Shown one piece after another: positions 1 to 64,000 of a stretch of 64,000 bases of DNA. Numbering within the stretch: the stretch's first letter is position 1; each line of letters opens with the position of its first letter. The DNA is taken from the NCBI GenBank assembly GCA_021527695.1, contig JAKFAO010000002.1:1364501-1428500 (forward strand). Direction: 5' to 3'. The notes under the pieces were generated by a model, which was not told where the DNA came from, did no database searches, and worked only from the letters and a program-made list of their open reading frames with translations. A program made the position numbers and the translations under genes. The stretch comes from Naematelia aurantialba. Taxonomy: Eukaryota > Basidiomycota > Tremellomycetes > Tremellales > Naemateliaceae.

Positions 1-2
1 CA

Positions 3-773
3 TGGCGGCTGGCCGGGGAGCGCAAGGTCGTTGGAATTGGTAAGCGAGGGAGAACCGTGCTCGGGGCGAGGCGCCGGGCGGGCACTGACGAGACAGAAAT
101 CGAGTCGTACTCGGACCGGTTCACCCACGGTCCCCTCGCTCCCAACCCCACCTCTGCATCCGCATCCACGTCCCAGACGACGACGCTCGATCCAGCAGCG
201 CTGTACTTGGACAAATCGATGTTTCCGCCTTCGCTCTGGGAGGCGTACTTTGAGGGTCCAAAGGAGGAGGGAATGAAGCGACGTAACAGGGGGGATCTGG
301 CTGGTGAGTTTGACCCAGAGGGGGCTGTGGAGTGGTGGCTTGGCGGCTTGGCTGATGGCGTAGATGGGCGGAAACGAGCGCGCGTTCTGGGCCTCGATGA
401 TGGCGGTCAGGAAGATGACGATGTGGTGAGTCGTCCAAGAGTTTCCAGTCACATTCCGAGTGACACCTTTTCCTCAATACGCTGACAAAACCAGCAATCA
501 TCCGACGTCGACCACGACCTCTCTGGACACTCGTCGGGCGCCGACGAGTTCGACTTTGAAGATGAGTCAGACCACCAGGACTACGACGCGAACTACTTTG
601 ACGATGGCGAGCGGGACGACGACGATGATGGTGCGGGGGCTGAGGGTGGGTTTACGTCTCTGCTCTCTACTCCCTGCTCTGTTCTCTGCTTTCTTCTCTG
701 CTCTCTTCTCTGCTCTCTTCTCTGCTCTCTACGTCGATGCGTAGATACATCTCTGTGTCATGGCCGTTTCTGA
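3..773 (+). CDS. RPC31: RNA polymerase III subunit Rpc31/RPC7-like, 3' part
   Basis: This is the C-terminal part of a gene that starts left of the window; the frame is open from base 3. Visible features are an E-T-E-I-E-S-Y-S-D-R stretch, an F-P-P-S-L-W-x-x-Y-F-E-G segment, and, after a phase-0 intron at 426-494, a very acidic tail with D-Y-D-A-N-Y-F-D-D-G-E. This order (FP-LW-YFEG, then an acidic D-Y-x-x-x-Y-F-D-x-G-E tail) is typical of the Rpc31/POLR3G family, which sits in the initiation subcomplex of RNA polymerase III. The 3' end is uncertain: the open frame runs through a TCTCTGCTCT-rich tract to a TGA at 771. A second intron (646-744, GTGGGT...GTAG) would remove that tract and keep the frame, giving a shorter, more family-like tail. 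I infer the function from the motifs only. Confidence 0.65.
656..731. repeat. degenerate TCTCTGCTCT tandem repeat
   Basis: About 76 bases of pyrimidine-rich repeat with units close to TTCTCTGCTC. It lies inside a probable last intron of the upstream Rpc31-like gene, just before the candidate acceptor GCGTAG at 739-744, where it could serve as a long polypyrimidine tract. Confidence 0.7.
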
Positions 774-1460
774 CGAGAGCAGAAGACGTAGGAGGGACAT
801 ACGACGACTAGACGACCAACGACCAGCCATGCCAAGTCGCCGATCTCAACCTCCATCTCCACTGCGACCCTCCTCAACCCTCAACTCATCAATCTCTACT
901 CGTCAAACGTCGACTTGTAAACCGCACTCGTTCGCAGTCTACTACTCGTCACCCGACGTCTCCCTAATGTAAACTTACAGAACCCGCGGTGCACAGTGCA
1001 CCCATTTACACCTCGGCGCATGCGAACGGACGGGGGATGGGCATGAGCAAGGGCCACGTAGCGGTAGTTGCGGTGTCGACATGGCCGTCGCAGTTTGTAG
1101 TTGCAGTGTCGGCAGGGCCTTCGTAGTTTGTAGTTGGAGCGTCGGCCGACACTGTAAGCGCTCGTCGCTGCGCCACTTCTGCCAGTCGGGCATAACGACA
1201 CAAACAGCCACGGACCTGTCGCGGTTTCTGGGAATGGGCCTCCTCGAAACTGGACGTGTAAGTATAACACACTCCATGTCACTGTACGACTTGGACCGCA
1301 ACGATCCATGCATAATGCAATGCATGTCCTCGACTATGACGCAAAGTGGCTTGACTGATGATATCTGACGTACGACTATGATCATCCTGATGAAATAGAT
1401 GAGGAAATAGATGCAATGTGCAGTGAAGAAAACGCTCGAATGCCATGTCGAAATACCCCT
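774..1460. other. intergenic, no gene seen
   Basis: Convergent 3' regions of the Rpc31-like gene (plus) and the NFX1-like gene (minus). Several overlapping frames are open by chance, but none has protein-like composition or splice support. A short direct repeat built on GTAGTTTGTAGTTG / GTCGGC lies near 1085-1150. Confidence 0.5.
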
Positions 1461-4400
1461 CTAATCGTCCCTGTCCCAATCATCCTCCTCTACCAGCCCA
1501 ACCTCTTCCACCGGACTCCTCACGTCGCCTGCAGTCACTGGCCCGCCCCCATGCAGCGTGTTCCCATCTCCACTCCCCGTCCCACTCAGGTTCGTATGCC
1601 CGTTATTATTCCCAGTCATAGCCTTTCCCGAGACACGAGTCGCTGCATCTACACCCACGAGTGCAGGTGTAGACGCCCCAGAGCCCGTCACAGCTGTGTT
1701 CCTGACCGTCGTTGGGTGTAAAATTGGAGCCACTGGGGTTGCCGCTCGACTCGGGTTCTCGCCCGCTACAATTGCCGCTGCGGTACCTTTGGCCGCACCG
1801 ACTGAAGCGCTGCCCCAGCCTCTTCCCCCTCCTACTGTGGACCCAGCCACACCCGCAGTAGCACTACCCCCAACACCACCAGTACCGCCAATAGTACCCG
1901 TACCAGCACCAGCACCAGCACCACTGCCCCATGCGCCAGACCGCATGATGGTCAGACCGCCTAGTTTCGGCTTGAGAGCCGGTGCCGGCACCGCAACCGA
2001 GAGGAGTGGTTGTGGAATTCGCGTATCGATGCGCCGACGAATCTGGACCGAGCGATTCGGTTCTTGGTCGATCAATTCCCGGCCGAGGTGGTATGCATCG
2101 GCCAGGGACATGACGAATACTCTCTTGCTTGGTGGCACTAGACAGTTCAGCATATCTGTGTAACGTGTCAGATCACAGGAGACGCTTGCATGCGCAAGCT
2201 GTGTGACGACAAGAGGCCGGAGGACAAGACAAAAGAACAGGAGAACCTGACAGGAGAACAAGAACACAGAAACATAGGAAATATAGGAATACAGGGTGCA
2301 GGAGCACGGGAACATAACAACTTACTGTGCGGGAGGATTGCAGTCTGTCTCGTGCTTTGGAAGAAATCCTTGAACGTCCCTTCGACCATCTTGACAAACG
2401 CATGATTGGCCGACACGAAATTCTTCATCTCCTCGCTCCACTCTTGCGTTACCCGGTCTTTCGGGGCTATACCTAGCGCATCCGCCAGTCGAGCATTGCG
2501 CTGCTTTATGGCGCATTCCGAATTACATTTCAACACCACCGTTTCGCGTGAGGTCGGCTTGCTCGTACTGGCCCCACAGGACGACCTGGACTGCAAGTTG
2601 CCGCACGTGCACGATTGGGTGATGATCGCCTGGCAAGGTTCGTTCTCAGGGCACCGAGCTGGCGCATGGCACGGCGCAGTACAGGGATGTCGACATATCC
2701 GTTTCGGTTTGCTGCACACTTGAGTGCACGAGCCGCACTCTCCGGGACGATGACAGAGCTTTTCACACCGATGGTACCCGCACGCCAGGGGCTCACCGCA
2801 TACCTGGCCACAGGAGACACGCTCTGCAGAGCATCGAACGTTCTTGATTGCCGGGTCCTTGCCGCAAGCGCACGGCCGAGTCGTGAGGTACGGGCAAGGC
2901 GGACATTCTGGATCCTCGTGGCAGTTATGTGGCGTCTTCGGGTGGCCACAAGCTGGCGGAGGCCGAGCGCAGGGATAGATGCAGTCGATGGTGGTACCGC
3001 TTTATACCGTCAGTCCGTGTACCGGCCTGAAATGGGTACTTACCAGGCAATGGGTGGATACACAACCGTACGCCCACAGTGACAAATGAGCTGTTGCTGT
3101 CAGCCACAAAGCCTCGACTAACGCCCTTATCTCGACTCACCTCATCGTAGCTGGCCTCGAGACATCGTCCGCAAGCACCCCGATGATCCTTCCTGGAGCA
3201 AGTATGTATTCCACAGCTCAGGAGCTTGCCACAAGTCAGAGGACAAGCATGCAAATCGTTATCCTCCCCGACACTGGAATGAGCTTCTTCCTTCTTGCGT
3301 TCTTTCCGATTCTTGGCTTGATACGATAGGGGACAGCAGATCCTTCCACATTCGTGTCTCCCGCAACTGCCATCACGTCAGCTAGATACAGGGCAAGTCT
3401 CTGGACGTACGATCGCAGTGCCTTGCAGACCCTCTCGCACGTGAGGTCACCCTCGCCGGTTTCCGCCTGCCTGCGCAACTCGTCACACGAGACGATCAAG
3501 ACGCTCTCGCCACATCGGCAAGGCCGGACGACCTCTTCGTGGCATGGTGGACATTCGCCGGTATGGCACGTTCGTGGACAGGTGTGGCCGCATGGTCGCA
3601 CCTTTGGGCACGGCTTTGAACAGGTTGGTATAGGCGCCAGGCAATCGGGCCGGGGATAACCGGGTAAAGCAGATAACGGAGTGGTTCCGCAAGGACAGGT
3701 ACTAATGGCGGCAGGCGAACTGGGACAAGGGACAGGAAAGATCGGGTGAGAGTGACAAGTCTACGATGATAAGTCGATGTCCACCGTCTGTCGACACCTC
3801 GTGGCTCACCTCTTCGCAAGGATGTATGCCACAATCGTACATTCTGTCACAGGGTTTACCGCAGGAGAATCGACCTTTCCAGAATTCTTTCTCTCCGTCT
3901 TCGGAATCCCGCTGACACACCTGGTCGTCCGCTTGGCACCAGCTACAAGGGACTTCCCTGCTCTCATCGCCGCAGAAGCATCGAACGGTCTCAACAATGT
4001 CACATGATTTGCAAGGGCCATAATGACAAGGAAGCTACCTTGTCAGCCAAGTTGACGTCAATGAAACTCACATCACATCGATGATCGGCGTTCCCACAGG
4101 ATCTCTTACGGTCACAAATCTCATCGCAGGCCGGTGACAGAGCAGCGTTGTTTGTAGTAGCGACAGCGCATTTCACAGTAAGGCGGGTATGGTGTGATGG
4201 GCAAGGAACAGTCAATGCAACCTGACATGGGGGACAAGGGCCAGGGTGGCATGGGCTGATTGGATTAGCCAAGTAGAAGTCTGATCGAGTGGCACATACA
4301 GGGAACAAGGGTGATCGCAGCCAATCCTCTTACGAGAGCAAGGGTCACCACAGGAATGAGGGGCGGCCCCATTCGTCTGGGGAGCTGTGATTCGGCCACA

Positions 4401-5663
4401 GAAACATCTGAAAGTGCATTAGAGTCCTATCTTAAGCTTAAGACAACTGAACTCACCTGTATCCTCCAACAGGATCGGTTCGCCGTTTCTGACATCCTGG
4501 ACATCTCCACGACGGATCCTCATCCTCAATGTTGAAATTTCGTATACGCTCAGCATCTTCCACAAGACTCCGGTTCGCCCAATCTTGAATGCAGGAGATG
4601 TGAAACGGGGTGTAGCATGATGAATATAGTTTGGCGTCAAAGGCAACGTCGAGGGAGGGGGTCGAGTCCCCTTTCGTCGCTGGAACATGCTCAGGAGGTA
4701 GGCATGACCAGATTGGCTGCGCAGGAGTGATTGCATTAAAACACTCCAGAGTGGTAAGTTCAACAAGACCACGACGGTAGGACGATAGTGACTCACGATG
4801 GGACATTCCAAAAATGGTCGATTTTTCAATCCTCGCGTTAGACGGGAAACGAGATCATCTTTTTCCTCCTTAGGCTTGCGCGTTTGCTTGAAACGGCTCC
4901 CCTCCGCCGCGCCGTCCAGAGACTCGCGCATTTCGTTACTACCTTCCGGAGACCGAGAGACAGTTGTAGTCAACCGCGTCTGTGAGTCAAAGGCGGCCCT
5001 GCGGGAAGACATTTGAGGCGGGTATGGGGCTTCCTCTTGGGGCGTTTTGGGCTTGAGAACTCTGCCGTCTCGGGAAGGCGATACAGTGCGGGAGACAGGC
5101 TGACTGGACGAAGCTTGTGGAAAGAACACAGATGCTGAAGGGTCTAGTGGTCCGGAACGAGTCGCTGAAGGTAGAACGCTGCGATCGAGCTCGCCATCGG
5201 ACTTGGACGGACCAGCTTCGCCATTCTCGCGTCCATATCGTCTGCCGTTCCTACCTCTAGATTTCCGGTCTTTCGAAGCTGCAGTTCGTGACGATCCATT
5301 ATCACCGACGTGCTGTCCAGTTGACGTCGCTGCGGGCGTAGAAGTACTTGCAGGTTGAGGCAGGTTGGGCCCATTGGCAGAGTCCAAATTGGCGGCTGAC
5401 AGAGCTGCGGGCTTGCCATTGGCGTACACGATGCGTAACGACTGCTCGCTGGATGCACCTCTTCCTCTAGCCTGGCCACGACCGCCTCGTTGTCCGACGC
5501 CGCGCGGTTGACCATTGCCTCGAGCAGGTCTGGATTGGCCATTGGACAGATGGGCCCCCTCGCCCGGTCGAGTCATAGTGAGGAAGGCTCCATCGCCTGG
5601 TTGAGGTGCCTGAGGCTTGGATGAAGAGCTCGAGGTATTCTGGCTGACAGCCACCTCGGCCAT
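1461..5663 (-). CDS. FAP1: NFX1/FAP1-type transcription regulator (RING, NFX1 Cys-rich repeats, R3H)
   Basis: A multi-exon gene, read right to left, starting at the ATG at 5661-5663. The N-terminus is Ser/Gly rich with an RGG-like stretch (about 5450-5530). Then comes a RING-type finger (about 4470-4760, with [13 protein letters not shown] and WRCPGCQ), then many C-x-C-G-x-H-x-C modules typical of NFX1 fingers (for example [17 protein letters not shown] near 3570). An R3H domain follows near 2020-2130 (D-Q-E-P-N-R-S-V-Q then R-I-D-T-R-I-P). The end is low complexity with an acidic tail (EEDDWDRDD). One intron is clear at 2199-2325. Others interrupt the Cys-rich region, and I did not place all of them. 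Fungal homologs (FAP1) bind FKBP12 and relate to TOR signalling; that role is family knowledge. An upstream in-frame ATG at about 5756 is a less likely start. Confidence 0.85.
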
Positions 5664-6273
5664 GGTCGCTTCCAGCTTAGTAAGACGACGATCGATGACC
5701 CGGGTAGGCGTCTGAGAAGCCGCTCGAAGGAGGTCGGGTGGGTCGGTAGGTATCACTGATTGACCCGCCAGCTCTAGTGTCTGGATTTTTTACGACGGCG
5801 CCCTCGCTTTCTCTGTCGATCTGAGTAGGTACTTGGTCCGACCTGCAGACGATACGCAGAGCTGGCACCAGACAGAGCTGAAAGAGAATGAATAGAAAGA
5901 CAAAAAAGTAGGAGTCAGTGGCCAAAATGCCCCGGCTCCGACTGAAGTCACGTGACTCTGGGTGCCTTTATAATCAAGCTGCGTCTGCACGCCTAATCCT
6001 AGCAAATGACACCAAATGATGTATAGTATGCATGGTGTAAAGCACCGCTTGGATGTAGTCGTGACAGAGTCTGGCTACTGCTTTTATGCTATGGGGTATG
6101 GACGGTGGTGAAGGTCACTCGAGATGCCGGCAAGCCGGTATTCAACTGGATGCTATAGGTCGGCGCTGTACACCGGTTTACGCCGAATTTATTTCATCAG
6201 CTAAACAGGACAACATCTCTCAACTCGGTGGTGGAGTCATGAACCTGGTTATCGACTCCCCCTCGGCGTCATC
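5664..6273. promoter_or_regulatory. divergent promoter, NFX1-like gene and mitochondrial carrier
   Basis: About 610 bases between two divergent start codons. It holds a perfect palindromic E-box (GTCACGTGAC, 5947-5956) of the type bound by Cbf1/USF-like bHLH factors. No coding region is evident. Confidence 0.55.
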
Positions 6274-7490
6274 ATGACAGAGATGACCGCGGTAGCCCCG
6301 CTTCAAAAGTCCCATCCCGTCTGGCTGGGTGGTGAGTCCCGAGTGACGCTCGCGAGCAGCGCCTTTGACCCTCGATTGACTGACCACGGTGTACAGGCGC
6401 CTCAGCCATGATGGCGGTGACCATCACGCACCCCATTGATCAGACCAAAATCCGTTCGCAGACGCAAGCCGTGCGTCGAGGCATGCTGGAGACGGCACGT
6501 AATACCATGCGGGTGGGCGGGGTGATTCGGCTCTGGGACGGTCTGAGCGGGAGCCTGCTGCGACAGGCTACGTACAGCACTGCCAGGTTCGGGGTGTACA
6601 ACTACCTCAAGGATCGGGATCGGCAGGCAGGGAAACCAAACAGTCGAGCGAGGCTGGTGGGCAACGGAGCACTGGCTGGACTGGTTGCTGGTTTGATCGG
6701 GTCTCCAGCTGGTACGTCGGGTCACAGCCCAGAAGGGTGTTATGTTATGAGGCTGACAGTCACGGCGCAGAGCTGGTGATGGTGCGGATGTCGGCAGACG
6801 GAGTCAAGCCGCCCGACAAACGATTTAGATACAAGAACCCGGTAGACGCTCTGCTGAGGATAGCGAGGGAGGAGGGGCTGTCCAGTACATTTCGGGGCTG
6901 GGGCGCCACGAGCCTGCGAAGCGTAATCATGAACGGGAGCCAGCTGTCCTGGTGAGCCTTGACACCGTCAAGTTCTTTGGGTGAGCTGGACTGATAATGC
7001 TAGCTACGATATGATCAAAGAGGCGCTTCTCAACACGGGATACTTCACCGACAGCGTCCCAACACACCTCTTGACCGCCGTTCTGGGCGGGACGATCGCC
7101 ATGACCGCTGTTGCCCCAGTGGACGTGATGAAATCGCGCATACAGTTCTCTCCTCTTGGCACAGTGAGTACGCAGAGTTTCTCCTTCTAGTATTGAAACG
7201 GAGAGAGTGCGAGACCTTCGCTCCTAGCATCGAGGACGGAGAGAGGACAAGAGATTCTATCCTGCTAGCAACACAAACGGAGAAAGGGCTGGATATTCTG
7301 TCCTGCTAGCAATCAAGTAGGATAATCGGTGCTGATGGGTAATCAGAGCGCAATGACAATCGTGTCTCGGTCGTTGAAGAACGATGGCGTCAGCGTGCTG
7401 TTCAGAGGTTGGTTACCGGCTTGGATGCGGATGGCGCCAACGACCATGTTGACATTCACCTTCTTTGAGCAGATGAAAAAGGTCTTCTAG
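6274..7490 (+). CDS. DIC1: mitochondrial carrier, dicarboxylate/UCP type
   Basis: Five exons: 6274-6331, 6397-6711, 6771-6951, 7004-7163 and 7347-7490, giving 285 residues, the usual carrier length. All three signature repeats are visible: PIDQTK (residues 32-37), PAELVMVR (about 123-130) and PVDVMKSR (about 223-230). These are the P-x-[DE]-x-x-[KR] motifs that close the inner-membrane carrier on the matrix side. The second motif with V-M-V-R-M resembles dicarboxylate carriers, which exchange malate or succinate for phosphate. Subfamily assignment is an inference, and an oxoglutarate or uncoupling-type carrier cannot be excluded. Intron 4 (183 bases) is much longer than the others (53-65) because of a minisatellite. 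Confidence 0.85.
7182..7320. repeat. intronic minisatellite, about 40-base period
   Basis: Four imperfect copies of a unit containing CCTGCTAGCA followed by ACGGAGAGAG. The CTAG cores lie at 7187, 7224, 7265 and 7306, so the period is 37-41 bases. It accounts for the unusual length of intron 4 of the carrier gene. Confidence 0.7.
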
Positions 7491-7787
7491 AGCGTAGTGC
7501 TGGTCTTCTCGGGGCCGATCGATGAGCTGTACGCATCCGTAGACTAACCATGTATGCATTGATCAACAACATGCCTCAGTGTAGCGGGTCCCTTAGGGTC
7601 CTCGGTCGCCACTAAGAGGGGAAACAGGAGTTTTGCGACGTGGGAAGGGCTCGAAGGTATGAATGGTGCGGCCCTTTGAAGCTCAGTGAAGCCTTGATGA
7701 GCTATATCTGAGAAAAATTTGGCGTCCTCGTACCTCAGTACAACAATAACCTCAGGCCGTTACTATTGAGCCCTCAAGACCAACAGG
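7491..7787. other. intergenic before array A
   Basis: 3' flank of the carrier gene and upstream region of the first array A gene. No further coding sequence or clear TATA box is seen. Confidence 0.5.
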
Positions 7788-8519
7788 ATGGAAAGCGTGC
7801 ATCACTTTCCACACTCGCAAGGGTCCCGCCATGAGGGTGACGGGAACAAAAGTGATGGCTGGACGAACATCGATGACTGGAACCCCTGGGATCATTTTCG
7901 CCCCACTGATACTTCGGGCGAAGGTGACGAGTCCAGTAAGCCAGTCTTCAGAGACGAGGCTTAAGGCTATGCTGATATGGCAGAACCAAACAACGAAAGT
8001 TACCACTGGGAATCCACGAAGGAGAACCAGCATGGTTACTCGGCACCAACAGCTTCTCAGATGGAGTCGTTACGTGCTCGCATAGCCGCCGCTGCCAAGG
8101 AGGGTATCGCAGCTGCGCGGTCTCACAAACAAGAATTCGTCAAGATCCTGGAGCAGGCTTACGTCAACTCTGCTCCTGGCTGGGTACAAGGGGGAAGCAA
8201 GACGCCTCGTGAAGAAGCCGCTCTGGCTGAAATTCAAGCAACGATCGTCGAAAAGGAAACCCTGACGACGGATGACCTGGAAACACTGCTCAGGGATCTG
8301 AATCACTATCGGGAAGAAAAGCGGAGCGAGGGACTTGGGCCTACGCTTGACGGTCAGCCTCATGGCGAGATGGATGGGGACACATCTGAGGGCCTGACTC
8401 CACAGTGCGAGACTCAGGAGAGCGGAGAGGGGAACGAGGATGAACAGACGGTTCTCGGGCCAGACGAAGAGGAATCCGAGGTTGAGGAGGAGGCGGAGCA
8501 TGTCGCCTTCCAAACGTAG
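7788..8519 (+). CDS. array A member 1, unknown function, two exons
   Basis: I do not recognise this protein (227 residues predicted). The frame from the ATG at 7788 (Asp/Trp-rich, with D-D-W-N-P-W-D-H) is cut by a TAA at 7962. A 48-base intron (7936-7983, GTAAGC...GGCAG) removes that stop and keeps the frame. The second exon has a helical, charged body with E-G-I-A-A-A-R-S-H-K-Q-E-F and a T-L-T-T-D-D-L-E module, then a strongly acidic C-terminus. The layout (charged helices, then a T-L-x-x-x-x-L module) weakly resembles the next genes on this strand, so I place it in array A with low certainty. If the intron is not spliced, the protein would start at the ATG at 7977. No signal peptide or membrane segment is seen. 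Confidence 0.5.
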
Positions 8520-8908
8520 ATGATACGAGAGATATCGCGGGTGTGAAGCAGTCTATGGTCCTTATGGTCCTTGGTCTGAGCGTCTTGTGGCCTGTGGCCG
8601 TGGAAAGGGAGGTGGAGCAGGGTCCCCAAGAAGAAGCCTTTGGCTGTTTGCCGTTTCACGTCCCATGAAGGCCAACCGAATGTAGACTTGATTGATGCCT
8701 TCTCAGGTGTGAGGAGGCACAGAGACCAGGGGCCTCGGGCCGTCTACCGCCCCACGCATAGCCTTCTCTCCAGAGCTGGTTTGGTGGAGCCCACCCAAAC
8801 TGGTGGGGATAGTATCCCTTCCCTCACAGTGAGGCCGCTACTGTACTTCCCTTGGAAAAGTTTCATTCCGGCCCACACTATACCAAGAGAGATTCGCCAC
8901 TTTCCATC
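8520..8908. other. intergenic, no gene seen
   Basis: Spacer between two uncertain small genes. Open frames here lack ATG starts or protein-like composition. Confidence 0.4.
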
Positions 8909-9421
8909 ATGAGGAAGACAACCGACCGCCCCCACCTATACACAGTTGGGAAATACAGCAGGTACACCCGCGTTTCCTCCCCAAAGAACTCCAGGGACTC
9001 CAAGGGTATATCATCACGCGAGACGAAGCACGCAGGTGGACCTGCTGAGCAGCCCTCATCTGTACTGAGCTCTCTGCGTCATTTCTGTAGCAGTATGGGC
9101 AAGAGGGACTGTAGTACTTCCGCTACTACGACGCGACCAACCCTCGCTTCAAAGCTAAGTGCAGTCCGACAAGGTGTCTCGAGTTTCTTGAACGAGGCGG
9201 GCACCTATTTCTTACAACACCCTCCATCACCTGCTATATGTGACTTTAGCCTGGGGCTGAATTACCGTCAACAGCAAGAGCAATGGCTAACCAGCCTATC
9301 AACTCGAGACGCAGAGCCTGCCACTAACAGAACTCCCAGCTCGGCGTACTGCACTATCGCTTCAGCCTTGAACGCGGACGCAGAGCCGTTGACCACAGTG
9401 CCGGCTGTCCCTCAGCAGTGA
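8909..9421 (+). CDS. hypothetical protein, 170 residues
   Basis: A single open frame from an ATG at 8909, rich in Ser, Thr, Arg and Gln, with no recognisable domain. It contains a short helix-like stretch (S-K-L-S-A-V-R-Q-G-V-S-S-F-L-N-E-A-G) and ends in a Pro/Val/Gln-rich tail. It lies among array A genes on the same strand but lacks their W-P-E-R-T module. It could be a diverged or decayed relative, or a chance frame. Confidence 0.25.
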   Translation: MRKTTDRPHLYTVGKYSRYTRVSSPKNSRDSKGISSRETKHAGGPAEQPSSVLSSLRHFCSSMGKRDCSTSATTTRPTLASKLSAVRQGVSSFLNEAGTYFLQHPPSPAICDFSLGLNYRQQQEQWLTSLSTRDAEPATNRTPSSAYCTIASALNADAEPLTTVPAVPQQ

Positions 9422-10116
9422 TTCGGGTGGCTCATAGATGGAGTTAGAGACAGTGAGGTAGTGGAAGTTGAATTTTGCTATGTCAGGATGATGCATGTCA
9501 ACCGCTTGCTTGGGTAACATACCAAGATCCAGTTCACCGGAGGATCCATGCGAAAACGCTACCAGACAGTTGCCGAATTTGGCTCCTGAAATATGTTCTC
9601 TCGCACCAGCAGAGGGGTGGTATAGGTTTAAAGCTACAGAAAGTGGCACCCTGAGATAAAGGGGCTTCGGTGTCCGGAGGAGATATCCTACATCTAGTCA
9701 GGAAGGGTGTTGCGTGTGTGGACCGAAGAAGGCATCAGACCAAGGGTTTGCGTCAAGCCTGGGACAGAACCTGACGCGGATCTTTTGTGGCAGGTTGAGC
9801 TGTACACGACGTGACGTGGCGCACGGACCCTGTCTTCTCGGCGACTCCCAACTTTTAGGGGCATGTAAGCACAGTAACTTGATATCAACCATCTCACGCT
9901 TTTCCCTGCGAGAGCAGAGAGCGAGGGTTAGAAGACTGTCCACATCGACAGGTGCTGAACGGAGCGGTCGAAGCACCCACAACAAAGGTTGGCCACGCAT
10001 CTCCAATCAGATGTAAGGCGGTAGGAACTTGGGTGTAATGTGCACTTTGTGCACTTTGTTCACGTTCGCGGTCTTAAAGCACCTTTGGCCCACACCTTGG
10101 CCTACCACTCACCTGC
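9422..10116. other. intergenic, no gene seen
   Basis: No frame with an ATG start and convincing composition. Presumably the promoter region of the array A gene that starts at 10117. Confidence 0.4.
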
Positions 10117-10704
10117 ATGTCAGCGACGTCCGCCCGTCCATGGCATGTGGACGCTGATATCATGTTTCCTAAGGACGCTGCTACTGCGAAGACGCTGGAA
10201 TCATTCGTGTCCGCCACCAGAGAGCATTGGGACACTTACGAGCGCCTGTGTCAGACGAGCGGCGAATATCGAAGATTCCATGAGACTCACGGTACAGCGC
10301 GGCTCACTGATTACTATGACACGATCTGCTACATGCTGGCCCATAGACTCTCCCGAGGAGCGTATACCCTCAAGCAGTGCCTCTCCATCGTGCAACGCTG
10401 GCCGGAACGAACAACGGACGAGGAGATCCGCCACCTCACGCTCACGTCGACTCTTGATTTGCCCCTGTCGTCCATCACGCACGTTCTTTCGCCTTCGCCA
10501 TTCTTGTACCCGTTGCTGGAGCCACCGGTGCCTGCCAGTCACGCCGGACCACAGCGCCTGGACCGCGTTTCGGCCGTGATCCCGGCAGAACAAGAGAGAT
10601 CTCAAAGTCAGAGTCACAGACAGAGAGAATCCCGCTCATACGCTAGGGACACTACCAGTCGGGGGGGTAGTTGGGAAGCATGGGGTGTCTATGGACGGCA
10701 GTAG
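10117..10704 (+). CDS. array A member 2, unknown function
   Basis: Single-exon gene of 195 residues starting at an ATG. Its central part (about residues 25-110) holds the clearest form of the array A module: W-D-x-Y, then R-R-F-H-E-T-H-G, then D-T-I-C-Y-M-L, then R-L-S-R-G-A-Y-T-L-K-Q-C-L-S and W-P-E-R-T. The next gene shares these elements in the same order and spacing. The C-terminus is Pro/Ser/Arg rich and probably disordered. No catalytic motif, signal peptide or membrane segment is visible, so I assign no function. Confidence 0.6.
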   Translation: MSATSARPWHVDADIMFPKDAATAKTLESFVSATREHWDTYERLCQTSGEYRRFHETHGTARLTDYYDTICYMLAHRLSRGAYTLKQCLSIVQRWPERTTDEEIRHLTLTSTLDLPLSSITHVLSPSPFLYPLLEPPVPASHAGPQRLDRVSAVIPAEQERSQSQSHRQRESRSYARDTTSRGGSWEAWGVYGRQ

Positions 10705-11651
10705 GGGGGGTAGATCGTGCTATGGGCTTGACAGTGAGAATACTAGGTGTGGAATAGACTAAATTGCTTCATACTGCGATATATACTTTTACTACAAAGT
10801 CGCTCCGCTTACTGCACGGGGGATGGATTAGGACAACCAACAGTATCTTTCTGTTTCTCGACGTACTAGAATTTTCGATCTGAGCCCACGGTGCCCACTG
10901 TGCAGCGCTTACCTTTGAGGACTCGCCACCAGTCCGTGCGCGTCTGCTCCTGATCGGCCATGCCGTGACAGCAAAGTCGAATTCGGGACTTTTTTTTGGC
11001 CGTACAGGCGAAGTTTCCCCGAGTAAGGACGTCATATTTTCGACTAGGGCCTTCTCACCGAGGAGCTCTCTGGCTGCCGTAGCCTCAGAAGGCCAAGGGT
11101 AGGCCGAGGCGGATTTGTCCGGTGCAGATACTGAAAAGGTAAGCTCGCATCTCCAAGCCGAACGACGGCGCTAACAGTCTGCAGTGTTACAAGGATTGCC
11201 GACCGCCGGAGCGACTTGGACGAAGTCCGCTCACTTTGCTCTCCGTGCGGCCGTATCCATATCCGTTCAACGTCCCCCGGTAGCAGTCTTACACAGGTAC
11301 TAGCTCACCGGCTTTCAAGCTCAGTGTTTGTGGAGTATCATCGCAGAAAAGCTTGGAGCCCGGAACTCCATTCAGCTGTCTGCAGGTCATGACTGTCTGG
11401 ATTCCACTAGTCAAACTGAACGTCTGAAATAGCAATTGGAAATCGCAAATTCGTCCGCATAGCCGCGGCAGGAATTAGCCTTCATGATTGAAAGGATCTC
11501 TAAGTTCAGCTTGGTTGAAAGGTAGGAGAGACCCATGATCGACCTTCTGGAAGACTTGGGGTGTTTTTGTAGCACTCTTAACTGCCTTGCAGTCATACAT
11601 TCATTCAGACAGCAACAACACACCTCACACCTCTCTCCCTCCGCAGACCAG
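10705..11651. other. intergenic, no gene seen
   Basis: About 950 bases without a supported gene. A second in-frame ATG at 11535 would extend the next gene upstream, but the ATG at 11652 fits the paralog starts better. Confidence 0.4.
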
Positions 11652-12236
11652 ATGTCTTCCAGGCCCGTCAGTGGTCCAACTGCAAGTGCCTCCTCAGTTG
11701 CTTCCACACAAGCTACATCCACAGATAGCGTCATCCCTGGAAGTAGTGGACCGAAAGACAAGGCGATGAGAATCTTCAAAACGGCTAAGAGAACGCGTTG
11801 GGATCTGTATCAAACTCAGAAACACAGCATTTATCGGGTCCTACACAACCGTCACGGTGACGAACGCATGGAGCGCTTCTTCCAAACAATATGCACCATT
11901 TTGCAGACTCGACTGTCTACAGGAGTCGTCACCCTCGACTATTGCGTATCGGTCTTGTCGAGCTGGCCTGAACGTACTCTGACCGACAATCAAAACACTT
12001 TCGTGGATGCCGTCAACCAGATACGAGGTTCAACCGGTACCAGGTCGGGAGGTCGGCCTGTCCTCACGTATGGAGCAGAGAGCAGCAACCAACGTCGGGG
12101 TGTCCTCACTTATGGAGCAGAGAGTGGCAATCTAACTCGGACCCAGTTAACCCCCGCTCCCTCGCAGCAGATGATCGCCAGCTTCCAATGGCAACAGCAC
12201 CACCTCGGGGGTGCGACTCCAGGCGCCTCGGAGTGA
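11652..12236 (+). CDS. array A member 3, unknown function
   Basis: Single-exon gene of 194 residues. After a Ser/Thr-rich N-terminus of about 40 residues it repeats the module of the previous gene: R-W-D-L-Y, Y-R-V-L-H-N-R-H-G, Q-T-I-C-T-I-L, R-L-S-T-G-V-V-T-L-D-Y-C and S-W-P-E-R-T. The tail carries a short internal duplication (VLTYGAESSN / VLTYGAESGN). I chose the ATG at 11652 because its context (ACCAGATGTC) matches the array B gene at 29872. Function unknown; the resemblance to the gene at 10117 is clear by eye. Confidence 0.6.
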   Translation: MSSRPVSGPTASASSVASTQATSTDSVIPGSSGPKDKAMRIFKTAKRTRWDLYQTQKHSIYRVLHNRHGDERMERFFQTICTILQTRLSTGVVTLDYCVSVLSSWPERTLTDNQNTFVDAVNQIRGSTGTRSGGRPVLTYGAESSNQRRGVLTYGAESGNLTRTQLTPAPSQQMIASFQWQQHHLGGATPGASE

Positions 12237-13013
12237 CGGACGTAGAGGGATTGCGTCGGTCCATAACACAGTCGTATTAGCCTGTCACCCCAGCAGTCAG
12301 CGTAAAGTTAGAGCGGGCAGTATCCTAGAGTCTCGTAATTAGTCAGCATTCGCTCTCACCATGCCGCTCAGTGAATACATCTTACCCGACAAGTGCCCCG
12401 TGAGCTCGGCTCCGCGATCCTTACCCAAAGCCACAGTGTCCTGTAACAAGGACAACTGCTGCCGAGGTATGGATCCACCGGCGAAAGTGACTATAGTACA
12501 TACAGTAAAAGTCTCCGTGAGGATGCTCAGCAGCGTCAATACGCCACCAACCTTGGTTGGACGATCCTCGGGCATCTACGCCACTCCTAGAGTTCAAGTT
12601 GCCCATTTTGCGAGTTTGAAACCAAAGTAGACTATCCGACCGTGCCACCTCGGTGGGGTATCTGGCGATTACCTAGTGGAAATGTCGCTTGGACCCATGG
12701 GTGGACTGAGGAGGACGAGGAATTGCGAGGATGTTTCGGAAGCCACCGCGTCACGCAGCGAAACCCTGTGCAAAAGAACAGCTTCAACCCCACCTCGCTT
12801 ATCAGAACTAACGTCATGTCGCAAATACTCTAGTCCCTTGGGAAGCCGTGGGCGATAAAGGAAGGGTGTGGGCACCTTCAAGGCGCACGTAAAGCGCGTT
12901 TGAAGGACCTAACGCCTCGCGTATTCCCTCCATCAGAACTATTTAATCACTCCCTATTGTCTTGAATATTGAAACCAAACCATTATTCAAACCAAATCTT
13001 CAAGCAAACTAAA
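12237..13013. other. intergenic, no convincing gene
   Basis: An 89-residue open frame with an ATG (12361-12630, plus) exists, but nothing shared with the neighbouring families supports it. CTATTTAATC near 12940 is a possible TATA-like element for the next gene. Confidence 0.35.
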
Positions 13014-13727
13014 ATGTTTGACGAGGAGATGGGTGAGCCGACAATGAGAGAGACTACGAGTTGCACTACGCCCTCTCTGGGCCAAGAGACGTTCGGCAGT
13101 TCCCCAACCGAAGACGTCCGTGATGACACATCTACAGAGCAAGACTTGCTTAGACACCGAGTCGACGTGGCCAGACGGATCGCAGAAGTCGCTGAAACAT
13201 GCTGGAACTCATTCTGCGACCAACATGCAGATGTCGGCGATTCGAGAAGACTGTCCGAGGTGTACACTAAGACGAAAAACACTGGCCCAGAGCGCTTGCT
13301 CCGTTCTCTAGCAAAAGTCGCTTCGGAGGGGATACTGGCCTGTGTACACGGAGAGTGCACCGAGCAAGAGGTTTACAACCGGCTGACACAGTGGCCAGAC
13401 AATCTCTCTACCCAAACCTCCCAGTTTTCCGACCTTTGGCTGAGCCAGCGAAATAGTGAAGACCCGTACTCTTTGTTTTCCCCGTCTGGGCTGGAAGGGG
13501 GCCAGCGCATGTCAACAAGTGCGGTCCATGACGGCCTCTTTCTCCAGGACTTGATGGCTGCACACCGGTCTGCCGCCATGCTCAGTTTTCTTCTTCGCGA
13601 CCCGTCGAACTGGGAAGAGATCAGGCGCCAGTTATACCCCGCTATCCCCGGACCACAGCCTCTCCAAATGTCACTTGGCGGCGGCTTGTACCCCCCGGGA
13701 ATAACCCGGGGCACGAGAGGTCCGTAG
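13014..13727 (+). CDS. array A member 4, unknown function
   Basis: Single-exon gene of 237 residues with an acidic N-terminus. It shows a diverged array A module: a C-W-N-S-F helix, an R-R-L-S-E-V-Y segment, then G-P-E-R-L-L-R-S-L, G-E-C-T-E-Q-E-V and T-Q-W-P-D. The hydrophobic and aromatic positions keep the order of the genes at 10117 and 11652, although identity is low. The C-terminal third is specific to this copy. No known domain, signal peptide or membrane segment is seen. Confidence 0.55.
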   Translation: MFDEEMGEPTMRETTSCTTPSLGQETFGSSPTEDVRDDTSTEQDLLRHRVDVARRIAEVAETCWNSFCDQHADVGDSRRLSEVYTKTKNTGPERLLRSLAKVASEGILACVHGECTEQEVYNRLTQWPDNLSTQTSQFSDLWLSQRNSEDPYSLFSPSGLEGGQRMSTSAVHDGLFLQDLMAAHRSAAMLSFLLRDPSNWEEIRRQLYPAIPGPQPLQMSLGGGLYPPGITRGTRGP

Positions 13728-14343
13728 GCTCTGAATAGAGTTTCCCGTGCCATGTCGTTTCTGCTTCTGTCTCACGTGAGATTATGTATATCCCTTTGAT
13801 CCTGGCTCCCTTCGCTCTGATGTGTCAATCTACTAGCAAGCGCCAAATTCAGTGAGGTGCGCCGCAAGATCACTGGAAGACTAAGCGACTAAGCCTGAAC
13901 ACTTGTGGTCTTCATCCATTCGTGGTTCGTGCAATGCATTCTGTCTTGTCCACATGGCTAGTGGCAATTGGGGGTTGTGAGTGCCAACTCAGATGTTTCT
14001 GCTTGCCCCCACTTACCCGGTTACCCGCATGCGCTCCACAACCAAGGCGATCAAGCTTCCTTTGTACCCTCAAGGTCTCTCCCGTATTATTCAGAGACGT
14101 CCTTCGTCGAGATCAGGTGGAGTGCGTTTGTTAAGACGTGTCATTCGTCCTCGAGATGTTTTGTGTTAAGCGTCTTAGCGGGGAAGATTTTCAGGTGAGA
14201 CCTATGTAAGCTATTTCCATCGTCTGAGAGCTTCAACAGAGGTGACGTAGTGGTTCTGTCCGGCTTTTGCAAGAAGCGTCAGCAGATCCCAGCGGCTTCG
14301 TCCGAGGGAATGTGGAACCCTTGGAAGGCATGCCATCGCGCAG
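13728..14343. other. intergenic, no gene seen
   Basis: Short overlapping open frames only. A CACGTG hexamer lies near 13774. This is probably the promoter of the next array A gene. Confidence 0.4.
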
Positions 14344-15273
14344 ATGGAAGACATCGTGCGGCGCAGAGTGAACACCTATCGGGTGGAAGGCGTACCGAGA
14401 AGGCTCTGCGGTGGATCCAGTTCATACAAGAGGGCGCCATTTGGGGTACGCCCAATGCTCAGCCCACTCTGCCCACCTTCTCCGCCCAGCCTTACATCAG
14501 ACGACTCGAGACCGATGAATACCGATCGCAGCGACCAGTCGCTTCCCGCGACATCTACAAGCAGCGTTACACCGGGCGACTCGAGATCCCAGTCAAGCAA
14601 CATCGACCCCGAGCTGCTCAGCCACCTACAGGAGACATCTATAGTGGAGACGGATGTGCCTGAGCCCGAGAAAGATCCTCTCATCTTGCCCTTGCGCAGC
14701 GCTGACTCCAAGTGGTCCCTGCTCCGGGTGAGCTGGAGGAACCCTGCTGTGGGCACGGAAACCACTTCGGAACGCAAGGAACTGGAAAGCACGGGCACTA
14801 TGGCCATCGTGTTCATTCCCCGGGCCGAGTACCCTTCCGCGTACAAACAGATCTCGGCGTTGACCCTCCCAATCAGCAAGATGCCTCTCACGCCACGTAC
14901 GGAGGAGACAGACGACGACGGCCCTGTTGCTTCAGAGGAGTTTGTTCAGTCGATGAGGAGAGACTTTGGTAACTCGTGCAATCATTATTACGTGAAGAAC
15001 GTCGGTAACCCTCTGCTGGAGGGAGACCGCGACACTGATCAGTGGCCCGTAATGTGGGATACGTGGTCAGTCTATGTGGCGTTTACGGCGTTAATAGCGG
15101 CATCCGCTTCCCCGGCCCCAAACTCGCGAAGTCCCACCGAGGGTGACGTGCGGCACGTTGTCCGTAATTGGATCGGCCTCACTTATCCGCTAAAGAGCCG
15201 GCAGGAAACCGCTGCAGTAACGGCTGGTGCGTCTCTGGCGGGAAGCCAGGCCATTACCAAGGCCACGGAGTAA
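14344..15273 (+). CDS. array A member 5, unknown function
   Basis: Single-exon frame of 309 residues from the ATG at 14344; ATGs at 14456 and 14515 are possible later starts. The N-terminal half is Ser/Pro/Asp rich. The C-terminal part has W-D-T-W-S-V-Y, then P-T-E-G-D-V-R-H-V-V-R-N-W-I-G, which may match the T-L-x-x-C-x-x-x-x-x-W-P-E part of the other array A genes. Membership rests on position, strand and this weak resemblance. It is the largest copy in the array. Confidence 0.45.
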   Translation: MEDIVRRRVNTYRVEGVPRRLCGGSSSYKRAPFGVRPMLSPLCPPSPPSLTSDDSRPMNTDRSDQSLPATSTSSVTPGDSRSQSSNIDPELLSHLQETSIVETDVPEPEKDPLILPLRSADSKWSLLRVSWRNPAVGTETTSERKELESTGTMAIVFIPRAEYPSAYKQISALTLPISKMPLTPRTEETDDDGPVASEEFVQSMRRDFGNSCNHYYVKNVGNPLLEGDRDTDQWPVMWDTWSVYVAFTALIAASASPAPNSRSPTEGDVRHVVRNWIGLTYPLKSRQETAAVTAGASLAGSQAITKATE

Positions 15274-15704
15274 CATTCCAGGGACCCAGATGGCACTCAC
15301 ACTTGCCATTGTGGGAGGCTCTTCTGCCGCTTGATGGTTGTTTATGCCTGTTCTCAGTTGGTACTTTGATGCATTCATTTGGAGCTTGCCCTCGGGATAG
15401 ATCTCGTGTAGGAAAAGCGTCTTCCAGCGTGTCAGCGCGACTCTTCCTTATCCTTTAGTGACGAACCCTCACGGGGCTTCTATCGAAGAAAGGCCTGGAT
15501 CGTCATCAGCTCCATGGGAATTTGTTGGAGTGCTACTGGAAGGCTCTCAAGGAGGCGACACCCCTTCTCGCCGAGGATATGAAGTATAGCTACCTGGCTA
15601 CCTTCTGGAGCGTAACTGCGTACACAACTCATTCACAGTAGGTACCGATTTTTCGTTTACCCACAAGCAAAGAGCGCTGTTGCAGTCAACCCGCAGCGTT
15701 CACA
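15274..15704. other. intergenic, no gene seen
   Basis: Spacer between two array A genes; nothing recognisable. Confidence 0.4.
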
Positions 15705-16232
15705 ATGTCGTCTGTCTTTGGCCCCCCACCTCTCGCCTCTGCAACAGACGCGGACTGGACCGAGCCAGCCACGCGCGACTTTATTGATGCCCAACTCCGC
15801 TGGCTGAAGGGATACCAGCGAATTTACGCTGGTCGTGTAAGCTGGTTTTACAGAGAGTACCGATCTCGTGTGGATAAAACACTTGGTGCTCGGACTTTCG
15901 GTATGACCGCCTTTGGCCCTAATTCTGCGCAACACAGGATAATGGAAATGACCCTACAAGACTTCAAGAAGACCATCGGTAGTCTCAGATGGTACGAGTC
16001 GTGGCACGAGCAGGAGGACGGCACGGCGGAAACACCCTGCGTGACTAGGGAAGAGGTTCAGTCGTCCCTCAAGGATTACCTGCACTGTTTCTGGGAGCCG
16101 GACGGCGTCCCAGAGGCCTACTGCCTATTGGAGGCGATCACGGGGCTCGGAAGAAAGTCGGGACGTCTTTTATCCACCCACGCATTCCACATGGCATTCT
16201 CAGCTTACTATGCCAGTGCATTCAGCTCGTGA
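15705..16232 (+). CDS. array A member 6 (weak), unknown function
   Basis: Single-exon gene of 175 residues from an ATG in good context (ACAATGTC). It is rich in aromatic residues and looks folded. A segment with L-K-G-Y-Q-R-I-Y ... W-F-Y-R-E-Y-R-S-R may match the W-D-x-Y ... Y-R-x-x-H part of array A, and T-R-E-E-V-Q-S-S-L-K-D-Y-L-H-C-F-W-E-P may match the T-L-x-x-C ... W-P-E part. The match is weak, so it may instead be an unrelated orphan. No membrane segment or signal peptide. Confidence 0.5.
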   Translation: MSSVFGPPPLASATDADWTEPATRDFIDAQLRWLKGYQRIYAGRVSWFYREYRSRVDKTLGARTFGMTAFGPNSAQHRIMEMTLQDFKKTIGSLRWYESWHEQEDGTAETPCVTREEVQSSLKDYLHCFWEPDGVPEAYCLLEAITGLGRKSGRLLSTHAFHMAFSAYYASAFSS

Positions 16233-16491
16233 ATTGAGATCTTGGGTGATGACAGCCCTTGTCTACGTAACCGTTGGCTTGACAAGCCTCGTTTCTATGT
16301 TTATAATGGAGTGTCGTCACTGAATCCTGGACTAGCGTCCATGAGGATGACCAAGCAGCCTGTAGACAGAGCATCGACCTTTCAGAAAGAATCTCGAACC
16401 GGCTCCTTTGTAGTCAGAGCTAACTGCAAAAGTGGCAGGAAATGGCATGGCATTGCTACGCACTGGATAATTGAACGTCTCACTTGACCAC

Positions 16492-18434
16492 TCACACCTT
16501 GGCGGTCATATCCTCATCCTCATCCCCCTCATCCTCGTTGCCCTCCGCCGTCTCCTCCGACTTGGGCAACTCTTTCAGCCCGTCACGTTTCTCCGTCTCA
16601 ACACTTACGTCGTCTACATAGATCACCAGAGCGTGCTTGACTCCCCAGCGCAGCACTATCACATGGCCATCCACGACATCTCTGTGGCGAATCTCGTCCC
16701 GGACATCCTCAACTTTGCGGTCCATCACCATGACGGACTTTTCTCTTTTAACAGCCTTGGAAGATTCCCCTGAGATGAAATAAGCACCAGTCTTTGGGCC
16801 ACCAAAGCAAAATCAACGCAAGTAGGACGCACCTCGTGATTTCCACAGACCGAACTTCGTGCCGATCTTCGTTATAGGCACGCCTGCGATATCTTTCCAC
16901 TTCACTCTGACCATACGATAGTCGCCCTCGAATGCCTCTAGGATCTCTGCGCTCGTCACATCCCTTGGCGCGCGGCGGAATAGGATATCCTGACTAAGCT
17001 GAGCTTTCCTACGAGCCACCGCTGTATGGTGTTAGAGGACCTTTACTGTAAGAGGAATCACACGTACGTCCATGAACTAGCTCGGTGACTTCAGCCGCCA
17101 ATACATGCTGTGCCCACCGCAATTTGGGATTGCTCTGTTGAGACGGAAAATGTCAACGTTGAACAGATCAAAAGCGGGATGAGCAAACCTTGTGTTTCTC
17201 CATGTGCTGATCTATTGTTGGGATGTCAAGAAAAGTGAACAACCGCAGATACCGCTCGACGTCCTCATCGAGCACACGAAAGAAGAACTGGGAACGATCA
17301 CTGTCAATATCTCGTGACACGCATGAAACAGGCTGATGCCAAGTGCCATACCTGGTAGAATTCCGCTATCGGTGTCCGCGCCTCGTCCAGCCAGACAGCA
17401 TTACCCGCACTCTTGCCGAACTTCTCGCCAGTACTCGTCGTCAAAAGCGGTATTGTAAGCCCGAAAGCTGCGTCTCCCGCCGTTTCCTCTTTCAATTCTC
17501 CTCCTGGCTGCAATCGCTTAATCATCTCAATACCCGCGACAATGTTGCCCCATTGGTCGCTTCCACCCACTTGTACGCGACAGCCGTGTTGGCGGTGAAG
17601 TATCGAGAAGTCGTAAGCCTGGAGAAGTTGATACGAGAACTCGGTGAATGATATCCCCTGATCGCTCTCTATCCGGCTCCGAACACTAAAGAATATAAGT
17701 AAGAGAACCATGCCCGGTGCCGTGACCCACCTATCGCGAGCCAGCATGGTACCGACTCTTGCCTGCTTGCCTACTACCCGCAGAAACTCCAAGAATCCCA
17801 TATCCTTGAACCAGTCGTGATTATTGAGCACCTCGAGCGGCCCTGGCTCGACAGCTTTCTGTTTCCCAAACTTCCGCTCTGACACAAACTCCACACTCCG
17901 GGAAAAGAACCGGTGGATCTGTGCAGAGATACCCGAGACGTTCTTCTCGAGCTCAGTTGGAGTGAGGGATGATCGCTCGGTCGACCGACCGGACGGATCA
18001 CCGATTGCCCCAGTCGCACCGCCAATCTACTAGTCAGCGCCCAGCTGAAATACAGCCACTGAAATGGTGCCGCACTTACGAGAGCAAGGGCTTTGTGGCC
18101 ATGAACCTGGAAGTGGAGGAGGGTAATGAGTGGCAGGAGATTGCCGACATGCAATGATGAGGCCGAGGGATCGACACCGCAGTACACACAGCTAGGCTGT
18201 TTCAGATGGGTCCGCAGCTCCAGACTATGACCGTCAGAAGGCTCGCAGTTGATGGAGGGACAGTACTTACTGGGTGGTCTTAGCGACTAGGCCTCGTTCC
18301 GTCAACTCGTCCAGCAGCTGTGGAGGTCCCAGGTCAAAGGGGTTTAAGCTATGGATGCCCCGTCGGGTAGGAACTCGGCACCTGAAGCGGCTTCTCCATA
18401 GCCTCGAACCCAGTTTTGAAGCACGTAGAGGCAT
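16492..18434 (-). CDS. MSY1: tyrosyl-tRNA synthetase, mitochondrial
   Basis: This enzyme charges mitochondrial tRNA-Tyr. I chose the ATG at 18432-18434 because the N-terminus after it is Arg-rich and uncharged otherwise, like a mitochondrial presequence; an ATG at 18485 lies just upstream. The first intron (46 bases, 18225-18270) joins a G-L-V-A-K-T-T exon to Y-C-G-V-D-P-S-A-S-S-L-H-V-G-N, the class I HIGH-type motif. Further on are Q-V-G-G-S-D-Q-W-G-N (tyrosine pocket) and G-E-K-F-G-K-S, the KMSKS variant typical of bacterial-type TyrRS. The C-terminal part carries the tRNA-binding region and ends in an unusual Glu/Asp-rich tail of about 25 residues. Several short introns interrupt the gene. 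Confidence 0.9.
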
Positions 18435-19051
18435 ATCGATAAACCCAATCGGCAGTAGAGATGTACTGAACTTTTCGATGGTCATCCAGCAACAAACCGG
18501 CTTTCCGCCGGAGGTGTGACAAGCAATGACGTGGCATTTCCACCACCATTTGAGAGAGACAGTCGTGGACCTTTGTGACAGTTGTGACAGGACAAGTGAT
18601 GCTGAGCGGAACGCGAAGCACCAAAATGGTATGTGACTCGTCTCGACTGATTATTCTGGCTTTCTTTTTGTCCAATGGGATTGATAAGATCAAAGCCGGT
18701 CATTCTCCTAGAGGAACCGCCGCTATGAAGCGTGGATGCGAGAGGAACCGACGTCATGACGGAGTGTAGATGCAGCGGCCGTCAATCCTAACGGATCATA
18801 CTCAGAGGATGGTCTACGCAGATTACTCTCTATCATAGGTAGATTTGGCCAAAAAACTTGGGTCCAAAGTCGCTGTCCACGTCCTCTCAGCGAGTGGCAA
18901 ATATGGATCGCTGAAATTCAGGTGGACTTTCTCCAACGAACAGTGAATTCAAGCTGTCATGTGGGTCTGATTATCACAGAGAGTCTTATTGTAAGCTGGG
19001 TGAGGTCTGAAGACTGCATTTTTGGCATCGTGGCCTACAAACAACCCCCTG
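18435..19051. other. intergenic, TyrRS upstream region
   Basis: Lies upstream of TyrRS and downstream of the next minus-strand gene. No gene supported. Confidence 0.45.
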
Positions 19052-21030
19052 TTACTCCCTCCCTCCCAACGACTCTAGCAGATCCACCCTCGGGTGCAGC
19101 TGCAGTCTATGTATTGACACCTCGACTGCGGAGTGTTCTTCCACTCCCTCATCCGTATTCCCCGCCTGACCTGCCACTTGATCCGCACTGGTATCGTGGT
19201 TCGCATTAGCACCCTTGCCAATCCTCAAGTCCTCCAGCGTATCCTCCATCCGCTCCATCCGGCCCCTCCTCCACCCTGGGACTCGACGAGCCTGCCCAGG
19301 CCAGCTGCCACTAGGAGTAGGGAAGCTGTCTCCTGCCAGTCCCAGTGGAGGTCGAGGTGGCGGTGAATGACGATCAGGTGGAGTCAGATGGGTGGTCCGA
19401 ATCTTGCTTGGCCCGCTCGGCATTGGAACATTGTGAGCCTGACAGGCTGTCCGTGCATGGGACTGGACAGGTCGTGCCATGGCATAAGAAGTGTTTGTCA
19501 ACGAAGTCGGTCGGATCGGATACGTCAGAATGCCCGCTGATTCAGCAGTGAATCCTTTTTGACCAGTCGAAGTGTCGCCGTTCTCCTGAGCTCGTACCAA
19601 GTTTATGGCGGAGAAGTCGGCAAGCTTCACGCCGATCGACGCTGGTATTGAGCCATGGAGTACCCCGACTCCAGGTGCGAGTGCCCATAGTGGAATCCGA
19701 GCCACAGAATCGGCAGTTGGAGAGGAAGCGATTCTACTCGGAGCAGTAGAGTTGTTCAAGACAGTTAGGGTTGCCACTGGGTCTGGTGGATAATGCCGCT
19801 GGGAAGGGGAAGCTAATCGGTACTGACCGTTTGGCGGCTGCTCACGGGCAAGAGGCGAAGTTTCAAACGAGCGCTTCTTGGCCAAGGTGACGGAAATGGG
19901 GGAGGGTGATCTTGACAGAAGCGGAGGGGTGTCACTCGGAGGCCAGGCGTACATTGACATTGGTATTGCATGCTTCAGCGCAACGTGCAGCGGTTGGGTT
20001 TCCCGCAAGCGTGTCTCGAGCGGAGAGAAGATGAACGTGCGGGTGGGAGAGGTGAGAGCCCAAGTGGACAGGGCGGCAAGATGAGTCCTGAGTGTCTCGA
20101 TGAGCAAATTGCACCGCTTTTCACTGGTGAAAACGACGACTGACTGTGTCGCACGACATGCTACGTAGGAAATCACTATGATGCGCGGCGGGGTTTGACA
20201 GGCGGTGGCGATGTGTGCAAAAATGGCTTGGGAAGGCAGAGGTTCAAAGATGCCGTTCTCACCTATGCCGTCACTTCTTCAGCCAGAATCACCTTGCATT
20301 TAAGCGCCGCGACTCACGGTAGTCAATCTTCAGTACATGGTCGTTCAGCGCTGAGAATGGTTGAGGGACGGGATTCCCGTTCCAGTTATTGTAGGTGGGT
20401 AGAATTGGATCTCCGGTGAGGTAGGCGTAAGGATACCGCTTCCGAACTGGCCCGGACACACCCTGGAAGCGGTATTTGAGATGCAGGACGTGCACGTTGT
20501 TCTGACCACCTGCAGCGAGTGACTGCAAACGAAATTATCAGCTCCCGGTGACTCACGTGAAAGAGTTTGCTCACCCGTGCGTAGTCGAGAAGACAGATTG
20601 TGTCTCGCAAATCCTCGCTCGGGATTACTCCCCCACCTCCCTCCTCAGGACTCCGCATGTAGCTCGAGAAGTTGGCAAACAGGTAGAGCGCATCTCGCAC
20701 CGGCAAGTCGGGGGACAGCGGCCGTGACAGCGGGTGTCGGAGGGAAGAGTTGGATGACGGCCCGTTGGGCGTCGTGGCTTCAGGTGATGAGGCAGAGGTC
20801 GTGCTGTTTGTCAGGATCTGGAATGAATGAGGGGACATGACCATTCTGAACCGATCACCAAGTTTCTTGTCCCCCCTGTTCCGTGCCCTGTCGTAGTTCA
20901 GGTCACCCGACGAGGGTGTGTAGAGGAGCTCTATTTCGCTCTCCCCCAACGTCAGACTGAGCGCGGCCTGTGAAAAGGGTGAATATGAAGCAGCTGGGCT
21001 TCGAGCGCTGGATGCAACGCGGTGGACCAT
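19052..21030 (-). CDS. hypothetical protein, three exons, 623 residues
   Basis: Not recognised. The splice sites are coherent: exons 20575-21030, 20318-20522 and 19052-20262, with introns of 52 and 55 bases that keep one frame. The N-terminal half has a beta-rich start (L-S-L-T-L-G-E-S-E-I-E-L-L-Y) and a conserved-looking stretch (Y-P-Y-A-Y-L-T-G-D-P then P-T-Y-N-N-W-N-G-N-P). Next comes a segment with I-I-V-I-S-Y-V-A-C and a helix L-L-I-E-T-L-R-T-H-L. The C-terminal 250 residues are Pro/Ser/Arg rich and probably disordered. A frame with an ATG at 21479-21481 and an end near 21117 could be an upstream exon, but I found no in-phase splice joining it. Confidence 0.6.
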
Positions 21031-21917
21031 GTCGGTACAGCATGACTAGCGATGAGGCGCAGCGGTCATCAAAGGAGGGCGACAGACAAAGGAGCCGGAT
21101 CAGTGATCGTCCGTCTCACCCTGACCTGGATGATTGAACGACCGCGACCAACAATCCTCTGCCTGGCTGGCCGGTATGACTGCTCCTTTTGCCGTGAATG
21201 GTTCTGATTACGCCGTTACAACCACGTACCAAGTGGATTGCTTCTGGCCAATTACCCGCAGCGATGTCGCTGGCGAGATGAGTCTGCCCGGTGTATGTGT
21301 CGCCATAAATGATCCTCCTTTCGGGGCTCGTCCTTTCCGGTGATTCAACTCGGCTATGCTGCCGAGATACATGGCAGTCGGCCTGCGGACGAGTAGGGGT
21401 GGAGAGTGGCGGCTGGTCCATGTCGCACGGACGTTCGCTCTTGCCGCCACCGCCCTGAGGGGGGTCACCGAACTTGTCCATTTACAGTACATGGATTGGA
21501 ACCTGAACGTGCTCATAAATATATCCCTGAGACGGAGATATTAGACCAGTAGAGATGTTGTGACCGTTTGGCTACCAGGTAGCCTAACGGAATTGGGGTT
21601 CGGCAATATCAAAACATTTTCTCTGCAAACTCTGTCACTAACAACCATAACCGTTTCCTGGGAAAGGCTTTCTTTCGCTAAGGGCCAACCGATTGCCTAG
21701 CCCGTCGTCCCTAAGCTCTGAGTGAGAGTGTTACAAGGATTAGGACCCTTTCATCAATCTAACTTGTCCTCTTCCGTAATTCAGAAGGCCACGATCTCTC
21801 TCTGAACATGGATATCTGAACCGGGCACTGCTCTTGAGGATATTAGTCCCCCACCTTGTGCAATCACTTCCTCAAACCTCCGGCCAGCCGATCAATTCTG
21901 CACCAAAGTGACGAGTG
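21031..21917. other. divergent region between the orphan gene and array B
   Basis: Contains a protein-like minus-strand frame (21116-21481, ATG start) of unclear status: an upstream exon of the orphan gene or a small gene of its own. The remainder is promoter space for array B member 1. No TATA box stands out. Confidence 0.4.
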
Positions 21918-22490
21918 ATGTCGCCCAGTATGTCGACCGCTTTCGACACAGCGCTCAGGTCCTTGTATGGTCTCAAGAGCTCTCTGACCCTCGCCCTCCA
22001 AGGAAGGAGCGATTCAGAAAGTCAGGATGATCCCGCGTCCATCGCACGTATCATGACTGCAGACTGGAACAGCTATCTGAGACAGAGTGTGGCCAACAAC
22101 GACTTTGTAGCGTTGGAATGGATGGTGAGCATACTTACCCGCTAGGACCGTCGGGCTAGCCCCTCACACTTTGCGTAGACAGATCTACTGAATGGTCGAA
22201 ACCCGAAGCGATTTTCGGCCGTCTTCAGCAACAGGTCGTTTAGAAGAATGGATCTCGCCACTTATATCACCAACACCAGCTTGCGGCATGGGTCAAGAGA
22301 CGCTTTCAGCACACTCCTCCATCACCACAATATATATGGCAGCTCCAGGCCCCCCAGCGAGGACGCCCTGCACTCGGCCCGAATGGCCATGTTCCGGCTG
22401 GCGAATATACCTGACGAAGAGTCGGAGCGTTTCATACGCGACAGCAAGCAGGAAGAGGACGACAAGACGACAACTACACCCACCTCGTAA
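21918..22490 (+). CDS. array B member 1, unknown function
   Basis: Exons 21918-22124 and 22179-22490 joined by a 54-base phase-0 intron; 172 residues. The first exon ends in D-W-N-S-Y-L-R-Q-S-V, the array B helix. The second begins T-D-L-L-N-G-R-N, followed by an F-x-x-M-D-x-x-x-Y block and then M-A-M-F-R-L-A-N-I-P-D-E-E-S-E-R-F. The start of exon two is almost the same as in the next gene (T-D-L-L-T-G-Q-N). This is one of the shortest copies and lacks the long disordered N-terminus of later members. There is no signal peptide or membrane segment, so a soluble intracellular protein is likely. Function unknown. Confidence 0.7.
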
Positions 22491-22870
22491 TTCATCGAGG
22501 AAACTGATGTAGTGCATGGCATAACCCAAAGCGAGCGGAGTGCAATATACTGTATCGTAATCAGCAACACCTCTTCGATCTGTTCTTTTCGCCTGTGTCC
22601 AGACGCCTCCCAGACTAGTTTTTCTGATTAACAACGACAGTTTGTATTCATTCGGGAGACAACCACTGACAGCTCAACGAAGAATGTTCTATAGGCCTTC
22701 GCATGAATATTCCATAAGGCTTCACCTCTTCATTAGCAGAACCGTCGCCTACTCAGACGCGGAAGTCAACAACGCCTGTCTGAAAGAAACCAAGAGGCTG
22801 AGCAAGACTCTGTCCCTCGTCGCCTACCCGTAAGATTCGCATTATTCTCAGGAGGGTTGTGGTGCCGGAT
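22491..22870. other. spacer between array B members 1 and 2
   Basis: Intergenic; CCATAAGG near 22715 is the only TATA-like element. Confidence 0.4.
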
Positions 22871-23472
22871 ATGTCCACATTCTCCGAGAGAACGCTCAAG
22901 AGGTCTTGGAGGCGAGTCAAGAGCTTTCTCAGACTCTCCGCCTCTGTACAGGAGACACAAGAAGGCGTTCCCCTGACTACCAGCATGGCGGAGGACTGGC
23001 ACAGGTACCTGAGAGATAGCGTCGCCACCTACCACAAGAAGACTGGCCTCATCAAGAAATACGAAGCTCTAGCCAGAGTCGTAAGTACGTTTGGGAATGT
23101 ACCGCATGCAAACACGGTCGCTCATTGGGCCGGCAGACAGATCTTCTAACTGGCCAAAATGTCGAGAGATTCGAGTCGTCGTTCAAAGGCAGCTCGTTCC
23201 AGCATATGGACCGCGAGGCCTATGTTGAAGAACTCACTGAATTAGGGTATTCGGGTGCTACGCTGGACCGCATCAGGGACTTCAATCCGGCGGAGGGTAC
23301 CTCCATCGAGGGGAAACAGGCGCTGAACGAGGCGCGAGAGGCCATGTTCCGCCTCGCCTGTGTTTCAGACAACGAAACTCGGCGGTACATGGCCGAGATG
23401 GAGCGGATCCTGCCCAACCATTTAGCCGCCCAAAACATGATTGGTTCGTCCCTAGGTTTACCCCCCTGGTGA
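22871..23472 (+). CDS. array B member 2, unknown function
   Basis: Exons 22871-23080 and 23137-23472, 56-base phase-0 intron, 181 residues. The basic N-terminus is followed by M-A-E-D-W-H-R-Y-L-R-D-S-V at the end of exon one. Exon two starts T-D-L-L-T-G-Q-N, then F-Q-H-M-D-R-E-A-Y, and ends with the family block E-A-M-F-R-L-A-C-V-S-D-N-E-T-R-R-Y. With member 1 it forms the closest pair at this end of the array. No known domain. Confidence 0.7.
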
Positions 23473-24066
23473 GCGCTGGGTACATGGGTTCGAGGGCTGG
23501 AGAACATACCGTCTCATTGGGTTCATACTGTACATGTGTGTGTGGCATTGCGGAGACGATATAAGACCTACAGTAGGGTGTCATAAATCATGGCACACAC
23601 GGACGCGTCCATTTCCCTTAACCTTTCCTCCATCTTGCCTTCACTGAGCCCCGTCCCGGCTGCCATATATTGCTCCCTATGCTACATCTTGCTCTCAGAC
23701 CTGTCCCATATTGTGAAGCGACCTTGATAATGCCAGGAACACAACTTACACCTCGAAAAAGAGCAACCATAGCTGAGGCAGCACGCTCAACTCGCACCAC
23801 TTCCTGAAACCACAGGAGGAAGAGGGAAAGTGTCACGGGCTGTGGTACGGGTTACGGCGGTGGTATACCTGGCGTGGACGAACGGTTTCTATATAGAACG
23901 GATGTATACTTGAGATGAGATGCGATACATTCGATGAGGATATCGAGACAGAGTTGATCTGCTATATACGAGGGACTACGTCACCCTACAGGGACTCATC
24001 GAATGGATTACTAAGGGACGGGGCACGTTCGGGGCGATACGGGTTCCCTTAGACGATATATCCTAA
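23473..24066. other. spacer with possible remnants of array B exon one
   Basis: No intact gene. In the frame that leads into the next copy there are stops at about 23911, 23932 and 24064. Confidence 0.4.
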
Positions 24067-24527
24067 AAGGGGAAGTGCGATGGATTCCATGACAGAAAGC
24101 ACGATGCCTACTTTGTGGTGGTGAGCAGCATTCCCACCGCAGTACAGGTAGGGATCATGCTGAAGATGTTCAGCCCAACCTAGTCGATGGGCACACTATC
24201 AACAATTTGTCCAGCACCCGACATCAGTCTTTCGACATCCTGGAAAGGTCTTCGTATCTGCATCTGCTCAATAGCCACCCTGCCGACGCCCTGAAGATGA
24301 AACAGCTAGCTGAACCCCTAAGAAGCTACTCGGAAGGTAGCAACGGCAGAACGAGGCATGAAGCTAAACTCGGAATAAAAGCTGTATTCATCGTTGCTGG
24401 AATCACAAAAGAAGAATTTGCCACTTACGAAGCGGACGTGCTACGCGGGCAAAAGGAGGAGCAAGCACAGCATCGGGCATGGTTTGGGACGGTGCACGAC
24501 CCTTTCAACCCCAGACAACTTCGGTGA
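24067..24527 (+). pseudogene. array B member 3, degraded: intact exon two only
   Basis: Exon two (24174-24527, 118 codons) looks intact. It has V-D-G-H-T near its start, then H-Q-S-F-D-I-L-E-R-S-S-Y-L and K-A-V-F-I-V-A-G-I-T-K-E-E-F. A correct phase-0 intron precedes it (24121-24173, GTGAGC...TTCAG). The stretch before the donor reads F-H-D-R-K-H-D-A-Y-F in frame, weakly like the exon-one helix, but a TAA at 24064-24066 closes the frame and no ATG lies between. So the copy has either lost exon one or uses an upstream exon I could not find. Confidence 0.5.
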
Positions 24528-25005
24528 TGATCGCACTGCTATCCCGTCACTGCAGCTTTGACGGTGCATGACCCAAGAGACCTGGTTGACTACAGGGAGC
24601 TGCTCCAGTTGCAGCAGACATCCCATATCGCTGCCAGCAAATTACCTTGCAGAATTGACGTACTCCTCTGAGTATAGAAATTGATGATCACCCCATAATT
24701 ATAGCTACAGATTGATGAGCTTGACGAGATGTCTATTTCGGTCCGATGAAAGTATGCTCCACCTTGCCGCCTTCCGTACAAGTCTTCCCACACGTCACCG
24801 TCATGCACAATGCCTTCCAAGAGGAGGAAAATCGCCGCCAATCGCGATACGAGGCGGTCAGGGTCTTGAAATGCGCAAATGCCGACATCAAAAGTGAGTT
24901 CGTTGGAAGGCCACTCTACAGCACATATCTATGTGCGCTGCAGACGTGAACAACGGGTCATCCGTAACCATTATTCTCGCGCAGATTCAACGCCAAATCA
25001 TTGAA
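24528..25005. other. spacer with a possible extra 5' exon for array B member 4
   Basis: An ATG frame at 24746-24893, followed by a 50-base intron-like segment (24894-24943, GTGAGT...TGCAG), would join in frame to the coding region that starts at 25006. This would add about 70 residues. I list it as possible only. Confidence 0.3.
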
Positions 25006-25880
25006 ATGCTCCCTTACTTCCGTAGAAGTAATCGCCAGGCTGGTTACCACGATTCGCGCCACGGGCAGTCTGGTCAAACGTCCTCGTCCTCCAACATCGA
25101 CTCCCTCCCCCTGCTTCGGCACACCGAAGGAGGCAGCCTGAGCCGCAGCTCCGGCCTGTATTACCTGGACCCGGGTTCCGAGAGCACGATTGGCTTAAGT
25201 ATGCCTCAGAGCCCAAACTCAGAAAGTCTCACTCAGCTAGCGCGCTCCAGCGGAGGCGCTGGCCAAACAAGCACAACGCTATCGCAGTCACGGCGTCCGG
25301 TTGGTGTCCCTTCAGGGCAGTTTTACGATCTGAACCGTATGAGCGTCGGAGACTACCCAACTCCGAGACCCATCTCGAGTCCCGATCGACGTCAGAGGCA
25401 GACGGAACGCAACGTAGCCGCTGTAGACGCGCTCGAAACCTTCTTGAAGCAGTGTGTAGACCGGAGCTCGTGGTTCGCCTACCCTGTAGTGGTGAGTCAT
25501 ACACTGCGTGTCCTGACCTATGGGAGTGACATACTACTCAGGAGAGCCTCCTCACAGATCGCAGACAGGGTATTCGAAAGGTTTTCGTCACCCAGGACGA
25601 CCTCTTTCGCGGCCTGACGCTCAAAACCTATATCGAGGTGCAGTCAACAAGGATCACGCCGCAGCAGTCGGGCCTACTCACCACCGTGCAAAGCTTTGCC
25701 GCTCAAGGGGGGGTCCGCAGGCGCGAGCCACAAATTTCGTTACCGACCGCTGTGAGTGCGGTCTTTGGCCTGGCGGACGTGTCAAGAGTCGAGTTCCACG
25801 AGTATGAGGCAGTCTATATGGAGGCGGAAGAGAGGGACGTGGGTAACTTGACAGAGTCCCTTGGTGTTCTATTATCGTGA
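25006..25880 (+). CDS. array B member 4, unknown function
   Basis: Exons 25006-25491 and 25542-25880, 50-base phase-0 intron, 274 residues from the ATG at 25006; an in-frame ATG at 24931 or a spliced upstream exon could lengthen it. Exon one is a Ser/Gly/Gln/Arg-rich, probably disordered region ending in the helix A-L-E-T-F-L-K-Q-C-V. Exon two starts E-S-L-L-T-D-R and ends with the block S-A-V-F-G-L-A-D-V-S-R-V-E-F-H-E-Y. The disordered N-terminus shows no relation to other copies, although the C-terminal half clearly does. Confidence 0.65.
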
Positions 25881-26477
25881 CAGGCGCGATGACCATCAGC
25901 CAATAGGATCGAACAGGCCTGCTTGCCAGTGCTTGCTGCTGTGGTAGAGCCTTATGTATATGCCTGATGCATAGACCTGTTTCTCTCGTCGGAAACAAGA
26001 TCAGAAGCATGGCGGTCCCCTCAGTCCAAAGCCTGCCCTCACAGCTCTTACATGATACAGTCTTCTTTGCAAGCGGACCTGAATCTACAGATAATCTCTA
26101 GAGCAAAAGGCTTTGACCCCGGGAGCCAATCGCACGATACAAGCATGTGACTCATGCCACTTGCCCCACCTTCATGGCCCACTTCCTGCCACGCGGTACA
26201 GCCCACAAACTCCCACCTGAGCTGTGTCGGCGTAACAAGGGAAGAGCAAATAATAGGAAGACCAGGAAGAATGGCAACCGTTACCGACAACCGAGCTCAC
26301 ATACGCCGGCTGTCTTTCCATGAATACTTGAGAGTTTCGCCACTCCTCTCACATACCTGAACTAACGCCTTGCCTCCAAAGTCTGTACCGGTGCTGGGAT
26401 CTTGCATCGATCTTATCCAACCGTTCAATCTTATCTTCGCTCCGCGTCCTTGCGGCTAGCACAGCATCGACACCTTA
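25881..26477. other. spacer between array B members 4 and 5
   Basis: No gene supported. Short open frames on both strands have no family resemblance. Confidence 0.4.
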
Positions 26478-27715
26478 ATGGAGTCATACCAAGAACAAAG
26501 CCAGCTAACTGAGAGCCTGCCCATGCTGGATGGTAGGGGCCTTACTGATGTGAATCAAGCAGAGGAGGGCGATGTACAATGGGGCTCGCATGACACACCA
26601 TCTGACTCGAGCGACTCGAGCGACTCACTTCATGTGGTCGGTCCAAGTGGCAATCCTGCAACAATGACACCTTCCACGATAACAGGGTACCCAGACCGCC
26701 CGTTTCTATCCTCGGGTCTGACGAGAGGGACAGATGACAGAGCCATTAGGCGGCAAGCGGCGGAGACAGCCACCAGCGTTGAATTGACACCCTCGTTGGA
26801 GGATCCGCCGAACCTGGCTGGAAGGCTTACACCGGGGATGATGGCTGATGACGAAGCATCTGATGACGACGCATTGTCAGAGGACTACTTTCCTCCCCCT
26901 GGCTTGCCGCCTGTGAACACCCCCAACGGGCGATCCCAAGAAACAAATTCAGGCTCCAGCAGCGAGGGGGAAACCTCTTTGCAGGTTTGGATTGGACCAG
27001 GAGGCCGTACGTTAGCCCCAAACGAAGATTTCGACGATTCCGAGTCGCCCGAAACGCATTCGTTGTCGTCGCCCTTGGATCACCCCCTTACAGTTGAAAC
27101 AACGGCACCTGGGCCACATGTAGAGGACCACGAACGACAGCTGTCATGGTACGACCGGCTCATGTCATCTCTGGGCAGCTGGCAGAGACAGGTGGAAAGC
27201 TATTTCACGCCAATGACCGATGAACAGCTCGAAGACAGCATGGTGCTTGGGTTTCACAAAAGTATCAGAGATCTGTTCGATGGCGACATTGAGAACAATG
27301 ATGCGTTCCGGATAGCAGTAAGCAGTTACACTGATGTCCAGTATCCAGGGCTCTGACGTAGTTGTAGGCAGTCATCGTCACCGGTCACCCGAACGGTTTC
27401 AACAGCTCCGAGTCCTTCCAACATGAGACCTTTGCAATCCTGGATCGCGCAGTTTATCTGGCAACGCTCAAACGGCGTGGTGACCTGTCAGACGAACAAC
27501 GGGGCTGGATAAGGGAGGTCGAAAGCTACTATCACAGCGTCATGCCGATTGAAGCAAAGGTCAGGGCTCTGTTCACGGGAGTGGAAGCAGTCCTCAGCTT
27601 AGCGGGTGTGGAGAGCCACAGGATCGTTCCTTACCTCTCGATAATAAGAAACCGTCATAGTCGCCGAGCACGCGAGTCTGAAACGACGAGCCGCACAAGT
27701 AACGAGCTCCGATAG
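26478..27715 (+). CDS. array B member 5, unknown function, longest copy
   Basis: Exons 26478-27317 and 27368-27715, 50-base phase-0 intron, 395 residues. The first 220 residues are acidic, Ser/Pro/Thr rich and disordered, with a short repeat encoding S-D-S-S-D-S-S-D-S. Then follow W-x-R-x-V-E-S-Y-F-T-P-M-T-D-E-Q-L-E-D and M-V-L-G-F-H-K-S-I-R, nearly the same pattern as in member 6. Exon two has no ATG of its own; it carries S-F-Q-H-E-T-F-A-I-L-D-R-A-V-Y-L and E-A-V-L-S-L-A-G-V. Function unknown. Confidence 0.7.
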
Positions 27716-28004
27716 TCACACACCCACAAGCAACAGTACATGGTGTGTAGTGTGTGTAGATGCGCAGCCATCATGCATACGATGCTCGATGACGACAAGG
27801 GGCTTCCAGAGACCGTCATAGTATGTGAGATCGGGGGTTACATCGGACCTCCTTTCAGCTAATGAATGAGTGTGAGCCAGTACGGTGAATAATTGATGTT
27901 TCTTGAGACTCTACCGTCTCCACCTCCCCCTCGTCTTCGCAATTCACAAGATTTCCACCAGTACTTGAGCTTACACAAGACCGTTCACCACTGCGAGCCC
28001 AATC

Positions 28005-28890
28005 ATGCAATCGACACATCGACCAAGCGATCTAGATATCTCTACGGTGGCTTCACCTGCACCTGCCAGCTACGACCCCACACTTTCCGGTCAGCGATAC
28101 ATCAGATCGCTCCAGGACTCGGAATTTTGCGCAGATATAACCACGGGAACTCACCAGAGTGCAAGGGCTGATGAGCATCCACTCACTAGGCTTGTGGTTA
28201 CCAGTGCTTCTCGTCCCGCCTCACTGTCAACGGGTTTGGAGGATTCGGAAGGCTCGCGGGCTTCTGCATCGCACATTCCCGAAGCTCCGAAGAGCAATTC
28301 CAAATGGAGCAAGGTGAAGGAAGCACTTTTGGAGTGGAGGGATAAAGTGGAGCGCCTGGTAACACCAATGAGCGAAGAAGATTTACAGGACAAGATGGTG
28401 ACTGACTTTCACAATTATATTCGCCAACAAGTGGAAAAGGAGACGCAGTCTTCCAAACCACTAGGCATGATAGTGAGTTAGCGTCTTCCGTGGAGATTTC
28501 GGAGAGACGCGGCCCAGCTGACACGATTGACAGAAGGTCGTGGTTAGGGGCACTGAGCGGAGTTTGGCACGCTTCAATAAGGTCAAGTACAAGTCGTTTG
28601 CCAATCTGAATCGCGCCCAATACCTGGCTTCACATGATCGAAACGACCTCTCACCGAATCAAAGCAATCTGGTCGCCCGTGTCAGGTCATACAGCGATGC
28701 TCTGGAGCCTGCGGCCAGGTCTCAAGCCTTATTGACTGCCGTAGAAGCTGTATTCGGTCTTGCCGGTGCCGATCCGATCAAGAGCACTGAATATCTGAAC
28801 CGGATGAGGTCCCAGAAACGCGAGGATGCTTCGAGGCCAACCCAGGATGACTCGTCCAACAGAGGGCCGCGGTTGGGTGACTTTCTTTGA
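28005..28890 (+). CDS. array B member 6, unknown function
   Basis: Exons 28005-28472 and 28534-28890, 61-base phase-0 intron, 274 residues. The N-terminal 95 residues are Ser/Thr/Pro rich. The conserved part begins W-S-K-V-K-E-A-L-L-E-W, then K-V-E-R-L-V-T-P-M-S-E-E-D-L-Q-D-K-M-V and D-F-H-N-Y-I-R. Exon two has K-S-F-A-N-L-N-R-A-Q-Y-L and E-A-V-F-G-L-A-G-A. It is the nearest relative of member 5, in both the T-P-M-[TS]-[DE]-E segment and the second exon. Confidence 0.7.
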
Positions 28891-29871
28891 CCGGAGGACA
28901 TTAAATAGTCTGAAGGAGTGGTTTATTGCTTGATGAGAATACCGTGCCCTAAGCAGCATGGCGAAGTCAGGACTTGTCTTTATGGGACGAGAGTTGATGA
29001 GTCGATAGTGGCCAAGCTGGCTGGTCCGGTCAGTGCCGACTCTCATCATAGATGGATTTGAGCGAAAATCGGTCCGTGCGTGGCACCCGACTTGGGCGTA
29101 GAGTTTCACGCAGAGCCTCGGCATAACATTCGTGGGCATGAGGGTGACCTGACTGGCATCCTCGCTGCTCTCATCAGTTTCCCCGCATGGAGGGCAGGTT
29201 TAAAGGGGTTGTTCTTACGCTTGTGCGAGGACAGAGGGGCAACGAATAGGTGACAAGAAATTTGCAAGTTTTCGTTACTTAACAAGGACTACCAAGGACT
29301 GCTCCGGAGACGTCCGCATGGCGCGGTGCTGAACGTCTCTTTGTGGGAGACGGAAACCGGCCCAGAAAGCCCTTTTGTCCCTCCCTCCCATGAGCGAGTG
29401 GCGTGTCGTGAGTCCGCCCACATCCCCCTTCTACAGTGCTAACTTCTCAGCAGCCTGAGAGGAAATCCACTTTACAAGCGGTGTGAATGTTTAGTAACGC
29501 CGCATACATCGTGGGACAAAGGTCGGGTCCGGATTCGGGCGGATTTCTGATAGAGATAGGGAAGAAGAGGTCGTTGCTTCCCTTCCTGGTAACAATGGGA
29601 AAGAATGGTAGATAGCTTCATTGGAGGACGACGAGAGGAAAGGAGGACAGCCGGCGTTCGCATGCGTACAACAACAATGGCCGATGCTTCGAGCCATGGA
29701 TCGAAACTCCGTCAGAAGGCCTCTTCTGATCGCAGCCTGCCCTCGGCCTCCCAAAAGAGGATATAAAGCCCCATAACGGCGAGCTCTTTCCTCTGATCTC
29801 TCAACAAGCTTGTCATTCTACTCCCTCCACCTCATTCATTACATTCAGTTTCACAACCTCTGACCAACCAG
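28891..29871. other. long spacer before array B member 7
   Basis: About 980 bases with no supported gene. The last 110 bases hold a TATA box and pyrimidine-rich leader for the next gene. Confidence 0.45.
29762..29767 (+). promoter_or_regulatory. TATA box of array B member 7
   Basis: TATAAA, 110 bases upstream of the ATG at 29872, followed by a pyrimidine-rich leader. Members 8 and 9 have similar boxes at a similar distance. Confidence 0.55.
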
Positions 29872-30848
29872 ATGTCCTCCAATTGGACAGATCCACCCCA
29901 GTACAACACTTACAACCCTTACAACCCCGATCCTAATGCTTCACCCCAGTACGACTACTCTGCTGGAGCCCCTTCCAACCTTACAGGGGAGTACTCTCCC
30001 CAACTACCGCCTGGGCTCGGCGGCCAAGCGAGCTACATCCCGTCAACAGGCTTTGAGCCAGATGCCAATTGGCAGTCATCTAATGAACAGAGACACACTC
30101 GGCCAACTGTGACCTTCGCTGCAACCCCCTCGGGAAGCCAGCACGTGTCAACAGCCTCTGGGAGCGGCCAAGCAGCCGCAAGCTCGAGCAGCGGTGCTCC
30201 GTCACAAAGCGGCCGATCGGGTCCTTTGGCGGGTATGAGGAAGTTTGGAAGCCTCGTTTCCAAGGCTGCGAAGGGGGTGGAGAGACTGTCCCAGCAGAAG
30301 TCTCAAGAAGAGCAGGATGAGATGATGGTCTCGGCTTTCCACAGGTATCTGAAAACAGAGGTGGAAGGAAATCTGGAGAGACAATTGGGGCGGGCAAGCG
30401 TGAAAGGCGGCGGGTCTGCAATTCATCTGATGGTGAGGCACCTCTGTTTCCTAGGTCTGAATTGAAGCAGACGTGCTTATGTGCTTTGCAGAAGTCACTG
30501 CTGGATAAGGAAAGCTTTGAGGGACATACAGAACTCCACTTCCGCACGTTTGCAACTCTCGATCGGCGGACCTACGCTCGTGTATTGAGAAGGACGTGGG
30601 GGAGTGGACACCTACAGCAGCAGGTCGGACGAATCGAAAACTACGGCAGGGATCCGAACGTGAGAATGAAAGACGCTGTGAGAGCCATGTTCATGCTTGC
30701 GGATGTCGAGACCCAGAAGAGTGAGCAGCTTATCGACATATACTGGACAACCCGAGCCTCAGGAAGAACGATAGACCCGATGCAGGAACTGCGTCGCAGC
30801 ATCTTTCCTACAAGCAATAGAGGGGGAACGTCCACCGGTCGAGGTTGA
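29872..30848 (+). CDS. array B member 7, unknown function
   Basis: Exons 29872-30432 and 30492-30848, 59-base phase-0 intron, 305 residues. The N-terminus is rich in Pro, Tyr, Asn, Gln and Ser with a repeated Y-N-P-Y-N-P motif, suggesting a disordered, prion-like region. The conserved part reads S-K-A-A-K-G-V-E-R-L, then E-M-M-V-S-A-F-H-R-Y-L-K-T-E-V-E. Exon two holds F-R-T-F-A-T-L-D-R-R-T-Y and R-A-M-F-M-L-A-D-V-E-T-Q-K-S-E-Q. A TATA box lies 110 bases upstream. Function unknown. Confidence 0.7.
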
Positions 30849-31397
30849 CCAGAGGATATGTCTGCGACGACAGAAACCTATTCGGGGGAGTTGACAGTAT
30901 GCATATGCATCATATGACGGCGGACAAGCAATGTAGCGTAACTAGAGATTCACCTCTAGTATGAGCCCTTTCCTTAACAGCTTGCCAAAACAGCTCGGAG
31001 GTTAGTGCACAAAGTGCTGATTCGGTTCAACGTTGCAGTTATCGGGGACGAAGAGGCCGTGAACTATGCTTCGTTCTTGCAGTGAGCAGTACAGACCAGT
31101 AGACTGGCCGTGGCAATGGGTTGTGAGTGACAGGACCACCGATCGATCAAGTTCCTCAAAATGGGGGCTTCGCCACTGGGAGTGTCGGCCCGTCCAACTC
31201 GGCATCCACGTCCACATGGCGGTGAACCAGAATCATCCAAACATCCAACTTGAACAGGTTGGATTCGTGGGAGCCGTTGACACCTCCATTATTTGTGAGG
31301 ACAGCTTCGCCGACTTTGGCTAGCCTGGCACAAAAGTAGGGTCTGTGAAGAAAAGTAGCAAGACCGATTGCGGTAAAGCTCCCGATGTCTTCCTTTG

Positions 31398-31726
31398 GCA
31401 GCAAGAAGTATCGTCTTGAACGAAGGTTAGCGACTTCCATTTGTTGCAAGCCATTGGCTGACATTGCTTCCCTGGGATAAAGGCTGTATCGGATCACCGG
31501 TAGTTATAACAGGTTGCGGTGTACAACGCCCGCGAGCGACCTTTCATGACGGGGAGTCTTCATGAGAAAGAAAGGTAGAGGCATCCATTCTCGGCGCGTT
31601 TCTTTGTCAACCGTCTTTGCTTGACAGAAGCATCCGCTAGAGAGGAAGTTGACCACCATTATTCCTGTCTCCGCCAGCCCCATGCCCCGATGCCCACCCA
31701 CGGTCAGCGTGGGTTAGGTATATAAG
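31398..31726 (+). repeat. duplicated promoter block, copy 1
   Basis: Shares exact stretches with copy 2: GCAGCAAGAAGTA at 31398 (copy 2 at 32925) and CGAGCGACCTTTC at 31533 (copy 2 at 33059), then GACGGGGAGTCTT in both. The offset is constant (1526-1527 bases). The block ends in a TATATAAG box at 31719. Confidence 0.7.
31719..31726 (+). promoter_or_regulatory. TATA box of array B member 8
   Basis: TATATAAG, 119 bases upstream of the ATG at 31838, at the end of the duplicated promoter block. Confidence 0.6.
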
Positions 31727-31837
31727 TCGATCTTCCTGAATGTTCTTGTCTTCATCGATATAATTCTTCACAGACAGCCAAGGATCACTCTCATATCTGA
31801 CTGATAGTGACCCCCTGCTCTTATCCTAAGCTAGCAA

Positions 31838-32461
31838 ATGGCAGAATCCAGTACTAGAGGAAGGGGAAGCAGGTGGAACAGGGTGATGACCAGGGTCCGC
31901 AGTCTTACTCAGCTCAATCAGGGGAGGGACTCGAGAGGCTCGAGGACCTATTATGAGCGGGATCACCTGCCGCTGGAGAGCCTTCAAAATTTCCTCGAAC
32001 CCAGGCTCAGGACGGGAGGAAATCTTCTGAGGACTGGTTTAGGGAACATAGATAGTGCGAGAGAAAAGGCGGTGACAGTCGTGGTCAGTATTAGCCGTCC
32101 AGTGTTGACTAACTCGAGCTGACGGAACCCTCAGTGGATGCTTCTTGCTGAAATGTCAATCAGAGATGTCGAAGGAATCCGATGGACAGCAGCTGAGGAA
32201 TTGACAAAAACTGAGTTTCTGAGTCTCAGAGACCGTCATGTGCGACAGCGAGGAGGAAGGTCGGTCGATCGCGACAATGTGGAAAATCATCAATCTCCAT
32301 TTCTCCAGTTGAACCATCGCGGTGAGACAATAGTTCCCAGAGCCCCCTATGCGGTGACTTTGTCGTTCTTGCGTCTCGCCACAAGGATACCTGATGAGAC
32401 ACTAAGAGCTTGCCTCGAGAGCGTGTATCCTGCCTATGAGATCCTCGAAGAATGGGACTAG
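31838..32461 (+). CDS. array B member 8, unknown function
   Basis: Exons 31838-32083 and 32135-32461, 51-base phase-0 intron with a GTCAGT donor, 190 residues. The basic N-terminus (W-N-R-V-M-T-R-V-R-S-L) is short, and exon one ends in a diverged helix with L-Q-N-F-L-E-P-R-L. Exon two starts W-M-L-L and has the same length (109 codons) as that of member 9. Its terminal block is L-S-F-L-R-L-A-T-R-I-P-D-E-T-L-R-A-C-L. It forms a clear pair with member 9. Confidence 0.7.
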
Positions 32462-32924
32462 GTTGAGACGTTTTACCTCAGACTACTGTACCAAATTGTT
32501 CATGTATATACACTGTACGCTCCCCTGGAGCCATCTACATACACATAGGATTCTATGGACATGAAACTCCATCGTTTCGGATGGGACAGGGGAGGCAGCC
32601 ACACAGAGTTCACCAGGCCCCTGTCGAGTCCCTCTACCTGACTTTGGCTGGCTGAGTCGTAGCAGGGTCAGGTGGGCAGTGCTTGCCCTGCCGCAAACTA
32701 CAACAGTCCCTCCCCAGGCGTCGTATGGGGCCGGTGTCGTGCCGTTAATTGTGGGGACAAGCCTACCATGTGGAGACTCGAGAGGGGTACCAGAGCAAGA
32801 GGGGGAAACAAGAGATACATGCCTCGGAGTATGTTTGAAACAGTGTAAAACAGATCCTGTGTCTGGGCTTCGCCATGGAGTAGGCAAAGTCGGTCATGAC
32901 ATAAAGCTCCCTATGGCTCCTCTT

Positions 32925-33154
32925 GCAGCAAGAAGTAGCGTCGTGAACGAAGGCCAACAACTTCCATTTGTGCAAGCCCTTGGCTGCCATCGATCTGCTG
33001 GTTCAGAGGCCGAGTTTGGAACAAAGGTAGTACATCCCTTCACAGTGTACAGTTCAGTCGAGCGACCTTTCGTGACGGGGAGTCTTGTCTGGTCAGAACG
33101 GAAGAGGCAAAAAATACAGAGCGAAGGCGAAACCACCATTGGGACGTATATAAA
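32925..33154 (+). repeat. duplicated promoter block, copy 2
   Basis: Second copy of the block at 31398-31726, shorter by about 100 bases just before the TATA box. It ends with TATATAAA at 33147. Confidence 0.7.
33147..33154 (+). promoter_or_regulatory. TATA box of array B member 9
   Basis: TATATAAA, 94 bases upstream of the ATG at 33241, matching the TATATAAG of member 8. Confidence 0.6.
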
Positions 33155-33240
33155 TCAATCCTGCTGTAGCTAAATGTCTTCATCAATCTCATCCTTCACA
33201 AGCAGCGATAGGCCCAGCTCATCTTCCAAAAGCAGCGAAT

Positions 33241-34047
33241 ATGGCAGACCGAGAGAGCATTTCCACTACACGGGCTACTGCATCAGTCAATACCCCCACG
33301 CAAGAGTCTTCCATACGTTTTGCAGCGCCTGAAGAATCCAATCCATATTGGCGCCCCGTGGGCGTGGATGGTCCACCCACATCGGATGACCCCGCTGGTC
33401 ACGGGGAAGGAAGCAGCACACAACCCGTGTCATCCCAATTGGTCCCACCAAGCCATGGTGAGTCGTCGCAGACCAGAGCTCCAAGTGGCAGTGGCAGGTT
33501 GCGCACCTTGGTCAAGCGCATGAAGAACAACATAGTGTCAACCAAGACTCCCAAGACGAAGATTTCAGAGGACGAAAAAATGATGAATGACTTCCAAAAG
33601 TGGCTGGAAAACACCGTCCGCGCAAGAGCCCCGACCACAAGGAAGGATGCGGCGCAGGCTGCGGTTAGTACACAGGACTCTGGTGGGCACGAATCACACC
33701 CATACTGACAGCTGTCGTAGTGGTGTGTTCTCAACGGGCACTCGATTGAGAACATGCAAGGCAATCGGTGGACGACATATAGCCAAATGACGAGAGACAC
33801 GTTACTGAATCTGTCACGTGCCTACCCCCGAAGGGAGACACAGGAGGATGATTGGACTCTCGTGCAGCGCTGGCAGCCCAGGATTGACTGGTCTCCACGC
33901 GATAACTGGTTATCGCGTGAAATGGCTGGAGCGCCCTTTGAAGAAACCCGGGCCGTCTTGCGTCTTGCCACGAAGCTTTCGGACCCCGAGCTCCGCACCT
34001 ACCTGTCGAGCTTTTATCCTCGGATGCTACCGGGAGATTCAAGCTGA
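33241..34047 (+). CDS. array B member 9, unknown function
   Basis: Exons 33241-33663 and 33721-34047, 57-base phase-0 intron with a GTTAGT donor, 249 residues. The N-terminal 80 residues are Ser/Thr/Pro rich, followed by a basic patch (R-L-R-T-L-V-K-R-M-K) and the helix K-M-M-N-D-F-Q-K-W-L-E-N-T-V. Exon two starts W-C-V-L-N-G-H-S-I and ends T-R-A-V-L-R-L-A-T-K-L-S-D-P-E-L-R-T-Y-L. It is the sister of member 8 in exon two and promoter, but exon one is largely different. It is the last copy of the array. Confidence 0.7.
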
Positions 34048-34675
34048 AATGCACCAAGAACCTCGCATGACTCCTCTTTGGCGCAGGGGCAACGCTCACG
34101 TCCAGACGCTTACTTTGAGTATTTACATACTGCTACCGCTTGTGTTACACAGAATCACATCGTTTGAGATGCAACAGATTTGGGTGCGAGATATTGACGG
34201 AAGTGCCTACTTTCAATGACTGTTTATCTTTTCCAGTGCCCAGAATGCTCGCAATCATAAATTAGTCATATCAATCCAACCGAGAGCCGCACGGCCGCTC
34301 GGACATTGACTGGACACTGCCGCCGCTGATGCAAGGCGACTTTGTGATACCCTGACTCTCGGCTACGAGTCGTCTAACGGGCAGATCACGAGGACGCACA
34401 AATTCTACCTGACCGCTCTGCACGTCTCTATTGATTATCACTTGCCTCTCCTACGAGTTGAGCAGCGGGAGCGGCTCTCGCCAATGCATGCCTCTCTCGA
34501 AGCGAAGAACGAAGGTCCGTGCGCAGAGGATTACTCTTACGTAAGTCTTGCGGCTATGCCACAGTTACTGCATCAGTTCGTGCAATACCCGCAATCAGCA
34601 AAGCAGTACCAGCGGTAGTTGCATCGTTCCATATTAGACGACCCGACAGCGACCACAGCCAGCGACCTGCGAATA
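34048..34675. other. intergenic between array B and DPH6
   Basis: Convergent 3' regions; nothing recognised. Confidence 0.45.
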
Positions 34676-37278
34676 TCAACTACCAAACACCTCGAACGCC
34701 ACAGGCTTCCGGACGCCATGGCGATCCACAACCTCCAAAACTGGCACGAACGTAATACACACGTCTCTCCCTGCAATGACAGTCCGAACGGCGCTCTCAA
34801 TTGCGACTAAACAGTCAGCATAGTGGATAGTCATGATCTCAGGGAACTCACGTTCCGAGCTCGCGATCGAAGAGACGTGGTACACTTTTATACTGACCGC
34901 TCGATCGAGTATCTCACTCAACGAACTAGCTGTGTGCGGGGAAACTTCCGTGACATCTGTTTCTCCGCTCGTCAGCATGAGTCATTCATCGTAGGTCGGA
35001 CGCACCTTGGAAAAACACCACAGCTCGTATGCCCCGGTTCACCTGACCAGAGGTCGTACAGCTCTCCCAGCTCCAGCTGCCTGTTTCTCCGATTCCGTAT
35101 ACAGGCTGAAGCTCCTCGTCGTCGTCGTCTTCTTCGGAGACTAAAGAGTCTGCTCCAAGGGTTGTGAGAGGTACTTCTGACTCTCCTTTTCGACCGGTAT
35201 GAACGTTGACTTGATATTCCACCAATGCGCCTCTAGGCAGTTCTTTCGCTCTGAGGAAGGCCACTGGTGCTTGCCCAAATCCGTTCTTTGCATATCAGCC
35301 CATTTGCTCCACCTTGACGTGATTCAGCACTTACCTCGGCAGCCCAGATTGACCAAGATCGCCGCACTACGTCTGAGCCTTCCCCCGAGCCCACAAACCA
35401 TCCAACGCAGCTTTCGCCCCATCCACTCCATCCTCCGCCTGTCGAGTTCCGACTCCGAAGCACCTCTAGTATCCGCCTCACATGCTGAAGAGCAAGTACG
35501 GCTTGATGTGGGTAGGTTGAAGTTCCATGGGATGGAGCGAGGGGCAGTGTGAGGGACGCAGGGAGGAGAGGAATTTGCCCCGCGAGATGTACTCTCTCGT
35601 TGACCTGCTTGATCAGCCAGGCGCATTAGAATCAAAAGAGGCACAAACAATAACGGCTTGGGAATAGGGTCCGATGTTTGCCGGAGCCCAATAACTCAAC
35701 CCATGGACATGTAGAGCCTGTCGTCTGCCGACTTTGTTCCCCTCAGTGGTTGTCCCGACTGGCCGATCGTCGAAGCCGACTATCTCGAGCCGAACTCGTT
35801 CGCCTGCCGGAAGGGGCACAGCAACAGTCGCTCGACTAGGTGGCGAGGTACCGAAAAAGGTTGCGTATGCAGCGTTTGCCTGGGCGAACAAGGACATAGA
35901 GGGGAGAAGGAGAGTGATGTGCGTCGAGTGCAGTGGCAGTGATAGGGAATGAGACTCTAACGACTCTTGTCGAATTAGCAATGTACTAGTGAAGAGAATG
36001 TGGGTGCCGCTTACTGGATAAGGCGCTGAAACGCCGGATTACTTCATCTGCTAAGCTCTCTTCTGGTTGCGCCTTGCCGCCTATTGACGCCGCAAACCAC
36101 CTCCCCTTCGTGGCGAATCGAATTTCGTCCTCATTCCGCCACTCATCACCAGTCTCCATCTTCTCCGGTCTGTCGACTATCTCCTCTGCCGATTCGTCCT
36201 CGTTAATCGACGTGTCCCAGGTTCCGAGCTCCTCCAAGGTGTCCCTGCTAACCCCATCGAGACCATCTCGCCGATCTCTCTCGTTCAAACCGAGCATCTC
36301 TCTCAACTCGGCAACACTCGGCCGCGACCACCCCTCCTTCTCCTCGAGTTCCGCTTCGTCCACTTTAAGATACGCCACGGGGTATGGCTCGGGATCAGTC
36401 ACGACGACTCTCGTCTTGATGAGCTTTAGGCGATGCGAGAAGAGCGGGCTCGAGAGCGTTATCGTTTCGAACTCGCCCCCTTCTCCGGCCGGATGTGACC
36501 CATACTCTCGTTCCTGGCATAGCCGTCAGCCTAGCAGGATATAAGGGGCTAGCACTAGCTCACCAGACGAGCCAGCAGCGGGCGAACTTGTGCCAGAGTC
36601 TTCCCGACGAGATTGGTTCCCAGACCCACACCTGCGACTTTTACCAAGACCGCCTCGAGACCGCTACTGATCATGCGGTCCAGTAAGGGAAGCTGCGGTT
36701 CCTGCCACAGGTATGAAAGCGAAACGAGTCCCAGGCGACCACAAACATGCTCGATGCGAAGCCTTTGGTAGTTCGATAGTATAGCCCCAGAAGCCAGCGC
36801 CGTTGCTTCTGGATGTGCTTCCTGCGGCCTGATTCAGCCGGCTATGACCTCAATGACACACCTCAAGCGCACCTTGACCTGTCTGAGTAGCATTGCAAGA
36901 TCCTCCGTCTCGTCACCTGGACTCCCACTCCCTTCTCCACCCCTGAGCCGGCTGCCGTACTCTGGCCCCCGCTCAACGGCCTTGCCCTTGATTGTCCGAG
37001 TGTACAAGGGTAGATCGAGCGCACGAGCGATGAACGGTAGCAGCTGCGTCCCGACAGACTGATACATGTGTGAATCTAGCTCATCTGATATTTCTACCTC
37101 AGCCCTGACCGCTAGCTTTGTATCGCTGCCGCTCACCTGTCCCCGGTTCGGGCTGGAGAGTAGCAATGGCTACCAGCTCGTGCCCATTCGCGATGCAGTG
37201 GAGGAGGTTGAAGGTCGAGTCTTTCCCACCAGAGACAAGCCCGACAACCTTGTGCTTGATCCCTGGAAGGTCCGCCAT
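34676..37278 (-). CDS. DPH6: diphthine-ammonia ligase with RidA-like C-terminal domains
   Basis: This enzyme performs the last step of diphthamide formation on elongation factor 2, using ATP and ammonia. The start is the ATG at 37276-37278, followed by K-V-V-G-L-V-S-G-G-K-D-S-T-F-N, the PP-loop of the ATP pyrophosphatase domain. Further N-domain marks are D-S-H-M-Y-Q-S-V-G and the G-E-G-G-E-F-E-T-I-T segment. Two YjgF/RidA-like domains follow, visible as Y-W-A-P-A-N-I-G-P-Y-S-Q-A and H-L-A-G-Q-I-P-L-L-P-A-S. A final domain ends with V-P-V-L-E-V-V-D-R-H-G-V-R-K-P. This PP-loop + RidA architecture is usual for fungal Dph6. An insert of about 100 acidic residues sits around 36050-36350. Several short introns interrupt the gene; I did not place them all. 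Confidence 0.88.
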
Positions 37279-37712
37279 GGTCATATACCCTCCAGTGAGG
37301 TGAAGCACAAAACTGCAGAGCACTCACCACCATGCTGTTTAGTTGCCGACTTTTTGTAGTGGAGGGAGGCATTTGACACGGAGTTCCTAATCAAAGTCCG
37401 TGCTCATTAGCGGGATCAAATCTTGCTCTAGCGTGAATCCTCGTTCCACTACAAATGGGTTCCTGGAAAAAAAGAAGCCAACTGGAACGGACAAGCAACA
37501 CTCTCTCTTCGAACCCTTCCATCCTGACCTCTTGGGATTCCTCGAACACGGGATTGCACATCACATCGCAAGTACAGAGACAACTGCCGAGCCTGTCTCT
37601 GCGGCAACTTGCTGCTGGCCTCGCGAATCCGTGAAAAGAAAAAGAAAAATCCGTTGCGGCGGAATAGGACGCCTTCTCTTCTCTCTCCTAGTCTGCACCG
37701 CTGCACTGCGGA
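37279..37712. promoter_or_regulatory. divergent promoter, DPH6 and coiled-coil protein
   Basis: About 430 bases between divergent starts; no strong element noted apart from pyrimidine-rich tracts near 37670. Confidence 0.45.
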
Positions 37713-40567
37713 ATGTCGGCCCCTTCGTCCACCCAATGGCACGCTATCACCCCTCAGACTCGGCCACTCACACTTTCCATCCTTGAACTCACTCCTCTCG
37801 CCGTGACTCTTGCTCTCACGCTCGCGCCGGTTGCCCCCAATCATCCGAGCACACCAGGCAGTGGGCGAAAGAAGAAACATCAGCGGCGGCGCGAGAGCGA
37901 TGACGAAAACGCGACCGACGATGACCACGCCAACACTTCTCTGAGTGTACCTGGTAGTTGGCCGTCGCTCATTGCTGAAGGAACGAGCTTCAAGGACCTG
38001 TTATCGCATGGTGTGGTCCTGTCAGTTAATGGGCAGCCGTGGAACCGGATCGTCGCGCACGTAAGCGACGACGACGGCGACGAGGTCCCACTGGAGGCTA
38101 TGAGTGATTCTGCAGAAGGTGAAGAGGCGTGGTCAGATATGGAAAGAGCCGGTGAGGAGAATGAGAGCGGATCTGGTGGCGAAGAAGGGGGAGTCACCAG
38201 ACGCCGCCCGCGTAGAGCCAGGTTCAGCTTAAGCGCAGGCAATGCTGTGAAGGGTGACAAGGAAGCTAGGAAGCGGACGGGCAAGGACGGCAGAGCTGGG
38301 GATGGCGACAGGGCGGTCGTGGTTATCTATGGGTTGAGCCCAGGGAAAGAATACGAGATCGAGTTGAAGGTGGTTGGTTTGTCGGGCGAAGATTCCCTGG
38401 GTGAGCGCAGACCACACACCTCAAAGAATAGCTGCTCATAATCGCAGTCTCAAATGCCATTGTCATCCCTCCATCACCCTCGCTACACAATTCTCTGCTC
38501 CCTCGGTCACGGGCAAACTCGTTACGATCAAGATCGCTGCCTCGATCCCGGTCAAATTCAATCAATGCTGCACATCCTGCTTCTCCTCTAGGTCAAGACG
38601 TTCTGAACCTCGGTACCACCCCTGCTGTCAATGGCGATATCTCATCGGCTACTATCCTCCCCCCTCTCGACTCGCAAGCAGCGCAATTACGACACCTCAT
38701 TGCTACTGCGCATACCGACAAGGAGCACCTTCATGCGCAGATCAAAGAGGCACGCCGATCCTCTCAACGCGCTGAAGCGGCTCTACGTGTGGAGATTGAG
38801 ACTGTGAAGAAAGCGATTGAGAAAGCTGGTGGCATGGATATGCGGGCGAAACAAAAGGCGCTAGCTCTGCAGGAGCAAGTAAAACAGGGTTGGGCTGGCG
38901 CCGAATCCGCCGAGGCCGAGACAGCGGCAGTCGAGGAGGGCATGGCAGAGCTCGAGGCGAGGTTGGAGGGTGTGTTGCAGGAAGTGGAGATGGTTCGAAA
39001 CGAGTGGAAGGATGTCAAAGACAAGGAAGAGGAGGTGCGGGAGCGGGAAAAGAAGATGCGCGGAGAGGAGCACAAGAAACTCGTCGAGGTCGTGGCAAAG
39101 ATGGACAAGCTTCGCGCTCGAAAGGAGAAGAAAGAAGCGGAACGTTCGGAGTTGGAAAAGAGGCTGGAAGAGCTAGAGAAGGCACGGGAGGAGGCTGAGC
39201 GACGCAACGAGGAAGAACGGCATCTGCGACGAACAGCTGCACCCCACCCGTCTGCCCATGGCGCACGTTGGGACGAGTGGCACGGTGGTAGTGTCGATAA
39301 CGGGCGGTCGTTGTCTGCCCATCCGAGCCTTACCAACTTGTCAGGCCAGTACGCGGCCGGCCCTGCATACAGACCAAGGGGAGCACCGGGCTACCAACCA
39401 CGCTTTCCTTCTGCCGGGTCAGCACGAACCGGTACTACCGCTGCCTCTGCTGCTGCTGTCGCTGCGTCCCAGGCCAGTCCGACGCACGGTCACGGCTTTT
39501 ACCCAACTGCATCTCCCATCCCGCCGTCGGCATCCGCAACAACAACAAACACGTCTCCCGCGCTACGACCGGCCGCGCCGGGATCCCTCAGGGGCGGGAC
39601 CAACATTGCCGCGTTGCCATTCCATCCGTCCAACCATGATCCGCAGCAGCACCATACCGCGCTCATGCCGCCGCAGCTGCAGCACCGAATCTACCTCGCC
39701 CATCACCACCACGTGCGCCCGCGGCCTGGCCCGACATTCCATCCGCCTCCTAGTGTTGTGGCTGAACAACAGCACCAGCACCACCTGCATCAGCACCAGC
39801 AGCACCACCTGCATGCGCATCAGCATCTGCACCAGCATCAACAGCACCACCAGCATCAGCATCAACAGCAACAGCATCAGCATCAAGCGGCGCAAGCTCA
39901 AACAGCTTCGTTGGCGACCCCGGCGTTCCCACCACTGCCAAGCCAAAGCTCAACTGGGAGCAGCAGCCTGCATGGCTTGGCCAAAAGCTCTCTCAATGCG
40001 ACCACCTCAGCCTCCGGCCCGAGTCTAGCTAGCATCGTGACCCGTGCTGTCCTCTCTCCTACCTCTGCGCTCGCGCAAAACAGCCCCACCATCCCCACCC
40101 CGACCTCACCTACTCCCGCCACCTCGACCACGTCCAACACTGCTCCCAACTCTACCCCCACGTCGCACCAAAACTCGTTGTCCGCAGTCTCTACGCCACC
40201 GCCACCGCCACCCCCCGGACCCGCCAGAGCGTCGAGCCAGGGCTTGCTGCCGTCTCCGTCGCCTGCGACACCGTACGGTACGGGCTACGTCTCGCCAGGC
40301 GGCACGGACCGGGATCGCGACCGCCGAGAATCGCGTGACTTTCCCGCGCTCAGTGCAGGTGTTGGGCCGTGGGCCAGCGTAGGAACAGCGCGCAGTGCGA
40401 CGCCCAGCAGCTGGGTGGCGGGATCTCAGTTTCCCGGCGCCCATGGTGGGGAAAGTCCGGCGGGAAGTGGCAGTGGCAGTGGCAGTGGAAGTGGAAGCGG
40501 ACGCAACTCGCACGCCGGGGGCATCGGCGGTGCGGTAAGGAAGAGCACGGGCGATGCTTCCAGTTGA
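37713..40567 (+). CDS. coiled-coil protein resembling fungal AcrB-type proteins
   Basis: Exons 37713-38400 and 38448-40567, 47-base intron, 935 residues. The N-terminal part contains a hydrophobic stretch (T-P-L-A-V-T-L-A-L-T-L-A-P-V), an acidic linker and an FN3-like strand pattern (V-V-V-I-Y-G-L-S-P-G-K-E-Y-E-I-E-L). After the intron comes an Arg/Ser-rich segment, then a coiled coil of about 170 residues (38700-39220). The rest is disordered: a His/Gln tract (39756-39890), Ser/Thr/Pro-rich stretches and a G-S repeat near the end (40466-40502). The FN3-like strand plus coiled coil recalls fungal 'ubiquitination network signalling' AcrB-type proteins. I am not sure of the family. Confidence 0.6.
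39756..39890 (+). repeat. CAC/CAG repeat encoding a His/Gln tract
   Basis: Interrupted CAG/CAC/CAT codons encode about 45 residues made almost only of His and Gln with a few Leu and Ala. It is inside the coiled-coil gene. Confidence 0.8.
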
Positions 40568-40700
40568 TCATTGATCATTGATCGTGATCATTGATCGTGA
40601 TCATTGAGTTGTTGACCATCGACTGTTGACTGTTGATCGTCGTCTGTTGAATGTTGACGTCGACGATCCACCGTTGACGTTTCACCGTTGACGTCGGCCG
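40564..40700. repeat. TGATCA-rich repeat after the stop codon
   Basis: Directly after the TGA of the coiled-coil gene, ATTGATCATTGATCGTGATC-type units repeat about five times (40564-40608), followed by looser GTTGACTGTTGATCG and CCGTTGACGT repeats to about 40700. The palindromic TGATCA cores can fold into hairpins, so a role in 3' end formation is possible but not shown. Confidence 0.65.
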
Positions 40701-41353
40701 TCTCTGGAAGAGTGCGGCGAAACGAGCACCCCACGTCGGGTGCAGTAGCAATAGCATAAGCAATAGCATTAACAATAGTAGGACAAGTAGTAGCACGGGC
40801 TTGCACCCACGCACATGCACGGTAAAAAAAAACGTACGAACAAGGCACAGACGGGTCCCATGGCACTCGAATTTTGTACGCACTTGCCAGTGTGATACTA
40901 TCCAGCGTGTCGGTGGCAAAAGTGACTGCGACTGTGACAGCTGCCGCATCCATCTCTGAATTCATACATTCGACACATCCCATCTGCCCTGCAACTCATG
41001 CCACCCTTCATTACGATACCCGTCATACCCTGCAGCCTGACAGCACACCTCAACTGCTCTTCGACATCTTCGATACTGCCACGCTCCTTTCAGACGCATT
41101 TCATCTAACGCTCATGATCATCACCATGCTTTTGATACGAAATACGAAATACGGAATAGCGTGAGCTGGCCAGGGATATCGCCTAGAGACCAGGACCGGA
41201 CACCGGAAGACCGGGACGAGAGGACGGCAGAAGGGGAAGCGGACGGAAGATGAGGTATACTACAAACGCGAAAGAGTTCTAGACAAATAGCCAGTCCCAG
41301 TCCAAGTCCATGACTAGTCGTCGAGGTAGAGATAGTGGCGGGTCGGGTGGTGT
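40701..41353. other. intergenic, convergent 3' regions
   Basis: No gene supported between the coiled-coil protein and clathrin. Confidence 0.45.
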
Positions 41354-44300
41354 CTAGTAGAAGCCAGTTGGTTGAGCCATCATGCCCCCGCCATTCATCA
41401 TGCCTCCATTTGGTTGGAACCCACTGCAAGCGTAAGCTCAGTCGAGATCGAAGGTAAGATATTAGGAAAGATAGCAATTGTAAGAGATGGAGTCCTCAAA
41501 GAGGAAGATACAGTGGGAGGACGACGATATCAGGAAAGCTCACGTCGGGCCACCAATCATCAGCCGACCACCCAATCCTGACCCCAACAGACTGCTCGGC
41601 TCGCCATCCGGTTCCTCCTTCTTTGTCTTTTCCAGCAACTCCTTGACCTGCTTCTCCAGCGCTGCGACCTTGTTGACCTGATCTCGCTGGTGTTGGAGCA
41701 CATATGGTTTGGAGTAGTCCGACAACCCAAATCGCCATGACTAACAGAATCAGCACCGGACACCTTCCGCCGGAGTACGACGTGACCCACCATCTCTTCA
41801 ACAAAGTCTGGTCGTACGAGCTCAAAGCACACGTAGAGGATCGCTGCAAAGGCATCTTTGTTACCGATCGAGACAAAGTAGCCCGCGAGATCCTCGGCAA
41901 CGGCAATATCTTTCGAAGCAGCCGCACTCTCAAGCGCATCGCGCCATAACCGATCTGCCTTGGATAGCGCCAATGACTCTTCATACATGTGGTTGAGCTG
42001 ATGTGATCAGCATACCACTCGCCAGCCGCAACAAGACCATACTTACTCGGTAGAGAAGTGCTGCGATCCGTCGGAACTCCAAAAGCTCATGTGTCTCGAG
42101 TCGCTTCGCGAGCTTGATCGCGTCGTATTGGTCGTATGTCTCAAGACTGCTCCGAAGTGTGACATGGTCCTCCTCCTCAATAAGCAAGTCGTTATATGCC
42201 TCGTTGACCACAGCGAGGTTGAGCTTCTGGGTGCCGATGAGATAAGGCTTCGCGAGCGGAAGATGATCCTCATTCTGCAGGATTTTGACCACGCGGCCAT
42301 GGTCTAGACGAGGCGACAGCGCAGCGAGCAGATCAGGAAGGAGATTAGGCTGAAGATGTGATCAGCTACGATAGGCAATCCTTAGAAGACACTTACCTGG
42401 TTCTGGAGGTAGAAGGTGACAGCTCGGTAGGCGATCTCCATGTTGGCGACCTTGATGCAGACCTTCTTGAACTGGTCGTGGTCCCAGTCGGCGAGTCGCT
42501 CCATCATGGCCAGTGCAGCATTGTCAGGCTCATCTGTGGGTGGAAGCAGGCGGTGGGAGAAGAAGGATGGGTTCAAAGAAGAACGGGTGGAAAGAAGCAT
42601 GGGTTGAAAGAAGCATGGGTGAAAGCAGGCACGTATGGAGACAAGCAAACAAGCGAAAGGGACAGAACCCGTCAGTCTTCGTACCATAAAGCGTCTGATC
42701 ACTCACCGTAGACAATGTAGAGGAACACCAATTCAGGCCAGAGATGCGCCTGCTCGGCGGCACGAATCACTTTGGGCTGTAATAGCGCGTCAGCCGTAAA
42801 ATTTTACAATCGGTCGTCCAGAGGGGAAGCGTGGACGAGATCACTCACAATGTTAACTCGTTGCCAGAAGAGTTTCAAGTGCTCCATGACTGCAGTTGTA
42901 AGCTAAGCGTGATCGAAAAAGGCTAGATAGCTTACGCTTCTCAGGTCGGTATTTGGCATAGAGAACACTGAGTTCAGTGAACATGCCCTGAGACGTGTCA
43001 GTTCAGGTAGAGTGCAAAGTATCATAGAGCAGACCATATGTGCTCTCTCCAAGCCTAGGCCCCCTTCCATCAGTGAGATGATCTCGTCAAAGTAGCCGTT
43101 CCTCTCGTAGAGCGAAAGCAATCCTGGCAGCTCTTCCGCATGTACCTATTTCATTTAGCGGATTCCAAGACCAGAATGACAACCAAATGGCTCACAACGA
43201 GGTTCAGCCCACAGATTTGGGCGAGTCGGAACTCCTTCTTGTCCACACATGCAGCATTGACCTGCTTCCACACCCTGCTCCGAGTCAGCTTCCGTGCTTT
43301 CGATATCTAACGAGGCAGCTCACTGAGTGTTGCCAGCCTTTCGCGCCGCATCAACGGCAGCCTGGTTCTCTCCAAGATAGATGAGGGTAGTAGCCAGTCT
43401 CGCCCAGTTCGAAATACTCGAGAACAAGAGCTTGGCAGCCTGGTACAGCTCGTCGTCGAAACACTTTTCTCCGACTTTGAGAACATCCGCAACATTGGTC
43501 ATACTCAGGAACTCCTCCATGTCGTGCAATCGGTCCGTCTTGGCGTACGCATATGCCAGCTCGGTGTCGATCTTCGGTTCACGCGCTGATTTGCGGGCCA
43601 TTTGCAAGAACCGAACCAAGTCCTCATGCTTGCCAGCTCGGTTTGCAATTTCAATGACCTCTTCAAAGTTGCTTGGATCCTCAGCCTTGATGTACGAGTC
43701 GATGGCATCCTTGACACGCAGACCATCGAGCTGTGCTTTGCCGAGTCTGCTCCACACTGCAGGTTGGTTGATCTTGCTCGCGTAAGCAAAGCCCCGCTCG
43801 ATAGAGACCATGTGCTCGACGAGGACATTCATCGCCTCGGCGTTCATATCGTTCTTCGAGTAGATGGTGAATGCCTCCTCGTACAGCCCAGCCTCGGTGG
43901 CGACTTTGGCAATGGCTTCAATGTCGTAGCCTGTGAGTTTATTGATGTAGCCCATCACCTTGCCCTTGTCGTTCTTGATAGCCGTCAAGAACATCAGTGA
44001 CTGTAGTGAGCGGTTGTCACTGAACGGCGACTCCTCCAAGATGATCTTTTCGAGCAATTCGAGCAGCGGGCCGTGAAGCTCCATGTGCATGAACGCCTTG
44101 ACTGTGACCGAAACATCATCGGGGTCGGTGCACTCTGGGATGGCCGTGGCGACAACCTGATCGACAAGGGCTCGACGATGGATGCTCTCGGGGTTGAGGA
44201 CCTGTGTCCAAAGATCGATATCGCGTCTTTTGACCAGATACCTCGCTTGGTGCTTGTACATCTGGTTCTCGTTGGTAATGTGGATAAGCTCGTCGTCACA

Positions 44301-47300
44301 GAAGCCTTTAGCGTATGCAATGTATGCGAGGTACGGGTCTCGCTTTTCGCAGTATTTGCCGACAATTGCTGGGTCGTACAAGTTGTTCTCCTTGAGGAAC
44401 GCCTCGGGGTTGTTGTTCGAATCGATCGAGATTTTGGCAATGGCATTGTAGATGGCATGGTCGGTAGAGCCTTGCTGAACTTTGTTGTTTAACCATGGCA
44501 GGATGAGTTTGAGGCGGTTTCGCTTCTCGACCTCATCGACGAGCTCGTCAATGGGGAAAGTGCCAGTAACCGACATGAGCAGGTTCTTGATAACCGTCTC
44601 ATCGCAGTCCACGTCGAGTAGACCACCGATGACCTGCGGAGTACGAGCAGCGTTGACTCGCTGGACGTAGATCTCGATAAAGTTAGTGAGGCCGTTCTGG
44701 TAAAGGTAGAGCACGAGATCGTGCACAAAGTCGAACCGGTCGCAGACAATGATGAGTGGGAGCTGGTCAGGGAGGCGAGCCTCCTTAAGGAAGTTCTTGA
44801 CCTTGTCCGGGTTGTAGAAATTGCTTTCTCGGCAGATTCGTTCGACCTCGCGGATTTGACCAGTCCGAGTAGCAGCCTGGATGTATTTGAAGTGCACCTC
44901 GGGATCCTCACTCAGGTTGACGACCGAGCCCAGATAATAGTAGAGACCTGGTATCAGCTCAATCGATCTGCAAGGACATACCATCGGACGACTTGAACTG
45001 TTCAAAGAGCTCAATAAGCTTGACAGGGCCCAGCAATTCCGAGTACTTGGTGGCGATCTGCACGACGACAGGCAGATTCTGACGCATGTTGGTTCGTAGC
45101 ATCTCTTGCATGCAAGCGAATGATTGTTCGACGGTGAGTTGACCAAAGTAGTTAACGAGCCACTATTATAGGGTCAGTTTGATACAGAGTCCCTGGGATT
45201 TCACTGACGTCGGTGTTGTACAGGTTCGTATGTACAACGACACGCTTAATGTCGTTGATGTCTTCGTAATGCTCCAATGCCTGGTTGTCAGCTCAACCCA
45301 AGTTGTCCACTCACTCTCTGCATCAAGCCAGCTTTCTCTGCGAGATTGGCGATCCTCGGCCTGTCGTAATGGGAGAACATCTCGTTTCCGAGAATAGCAT
45401 CCGCAACCTGCGGCGCGTTTACCAGGTTCATCTCGAGTAGCCTGGTTTGCAGTGGTCCTTGTTCAGGCTTGTTGTCTTTCAGAGCGTCCAACAAGAAGCT
45501 GGTTGCTTGTTGGATCATGTTCTGCGCCATGAAAATGTCCACCACGCGCTCCAGGTCGATCATCGAACCATTCTCGTCATTGACAAGCTGACTCGCAAAC
45601 TCGGCACCCTTGTCGGGGTTGATGCGCACGAGGTGTTGCAAAAGTTGAGGATAATCGGGAGTGTAGCCAACCTTCTTGGAGTACAGCACAATCTTGTCAA
45701 ACTGACCCAACTCGGCGAAGCAGGCGACGACCTTGTTCGGGACGTTCGCGCGGAGGTACACGGAGAGGGCAAGGTTCATGTCGGTCATTCTGACCAAGTC
45801 CCCAAGCTCTTCGCTGCAATCCAGCTGCGAGTGTCAGAGCATTCTATTCGGAGAGAAAAGAACTTGCCTTGTTCTCCTTGAGCCATTTTTCCAACAGAGC
45901 TTTCTTCCCTTGCTGAATGACGGGTCGGGCGAGCTCCAGAGACTCGTACTTGTTGAGCTCTCCCTTTTCCAGGAGTATTCCAAAGTATTGCAAGATTGGG
46001 GACAATTGGTTGGGAACATTCGGCAGCTTCTTAAAAGCATCAATCGTCTGAGGAGTTCGGAGAATGCCTCGAGGTGAGTTCGCAGCAATCTTGGCCGCTT
46101 CGCCGTACTGTCCACTTTGCATGTAGATTTGGTACTGTTGTTGGATCATGTGGTCGGCGCCTGGCAATCCTGCTCGAGTAGCCAGTTTGATCGCGAGCTC
46201 AGGATTGTTGAGTGATTCTGCGACGTCAGCTAAGAGGACGCCTACCCCCTGGCTGTACTCACGCTGTATGTATGGAACAGCCGTCTCCTCGTCCAAGCTG
46301 ACACTCAGCACCTGTCCCTTGCGGTTGACACCAATGATGCCGTCCATCGCCTCAAATCTGGCGGTTGTAAAGATGGTGTCGCCAGAAATACGGTTCATGT
46401 AGATACATTGGCCGGTCTCAATTTCGTACAGGTGAATGAATCCGAATTTGGTAACCAAGTAGATGATGCCGTACTTCTGCGATACTTGCATGTCGACTGG
46501 GAAGTCGTTAGTCGCCTCTGGAGGGAAGAACACGTCGACCTGTTTCTTGGGGAAGGGAGGATTAGGTGCCTGGTGTCCGACTTCGACGATGTGGAGCTAC
46601 CGTCGTCAGGTCTGCAACTTCGTAGATGGCAATATCAAGCTCACCTTAGCTCCAGTCGCTGTCCTAACTGCAAACGCAAACAACTTGCTCGGGTTCGAAG
46701 CTCCCTCCATCTTTAGGGTAGCAAAGGATGCTGCGTGCCCCTCAATGGCCTGTGAGATGCCCCGTTCAACCGAGTACAGCTGCATCGAGCCTTTGATCTT
46801 GAAGGCAGTCTGCCCGGGTTGTCCTGCGAGGGGGTTGGAGGAGATACCGACGACAACAAGCCACTGTCCGTCCTGCGACATGCGGTAGTTGATGATCTGG
46901 TTACCACTGAGCGACGCGTGCCGGTCAAACACCTGTCCTCGCGTCAGCTATGCCAATGCTATTGCACTCCTACTGGTAAGCAGGGAACCCACCTTGTGCG
47001 GAGCTGCTTGTCCCTCTATGACCTTCCAATGGTGTACTTCCCGCTCCGTCACCAAACCAAGTGTGGTGTCATTTATCCAGGTCCAAAACGTTACATCCTC
47101 ATTCATCAAGTGAGCTCCGACCTTCGACTTGGTCGCGAGATTAAAGATCTGCAATTGCCGTCCGGCTGGGAATGGTAAGCTCAGTTCCGCCAAGAGGGAG
47201 CTCACATTTTAGCGCAATGATCTTCTCCTTTGGGTGCATGATCGCAGAGTCGGCGGTGACTACGCAGTGTCAGTAGCCACCCCAACCGGGTCTAGTAGCA

Positions 47301-47761
47301 GCCTCACTAGGTCTCCGGATGACATTATTGGCGTCCGCAAGGTCCACAATTACTACTTGATTTGTGTCATTCGTGTTCTCACGACTGTTCTCATCAGTGA
47401 CCACAGCATGCGCAACGTCTCCAGATCAAGCGGGGACAAGGAACGGGGACTTACACGCAGATAAAGTGGTCGGATTCAAGGGTGAGGGTTTGGAAGGAGA
47501 TGGACGCGGGTTGCACACCGAGAGCCGTGAGCTATGAGGGGGTAAGGAGCGGGGCGGTGGGAGGGAAAGAAGAGCTTCGTCAGCGAGGATCAACGGGTCA
47601 AGACGAATAGGGTCGGGCATACCTGGAGGTGCTCGGTGAACTACGCGAGCGGTTGTTAGCTATGCGCTAGTGATGCTGCTTGGGACAGAAGAATGAGAGA
47701 GCATAGAACTCTGGGCCTGGAACCAAAGAGAAGTACTCACGATGATAGGCTTGTCCGCCAT
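41354..47761 (-). CDS. CHC1: clathrin heavy chain
   Basis: Forms the triskelion leg of clathrin coats on endocytic and Golgi vesicles. The start at 47759-47761 gives M-A-D-K-P-I-I (exon 47741-47761), then an 18-base exon F-T-E-H-L-Q (47623-47640), then [11 protein letters not shown] (47455-47531), the classical N-terminus of the beta-propeller. The propeller, linker and leg repeats follow over many exons; the largest (about 43320-45146) covers the distal and proximal leg with conserved heptad-like helices. The last exon ends [13 protein letters not shown] and Q-P-T-G-F-Y, a Met/Gly-rich tail typical of fungal chains. At least 15 introns are present, mostly 45-75 bases; one near 42535-42705 is longer and repetitive. 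Confidence 0.95.
42535..42650. repeat. degenerate GAAGCATGGGT repeat in a clathrin intron
   Basis: GAAAGAAGCATGGGT-like units repeat about six times, imperfectly (exact GAAGCATGGGT near 42595 and 42612). They enlarge a clathrin intron to about 170 bases. Confidence 0.55.
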
Positions 47762-48919
47762 CCTGCACGACCTCTCGACCGTTCAGTCCAGTGAAAGCTT
47801 CTTTCAGGCGACAGCTGAAGCTCCAGCACGCGTGGGGTCGTAAGTGTCGTGACGGGGGGTTGAGTTGATCCTGGCCTAGCAGCTCGCAGTCTGCCCTCGT
47901 TGTTCAGAAGCAGTGGTGAGCTTGGCTGAGGGTATGAGGTTGAGCAGGTAAGATGCTGCCTGGGATGTGAACGAGCCACGCGAGGAGGTTCAACGTCGGT
48001 GACGCAGCACGCGCGGGGGCGAAGCCCGCGGCGATATCCGGAGATTTAGTCCGGCCATCGAATGTGGCGGTGGCAACCACTGCGCGGCCATCAGCACTCC
48101 TGTGTCTCCTTTCGTCAGCTTTGATCAAAGGACTTTCCCCTTGGAGACCAGCATGGGCGACGGGGGCTGGGTGATGGAAAAGAGCTGTAGACATCGTACT
48201 CGTGCATCGGTGGTTTTGAATCGACTGGAGAACGAAGATGTAAGCGGTCAAGCGTTGCAGGCGTGACGCTGATATGGTTTCGCCACTAGGGCTGAGCCAT
48301 ACGATCCTCCGGAGCAAGCACGATTCTACCATTCTGGAACGGGGACTGGAAAAGCGGCTCAGTTGAGAGCGTCGTCTACTGGTGAAGATGGAGCCCTGCC
48401 GCCCCTGTATCCTACTAGAAGCGGCTCGCGAGACGGTGAGTGCCGCTGTGTCTGCTCGTCCAACCAAGGGGACTACGGCTTTATAATGGCATCGCCCGCG
48501 GATCGGATGGTTGGAAGAGAAATGGCATGGGTCGGATTTGGGTTGAATGATGACTTCATGGACGATGGAATGAATGATGGAATCAGTGGGAGTGATCGCA
48601 GAGCTTTCTTAGGGTCCGCAGCGTGGGCGTTCAGATAGCCACTCTCTCACCTCTCCTCGTGTACTCTCTAATCTCTTGGGATACTGCTGTGTGTCTGCGC
48701 TGGTTCATGTCTTTCGCCTTGTCTACGTCCTTATTCTCGTATTCTTCTCATAGTCTGCCCATACTTTCCTTCGCCTTATCCTCATCCTTGTCCTCGTACT
48801 TTGCCTCTTACCTTTCCTTCATCTTTCTCATAACGCCTTCCTCATCTTGTTCTCATCATATACGGATCCCTGTCCTCTGTGTTTGTGAAACAAACTCACG
48901 CCGGCATAGAACTCATCAG
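47762..48919. promoter_or_regulatory. divergent region, clathrin heavy chain and v-SNARE
   Basis: About 1.1 kb between the clathrin start and the first certain v-SNARE coding bases. It must hold both promoters and the unresolved 5' exon of the v-SNARE. The stretch 48650-48880 is very pyrimidine rich, as expected for a leader or leader intron. Confidence 0.5.
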
Positions 48920-49576
48920 TCCAAAGTCAGGGCCCGAGCCAAACAAGCAAAAGGATAAGATCGCCTCGATCAATCGCGAAATCAGCCAGGTCAAACAGCA
49001 GATGGAAGCCAACATTCTTAGTATTTCCGAGCGGGGGGAAAATCTCGATAGGCTGCAGGAGCGATCTGGTGTGTGTCTTCTGTCAAATGGCTTGTCTTCC
49101 TCGTCTTCTGGTTCCTCCCACCCTCCACTACCTCACGTTCCCGGCCCCGCCGTTTGCGACCTTTCTTTCGGAGATACATGCTCTCCCTCCCATTCGGCTC
49201 AACGATCATGCCCTCCACCATTTGATCCACCTCTGGTACCTTTCTCCTCGTGCTCGCTTTATAACATACACGTCTTGGCGCTGTCCCTGCTTCGCCGAAT
49301 TCGCAGTGTACAACCCTCGTATCCATGTATCTCTGAAGCGTCATCTGACGAGACTAGACCACCTGACCGTCCAGTCTAAAGCATTCGACCGTCAAGCATC
49401 CAACACCCGCCGCAAGATGTGGTTCAAGAACATGAAAGTGGGTCGTTCCCGCAACCCCTTCACCCGTGCACTCTCACGAATATTAATCTCTGCAGTGGAC
49501 GATCATCCTGGTGCTGGTGGGTGTCTTGATCCTAGTCGGGGTGATCAGCGGCGCCGTCGAGGCCAAGAAGAGCTAA
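48920..49576 (+). CDS. SNC1: synaptobrevin-type v-SNARE (Snc1/2-like)
   Basis: A vesicle R-SNARE for fusion with the plasma membrane and endosomes. Certain exons are about 48920-49068, 49358-49437 and 49496-49576. The SNARE helix runs from I-A-S-I-N-R-E-I-S-Q-V through R-G-E-N-L-D-R-L-Q-E-R-S (zero-layer Arg), across a 289-base intron, to D-H-L-T-V-Q-S-K-A-F-D-R-Q-A and R-R-K-M-W-F-K-N-M-K. A single C-terminal membrane helix follows (W-T-I-I-L-V-L-V-G-V-L-I-L-V-G-V) and the protein ends E-A-K-K-S. The splice at 49357/49358 restores the exact spacing of the family. No ATG is in frame in the first certain exon; the acceptor is CAG at 48917-48919 or 48928-48930, so a small 5' exon lies upstream. 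An ATG at about 48709 is one candidate. Confidence 0.85.
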
Positions 49577-49816
49577 GACGACGGCTGAGTTCTACGGAGC
49601 GCCGAGTATGTGTCAAGTTGGACCATCAAGTCCGAATCAACTGGCCGGACAATCATAGATCATGTCTTCGTCGTCTCGTATGGCCTGCACAAGTGCGATG
49701 CTGGAATAATGCATGATGATGATTATGCGACCTTGGATCTGCATGGTTGACCTCGTTGCATGGTTGATCCTGATCCTGAATACGCATGAACAAAGCTTGA
49801 CTGGGACGGACCACTA
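49577..49816. other. 3' intergenic between the v-SNARE and TRM2
   Basis: Convergent 3' ends; nothing further seen. Confidence 0.45.
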
Positions 49817-52310
49817 CTACTTGAGGCGCAAAACAGCCACGCTCTCCACATGTGCAGTCTGCTTCGTCAGCTCGTCGCTAGTAGAGAACCATGAATTTCG
49901 GAACGAGGGCAATAACGAAGGACGAATACCGAAGGACGAATACCGACAAGAGCGAATGCAAGTCAGAGGAGAGAGAATGGAAAGATAGGAGAGAACACAG
50001 AAGAGAGCAGAAAGGACAGGGGAGAAAGAACGGGGGCTAAGGAGAAGACCGACCACGTACCTGCGGGAAGAGATCAAAGCCCCTTATACTCTCCACGACG
50101 TACTCGCTCCCTCTCTCCCTGGAGCGCTTGACGAACCATCCGATATCGCGTGCTTGGGTATGCACGTTGCAGCTTACATACACGACCGAGAGGGGTTTGA
50201 AGTCGAGTAGCTGAGTGAGAAACTGCTCGTCGCACCCTTTTCTTGGCGGCTATCACAAGGACAGAGCATATCAGCTAAGCTGTCCTACCCTATCTTATCC
50301 CATGCTATTTCACGCCATCGAACCCGATCTTATCCTATCTCCGCATACACACTGGTGCAGATATGATAGTGATGCGGAATGCGCAGACGGAAAAGATTAG
50401 GGATGGAAGGAGAGTCTGCACTCACGTCGACGATTACGCAGCTCTTGTCGCCGGCAAAGCCAGCCGCTGGCAGACCGGCAAAGATTTCTTCTGCCTTGCC
50501 ACACAGCCATTCCGTCTTGTCCCCGAGTCCGTTGATCTCGGCGTTGAGCTTCGCAGCCTTGATACTTTCCGAACTAATTTCCACGCCGGCCACCCGCTCA
50601 AACTCCGTAGAAAGGGTGATGCCGAACAATCCGGACCCGCAGTATGCGTCGACGAGATGAGTTGGGCATTTAAAAGCGTGTGCTGGCGATGAGGGGGCAG
50701 GAGAAGAAGCGGGAGGGAAAATGGCTTCTTTCACGTAGGTCGTGAGTGGAACGAGGATAGAATTGTTGTTCTGGAAGAAGCTGCCCGCGGCGAACTGGAA
50801 TAAATGGTCCCCTACTCGCTCGAACACCGGCGCACGGTGGTTCGTGATTGCCACATGGTCGGACGCGTCCAGAAGCTGCGTAGAAGCGGAGAATGGTAGC
50901 TCGGGTTCCGGCAAAGAGTCGCGGAGGAGCAAGGTAGCACCTTTGGTGTAGCTCATGATCGTCCTGTCAAAGATGTATCAGCTGAGCCCAGAACCAGTTT
51001 GGCCCTGCCGTCCGACTAACGACTTGATCCGCACGCGCTCTTCAGCGAGCTTGGCGTTGATGATTGGCGTCGCGATTGGACATTCCTGCACAATCAGCCT
51101 GACAGGAACGAACAGCAGCCCGACTCACCTCAATATCCATGACGCCTGGTTTGCCCTTCCGCTCGAAACCTATTGCGCATTTGTACGCCCGTTTCTCCGA
51201 CGCTGCCTCCTCCTTGTGGTCGGCTCCACTGCCCTTCTCTCCTTGCACGACCTCCTCAGTCACTTCATTCAACATCTCCTCTTCGCCTAGAAGTGCAACT
51301 TTCGGTTGGGGTGGTATCGCTGCTTTTGGTCGGGCCCATTTAGGTGGCGCCTCGAAATGAGGAGTGATCTTGGTGCGATACTACCGCCTTCAGCATACAA
51401 TCATGCACAACAGAGGCACGCTCACACCCCACTGTTTCGGACTGCCGATAGTGTCTCTCACATCTGGCCATTCAGTCCTTGCCAAGCCGGAGAACCGCTC
51501 GTACGCCAACTCGACCGTCCGTTTCTTGTGTTCTAGCTGCTTGGGGTACGGTAGAGGCTGCAGCTGGCACCCCCCACTTTGCGTACTCAGCTGGTGCCGA
51601 TACACATAGAAGAAGAGATAGCTCACCATGCTCCAAAGTACTTGCAGCCTCCGTCTGGGAATTTCCGTCGGTCTCCCGGTCCACCACGGTACGTCCCGCT
51701 GTACTCTACAATCTCCACCAGGTCCGCTTGGGACAGCAGCCGGTCGTGGCGGTATATACGCGCGCGGACCAGATCGCCAGGATGTGCGAATGGTACCAGC
51801 ACCGCCCACTTCTTGCCGTCCCGCTCGTACACGCTAAGACTCTCTCCTGCACGGATTAGCCGCCACGCAACAATGTTGGCTAAATGGAGGTGACTAACCA
51901 GAGACCGTGAATGCGCCGACTCTTAGCTCCTGGATGGACTGCAGCTCCAAGTCGGCAGGTGGCATCCATTCCTCGTCCCCTTCCCGAGCAAGCATGTCCT
52001 GTACGTACTGATGCCCCAGAAAGTCCTGCACATCCCGCCACAGCACGTCGGCAGGACTATATGCGTCCGGGAGAAACCGCCTGGGCTTATATTTCTTTGC
52101 CTTGCCCTTTGCCTGGCCGGGCTGTGACTTGGCCCTGTTCCCATTGGTCTGCGGGACGAAAAGAGCTTTGACTGGCGCCTGAGTGATGGAAACCGCAGAA
52201 CTCGGTCCTGCCTCTGGTTCGAGCTCGGCTCGAGCTCGTTTAGGAGGTGGTGAGCGAGAATGAGCGGGTGGTGAGCGAGCCAGGACAGTTTGGGGTGCCG
52301 GCAGTGCCAT
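49817..52310 (-). CDS. TRM2: tRNA (uracil-5-)-methyltransferase
   Basis: Makes 5-methyluridine at position 54 of tRNA. The ATG at 52308-52310 opens a Pro/Ala-rich N-terminus with a basic K-G-K-A-K-K-Y-K-P-R-R segment, possibly for nuclear import or RNA binding. A TRAM-like region follows. The catalytic domain shows F-F-Q-N-N-N-S, the SAM-binding V-D-A-Y-C-G-S-G-L-F-G-I, P-P-R-K-G-C-D, and the nucleophile segment Y-V-S-C-N-V-H-T-Q-A-R-D. The last exon (49817-49858) encodes T-A-H-V-E-S-V-A-V-L-R-L-K, the usual C-terminus, where the Glu acts as the general base in the family. Introns split the gene into about eight exons, not all placed. Confidence 0.9.
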
Positions 52311-52624
52311 GGATCGGATATATGCTCTGCTGTGGTGTATGAACGATGCTACAGCTCGTGCAAGGCTCATCGACCTGTCCTCATACAGGTGGTATAGGGA
52401 CAAACCGTTGATTCCTGGTTGGACATCACTCAAAATCAGAAATTTAAGCGGGACGGTTGAATAAATATCTGATCTCACTCGAGGGCCGCGTTGGCGAGAC
52501 GTGTTGCTCAATTCAACGTGATTCTCGACATTGATACTCGACTTGGACTCAGTCGGCGCATACAGCGAGCGTAGTTCCACCTCGTCCCTGTCTTGCAGAG
52601 CTCCTACACTGCTCTACCCCAGCC
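52311..52624. promoter_or_regulatory. divergent promoter, TRM2 and RPT4
   Basis: About 310 bases between divergent start codons; no clear TATA box. Confidence 0.5.
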
Positions 52625-54652
<2,028 letters not shown>

Positions 54653-54855
54653 AACGTAACAAACGACAATGTCACCGCCATGCACTCTATACTCAGTGTA
54701 CAGTGACATGCGATAATGATAAAATACGCTCTAATGTCTACAGTGAAGCCTAGCGTCTACAGTAAGGTCTAGCGCTATACAATTGGAGTCTAAGATACAT
54801 ATTGGTGACCGATAGACATGGAGCGTTGGACAGCTCGACCACTAATGCTCAGCGC
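54653..54855. other. convergent 3' spacer
   Basis: Short spacer with a degenerate TCTACAGT(G/A)AAG/GTCTAG repeat near 54735-54775. Confidence 0.4.
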
Positions 54856-56394
54856 TCAGCTGGCTCGATTCTCCGCGGCGAGATCATTAATGAGCCGACT
54901 ACATTTCTCCACCCCCTCCCTGACCTTTTCTCTGTCCTCCTGCTTGACCCTCTCCAGCACACGGGCGAAGAACCTGTCCGGGTGAAACGCCCTGATCGCC
55001 TCTCTCAGCACCCTGCGTACTCGTGTCTCTTCGTCCTCCCCTCTCCCTCCGCTTTCCCCTCCTTTTGGTCCTGTGCCGCCGCCGCCTGCTCCCGTCTCCA
55101 TATCCGCAGCCACGGCCCACAAGAACTCCCTCACTGTATCCTTGTTGATCCCTTCAAGGCTGGGATTGGGATTCCCATAAACGGGCCACGGAATGTCCCT
55201 CCACCCAAGATCGACAGCGACGACATCGCCGTCTTTTGTATTTGCGATAGCGAGGCCTGACCACCGGAGAGCATATCGCTCCCTCTCAGCTTTCCGGGCT
55301 TCTTCTTCTCGCTTCCCCTTCTCCGCTCGGATCCGACGCATCCGCCGCCGTTCTTCTTTCTCTAGACGTTCGCGTTCGACCTGCTTCTTCCGCTCTGCTT
55401 CGTCTTTCGCCCGCTGGCGAGCAGCCGCTTCCTCGAGCTCGGCACGGTGTTGTCGCTTGTACATCCCGTCTCGGATGAATGCCGTGTATTCTTCGTCTGT
55501 CATGCGGCCGATCTCAGGTGCGGCTGCACCGACTGACGGAGGCGGATGGTACTCGCGCATCTGAGCGCGAAGGTCGACGCGAGGGTGACGCCGTGAGTCC
55601 TGGTCGTGCCGGTGGTGCTGGTGGTGCTGGTGGAGACGCGGGAGGTGATCCAGTTGGTGGTGATGGGCGTGGTGGAGGTGCCGATAGGGGATATGTACGT
55701 CCGGCATAGGCTGCCATGCACCAGCCGCTCCAAAGAGACCTCCTCCATCTCCAAACGGATCCCGCTCCCTCTCCATCTGCTGAAACTCCATCCACGCCAG
55801 CCGTTCCTCCCTCTCCTCCCGCTCAGCGGCCTCACGAGCCGTTCGCGCAGCATTGCCCATCCACGCGTACCCGCTGCCTTCAGGCTCGATCTCGTACCCG
55901 TCTTCTTCTAATGTCGGGCCAGTACCCACAGCATCGCCGGAAAAAGACGACTGCGCCTGGGTGTGTGGGGGTGGTGGTGGGGGAGGACGTCGCCGAGGAG
56001 GCGATATCGACTCTGATCGCGCTGGACGGGGAGGCGAGACGGCATAGCCATTGGCGCGGGAGATGCGGCGGGCCTCACGGGCGTGGCGGCGTAGCTCGCG
56101 GGCGTAGATCCGCTCAGCACGAGACGCGCGCGTCTCTTTCCTGTATATTGAGTCAGCACTGCTCTACGAAGACATTCCAACTGTAAGAGATGGAGATGCG
56201 AGAAGTGTGGATTGAATGACAAAGTATGAGATCCTGGGTAGCAAGCGAGGCAGAACCATAACTGAATACAGGGCAATTGGAGAGGTAACAGGTAACATGG
56301 AGCGATACGGGAACGGCGAAAAGCAGGTTCGCAGGTGCCCATGGACTCACAGCTTGATCTTGCCAGGTGGCGGGACACTGTACTCATCCTCCAT
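54856..56394 (-). CDS. NFKBIL1-like (IkBL) protein
   Basis: Exons 56351-56394 and 54856-56140, 210-base intron, 442 residues. The start is M-E-D-E-Y-S-V-P-P-P-G. The N-terminal half is basic and Pro rich, with a His-rich tract (H-H-A-H-H-H-Q-L-D-H). A charged coiled coil of about 80 residues follows, then the C-terminal region typical of the family: R-W-S-G-L, D-I-P-W-P-V-Y, R-E-F-L-W-A, R-A-F-H-P-D-R-F, and E-C-S-R-like K-C-S-R-L-I-N-D-L. In animals NFKBIL1 acts in nuclear RNA processing and has N-terminal ankyrin repeats; I see none here. Its role in fungi is not known to me. Confidence 0.75.
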
Positions 56395-57043
56395 GCTGGT
56401 CACGTTTTCCTCCTCGAGCTGGTTGACAAGTGAAGGCTGCACGTGAAGACTGCACGTGATCGATACCGAGTTCTTTCGGGTCCTAGGGCTCGGATCGCAT
56501 GGTTAAGGGCTGGATAAGGTAAGAACAGGCAGAAGATGAATGGGCAGGCGAATGATGAATAGGGAGGAGGTTGGTCAAGAGGGAAATGTCACGTGACCCA
56601 AGTGGCGACGATTGGTGAAGGTGGCGATTGGAGAAGGTCCGTGACGCGTCTCTGCTGTTGTTGGCAAGGGCTGATCAGATTCTCGAGGGGTTGTAGAGAG
56701 CAGACGGGAGTCCAAGTGTCCGATTCTACATCGGCAGCATCTTATTCATCACGACAGAGTGGAATCGATGCATATGGAGTACGATGTTGGTTCTGCGTTG
56801 GGCCGACAAGTAGCCCGCCCGCTTTCCCAATCCCATTGATTTCTGGTCCAAGTTCCTAAGACTTCACGCCCCGGTCGTCTCCTCTCATGTCGATACCTAA
56901 GTGGGGATATAAAGCCACTCTTTAGATGCATTCCTCTTCGACCTCCTCATCTATTCAGTTGTATCCCCAGCTTCCAAGCAACACCGACCCGACCCCTGCC
57001 TTCCCCTCTGCCTTTCGCCACTCGCTTCTTTATCGTGCCCATC
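56395..57043. promoter_or_regulatory. divergent promoter with E-boxes and a TATA box
   Basis: Between two divergent starts. It has CACGTG at 56440-56445 and 56453-56458 (13 bases apart), the palindrome GTCACGTGAC at 56588-56597, and TATAAA at 56908-56913, 131 bases before the ATG at 57044. Confidence 0.6.
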
Positions 57044-58360
57044 ATGCCGTCGTTCTTGCTTGCCGTTGCCGAACTTGCTCGTGAAGCCGCCTCGAGCGTC
57101 GTGGCCGCTGCCCTGAGGGTGAGTGGCTGGGGTGAGCGCCGCCGACCTCCCCCTCCCGAGCCCTGTCCGTTCCTCATCGCGGGGCTGCCTACTGCCCAGC
57201 ATCAGTTCTTCCCGCCGCTCCCGGGGAGGACTGTGGCCATGGGTGCCCCGATTGAGGAGCGGAAAGAGCGGCGGAGGCGGCGGCGCGAGACTGACCCCGA
57301 GGCCAGCGATTCGGAGGACGAGAAGGAGCTGGGGGAGCGGCTGAGGCGGGAGGCCGACGAGCGGCGGCGCCTCGAGCAAGCGGCCATGAGGGGTCCTCCC
57401 AGGAAGTACGCCTCTATCCTCGAGATCGACGGGCAGCCGGTGCTGCGGCACTGGGGCGTGCCTCCTGAGAAGCCCCAGGGGGCCTGGGGCTTCAAGGCGC
57501 AGGAACGGCTGCCCCCTCGTCCTGTCCCGCCGACGCCGCCACCCACGCCCGTCCCGGTCGAGGACAAAGAGCCGCTCGGTCGCTTCCCCCGCCGCTTGCC
57601 TGGGCCGACCCTAGAGTACCCCTTTGAAAAGGGGAAATGGGAGTCGATGGGCCTCACCAGGCCGCTCAGCGACCAGGTCTTCCTCTTCCCCGCAAGGGAG
57701 GAGACCAAGGCGCGGGAGCTGGAGCGAGCGGCCGAGCCCACCCCGACGGAGCGCTTTGTGGAGCTCGCGAGCAGGAGGAGAGAAGAGTCGCGGGGGATGC
57801 CAAGGGTAGGTATCTCACTTTTGGTTCTCTTCTTTCCGTCGTCTTGCCTTTCTCCATCGTCATCCGTCTCTCTATCCGTCTCTGTCTTGCGTTCGTCATC
57901 TTCGATGCGGGTCGCCCTGGTTGGCCTGAGTCACGTCGTGTCCTCCCGCTTGCAGAGCACTGACCCACCAGCTCGATGGGGACACCGTAATGATGCTCCA
58001 CGAGACCAACATGCGTCTCGGGGCACGGTGTCCTCTCCTCCCGACGCTCCCTCCACTCGACCCGCCTCCTCTCCCGAGTCCCGACCGCCAAGAACCATCG
58101 GCGCAGTCCAGCCACGACGGCTCGTTTGGCTCGTTTCACGTGGTCGTGGATCCGGCGTTCGAGGACGGGGAGCCAGAGTTGGAGCTCCCGTACCTCACCT
58201 GGAGCGGCTCGTCGGGTTGGTCCACCGCGCCGTAACGTCAGTTGGCAGCACCACCGGCACCTCGACCGTGACACTGGCGGCACTATCTTCGCCACCACCG
58301 TCGCCACCGCCGCCATCGCCTCCACCGCCGCCGCCGTCTCATCGGCAAGCCCAGTGCTAG
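57044..58360 (+). CDS. hypothetical protein, low complexity, two exons
   Basis: Not recognised. Exon one (57044-57805, 254 codons) begins M-P-S-F-L-L-A-V-A-E-L-A and continues with Arg/Glu-rich segments and a Pro-rich stretch (about residues 160-180). A phase-0 intron with donor GTAGGT (57806) and acceptor TGCAG (57955) leads to a frame ending at 58360 in a long Pro tract. A different splice (donor GTATCT at 57810, acceptor at 57957) would enter another frame, ending at 58235, that looks more like a folded protein (L-T-H-Q-L-D-G-D-T-V-M-M-L-H-E-T-N-M). I cannot decide between them. A TATA box lies upstream, so the gene is probably expressed. Confidence 0.5.
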   Translation: MPSFLLAVAELAREAASSVVAAALRVSGWGERRRPPPPEPCPFLIAGLPTAQHQFFPPLPGRTVAMGAPIEERKERRRRRRETDPEASDSEDEKELGERLRREADERRRLEQAAMRGPPRKYASILEIDGQPVLRHWGVPPEKPQGAWGFKAQERLPPRPVPPTPPPTPVPVEDKEPLGRFPRRLPGPTLEYPFEKGKWESMGLTRPLSDQVFLFPAREETKARELERAAEPTPTERFVELASRRREESRGMPRVGISLLVLFFPSSCLSPSSSVSLSVSVLRSSSSMRVALVGLSHVVSSRLQSTDPPARWGHRNDAPRDQHASRGTVSSPPDAPSTRPASSPESRPPRTIGAVQPRRLVWLVSRGRGSGVRGRGARVGAPVPHLERLVGLVHRAVTSVGSTTGTSTVTLAALSSPPPSPPPPSPPPPPPSHRQAQC

Positions 58361-59474
58361 AGGTGGTCATCGAGATGGGCGAGGCATGGGTGTGACAGTC
58401 AGGGGAAAGAGGAGAAAAGCGACCAAGAAGAAGACGAGGCGACGAGTGTGTGAGTATCCACTCAAGCCTCGAACCACACAATGGTTGATGGACAGTGCGG
58501 TGCAAGCCTCTCCGGCTAAAAGCGAGTTTACGAAGACTACGAAGAGCGAGCATCTCTGAGCGAGCATCTCTTTGTCAGGGTGATATCATATTTGCCATAT
58601 CACCTGCGAGGCCCAGTGCCATTCACAACGTTAGGTGTCAGCTGCTGACATGCCACAACAGCTGCGGTGCATCCTCCATCGCCGCTCACAAACACGAACA
58701 CAAGCCAAGCTGCGAGTGAGTTCTACTTATGTTCAGTACAAGACGTGGTAACACTAACCGAGAGCAGCCAACGCCTTGGCCGCGTACAACAGGAACTAAA
58801 GAGAGAAAAACGCCAACCCCGAGCGACCAAGTGACCCAATCCGGCGGGGAGATGATGGCTTTTCTGCGGCACGTCGTACAGCTTAGGACACGATTTCAAC
58901 ATTCCGGCATTTCGGTTTGGACACTTGGGATCGCCTTAGAGCATTATCAACAACCTTTATTGCTTGCATGTGGAGTGGAAGACACTATAATAAACTTGTA
59001 ATGCTTGGATGTCGGTTTAGAAGACAGGCAAAACAACAGGAGACACCGAGAGGGAATGGACAGAGGAAACGGAAACTTGTAGTCGCAGATGCTTTGTAGC
59101 GTGCCTTGTCCCGGCGCACACGATGTAGCGACAGTCCCTCCATACAGCAATTCACTTAACGTTGGAGTGTCTGCACTGAACAGTGGACCGGCGTAGGATA
59201 CGAGACGGACAGTATCGACCGATGCGAACTTATCCTGTGCGGCAAGCTGAAACAATGTGCCTGGACAGTTTCGCAATGGCAATTTGCCCATACCATGCAG
59301 ACTAGTCGTGGCGACGCAGAGCTATTGTAGCCACGCACACACAACGTCATGTAGTATTACTATTGTCCCCGGCTCTCTAGTCTCTTGCGCGCTCCTACTG
59401 CCCCCTGTTCACGGTCCACAGCCCACTGCCCGCAGCCCACTGTAAACTGTCCACTTCCTACAGCAATTTGCCTA
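58361..59474. other. intergenic, no gene supported
   Basis: About 1.1 kb of convergent 3' sequence with short chance frames. A CAGCCCACTG-type repeat lies near 59408-59450, just outside the glycogen debranching gene. Confidence 0.5.
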
Positions 59475-62400
59475 CTACTGCTGGTCCTGCCCGATCCTGT
59501 ACATCTCCTCAAGCACATCCAGGATAGTGCTCGCACTCCAGGCTTGTGTATTGCACGAATCATGACAGTATGCTCCATCTAAAACCACCCATCAGCCCTA
59601 TTCTCCTTCAAATTCGAAACCCGAGCTCTCCTCAAGTGACCGAGGAGGAACTGCACGCAGACTCACTGTCATTGGTAAGTTCTGGGAGACCGCGCCACGG
59701 ATCTTTCGTAATGTGTTCGCGTTGTTTCAGCAAGACGTTGGCGATGAAGTGATGAGTCCTGCTTGGGTCCTAAAAGCGTCTCAGCACCAAGCTCATATAA
59801 CAAAAGTTGTATGGAACATCACGACTCACTTGTTTACCATCTCCCGCGATGCTGTCGAATTTGAGGTACGCCATGAGGAACCAGCCGAGCGGGAAACCCC
59901 ATTCTGGACCCTGATGGTACTGCGCACCACGCATCAGCATATACGCTCTCGGTAAATTGCAAGAGTGGAAAGCAACCGGGATTACAATCCTGAGAGGCGC
60001 GGTAAAATGACGAAGCAAGGAGATTAAGGCGAGGGAAAGGTGAGGTATGGCAAGAACCAAATAATATGCAAGGAAGGACTCACATTCCATCCCCTCGCAA
60101 TTGACTGATCGTACCCATCATTCGAGTTATCATAATTCGGTCGATACTGCGAATCTGCCGGGTCCAGAGTCTTCATACCCAATGGGCCGCGGAGCGTCGC
60201 GTCGGCTATCCGCAGAGCGTCCATTGCGCGTGATGGCGTGAATAGCTCGGGGGCAACGATCATCGGGGAGGTGAAGTTACAACGGAGCTGGTGATTCAGC
60301 CCTGCTCATCCTTGACACAAGAGGAGACACTGGGAAAGGAGAAATCCACGGAAGCAGTGGACCTGGTGACTAGAGATGACGATGAATGCAGCGAGGCTCA
60401 CCTGGTAGTCGGACCACTCGCGATCCTTAGGAGTCCCATAAACATCCTTGTAAATCCCACGCCTATTAACCAGCCCAGGATTGATGTCGAATTTGCTATC
60501 CTGACTAGGATCTGACGGGACATAGTAACATCGCTCAAATGACGCTTGGATTAGGTCGGCCCATTCTTTATAGGTCACGAGCCGCTTTTCACCCTTGACT
60601 GTGGATTCGTTAGCCCTGCAATACACCAAAGAGTAGTATCCAAAAGCAAGTCGACAAAAACAGGTCCAAGTGTGAGAGAGTGAGAGAGTGGCGGAGAGGC
60701 AGAGTCGCATAGTGGAACTCACTAGTCGCTTGCACACCCTCGAAAGGGAATTGGCCGTCTTTGCTCAGTCCATCCAGCCAAGTCAAAGAGCTCTTCAACA
60801 GTCCCGTGATCTCGATGGGAGCTCCGTCTCGCGGTGTTGCCGGAAGGCCCTTGTTGCCAGCTCTCTCTGACGAGCCCATCTTGTCCATCCATGTTCTGGT
60901 CGTATCAGCTTCAGCTTCCATCTAGCGACTTTGGTGACTCCATGCAGCTCGTAGAGTGATACAACGAAGCGATGGGGGTGACGAGACGAGACGCTGCAGC
61001 CAATACCATTGATAATACGTATAAGGGCATGGCTAAGAATGGAGCATCGACTCACCCGCAGTTGTACCGGTTCCCACCAAAGATGAGCCCCGTCTCCCAA
61101 TCCACCCAAATTTTCTGGTTGAACCCCTCATCTCGCATGTCCATATCGAGATTCGGTCCGGCCTATCCCCGAGTTAGCGTCAGCTTCCCCCAATGGTTCC
61201 GGTATCCCCAGCTCACATTGTATTCTCTAAATTCGATACCCTCCGCATGCCGCTGGAAGATCTCCTGTATGAGTTCGGCCACCGAACTCTCATATTCGAA
61301 TGCCCTTGGGTGGTCAAATGGCACCCAGGTATCGTCGGCCGGGAACCGGCGCTTCACCTTGTCGTCAAGGAGCGAGAGACCGTTTGGGCACAATTTAGTG
61401 TAGTCCTGGATGTTTTGGATGAACCACCCTTCGCGATATCAGCGGCGGAGAGGAGGGAACATGCGGTAGAATGGCCGCAGAGACGAATCGAATGGTGGGG
61501 TATACTCACAGGGACCATCGCGGCAGTTGTAACGGGGCGTCTTGGTCGAGTCGAGAAGATTGGGAATCAGTCCATGTTTGAGTGTACTTCCAAACGAAAG
61601 GATATGATCTCTTGCGCCCTTGAAGTTCCCGGTAGTCAAGAATAGCCCACGGAGCGAGATGAACTGTTCAGGATCAGCGACGATACTCCCTACTGAAAGG
61701 AAACATACGACATCCCGGCCCCAACACCTTGCCCAGCCGGCGGCAAAGTGAGGCAAGCCAGCGGCGAGACTCGGCACAGCCTTGGTGGGACTGATACTGG
61801 CGCTCTTGACCAGGCCATACATCTGAACCGCACAAAGAGCGAGGTCATGGGTAAGCGAGTGTCCCGACGACACAAAGTCAGAACATTGCTCCATCACGGC
61901 GCGACGTGCCGCCTTGTACGCTGAGTAGATGATGAGTGCAAAGTATTTCGGTCGCATGAACGAGGGAACAGTATTGCGCATCAGGTCGAAGCGTTGTTTG
62001 AACCACGCTGCCGGTTTGGCAAGACGCGGAAGATCTCCGGTTTGTCTAAGTAGTGGTCAGCTCATGTCTGACAGAGCACCGGGCAGTTTGAGGACGCGTT
62101 CATACACCGCTGGGCTCGCTGCGGACTAATGGATGGACGTCGCCGTAGGCGGATGGAATTCCGTCATGATGAGCAAGTTATCGTCGTCGTGGGCAGATGC
62201 CGTCGTCGTGGGCAGAGTGTCGTCTTCGGGGGTGTCACGTCGTAGAGAAAAACTCACTTTTCAATGCGATCCGAAACATAGTCCAAAGCCCACGTCCCAT
62301 CTCTCAAATGCGCACACAACGGATGCCCAAGATCATTGGTTTCCATAACCTGCCTGAGCGGGAACATCCACCCCTCGAGTCCGCAATAGGTGAGCGATCC

Positions 62401-64000
62401 GAAATTCGGAATGGTATATGTCCCATCACCCCCTACACAAAGCTATCAGCTTGCGACATCAGAATCTAGCACAGGGACTTGCCCGTGGCATCTCGTTCTT
62501 CGCCGTCAGCGCGGTGTAGAATGACGTTGAGGTCGACGAGGTCGAGGTCGGCCATGGCTTCGTCAGCGCCAGAGGTACAGATCTCGTCGAGGTCGCCGCT
62601 CATCTCCTGCGCTTACGTCAGGGCAATGCGAAAACTCGGGAGGCAACAAGGAAAGGATTGAAGCTGAGCACGAAGGGACTCAGAAGCAGACGCAACTCAC
62701 ATCCATATCCGTGGCGAACACTAAGATACTCCCCGGCGCAAACTTGTCCGGAACGACAATCTCCACATAATCTTCTCCCGCATTCGTGCCCTGCCTAATC
62801 TGTGGCGGTGGCACGAGCTCAAGCTCACTCGGTATGCCTTGATGTGTCGTTGGATTTGATTTCCATTGGTCTGGGTGAGCAACAAGGGATGCACCGAGGA
62901 CGTAGTCGATCTTGGTTCGGGAGAGTCGGATTGGTTTGACTGTTGCCCGCTGTCAGAATGTGTCTCCAAAGAATGCCCTGTTTGTGTTTGCGCCCCTGTG
63001 TCTCCCCTTTACAGCATACCTGCCGCCTTGGGCCGTTCATGAAAGCGGAGCGCAGGAAGGATCAACTCACTCCATCCTCGGCCTTGGAAACCCTTGAATG
63101 CAGTGTGCGCAACAAGCATGTACCCCTTGTGGGTCACCGGATTCACGCGGTGAATAACGATATACTATGGTCTGTCAACGCTGAAGAGATTCCTCCACTG
63201 GTGGCGATGTGTCATATGTGTGGCAGGTGTTCCTCGTCTTGGATGGTGGGGTGCCTGGTACTCGGTATTTGGATGAAGAAAACCAGGCGTGCGTGATCGG
63301 TATGGAGATGCCAGACGACTCACCTCGCCCTCCTGATGCACATGACCCTCGATAAATCCACCCTCCATCATCTCCACATGTAAATGATTCAACACCCTCT
63401 TGATCTTCCCGATCCCTCCCTCTCCATCCCGATGAACCTCGTACAACCTATTGTCTGTCACAAGATCCAGCAAGATGGGATACAAATCATCAAACGACTT
63501 GTTGGACCCCAGGGCAGCCTTGGTAAACGTCACCAACGCCCCGGTGGACAGCGCGTCTTCGGCTGTACGCTTCGATAGCGGAGTTTCGTTGTCGTGCGTT
63601 ACGTCATAGAAGACTGCATGGGGTGCAGAACCAGACAAAGGGGTGACGATACATGGTCGTGGAGCGCCGGATTTGTATAGCGATGGTAGGGTTTCGGAGG
63701 CCGAGAGGCATGCCGTGTCCATAGAGCCTATGTCGTGTCAGCTTATCTTTCCAGATACGCATGGTAAGAAGAATTAGCTGACCGATAGGTTTGCCCACAC
63801 CAAACCGGTATAACCTGACATTGTTAGCAACTATCCATGCCCAGTGGTGAGACGCTCACAGATCGCTAAAGTTTCTCGGGTTGTCTCCGTTATAAGCCTC
63901 CCTGACGAGACTGTTGATCCCAAGCTCCCGGACAAACTTGAGGTCCATCTCTTGACTACCCGTGAACAGCTCTGCCATGATATACAAATTCGGGTTGACC
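59475..64000 (-). CDS. GDB1: glycogen debranching enzyme, 3' part
   Basis: A bifunctional enzyme (4-alpha-glucanotransferase and amylo-1,6-glucosidase) for glycogen breakdown. The window holds its C-terminal portion; the 5' end is beyond base 64000. Exons read from right to left. The middle region is near 63165-63990 ([13 protein letters not shown], and [10 protein letters not shown]). The glucosidase domain follows, with W-A-R-C-W-G-R-D-V (about 61720), [28 protein letters not shown] and W-T-Y-like [11 protein letters not shown] segments. The last exon reads [16 protein letters not shown], and the stop is at 59475-59477. At least ten introns of about 50-90 bases interrupt it. Confidence 0.92.

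Follow-up and report, generated by a model that had tools for sequence, protein, structure and literature searches.

The wtf genes of fission yeast form a family of spore killers that are clustered, fast-changing and multi-exon, and their products carry several membrane helices. In the tdk meiotic drivers, marked by the PF08593/IPR013902 domain, the killers belong to a set of small and strongly diverged fungal paralogues, with 15 homologues at 18.2-28.7% identity to Tdk1 (PMC12930445). The locus described here, array B, lies at positions 21918-34047 on the forward strand of a 64-kb window (the whole stretch of DNA analysed, to which all coordinates refer). With the tdk genes it has in common many strongly diverged fungal paralogues and the occurrence of decayed copies, which are frequent in tdk (PMC12930445). 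Unlike in tdk, PF08593 finds no match in the proteins of array B, in those of the neighboring array C described below, or in their consensus sequences: a search with this model (Mug135_C) gave nothing at E<=1 for eight B and four C proteins (C4 represented by exon 2 only); two consensus sequences stayed without a match even with the limit set at E<=10. Like wtf, array B is a clustered multi-exon gene family; unlike wtf, no 19-residue stretch in its proteins averages more than 1.26 in Kyte-Doolittle hydropathy. It further resembles those orphan families of fungi that lie in tandem and evolve by birth and death, in that neighbours are most alike, one copy is decayed and no outside relative was found; the B family itself did not turn up in the collections searched.

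Array B consists of eight open two-exon genes and one copy reduced to exon 2 (Table 1). An earlier note on this DNA had described nine copies on one strand within 12 kb, each intact one with a single phase-0 intron of 50-61 bases and a second exon of 104-119 codons; coordinates, strand and copy number were confirmed, as were the predicted intron phase, the intron lengths and the exon lengths (stop counted) in all eight intact copies. Splicing is inferred from sequence. In B3, the open frame (24093-24527) has no ATG ahead of the conserved block, and no exon 1 is recognisable. The sequence blocks named in the note stand in part. The motif [FW]-[HN]-x-[YWF]-[LI]-[RK] is exact in four of the eight intact copies (B1, B2, B6 and B7), but is found 14-26 residues before the splice site rather than at the end of exon 1; [AV]-[VM]-F-x-L-A is exact in five of eight, but a tail of another 28-48 residues keeps it from being terminal; and the S-F-x-x-L-D-R-x-x-Y-like sequence, read from the protein comparison, is present as a block, but a degenerate one.

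Table 1. Gene models of array B and conserved upstream blocks.
Feature	Position	Strand	Exon 1	Intron	Exon 2	Length	Remarks
B1	21918-22490	+	21918-22124	22125-22178 (54 nt, phase 0)	22179-22490	172 aa	
B2	22871-23472	+	22871-23080	23081-23136 (56 nt)	23137-23472	181 aa	
B3	~24189-24527	+					exon-2 remnant; start at 24189 chosen by the analyst
B4	24931-25880	+	24931-25491	25492-25541 (50 nt)	25542-25880	299 aa	an extra exon upstream is possible
B5	26478-27715	+	26478-27317	27318-27367 (50 nt)	27368-27715	395 aa	N-terminal part long, acidic, disordered
B6	28005-28890	+	28005-28472	28473-28533 (61 nt)	28534-28890	274 aa	
B7	29872-30848	+	29872-30432	30433-30491 (59 nt)	30492-30848	305 aa	
Block upstream of B8	31374-31583	+					~255-464 nt ahead of the B8 ATG
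B8	31838-32461	+	31838-32083	32084-32134 (51 nt)	32135-32461	190 aa	
Block upstream of B9	32902-33109	+					73% identical to 31374-31583
B9	33241-34047	+	33241-33663	33664-33720 (57 nt)	33721-34047	249 aa	

The copies are diverged to the point where their relatedness has to be demonstrated with profiles. In a leave-one-out profile search over 4920 open frames (>=35 aa) from 264 kb, eight of the nine B exon 2s are recovered at E 1.6e-13 to 7.7e-6, the best frame not counted as family reaching E 0.0097; B8 is absent from the best 14 matches. The stricter leave-pair-out test, which removes the neighboring nearest relative from the profile as well, still recovers exon 2 of B1 (E 1.3e-6), B2 (E 1.5e-7), B5 (E 1.5e-9) and B6 (E 1.7e-11). 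With B8 removed from the profile, exon 2 of B9 attains only E 0.64; for the spliced core of B9, the score against the remaining six copies is 21.3 bits, a value equalled by none of 445 scored shuffles. B8 shows no link to a profile lacking B9 (-0.9 bits, matched or exceeded by 138 of 416 scored shuffles), and is counted as a family member because of its BLASTP match to B9 (E 1.4e-10) and the common intron. A profile thus links eight of the nine exon 2s above chance, and B8 joins them via B9 only. Evidence from any one pair is weak: when exon 2s are compared in their coding frames, 14 of 28 pairs score above every one of the 17 alternative frame pairings. Third codon positions are the least alike in the 19 listed pairs of the 28, an outcome that protein-based alignments favour. 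The codon-position pattern was therefore dropped as a main argument for coding, the more so as the frame control gives a clear answer for close pairs only.

On the opposite strand and outside the window, three relatives, genes C1-C3, lie to the left of B1 at a distance of ~44-50 kb. Profile scores and predicted gene structure place them in the same family as a second, more distant array, newly found here. Their cores score 20.0 (C3), 17.5 (C1) and 14.4 bits (C2) against the B profile, and among 250 shuffles made of each, none of those scored reaches these values (0/224, 0/213 and 0/241, respectively); these scores are not fully independent, because the same exon-2 profile first picked the genes out. 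Independent support comes from the exon-1 helix and from the phase-0 intron, which is found at the matching place in all three and brings its occurrence to 11 of 12 models (8/8 B, 3/4 C). The adjoining C4 is unsupported as a member, with 0.3 bits equalled by 18 of 213 scored shuffles. Array A (7977-16232, forward strand) was rejected as part of the family, since none of its seven proteins exceeds 2.2 bits with the B+C profile, and an hhalign comparison using A3-A5 yields a probability of 0.6%. Within array A, homology is clear for A3-A4 only (E 2.8e-18), that of A5 being doubtful.

Outside this region, no relative appears among the matches listed by a word-based search of 5.8 billion proteins, and no convincing match was obtained in Pfam, NCBIfam, PADLOC or PDB sequences; the statement of the earlier note that no described family has these features holds within these databases, and no paper listed by literature searches was recognised as describing the family. 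The matches that did surface are attributed to chance: below the Pfam cut-offs are HEPN_Swt1 for B1 (E 0.013), Poty_coat for B9 (E 0.069), REV1_C (E 0.012) and HALZ (E 0.015) for one consensus, CheZ (E 0.021) for the other, and CUT for the array A protein A5 (E 0.014); PADLOC PDC-M03B (E 0.02) and the NCBIfam models GvpQ (E 0.084) and pseudo_rSAM_GG (E 0.14) each match one of eight members; and PDB sequences match at E 0.16 or worse. Within the genome itself, protein searches with B or C members, and with one array A protein, return matches outside contig C8, which carries the array, at E 0.16 or worse (one, on contig C12, at E 1.6), in a procedure that scores few candidates and in which B queries missed genes C1-C3. 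The family profiles recognised nothing at loci L009, L010, L011, L044 and L048; since the profile scan covered these five and 264 kb of the 21 Mb genome, confinement to one chromosome region is not established. For a stop-to-stop frame encoding clathrin, matches reach 93%, and the first that carries an organism name is from the basidiomycete Pisolithus albus (76%), which makes a basidiomycete source likely.

The closest relatives in array B are neighbours: in the tree, B1 pairs with B2 (87/88) and B8 with B9 (96/96), and B5 and B6 share a fork (84/93) that also holds the long-branched C3; the median terminal branch amounts to 1.54 changes per column. Together with the one decayed copy in nine, B3, located amid intact ones, and the related second array nearby, this bears out the repeated tandem duplication that had been proposed, and the arrays almost certainly represent a family of tandem paralogues with a birth-and-death history. 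The family is read as lineage-restricted: within one lineage, unequal crossing over would supply new copies, which would diverge and decay in turn. The fast evolution proposed alongside has only indirect support, from the strong divergence of the copies and the failure to find a relative; old age would look alike.

Conservation is of a different order upstream of B8 and B9, where the blocks listed in Table 1 are far more alike than the genes themselves, whose third codon positions are near chance; this is as expected if expression mattered more than sequence. A genome search finds the block at these two places only, which speaks against a dispersed repeat and does not thereby prove rarity. It was also rejected as a known RNA (Rfam gave nothing at E<=1 across 31300-33200) and as a structured RNA (fold z-scores of the B8 copy of -0.94 on one strand and +0.29 on the other).

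The B proteins are built in a common order. First comes an N-terminal part that varies between copies and is rich in disorder, being short in B1, B2 and B8 and long in B5; then follow a brief and mostly basic stretch, a helical-looking part across the intron, and a charged tail. Disorder-promoting residues make up 59-68% of the eight proteins, and cysteines number 0-2. Simple hydropathy, as opposed to a trained predictor, reveals no signal-like or membrane-like stretch in any of the eight (the 19-residue Kyte-Doolittle mean peaks at 1.26 and the N-terminal 12-residue mean at 1.13), a result that speaks against secreted proteins of host interaction; the lack of a signal-like N-terminus by this measure and the few cysteines likewise led us to reject secreted small cysteine-rich proteins. 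The proteins have the look of intracellular ones, with a disordered N-terminal tail and a helical domain. Models made for exon 2 alone are all helical but poor, their mean pLDDT values being 63.6 and 64.1, and yield no usable fold match. A basic amphipathic helix before the core surpasses >95% of shuffles in three of eight stretches (B2, B5 and B7; seven B stretches and one C stretch were tested, B4 being left out), a mixed result on which it was dropped as a family-wide feature.

These features suggest, tentatively, a putative role as intracellular adaptors or regulators, which we consider slightly likelier than one in conflict. The helical part would be an interaction module that binds a partner or itself, the disordered tails would tune its action, and the proteins, perhaps stage-specific, would stay inside the cell; sequences would diverge because constraint on them is weak, while the helical module and the control regions are kept. 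Such a role does not by itself explain the retention of so many diverged copies. The main rival is a putative role in intracellular recognition or conflict (killer and antidote, nonself recognition, defence against genetic parasites), in which the diversity of the tandem copies would itself be selected. Many strongly diverged copies, a decayed one and a second array, the intracellular look of the proteins and the failure to find an outside relative all agree with it, as does the precedent of the tdk drivers, small diverged fungal paralogues that act as killers (PMC12930445). However, the PF08593 domain is missing, and the array is unlinked to mating-type candidates, with PF02076 (STE3) matches located on contigs C3 and C1, and PF05920 (homeobox) matches on contigs C11 and C14. 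A conflict role is a serious possibility of lower standing and, as in the earlier note, which named spore killing, nonself recognition and host interaction, speculation; its most specific form, in which arrays B and C constitute an undescribed intracellular conflict family (killer/antidote or nonself recognition) with a new helical domain, selected copy diversity and upstream control regions kept alike, is putative and rather doubtful. Still less probable is an origin from a selfish element or virus whose genes were taken over and then tandemly duplicated: the missing outside relatives and the clustering in two arrays would fit, but the intron common to 11 of 12 models speaks against recent retroposition, no convincing match came from Pfam, PADLOC or NCBIfam, and the base composition is not far from that of the neighbours. 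That the models, predicted from sequence only, are over-read open frames and not genes is very improbable in view of the common intron position and phase, the leave-one-out and leave-pair-out matches and the second array.

Fungal families of this sort are a source of new killer, incompatibility and defence genes, and are places for the study of orphan genes. Here, intact copies, a decayed copy, a more distant second array and an upstream block of unusual conservation occur within ~62 kb of one chromosome, a layout suited to telling conflict, age and weak constraint apart as drivers of the divergence.

Array B, the tandem paralogues B1 to B9, retains a common gene plan in its eight intact members: each carries a phase-0 intron of 50-61 nt whose donor reads GTGAG(C/T/G), GTAAG(C/T), GTCAGT or GTTAGT. 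A simple gene predictor reproduces five of the eight models unchanged (B2, B5, B6, B8, B9), favors different ends for B4 and B7, and replaces B1 by an overlapping frame; it alone proposes a possible additional exon upstream in B4 (window 24746-24943), with a 50-nt intron. The proteins have 172-395 residues and run from an N-terminal part through a short, mostly basic stretch (with mixed evidence for amphipathicity), an [FW]HxYLR helix, the splice site, LLxG, an SFxxLDRxxY block and an AVFxLA helix to a charged tail. The N-terminal part ahead of the core (the exon-1 helix plus the exon-2 part, spliced) differs in length, from about 10 to roughly 230 residues, many of them disorder-promoting; the net charge of B5 is -35. 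Each protein contains 0-2 cysteines, and hydropathy reveals no signal-like or membrane-like stretch. For exon 2 alone, AlphaFold2 predicts six or five helices at a pLDDT of about 64.

Coordinates of array B, its upstream block and the second array (window positions unless a contig is named)
Feature	Position	Strand	Description
B1	exons 21918-22124 / 22179-22490	+	two-exon gene model, joined without stop
B2	exons 22871-23080 / 23137-23472	+	two-exon gene model, joined without stop
B3	exon 2 ~24189-24527	+	open; exon 1 not recognisable; no ATG ahead of conserved block
B4	exons 24931-25491 / 25542-25880	+	two-exon gene model, joined without stop
B5	exons 26478-27317 / 27368-27715	+	two-exon gene model, joined without stop
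B6	exons 28005-28472 / 28534-28890	+	two-exon gene model, joined without stop
B7	exons 29872-30432 / 30492-30848	+	two-exon gene model, joined without stop
B8	exons 31838-32083 / 32135-32461	+	two-exon gene model, joined without stop
B9	exons 33241-33663 / 33721-34047	+	two-exon gene model, joined without stop
Upstream block copies	31374-31583 (before B8), 32902-33109 (before B9)	+	
Second array	contig C8:1336700-1344433 (locus L021), outside window	-	C1, C2, C3 gene models and candidate C4

The earlier note would be refuted by a profile that fails to link the copies above chance. With each exon 2 omitted in turn, a profile of the rest recovers eight of nine, at E-values between 1.6e-13 and 7.7e-6, from a set of 4920 open frames (264 kb); B8 is missing from the 14 matches listed. 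BLASTP links at E < 1e-3 (E-values for the set of eight) join all intact proteins, the strongest between neighbors (B5-B6 7e-25, B1-B2 1e-16, B8-B9 1.4e-10, B6-B7 1.6e-8). Since neighbors are near relatives, pairs were also omitted; exon-2 profiles then recover B1 at 1.3e-6 and B2 at 1.5e-7, B5 at 1.5e-9 and B6 at 1.7e-11, and, when B5, B6 and B7 are left out together, these three at 2.4e-7, 1.3e-10 and 1.6e-4, respectively. With B8 and B9 omitted, exon 2 of B9 reaches only E 0.64; its spliced core, which includes the exon-1 helix, matches a profile of the remaining six at 21.3 bits, more than any of the 445 scored shuffles, whereas B8, with B9 omitted, scores -0.9 bits and shows no link to those six. 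It is thus B9 that ties the pair to the family, and the membership of B8 rests on B9 and the common gene plan. In a frame test on exon 2, the coding pairing ranks above all 17 alternatives for half of the pairs (14 of 28). The margin is clear in B1-B2 (121 vs 61), B5-B6 (128 vs 57) and B8-B9 (110 vs 55); individual pairs are often too diverged to reveal the frame.

In a scan of 100 kb per side, the B profile also matches minus-strand frames to the left of the window, which form a second array. In its gene models C1, C2 and C3 the helix precedes the splice junction, the corresponding position carries an intron of phase 0, and the exon-2 blocks are those of B; the N-terminal part is long and disordered in C1 and short in C2, each of which has one further intron upstream, and their acceptors are uncertain (the intron being 57 or 36 nt in C1 and 55 or 37 nt in C2). 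When spliced, the C1, C2 and C3 cores score 17.5, 14.4 and 20.0 bits against a profile from B only, with best shuffles at 5.2, 11.4 and 6.8 bits and none as good among the 213, 241 and 224 scored (250 made each), scores that are not wholly independent because the exon-2 profile first picked these genes out. C4 is a candidate only, because of its low score (0.3 bits, equalled by 18 of 213 shuffles) and displaced intron. A profile of B and C, C4 included, finds no additional member in the 264 kb, the best other frame scoring 8.4 bits vs 9.1 for the best reversed control.

Array A (window 7977-16232, plus strand) is a series of orphan open frames that lack introns, none related to array B by profile. 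Within it, 10117-10704 is homologous to the frame ending at 12236 (E 2.8e-18), as 13014-13727 possibly is too, and the gene ending at 12236 contains a 42-nt tandem duplication (12052-12135). Elsewhere in the window, repeats at 39770-39886 encode His/Gln-rich stretches inside the long open frame 38432-40567.

Pfam returns no family at cut-off for the eight B proteins, four C proteins (C4 as exon 2 only) or two consensus sequences; matches in NCBIfam and PADLOC are weak throughout, each confined to one of the eight members of the core alignment, and PDB sequences match at E 0.16 or worse. A collection of 5.8 billion proteins, searched twice by profile, yields nothing at E<=10; one search covered 8000 candidates, its cap, and the other scored 3831. 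Fungal proteins are present in that collection, since a clathrin frame of the window has relatives there at up to 93% identity. As the search depends on identical words shared between query and target, and the collection may lack spliced genes of fungi, the result speaks against a close relative within it, not against relatives in nature. In the same genome, STE3-type receptor matches lie on contigs C3 (579987-580935) and C1 (363126-363964) and homeobox matches on contigs C11 and C14, all other than contig C8 with array B; these positions would fit unlinked mating-type loci.

In the tree, nearest relatives are neighbors (B1-B2 87/88; B8-B9 96/96; B5 and B6 inside one 84/93 fork). B and C labels are intermixed, but with branches as long as 3.2 changes per column and with weak forks (strong support on one of nine inner branches) the tree cannot place the C genes. 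The decayed copy and the existence of two arrays indicate a birth-and-death history. GC3 is 0.53-0.68 in the eight B genes vs 0.60-0.73, slightly higher, in seven stretches taken as conserved genes, among whose names clathrin alone is backed by a database match; the B genes differ little from their neighbors in base composition and so give no indication of recent foreign origin.

B8 and B9 share an upstream block of about 210 nt (73% identity over 211 BLASTN columns; 159 of 204 aligned bases alike) and, closer to the gene, a further 61-nt piece (74%, E 2e-5, BLASTN). A genome search locates the block solely before these two genes, and it is far better kept than they are: their third-position identity is 0.35 (chance expectation 0.26), no similarity beyond that of shuffles is seen in the introns, the first exons or 400 nt of 3' flank, and exon 2 barely exceeds them (score 28 vs a best of 26 in 100). 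A neutral duplication remnant should decay roughly like third positions; this leaves two options for the block, strong constraint or a later copying event such as gene conversion. Neither an Rfam match nor an RNA structure signal is seen in it.

As to role, what is best supported is the plan, in which a helical part is combined with variable, disordered tails in proteins that look intracellular. The retention of many diverged copies could reflect useful diversity, as in killer or recognition families, and small, strongly diverged fungal paralogues can kill, as the tdk drivers show in fission yeasts (PMC12930445); the tdk family, however, has the PF08593 domain, which was not found in the B and C proteins, and we regard a conflict role of this kind as possible but less likely than not. 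Likelier by a small margin, if still tentative, is a role of the B and C proteins as intracellular adaptors or regulators under weak constraint, because no enzymatic or membrane-bound feature is seen and conservation is higher in a control region than in the coding sequence.
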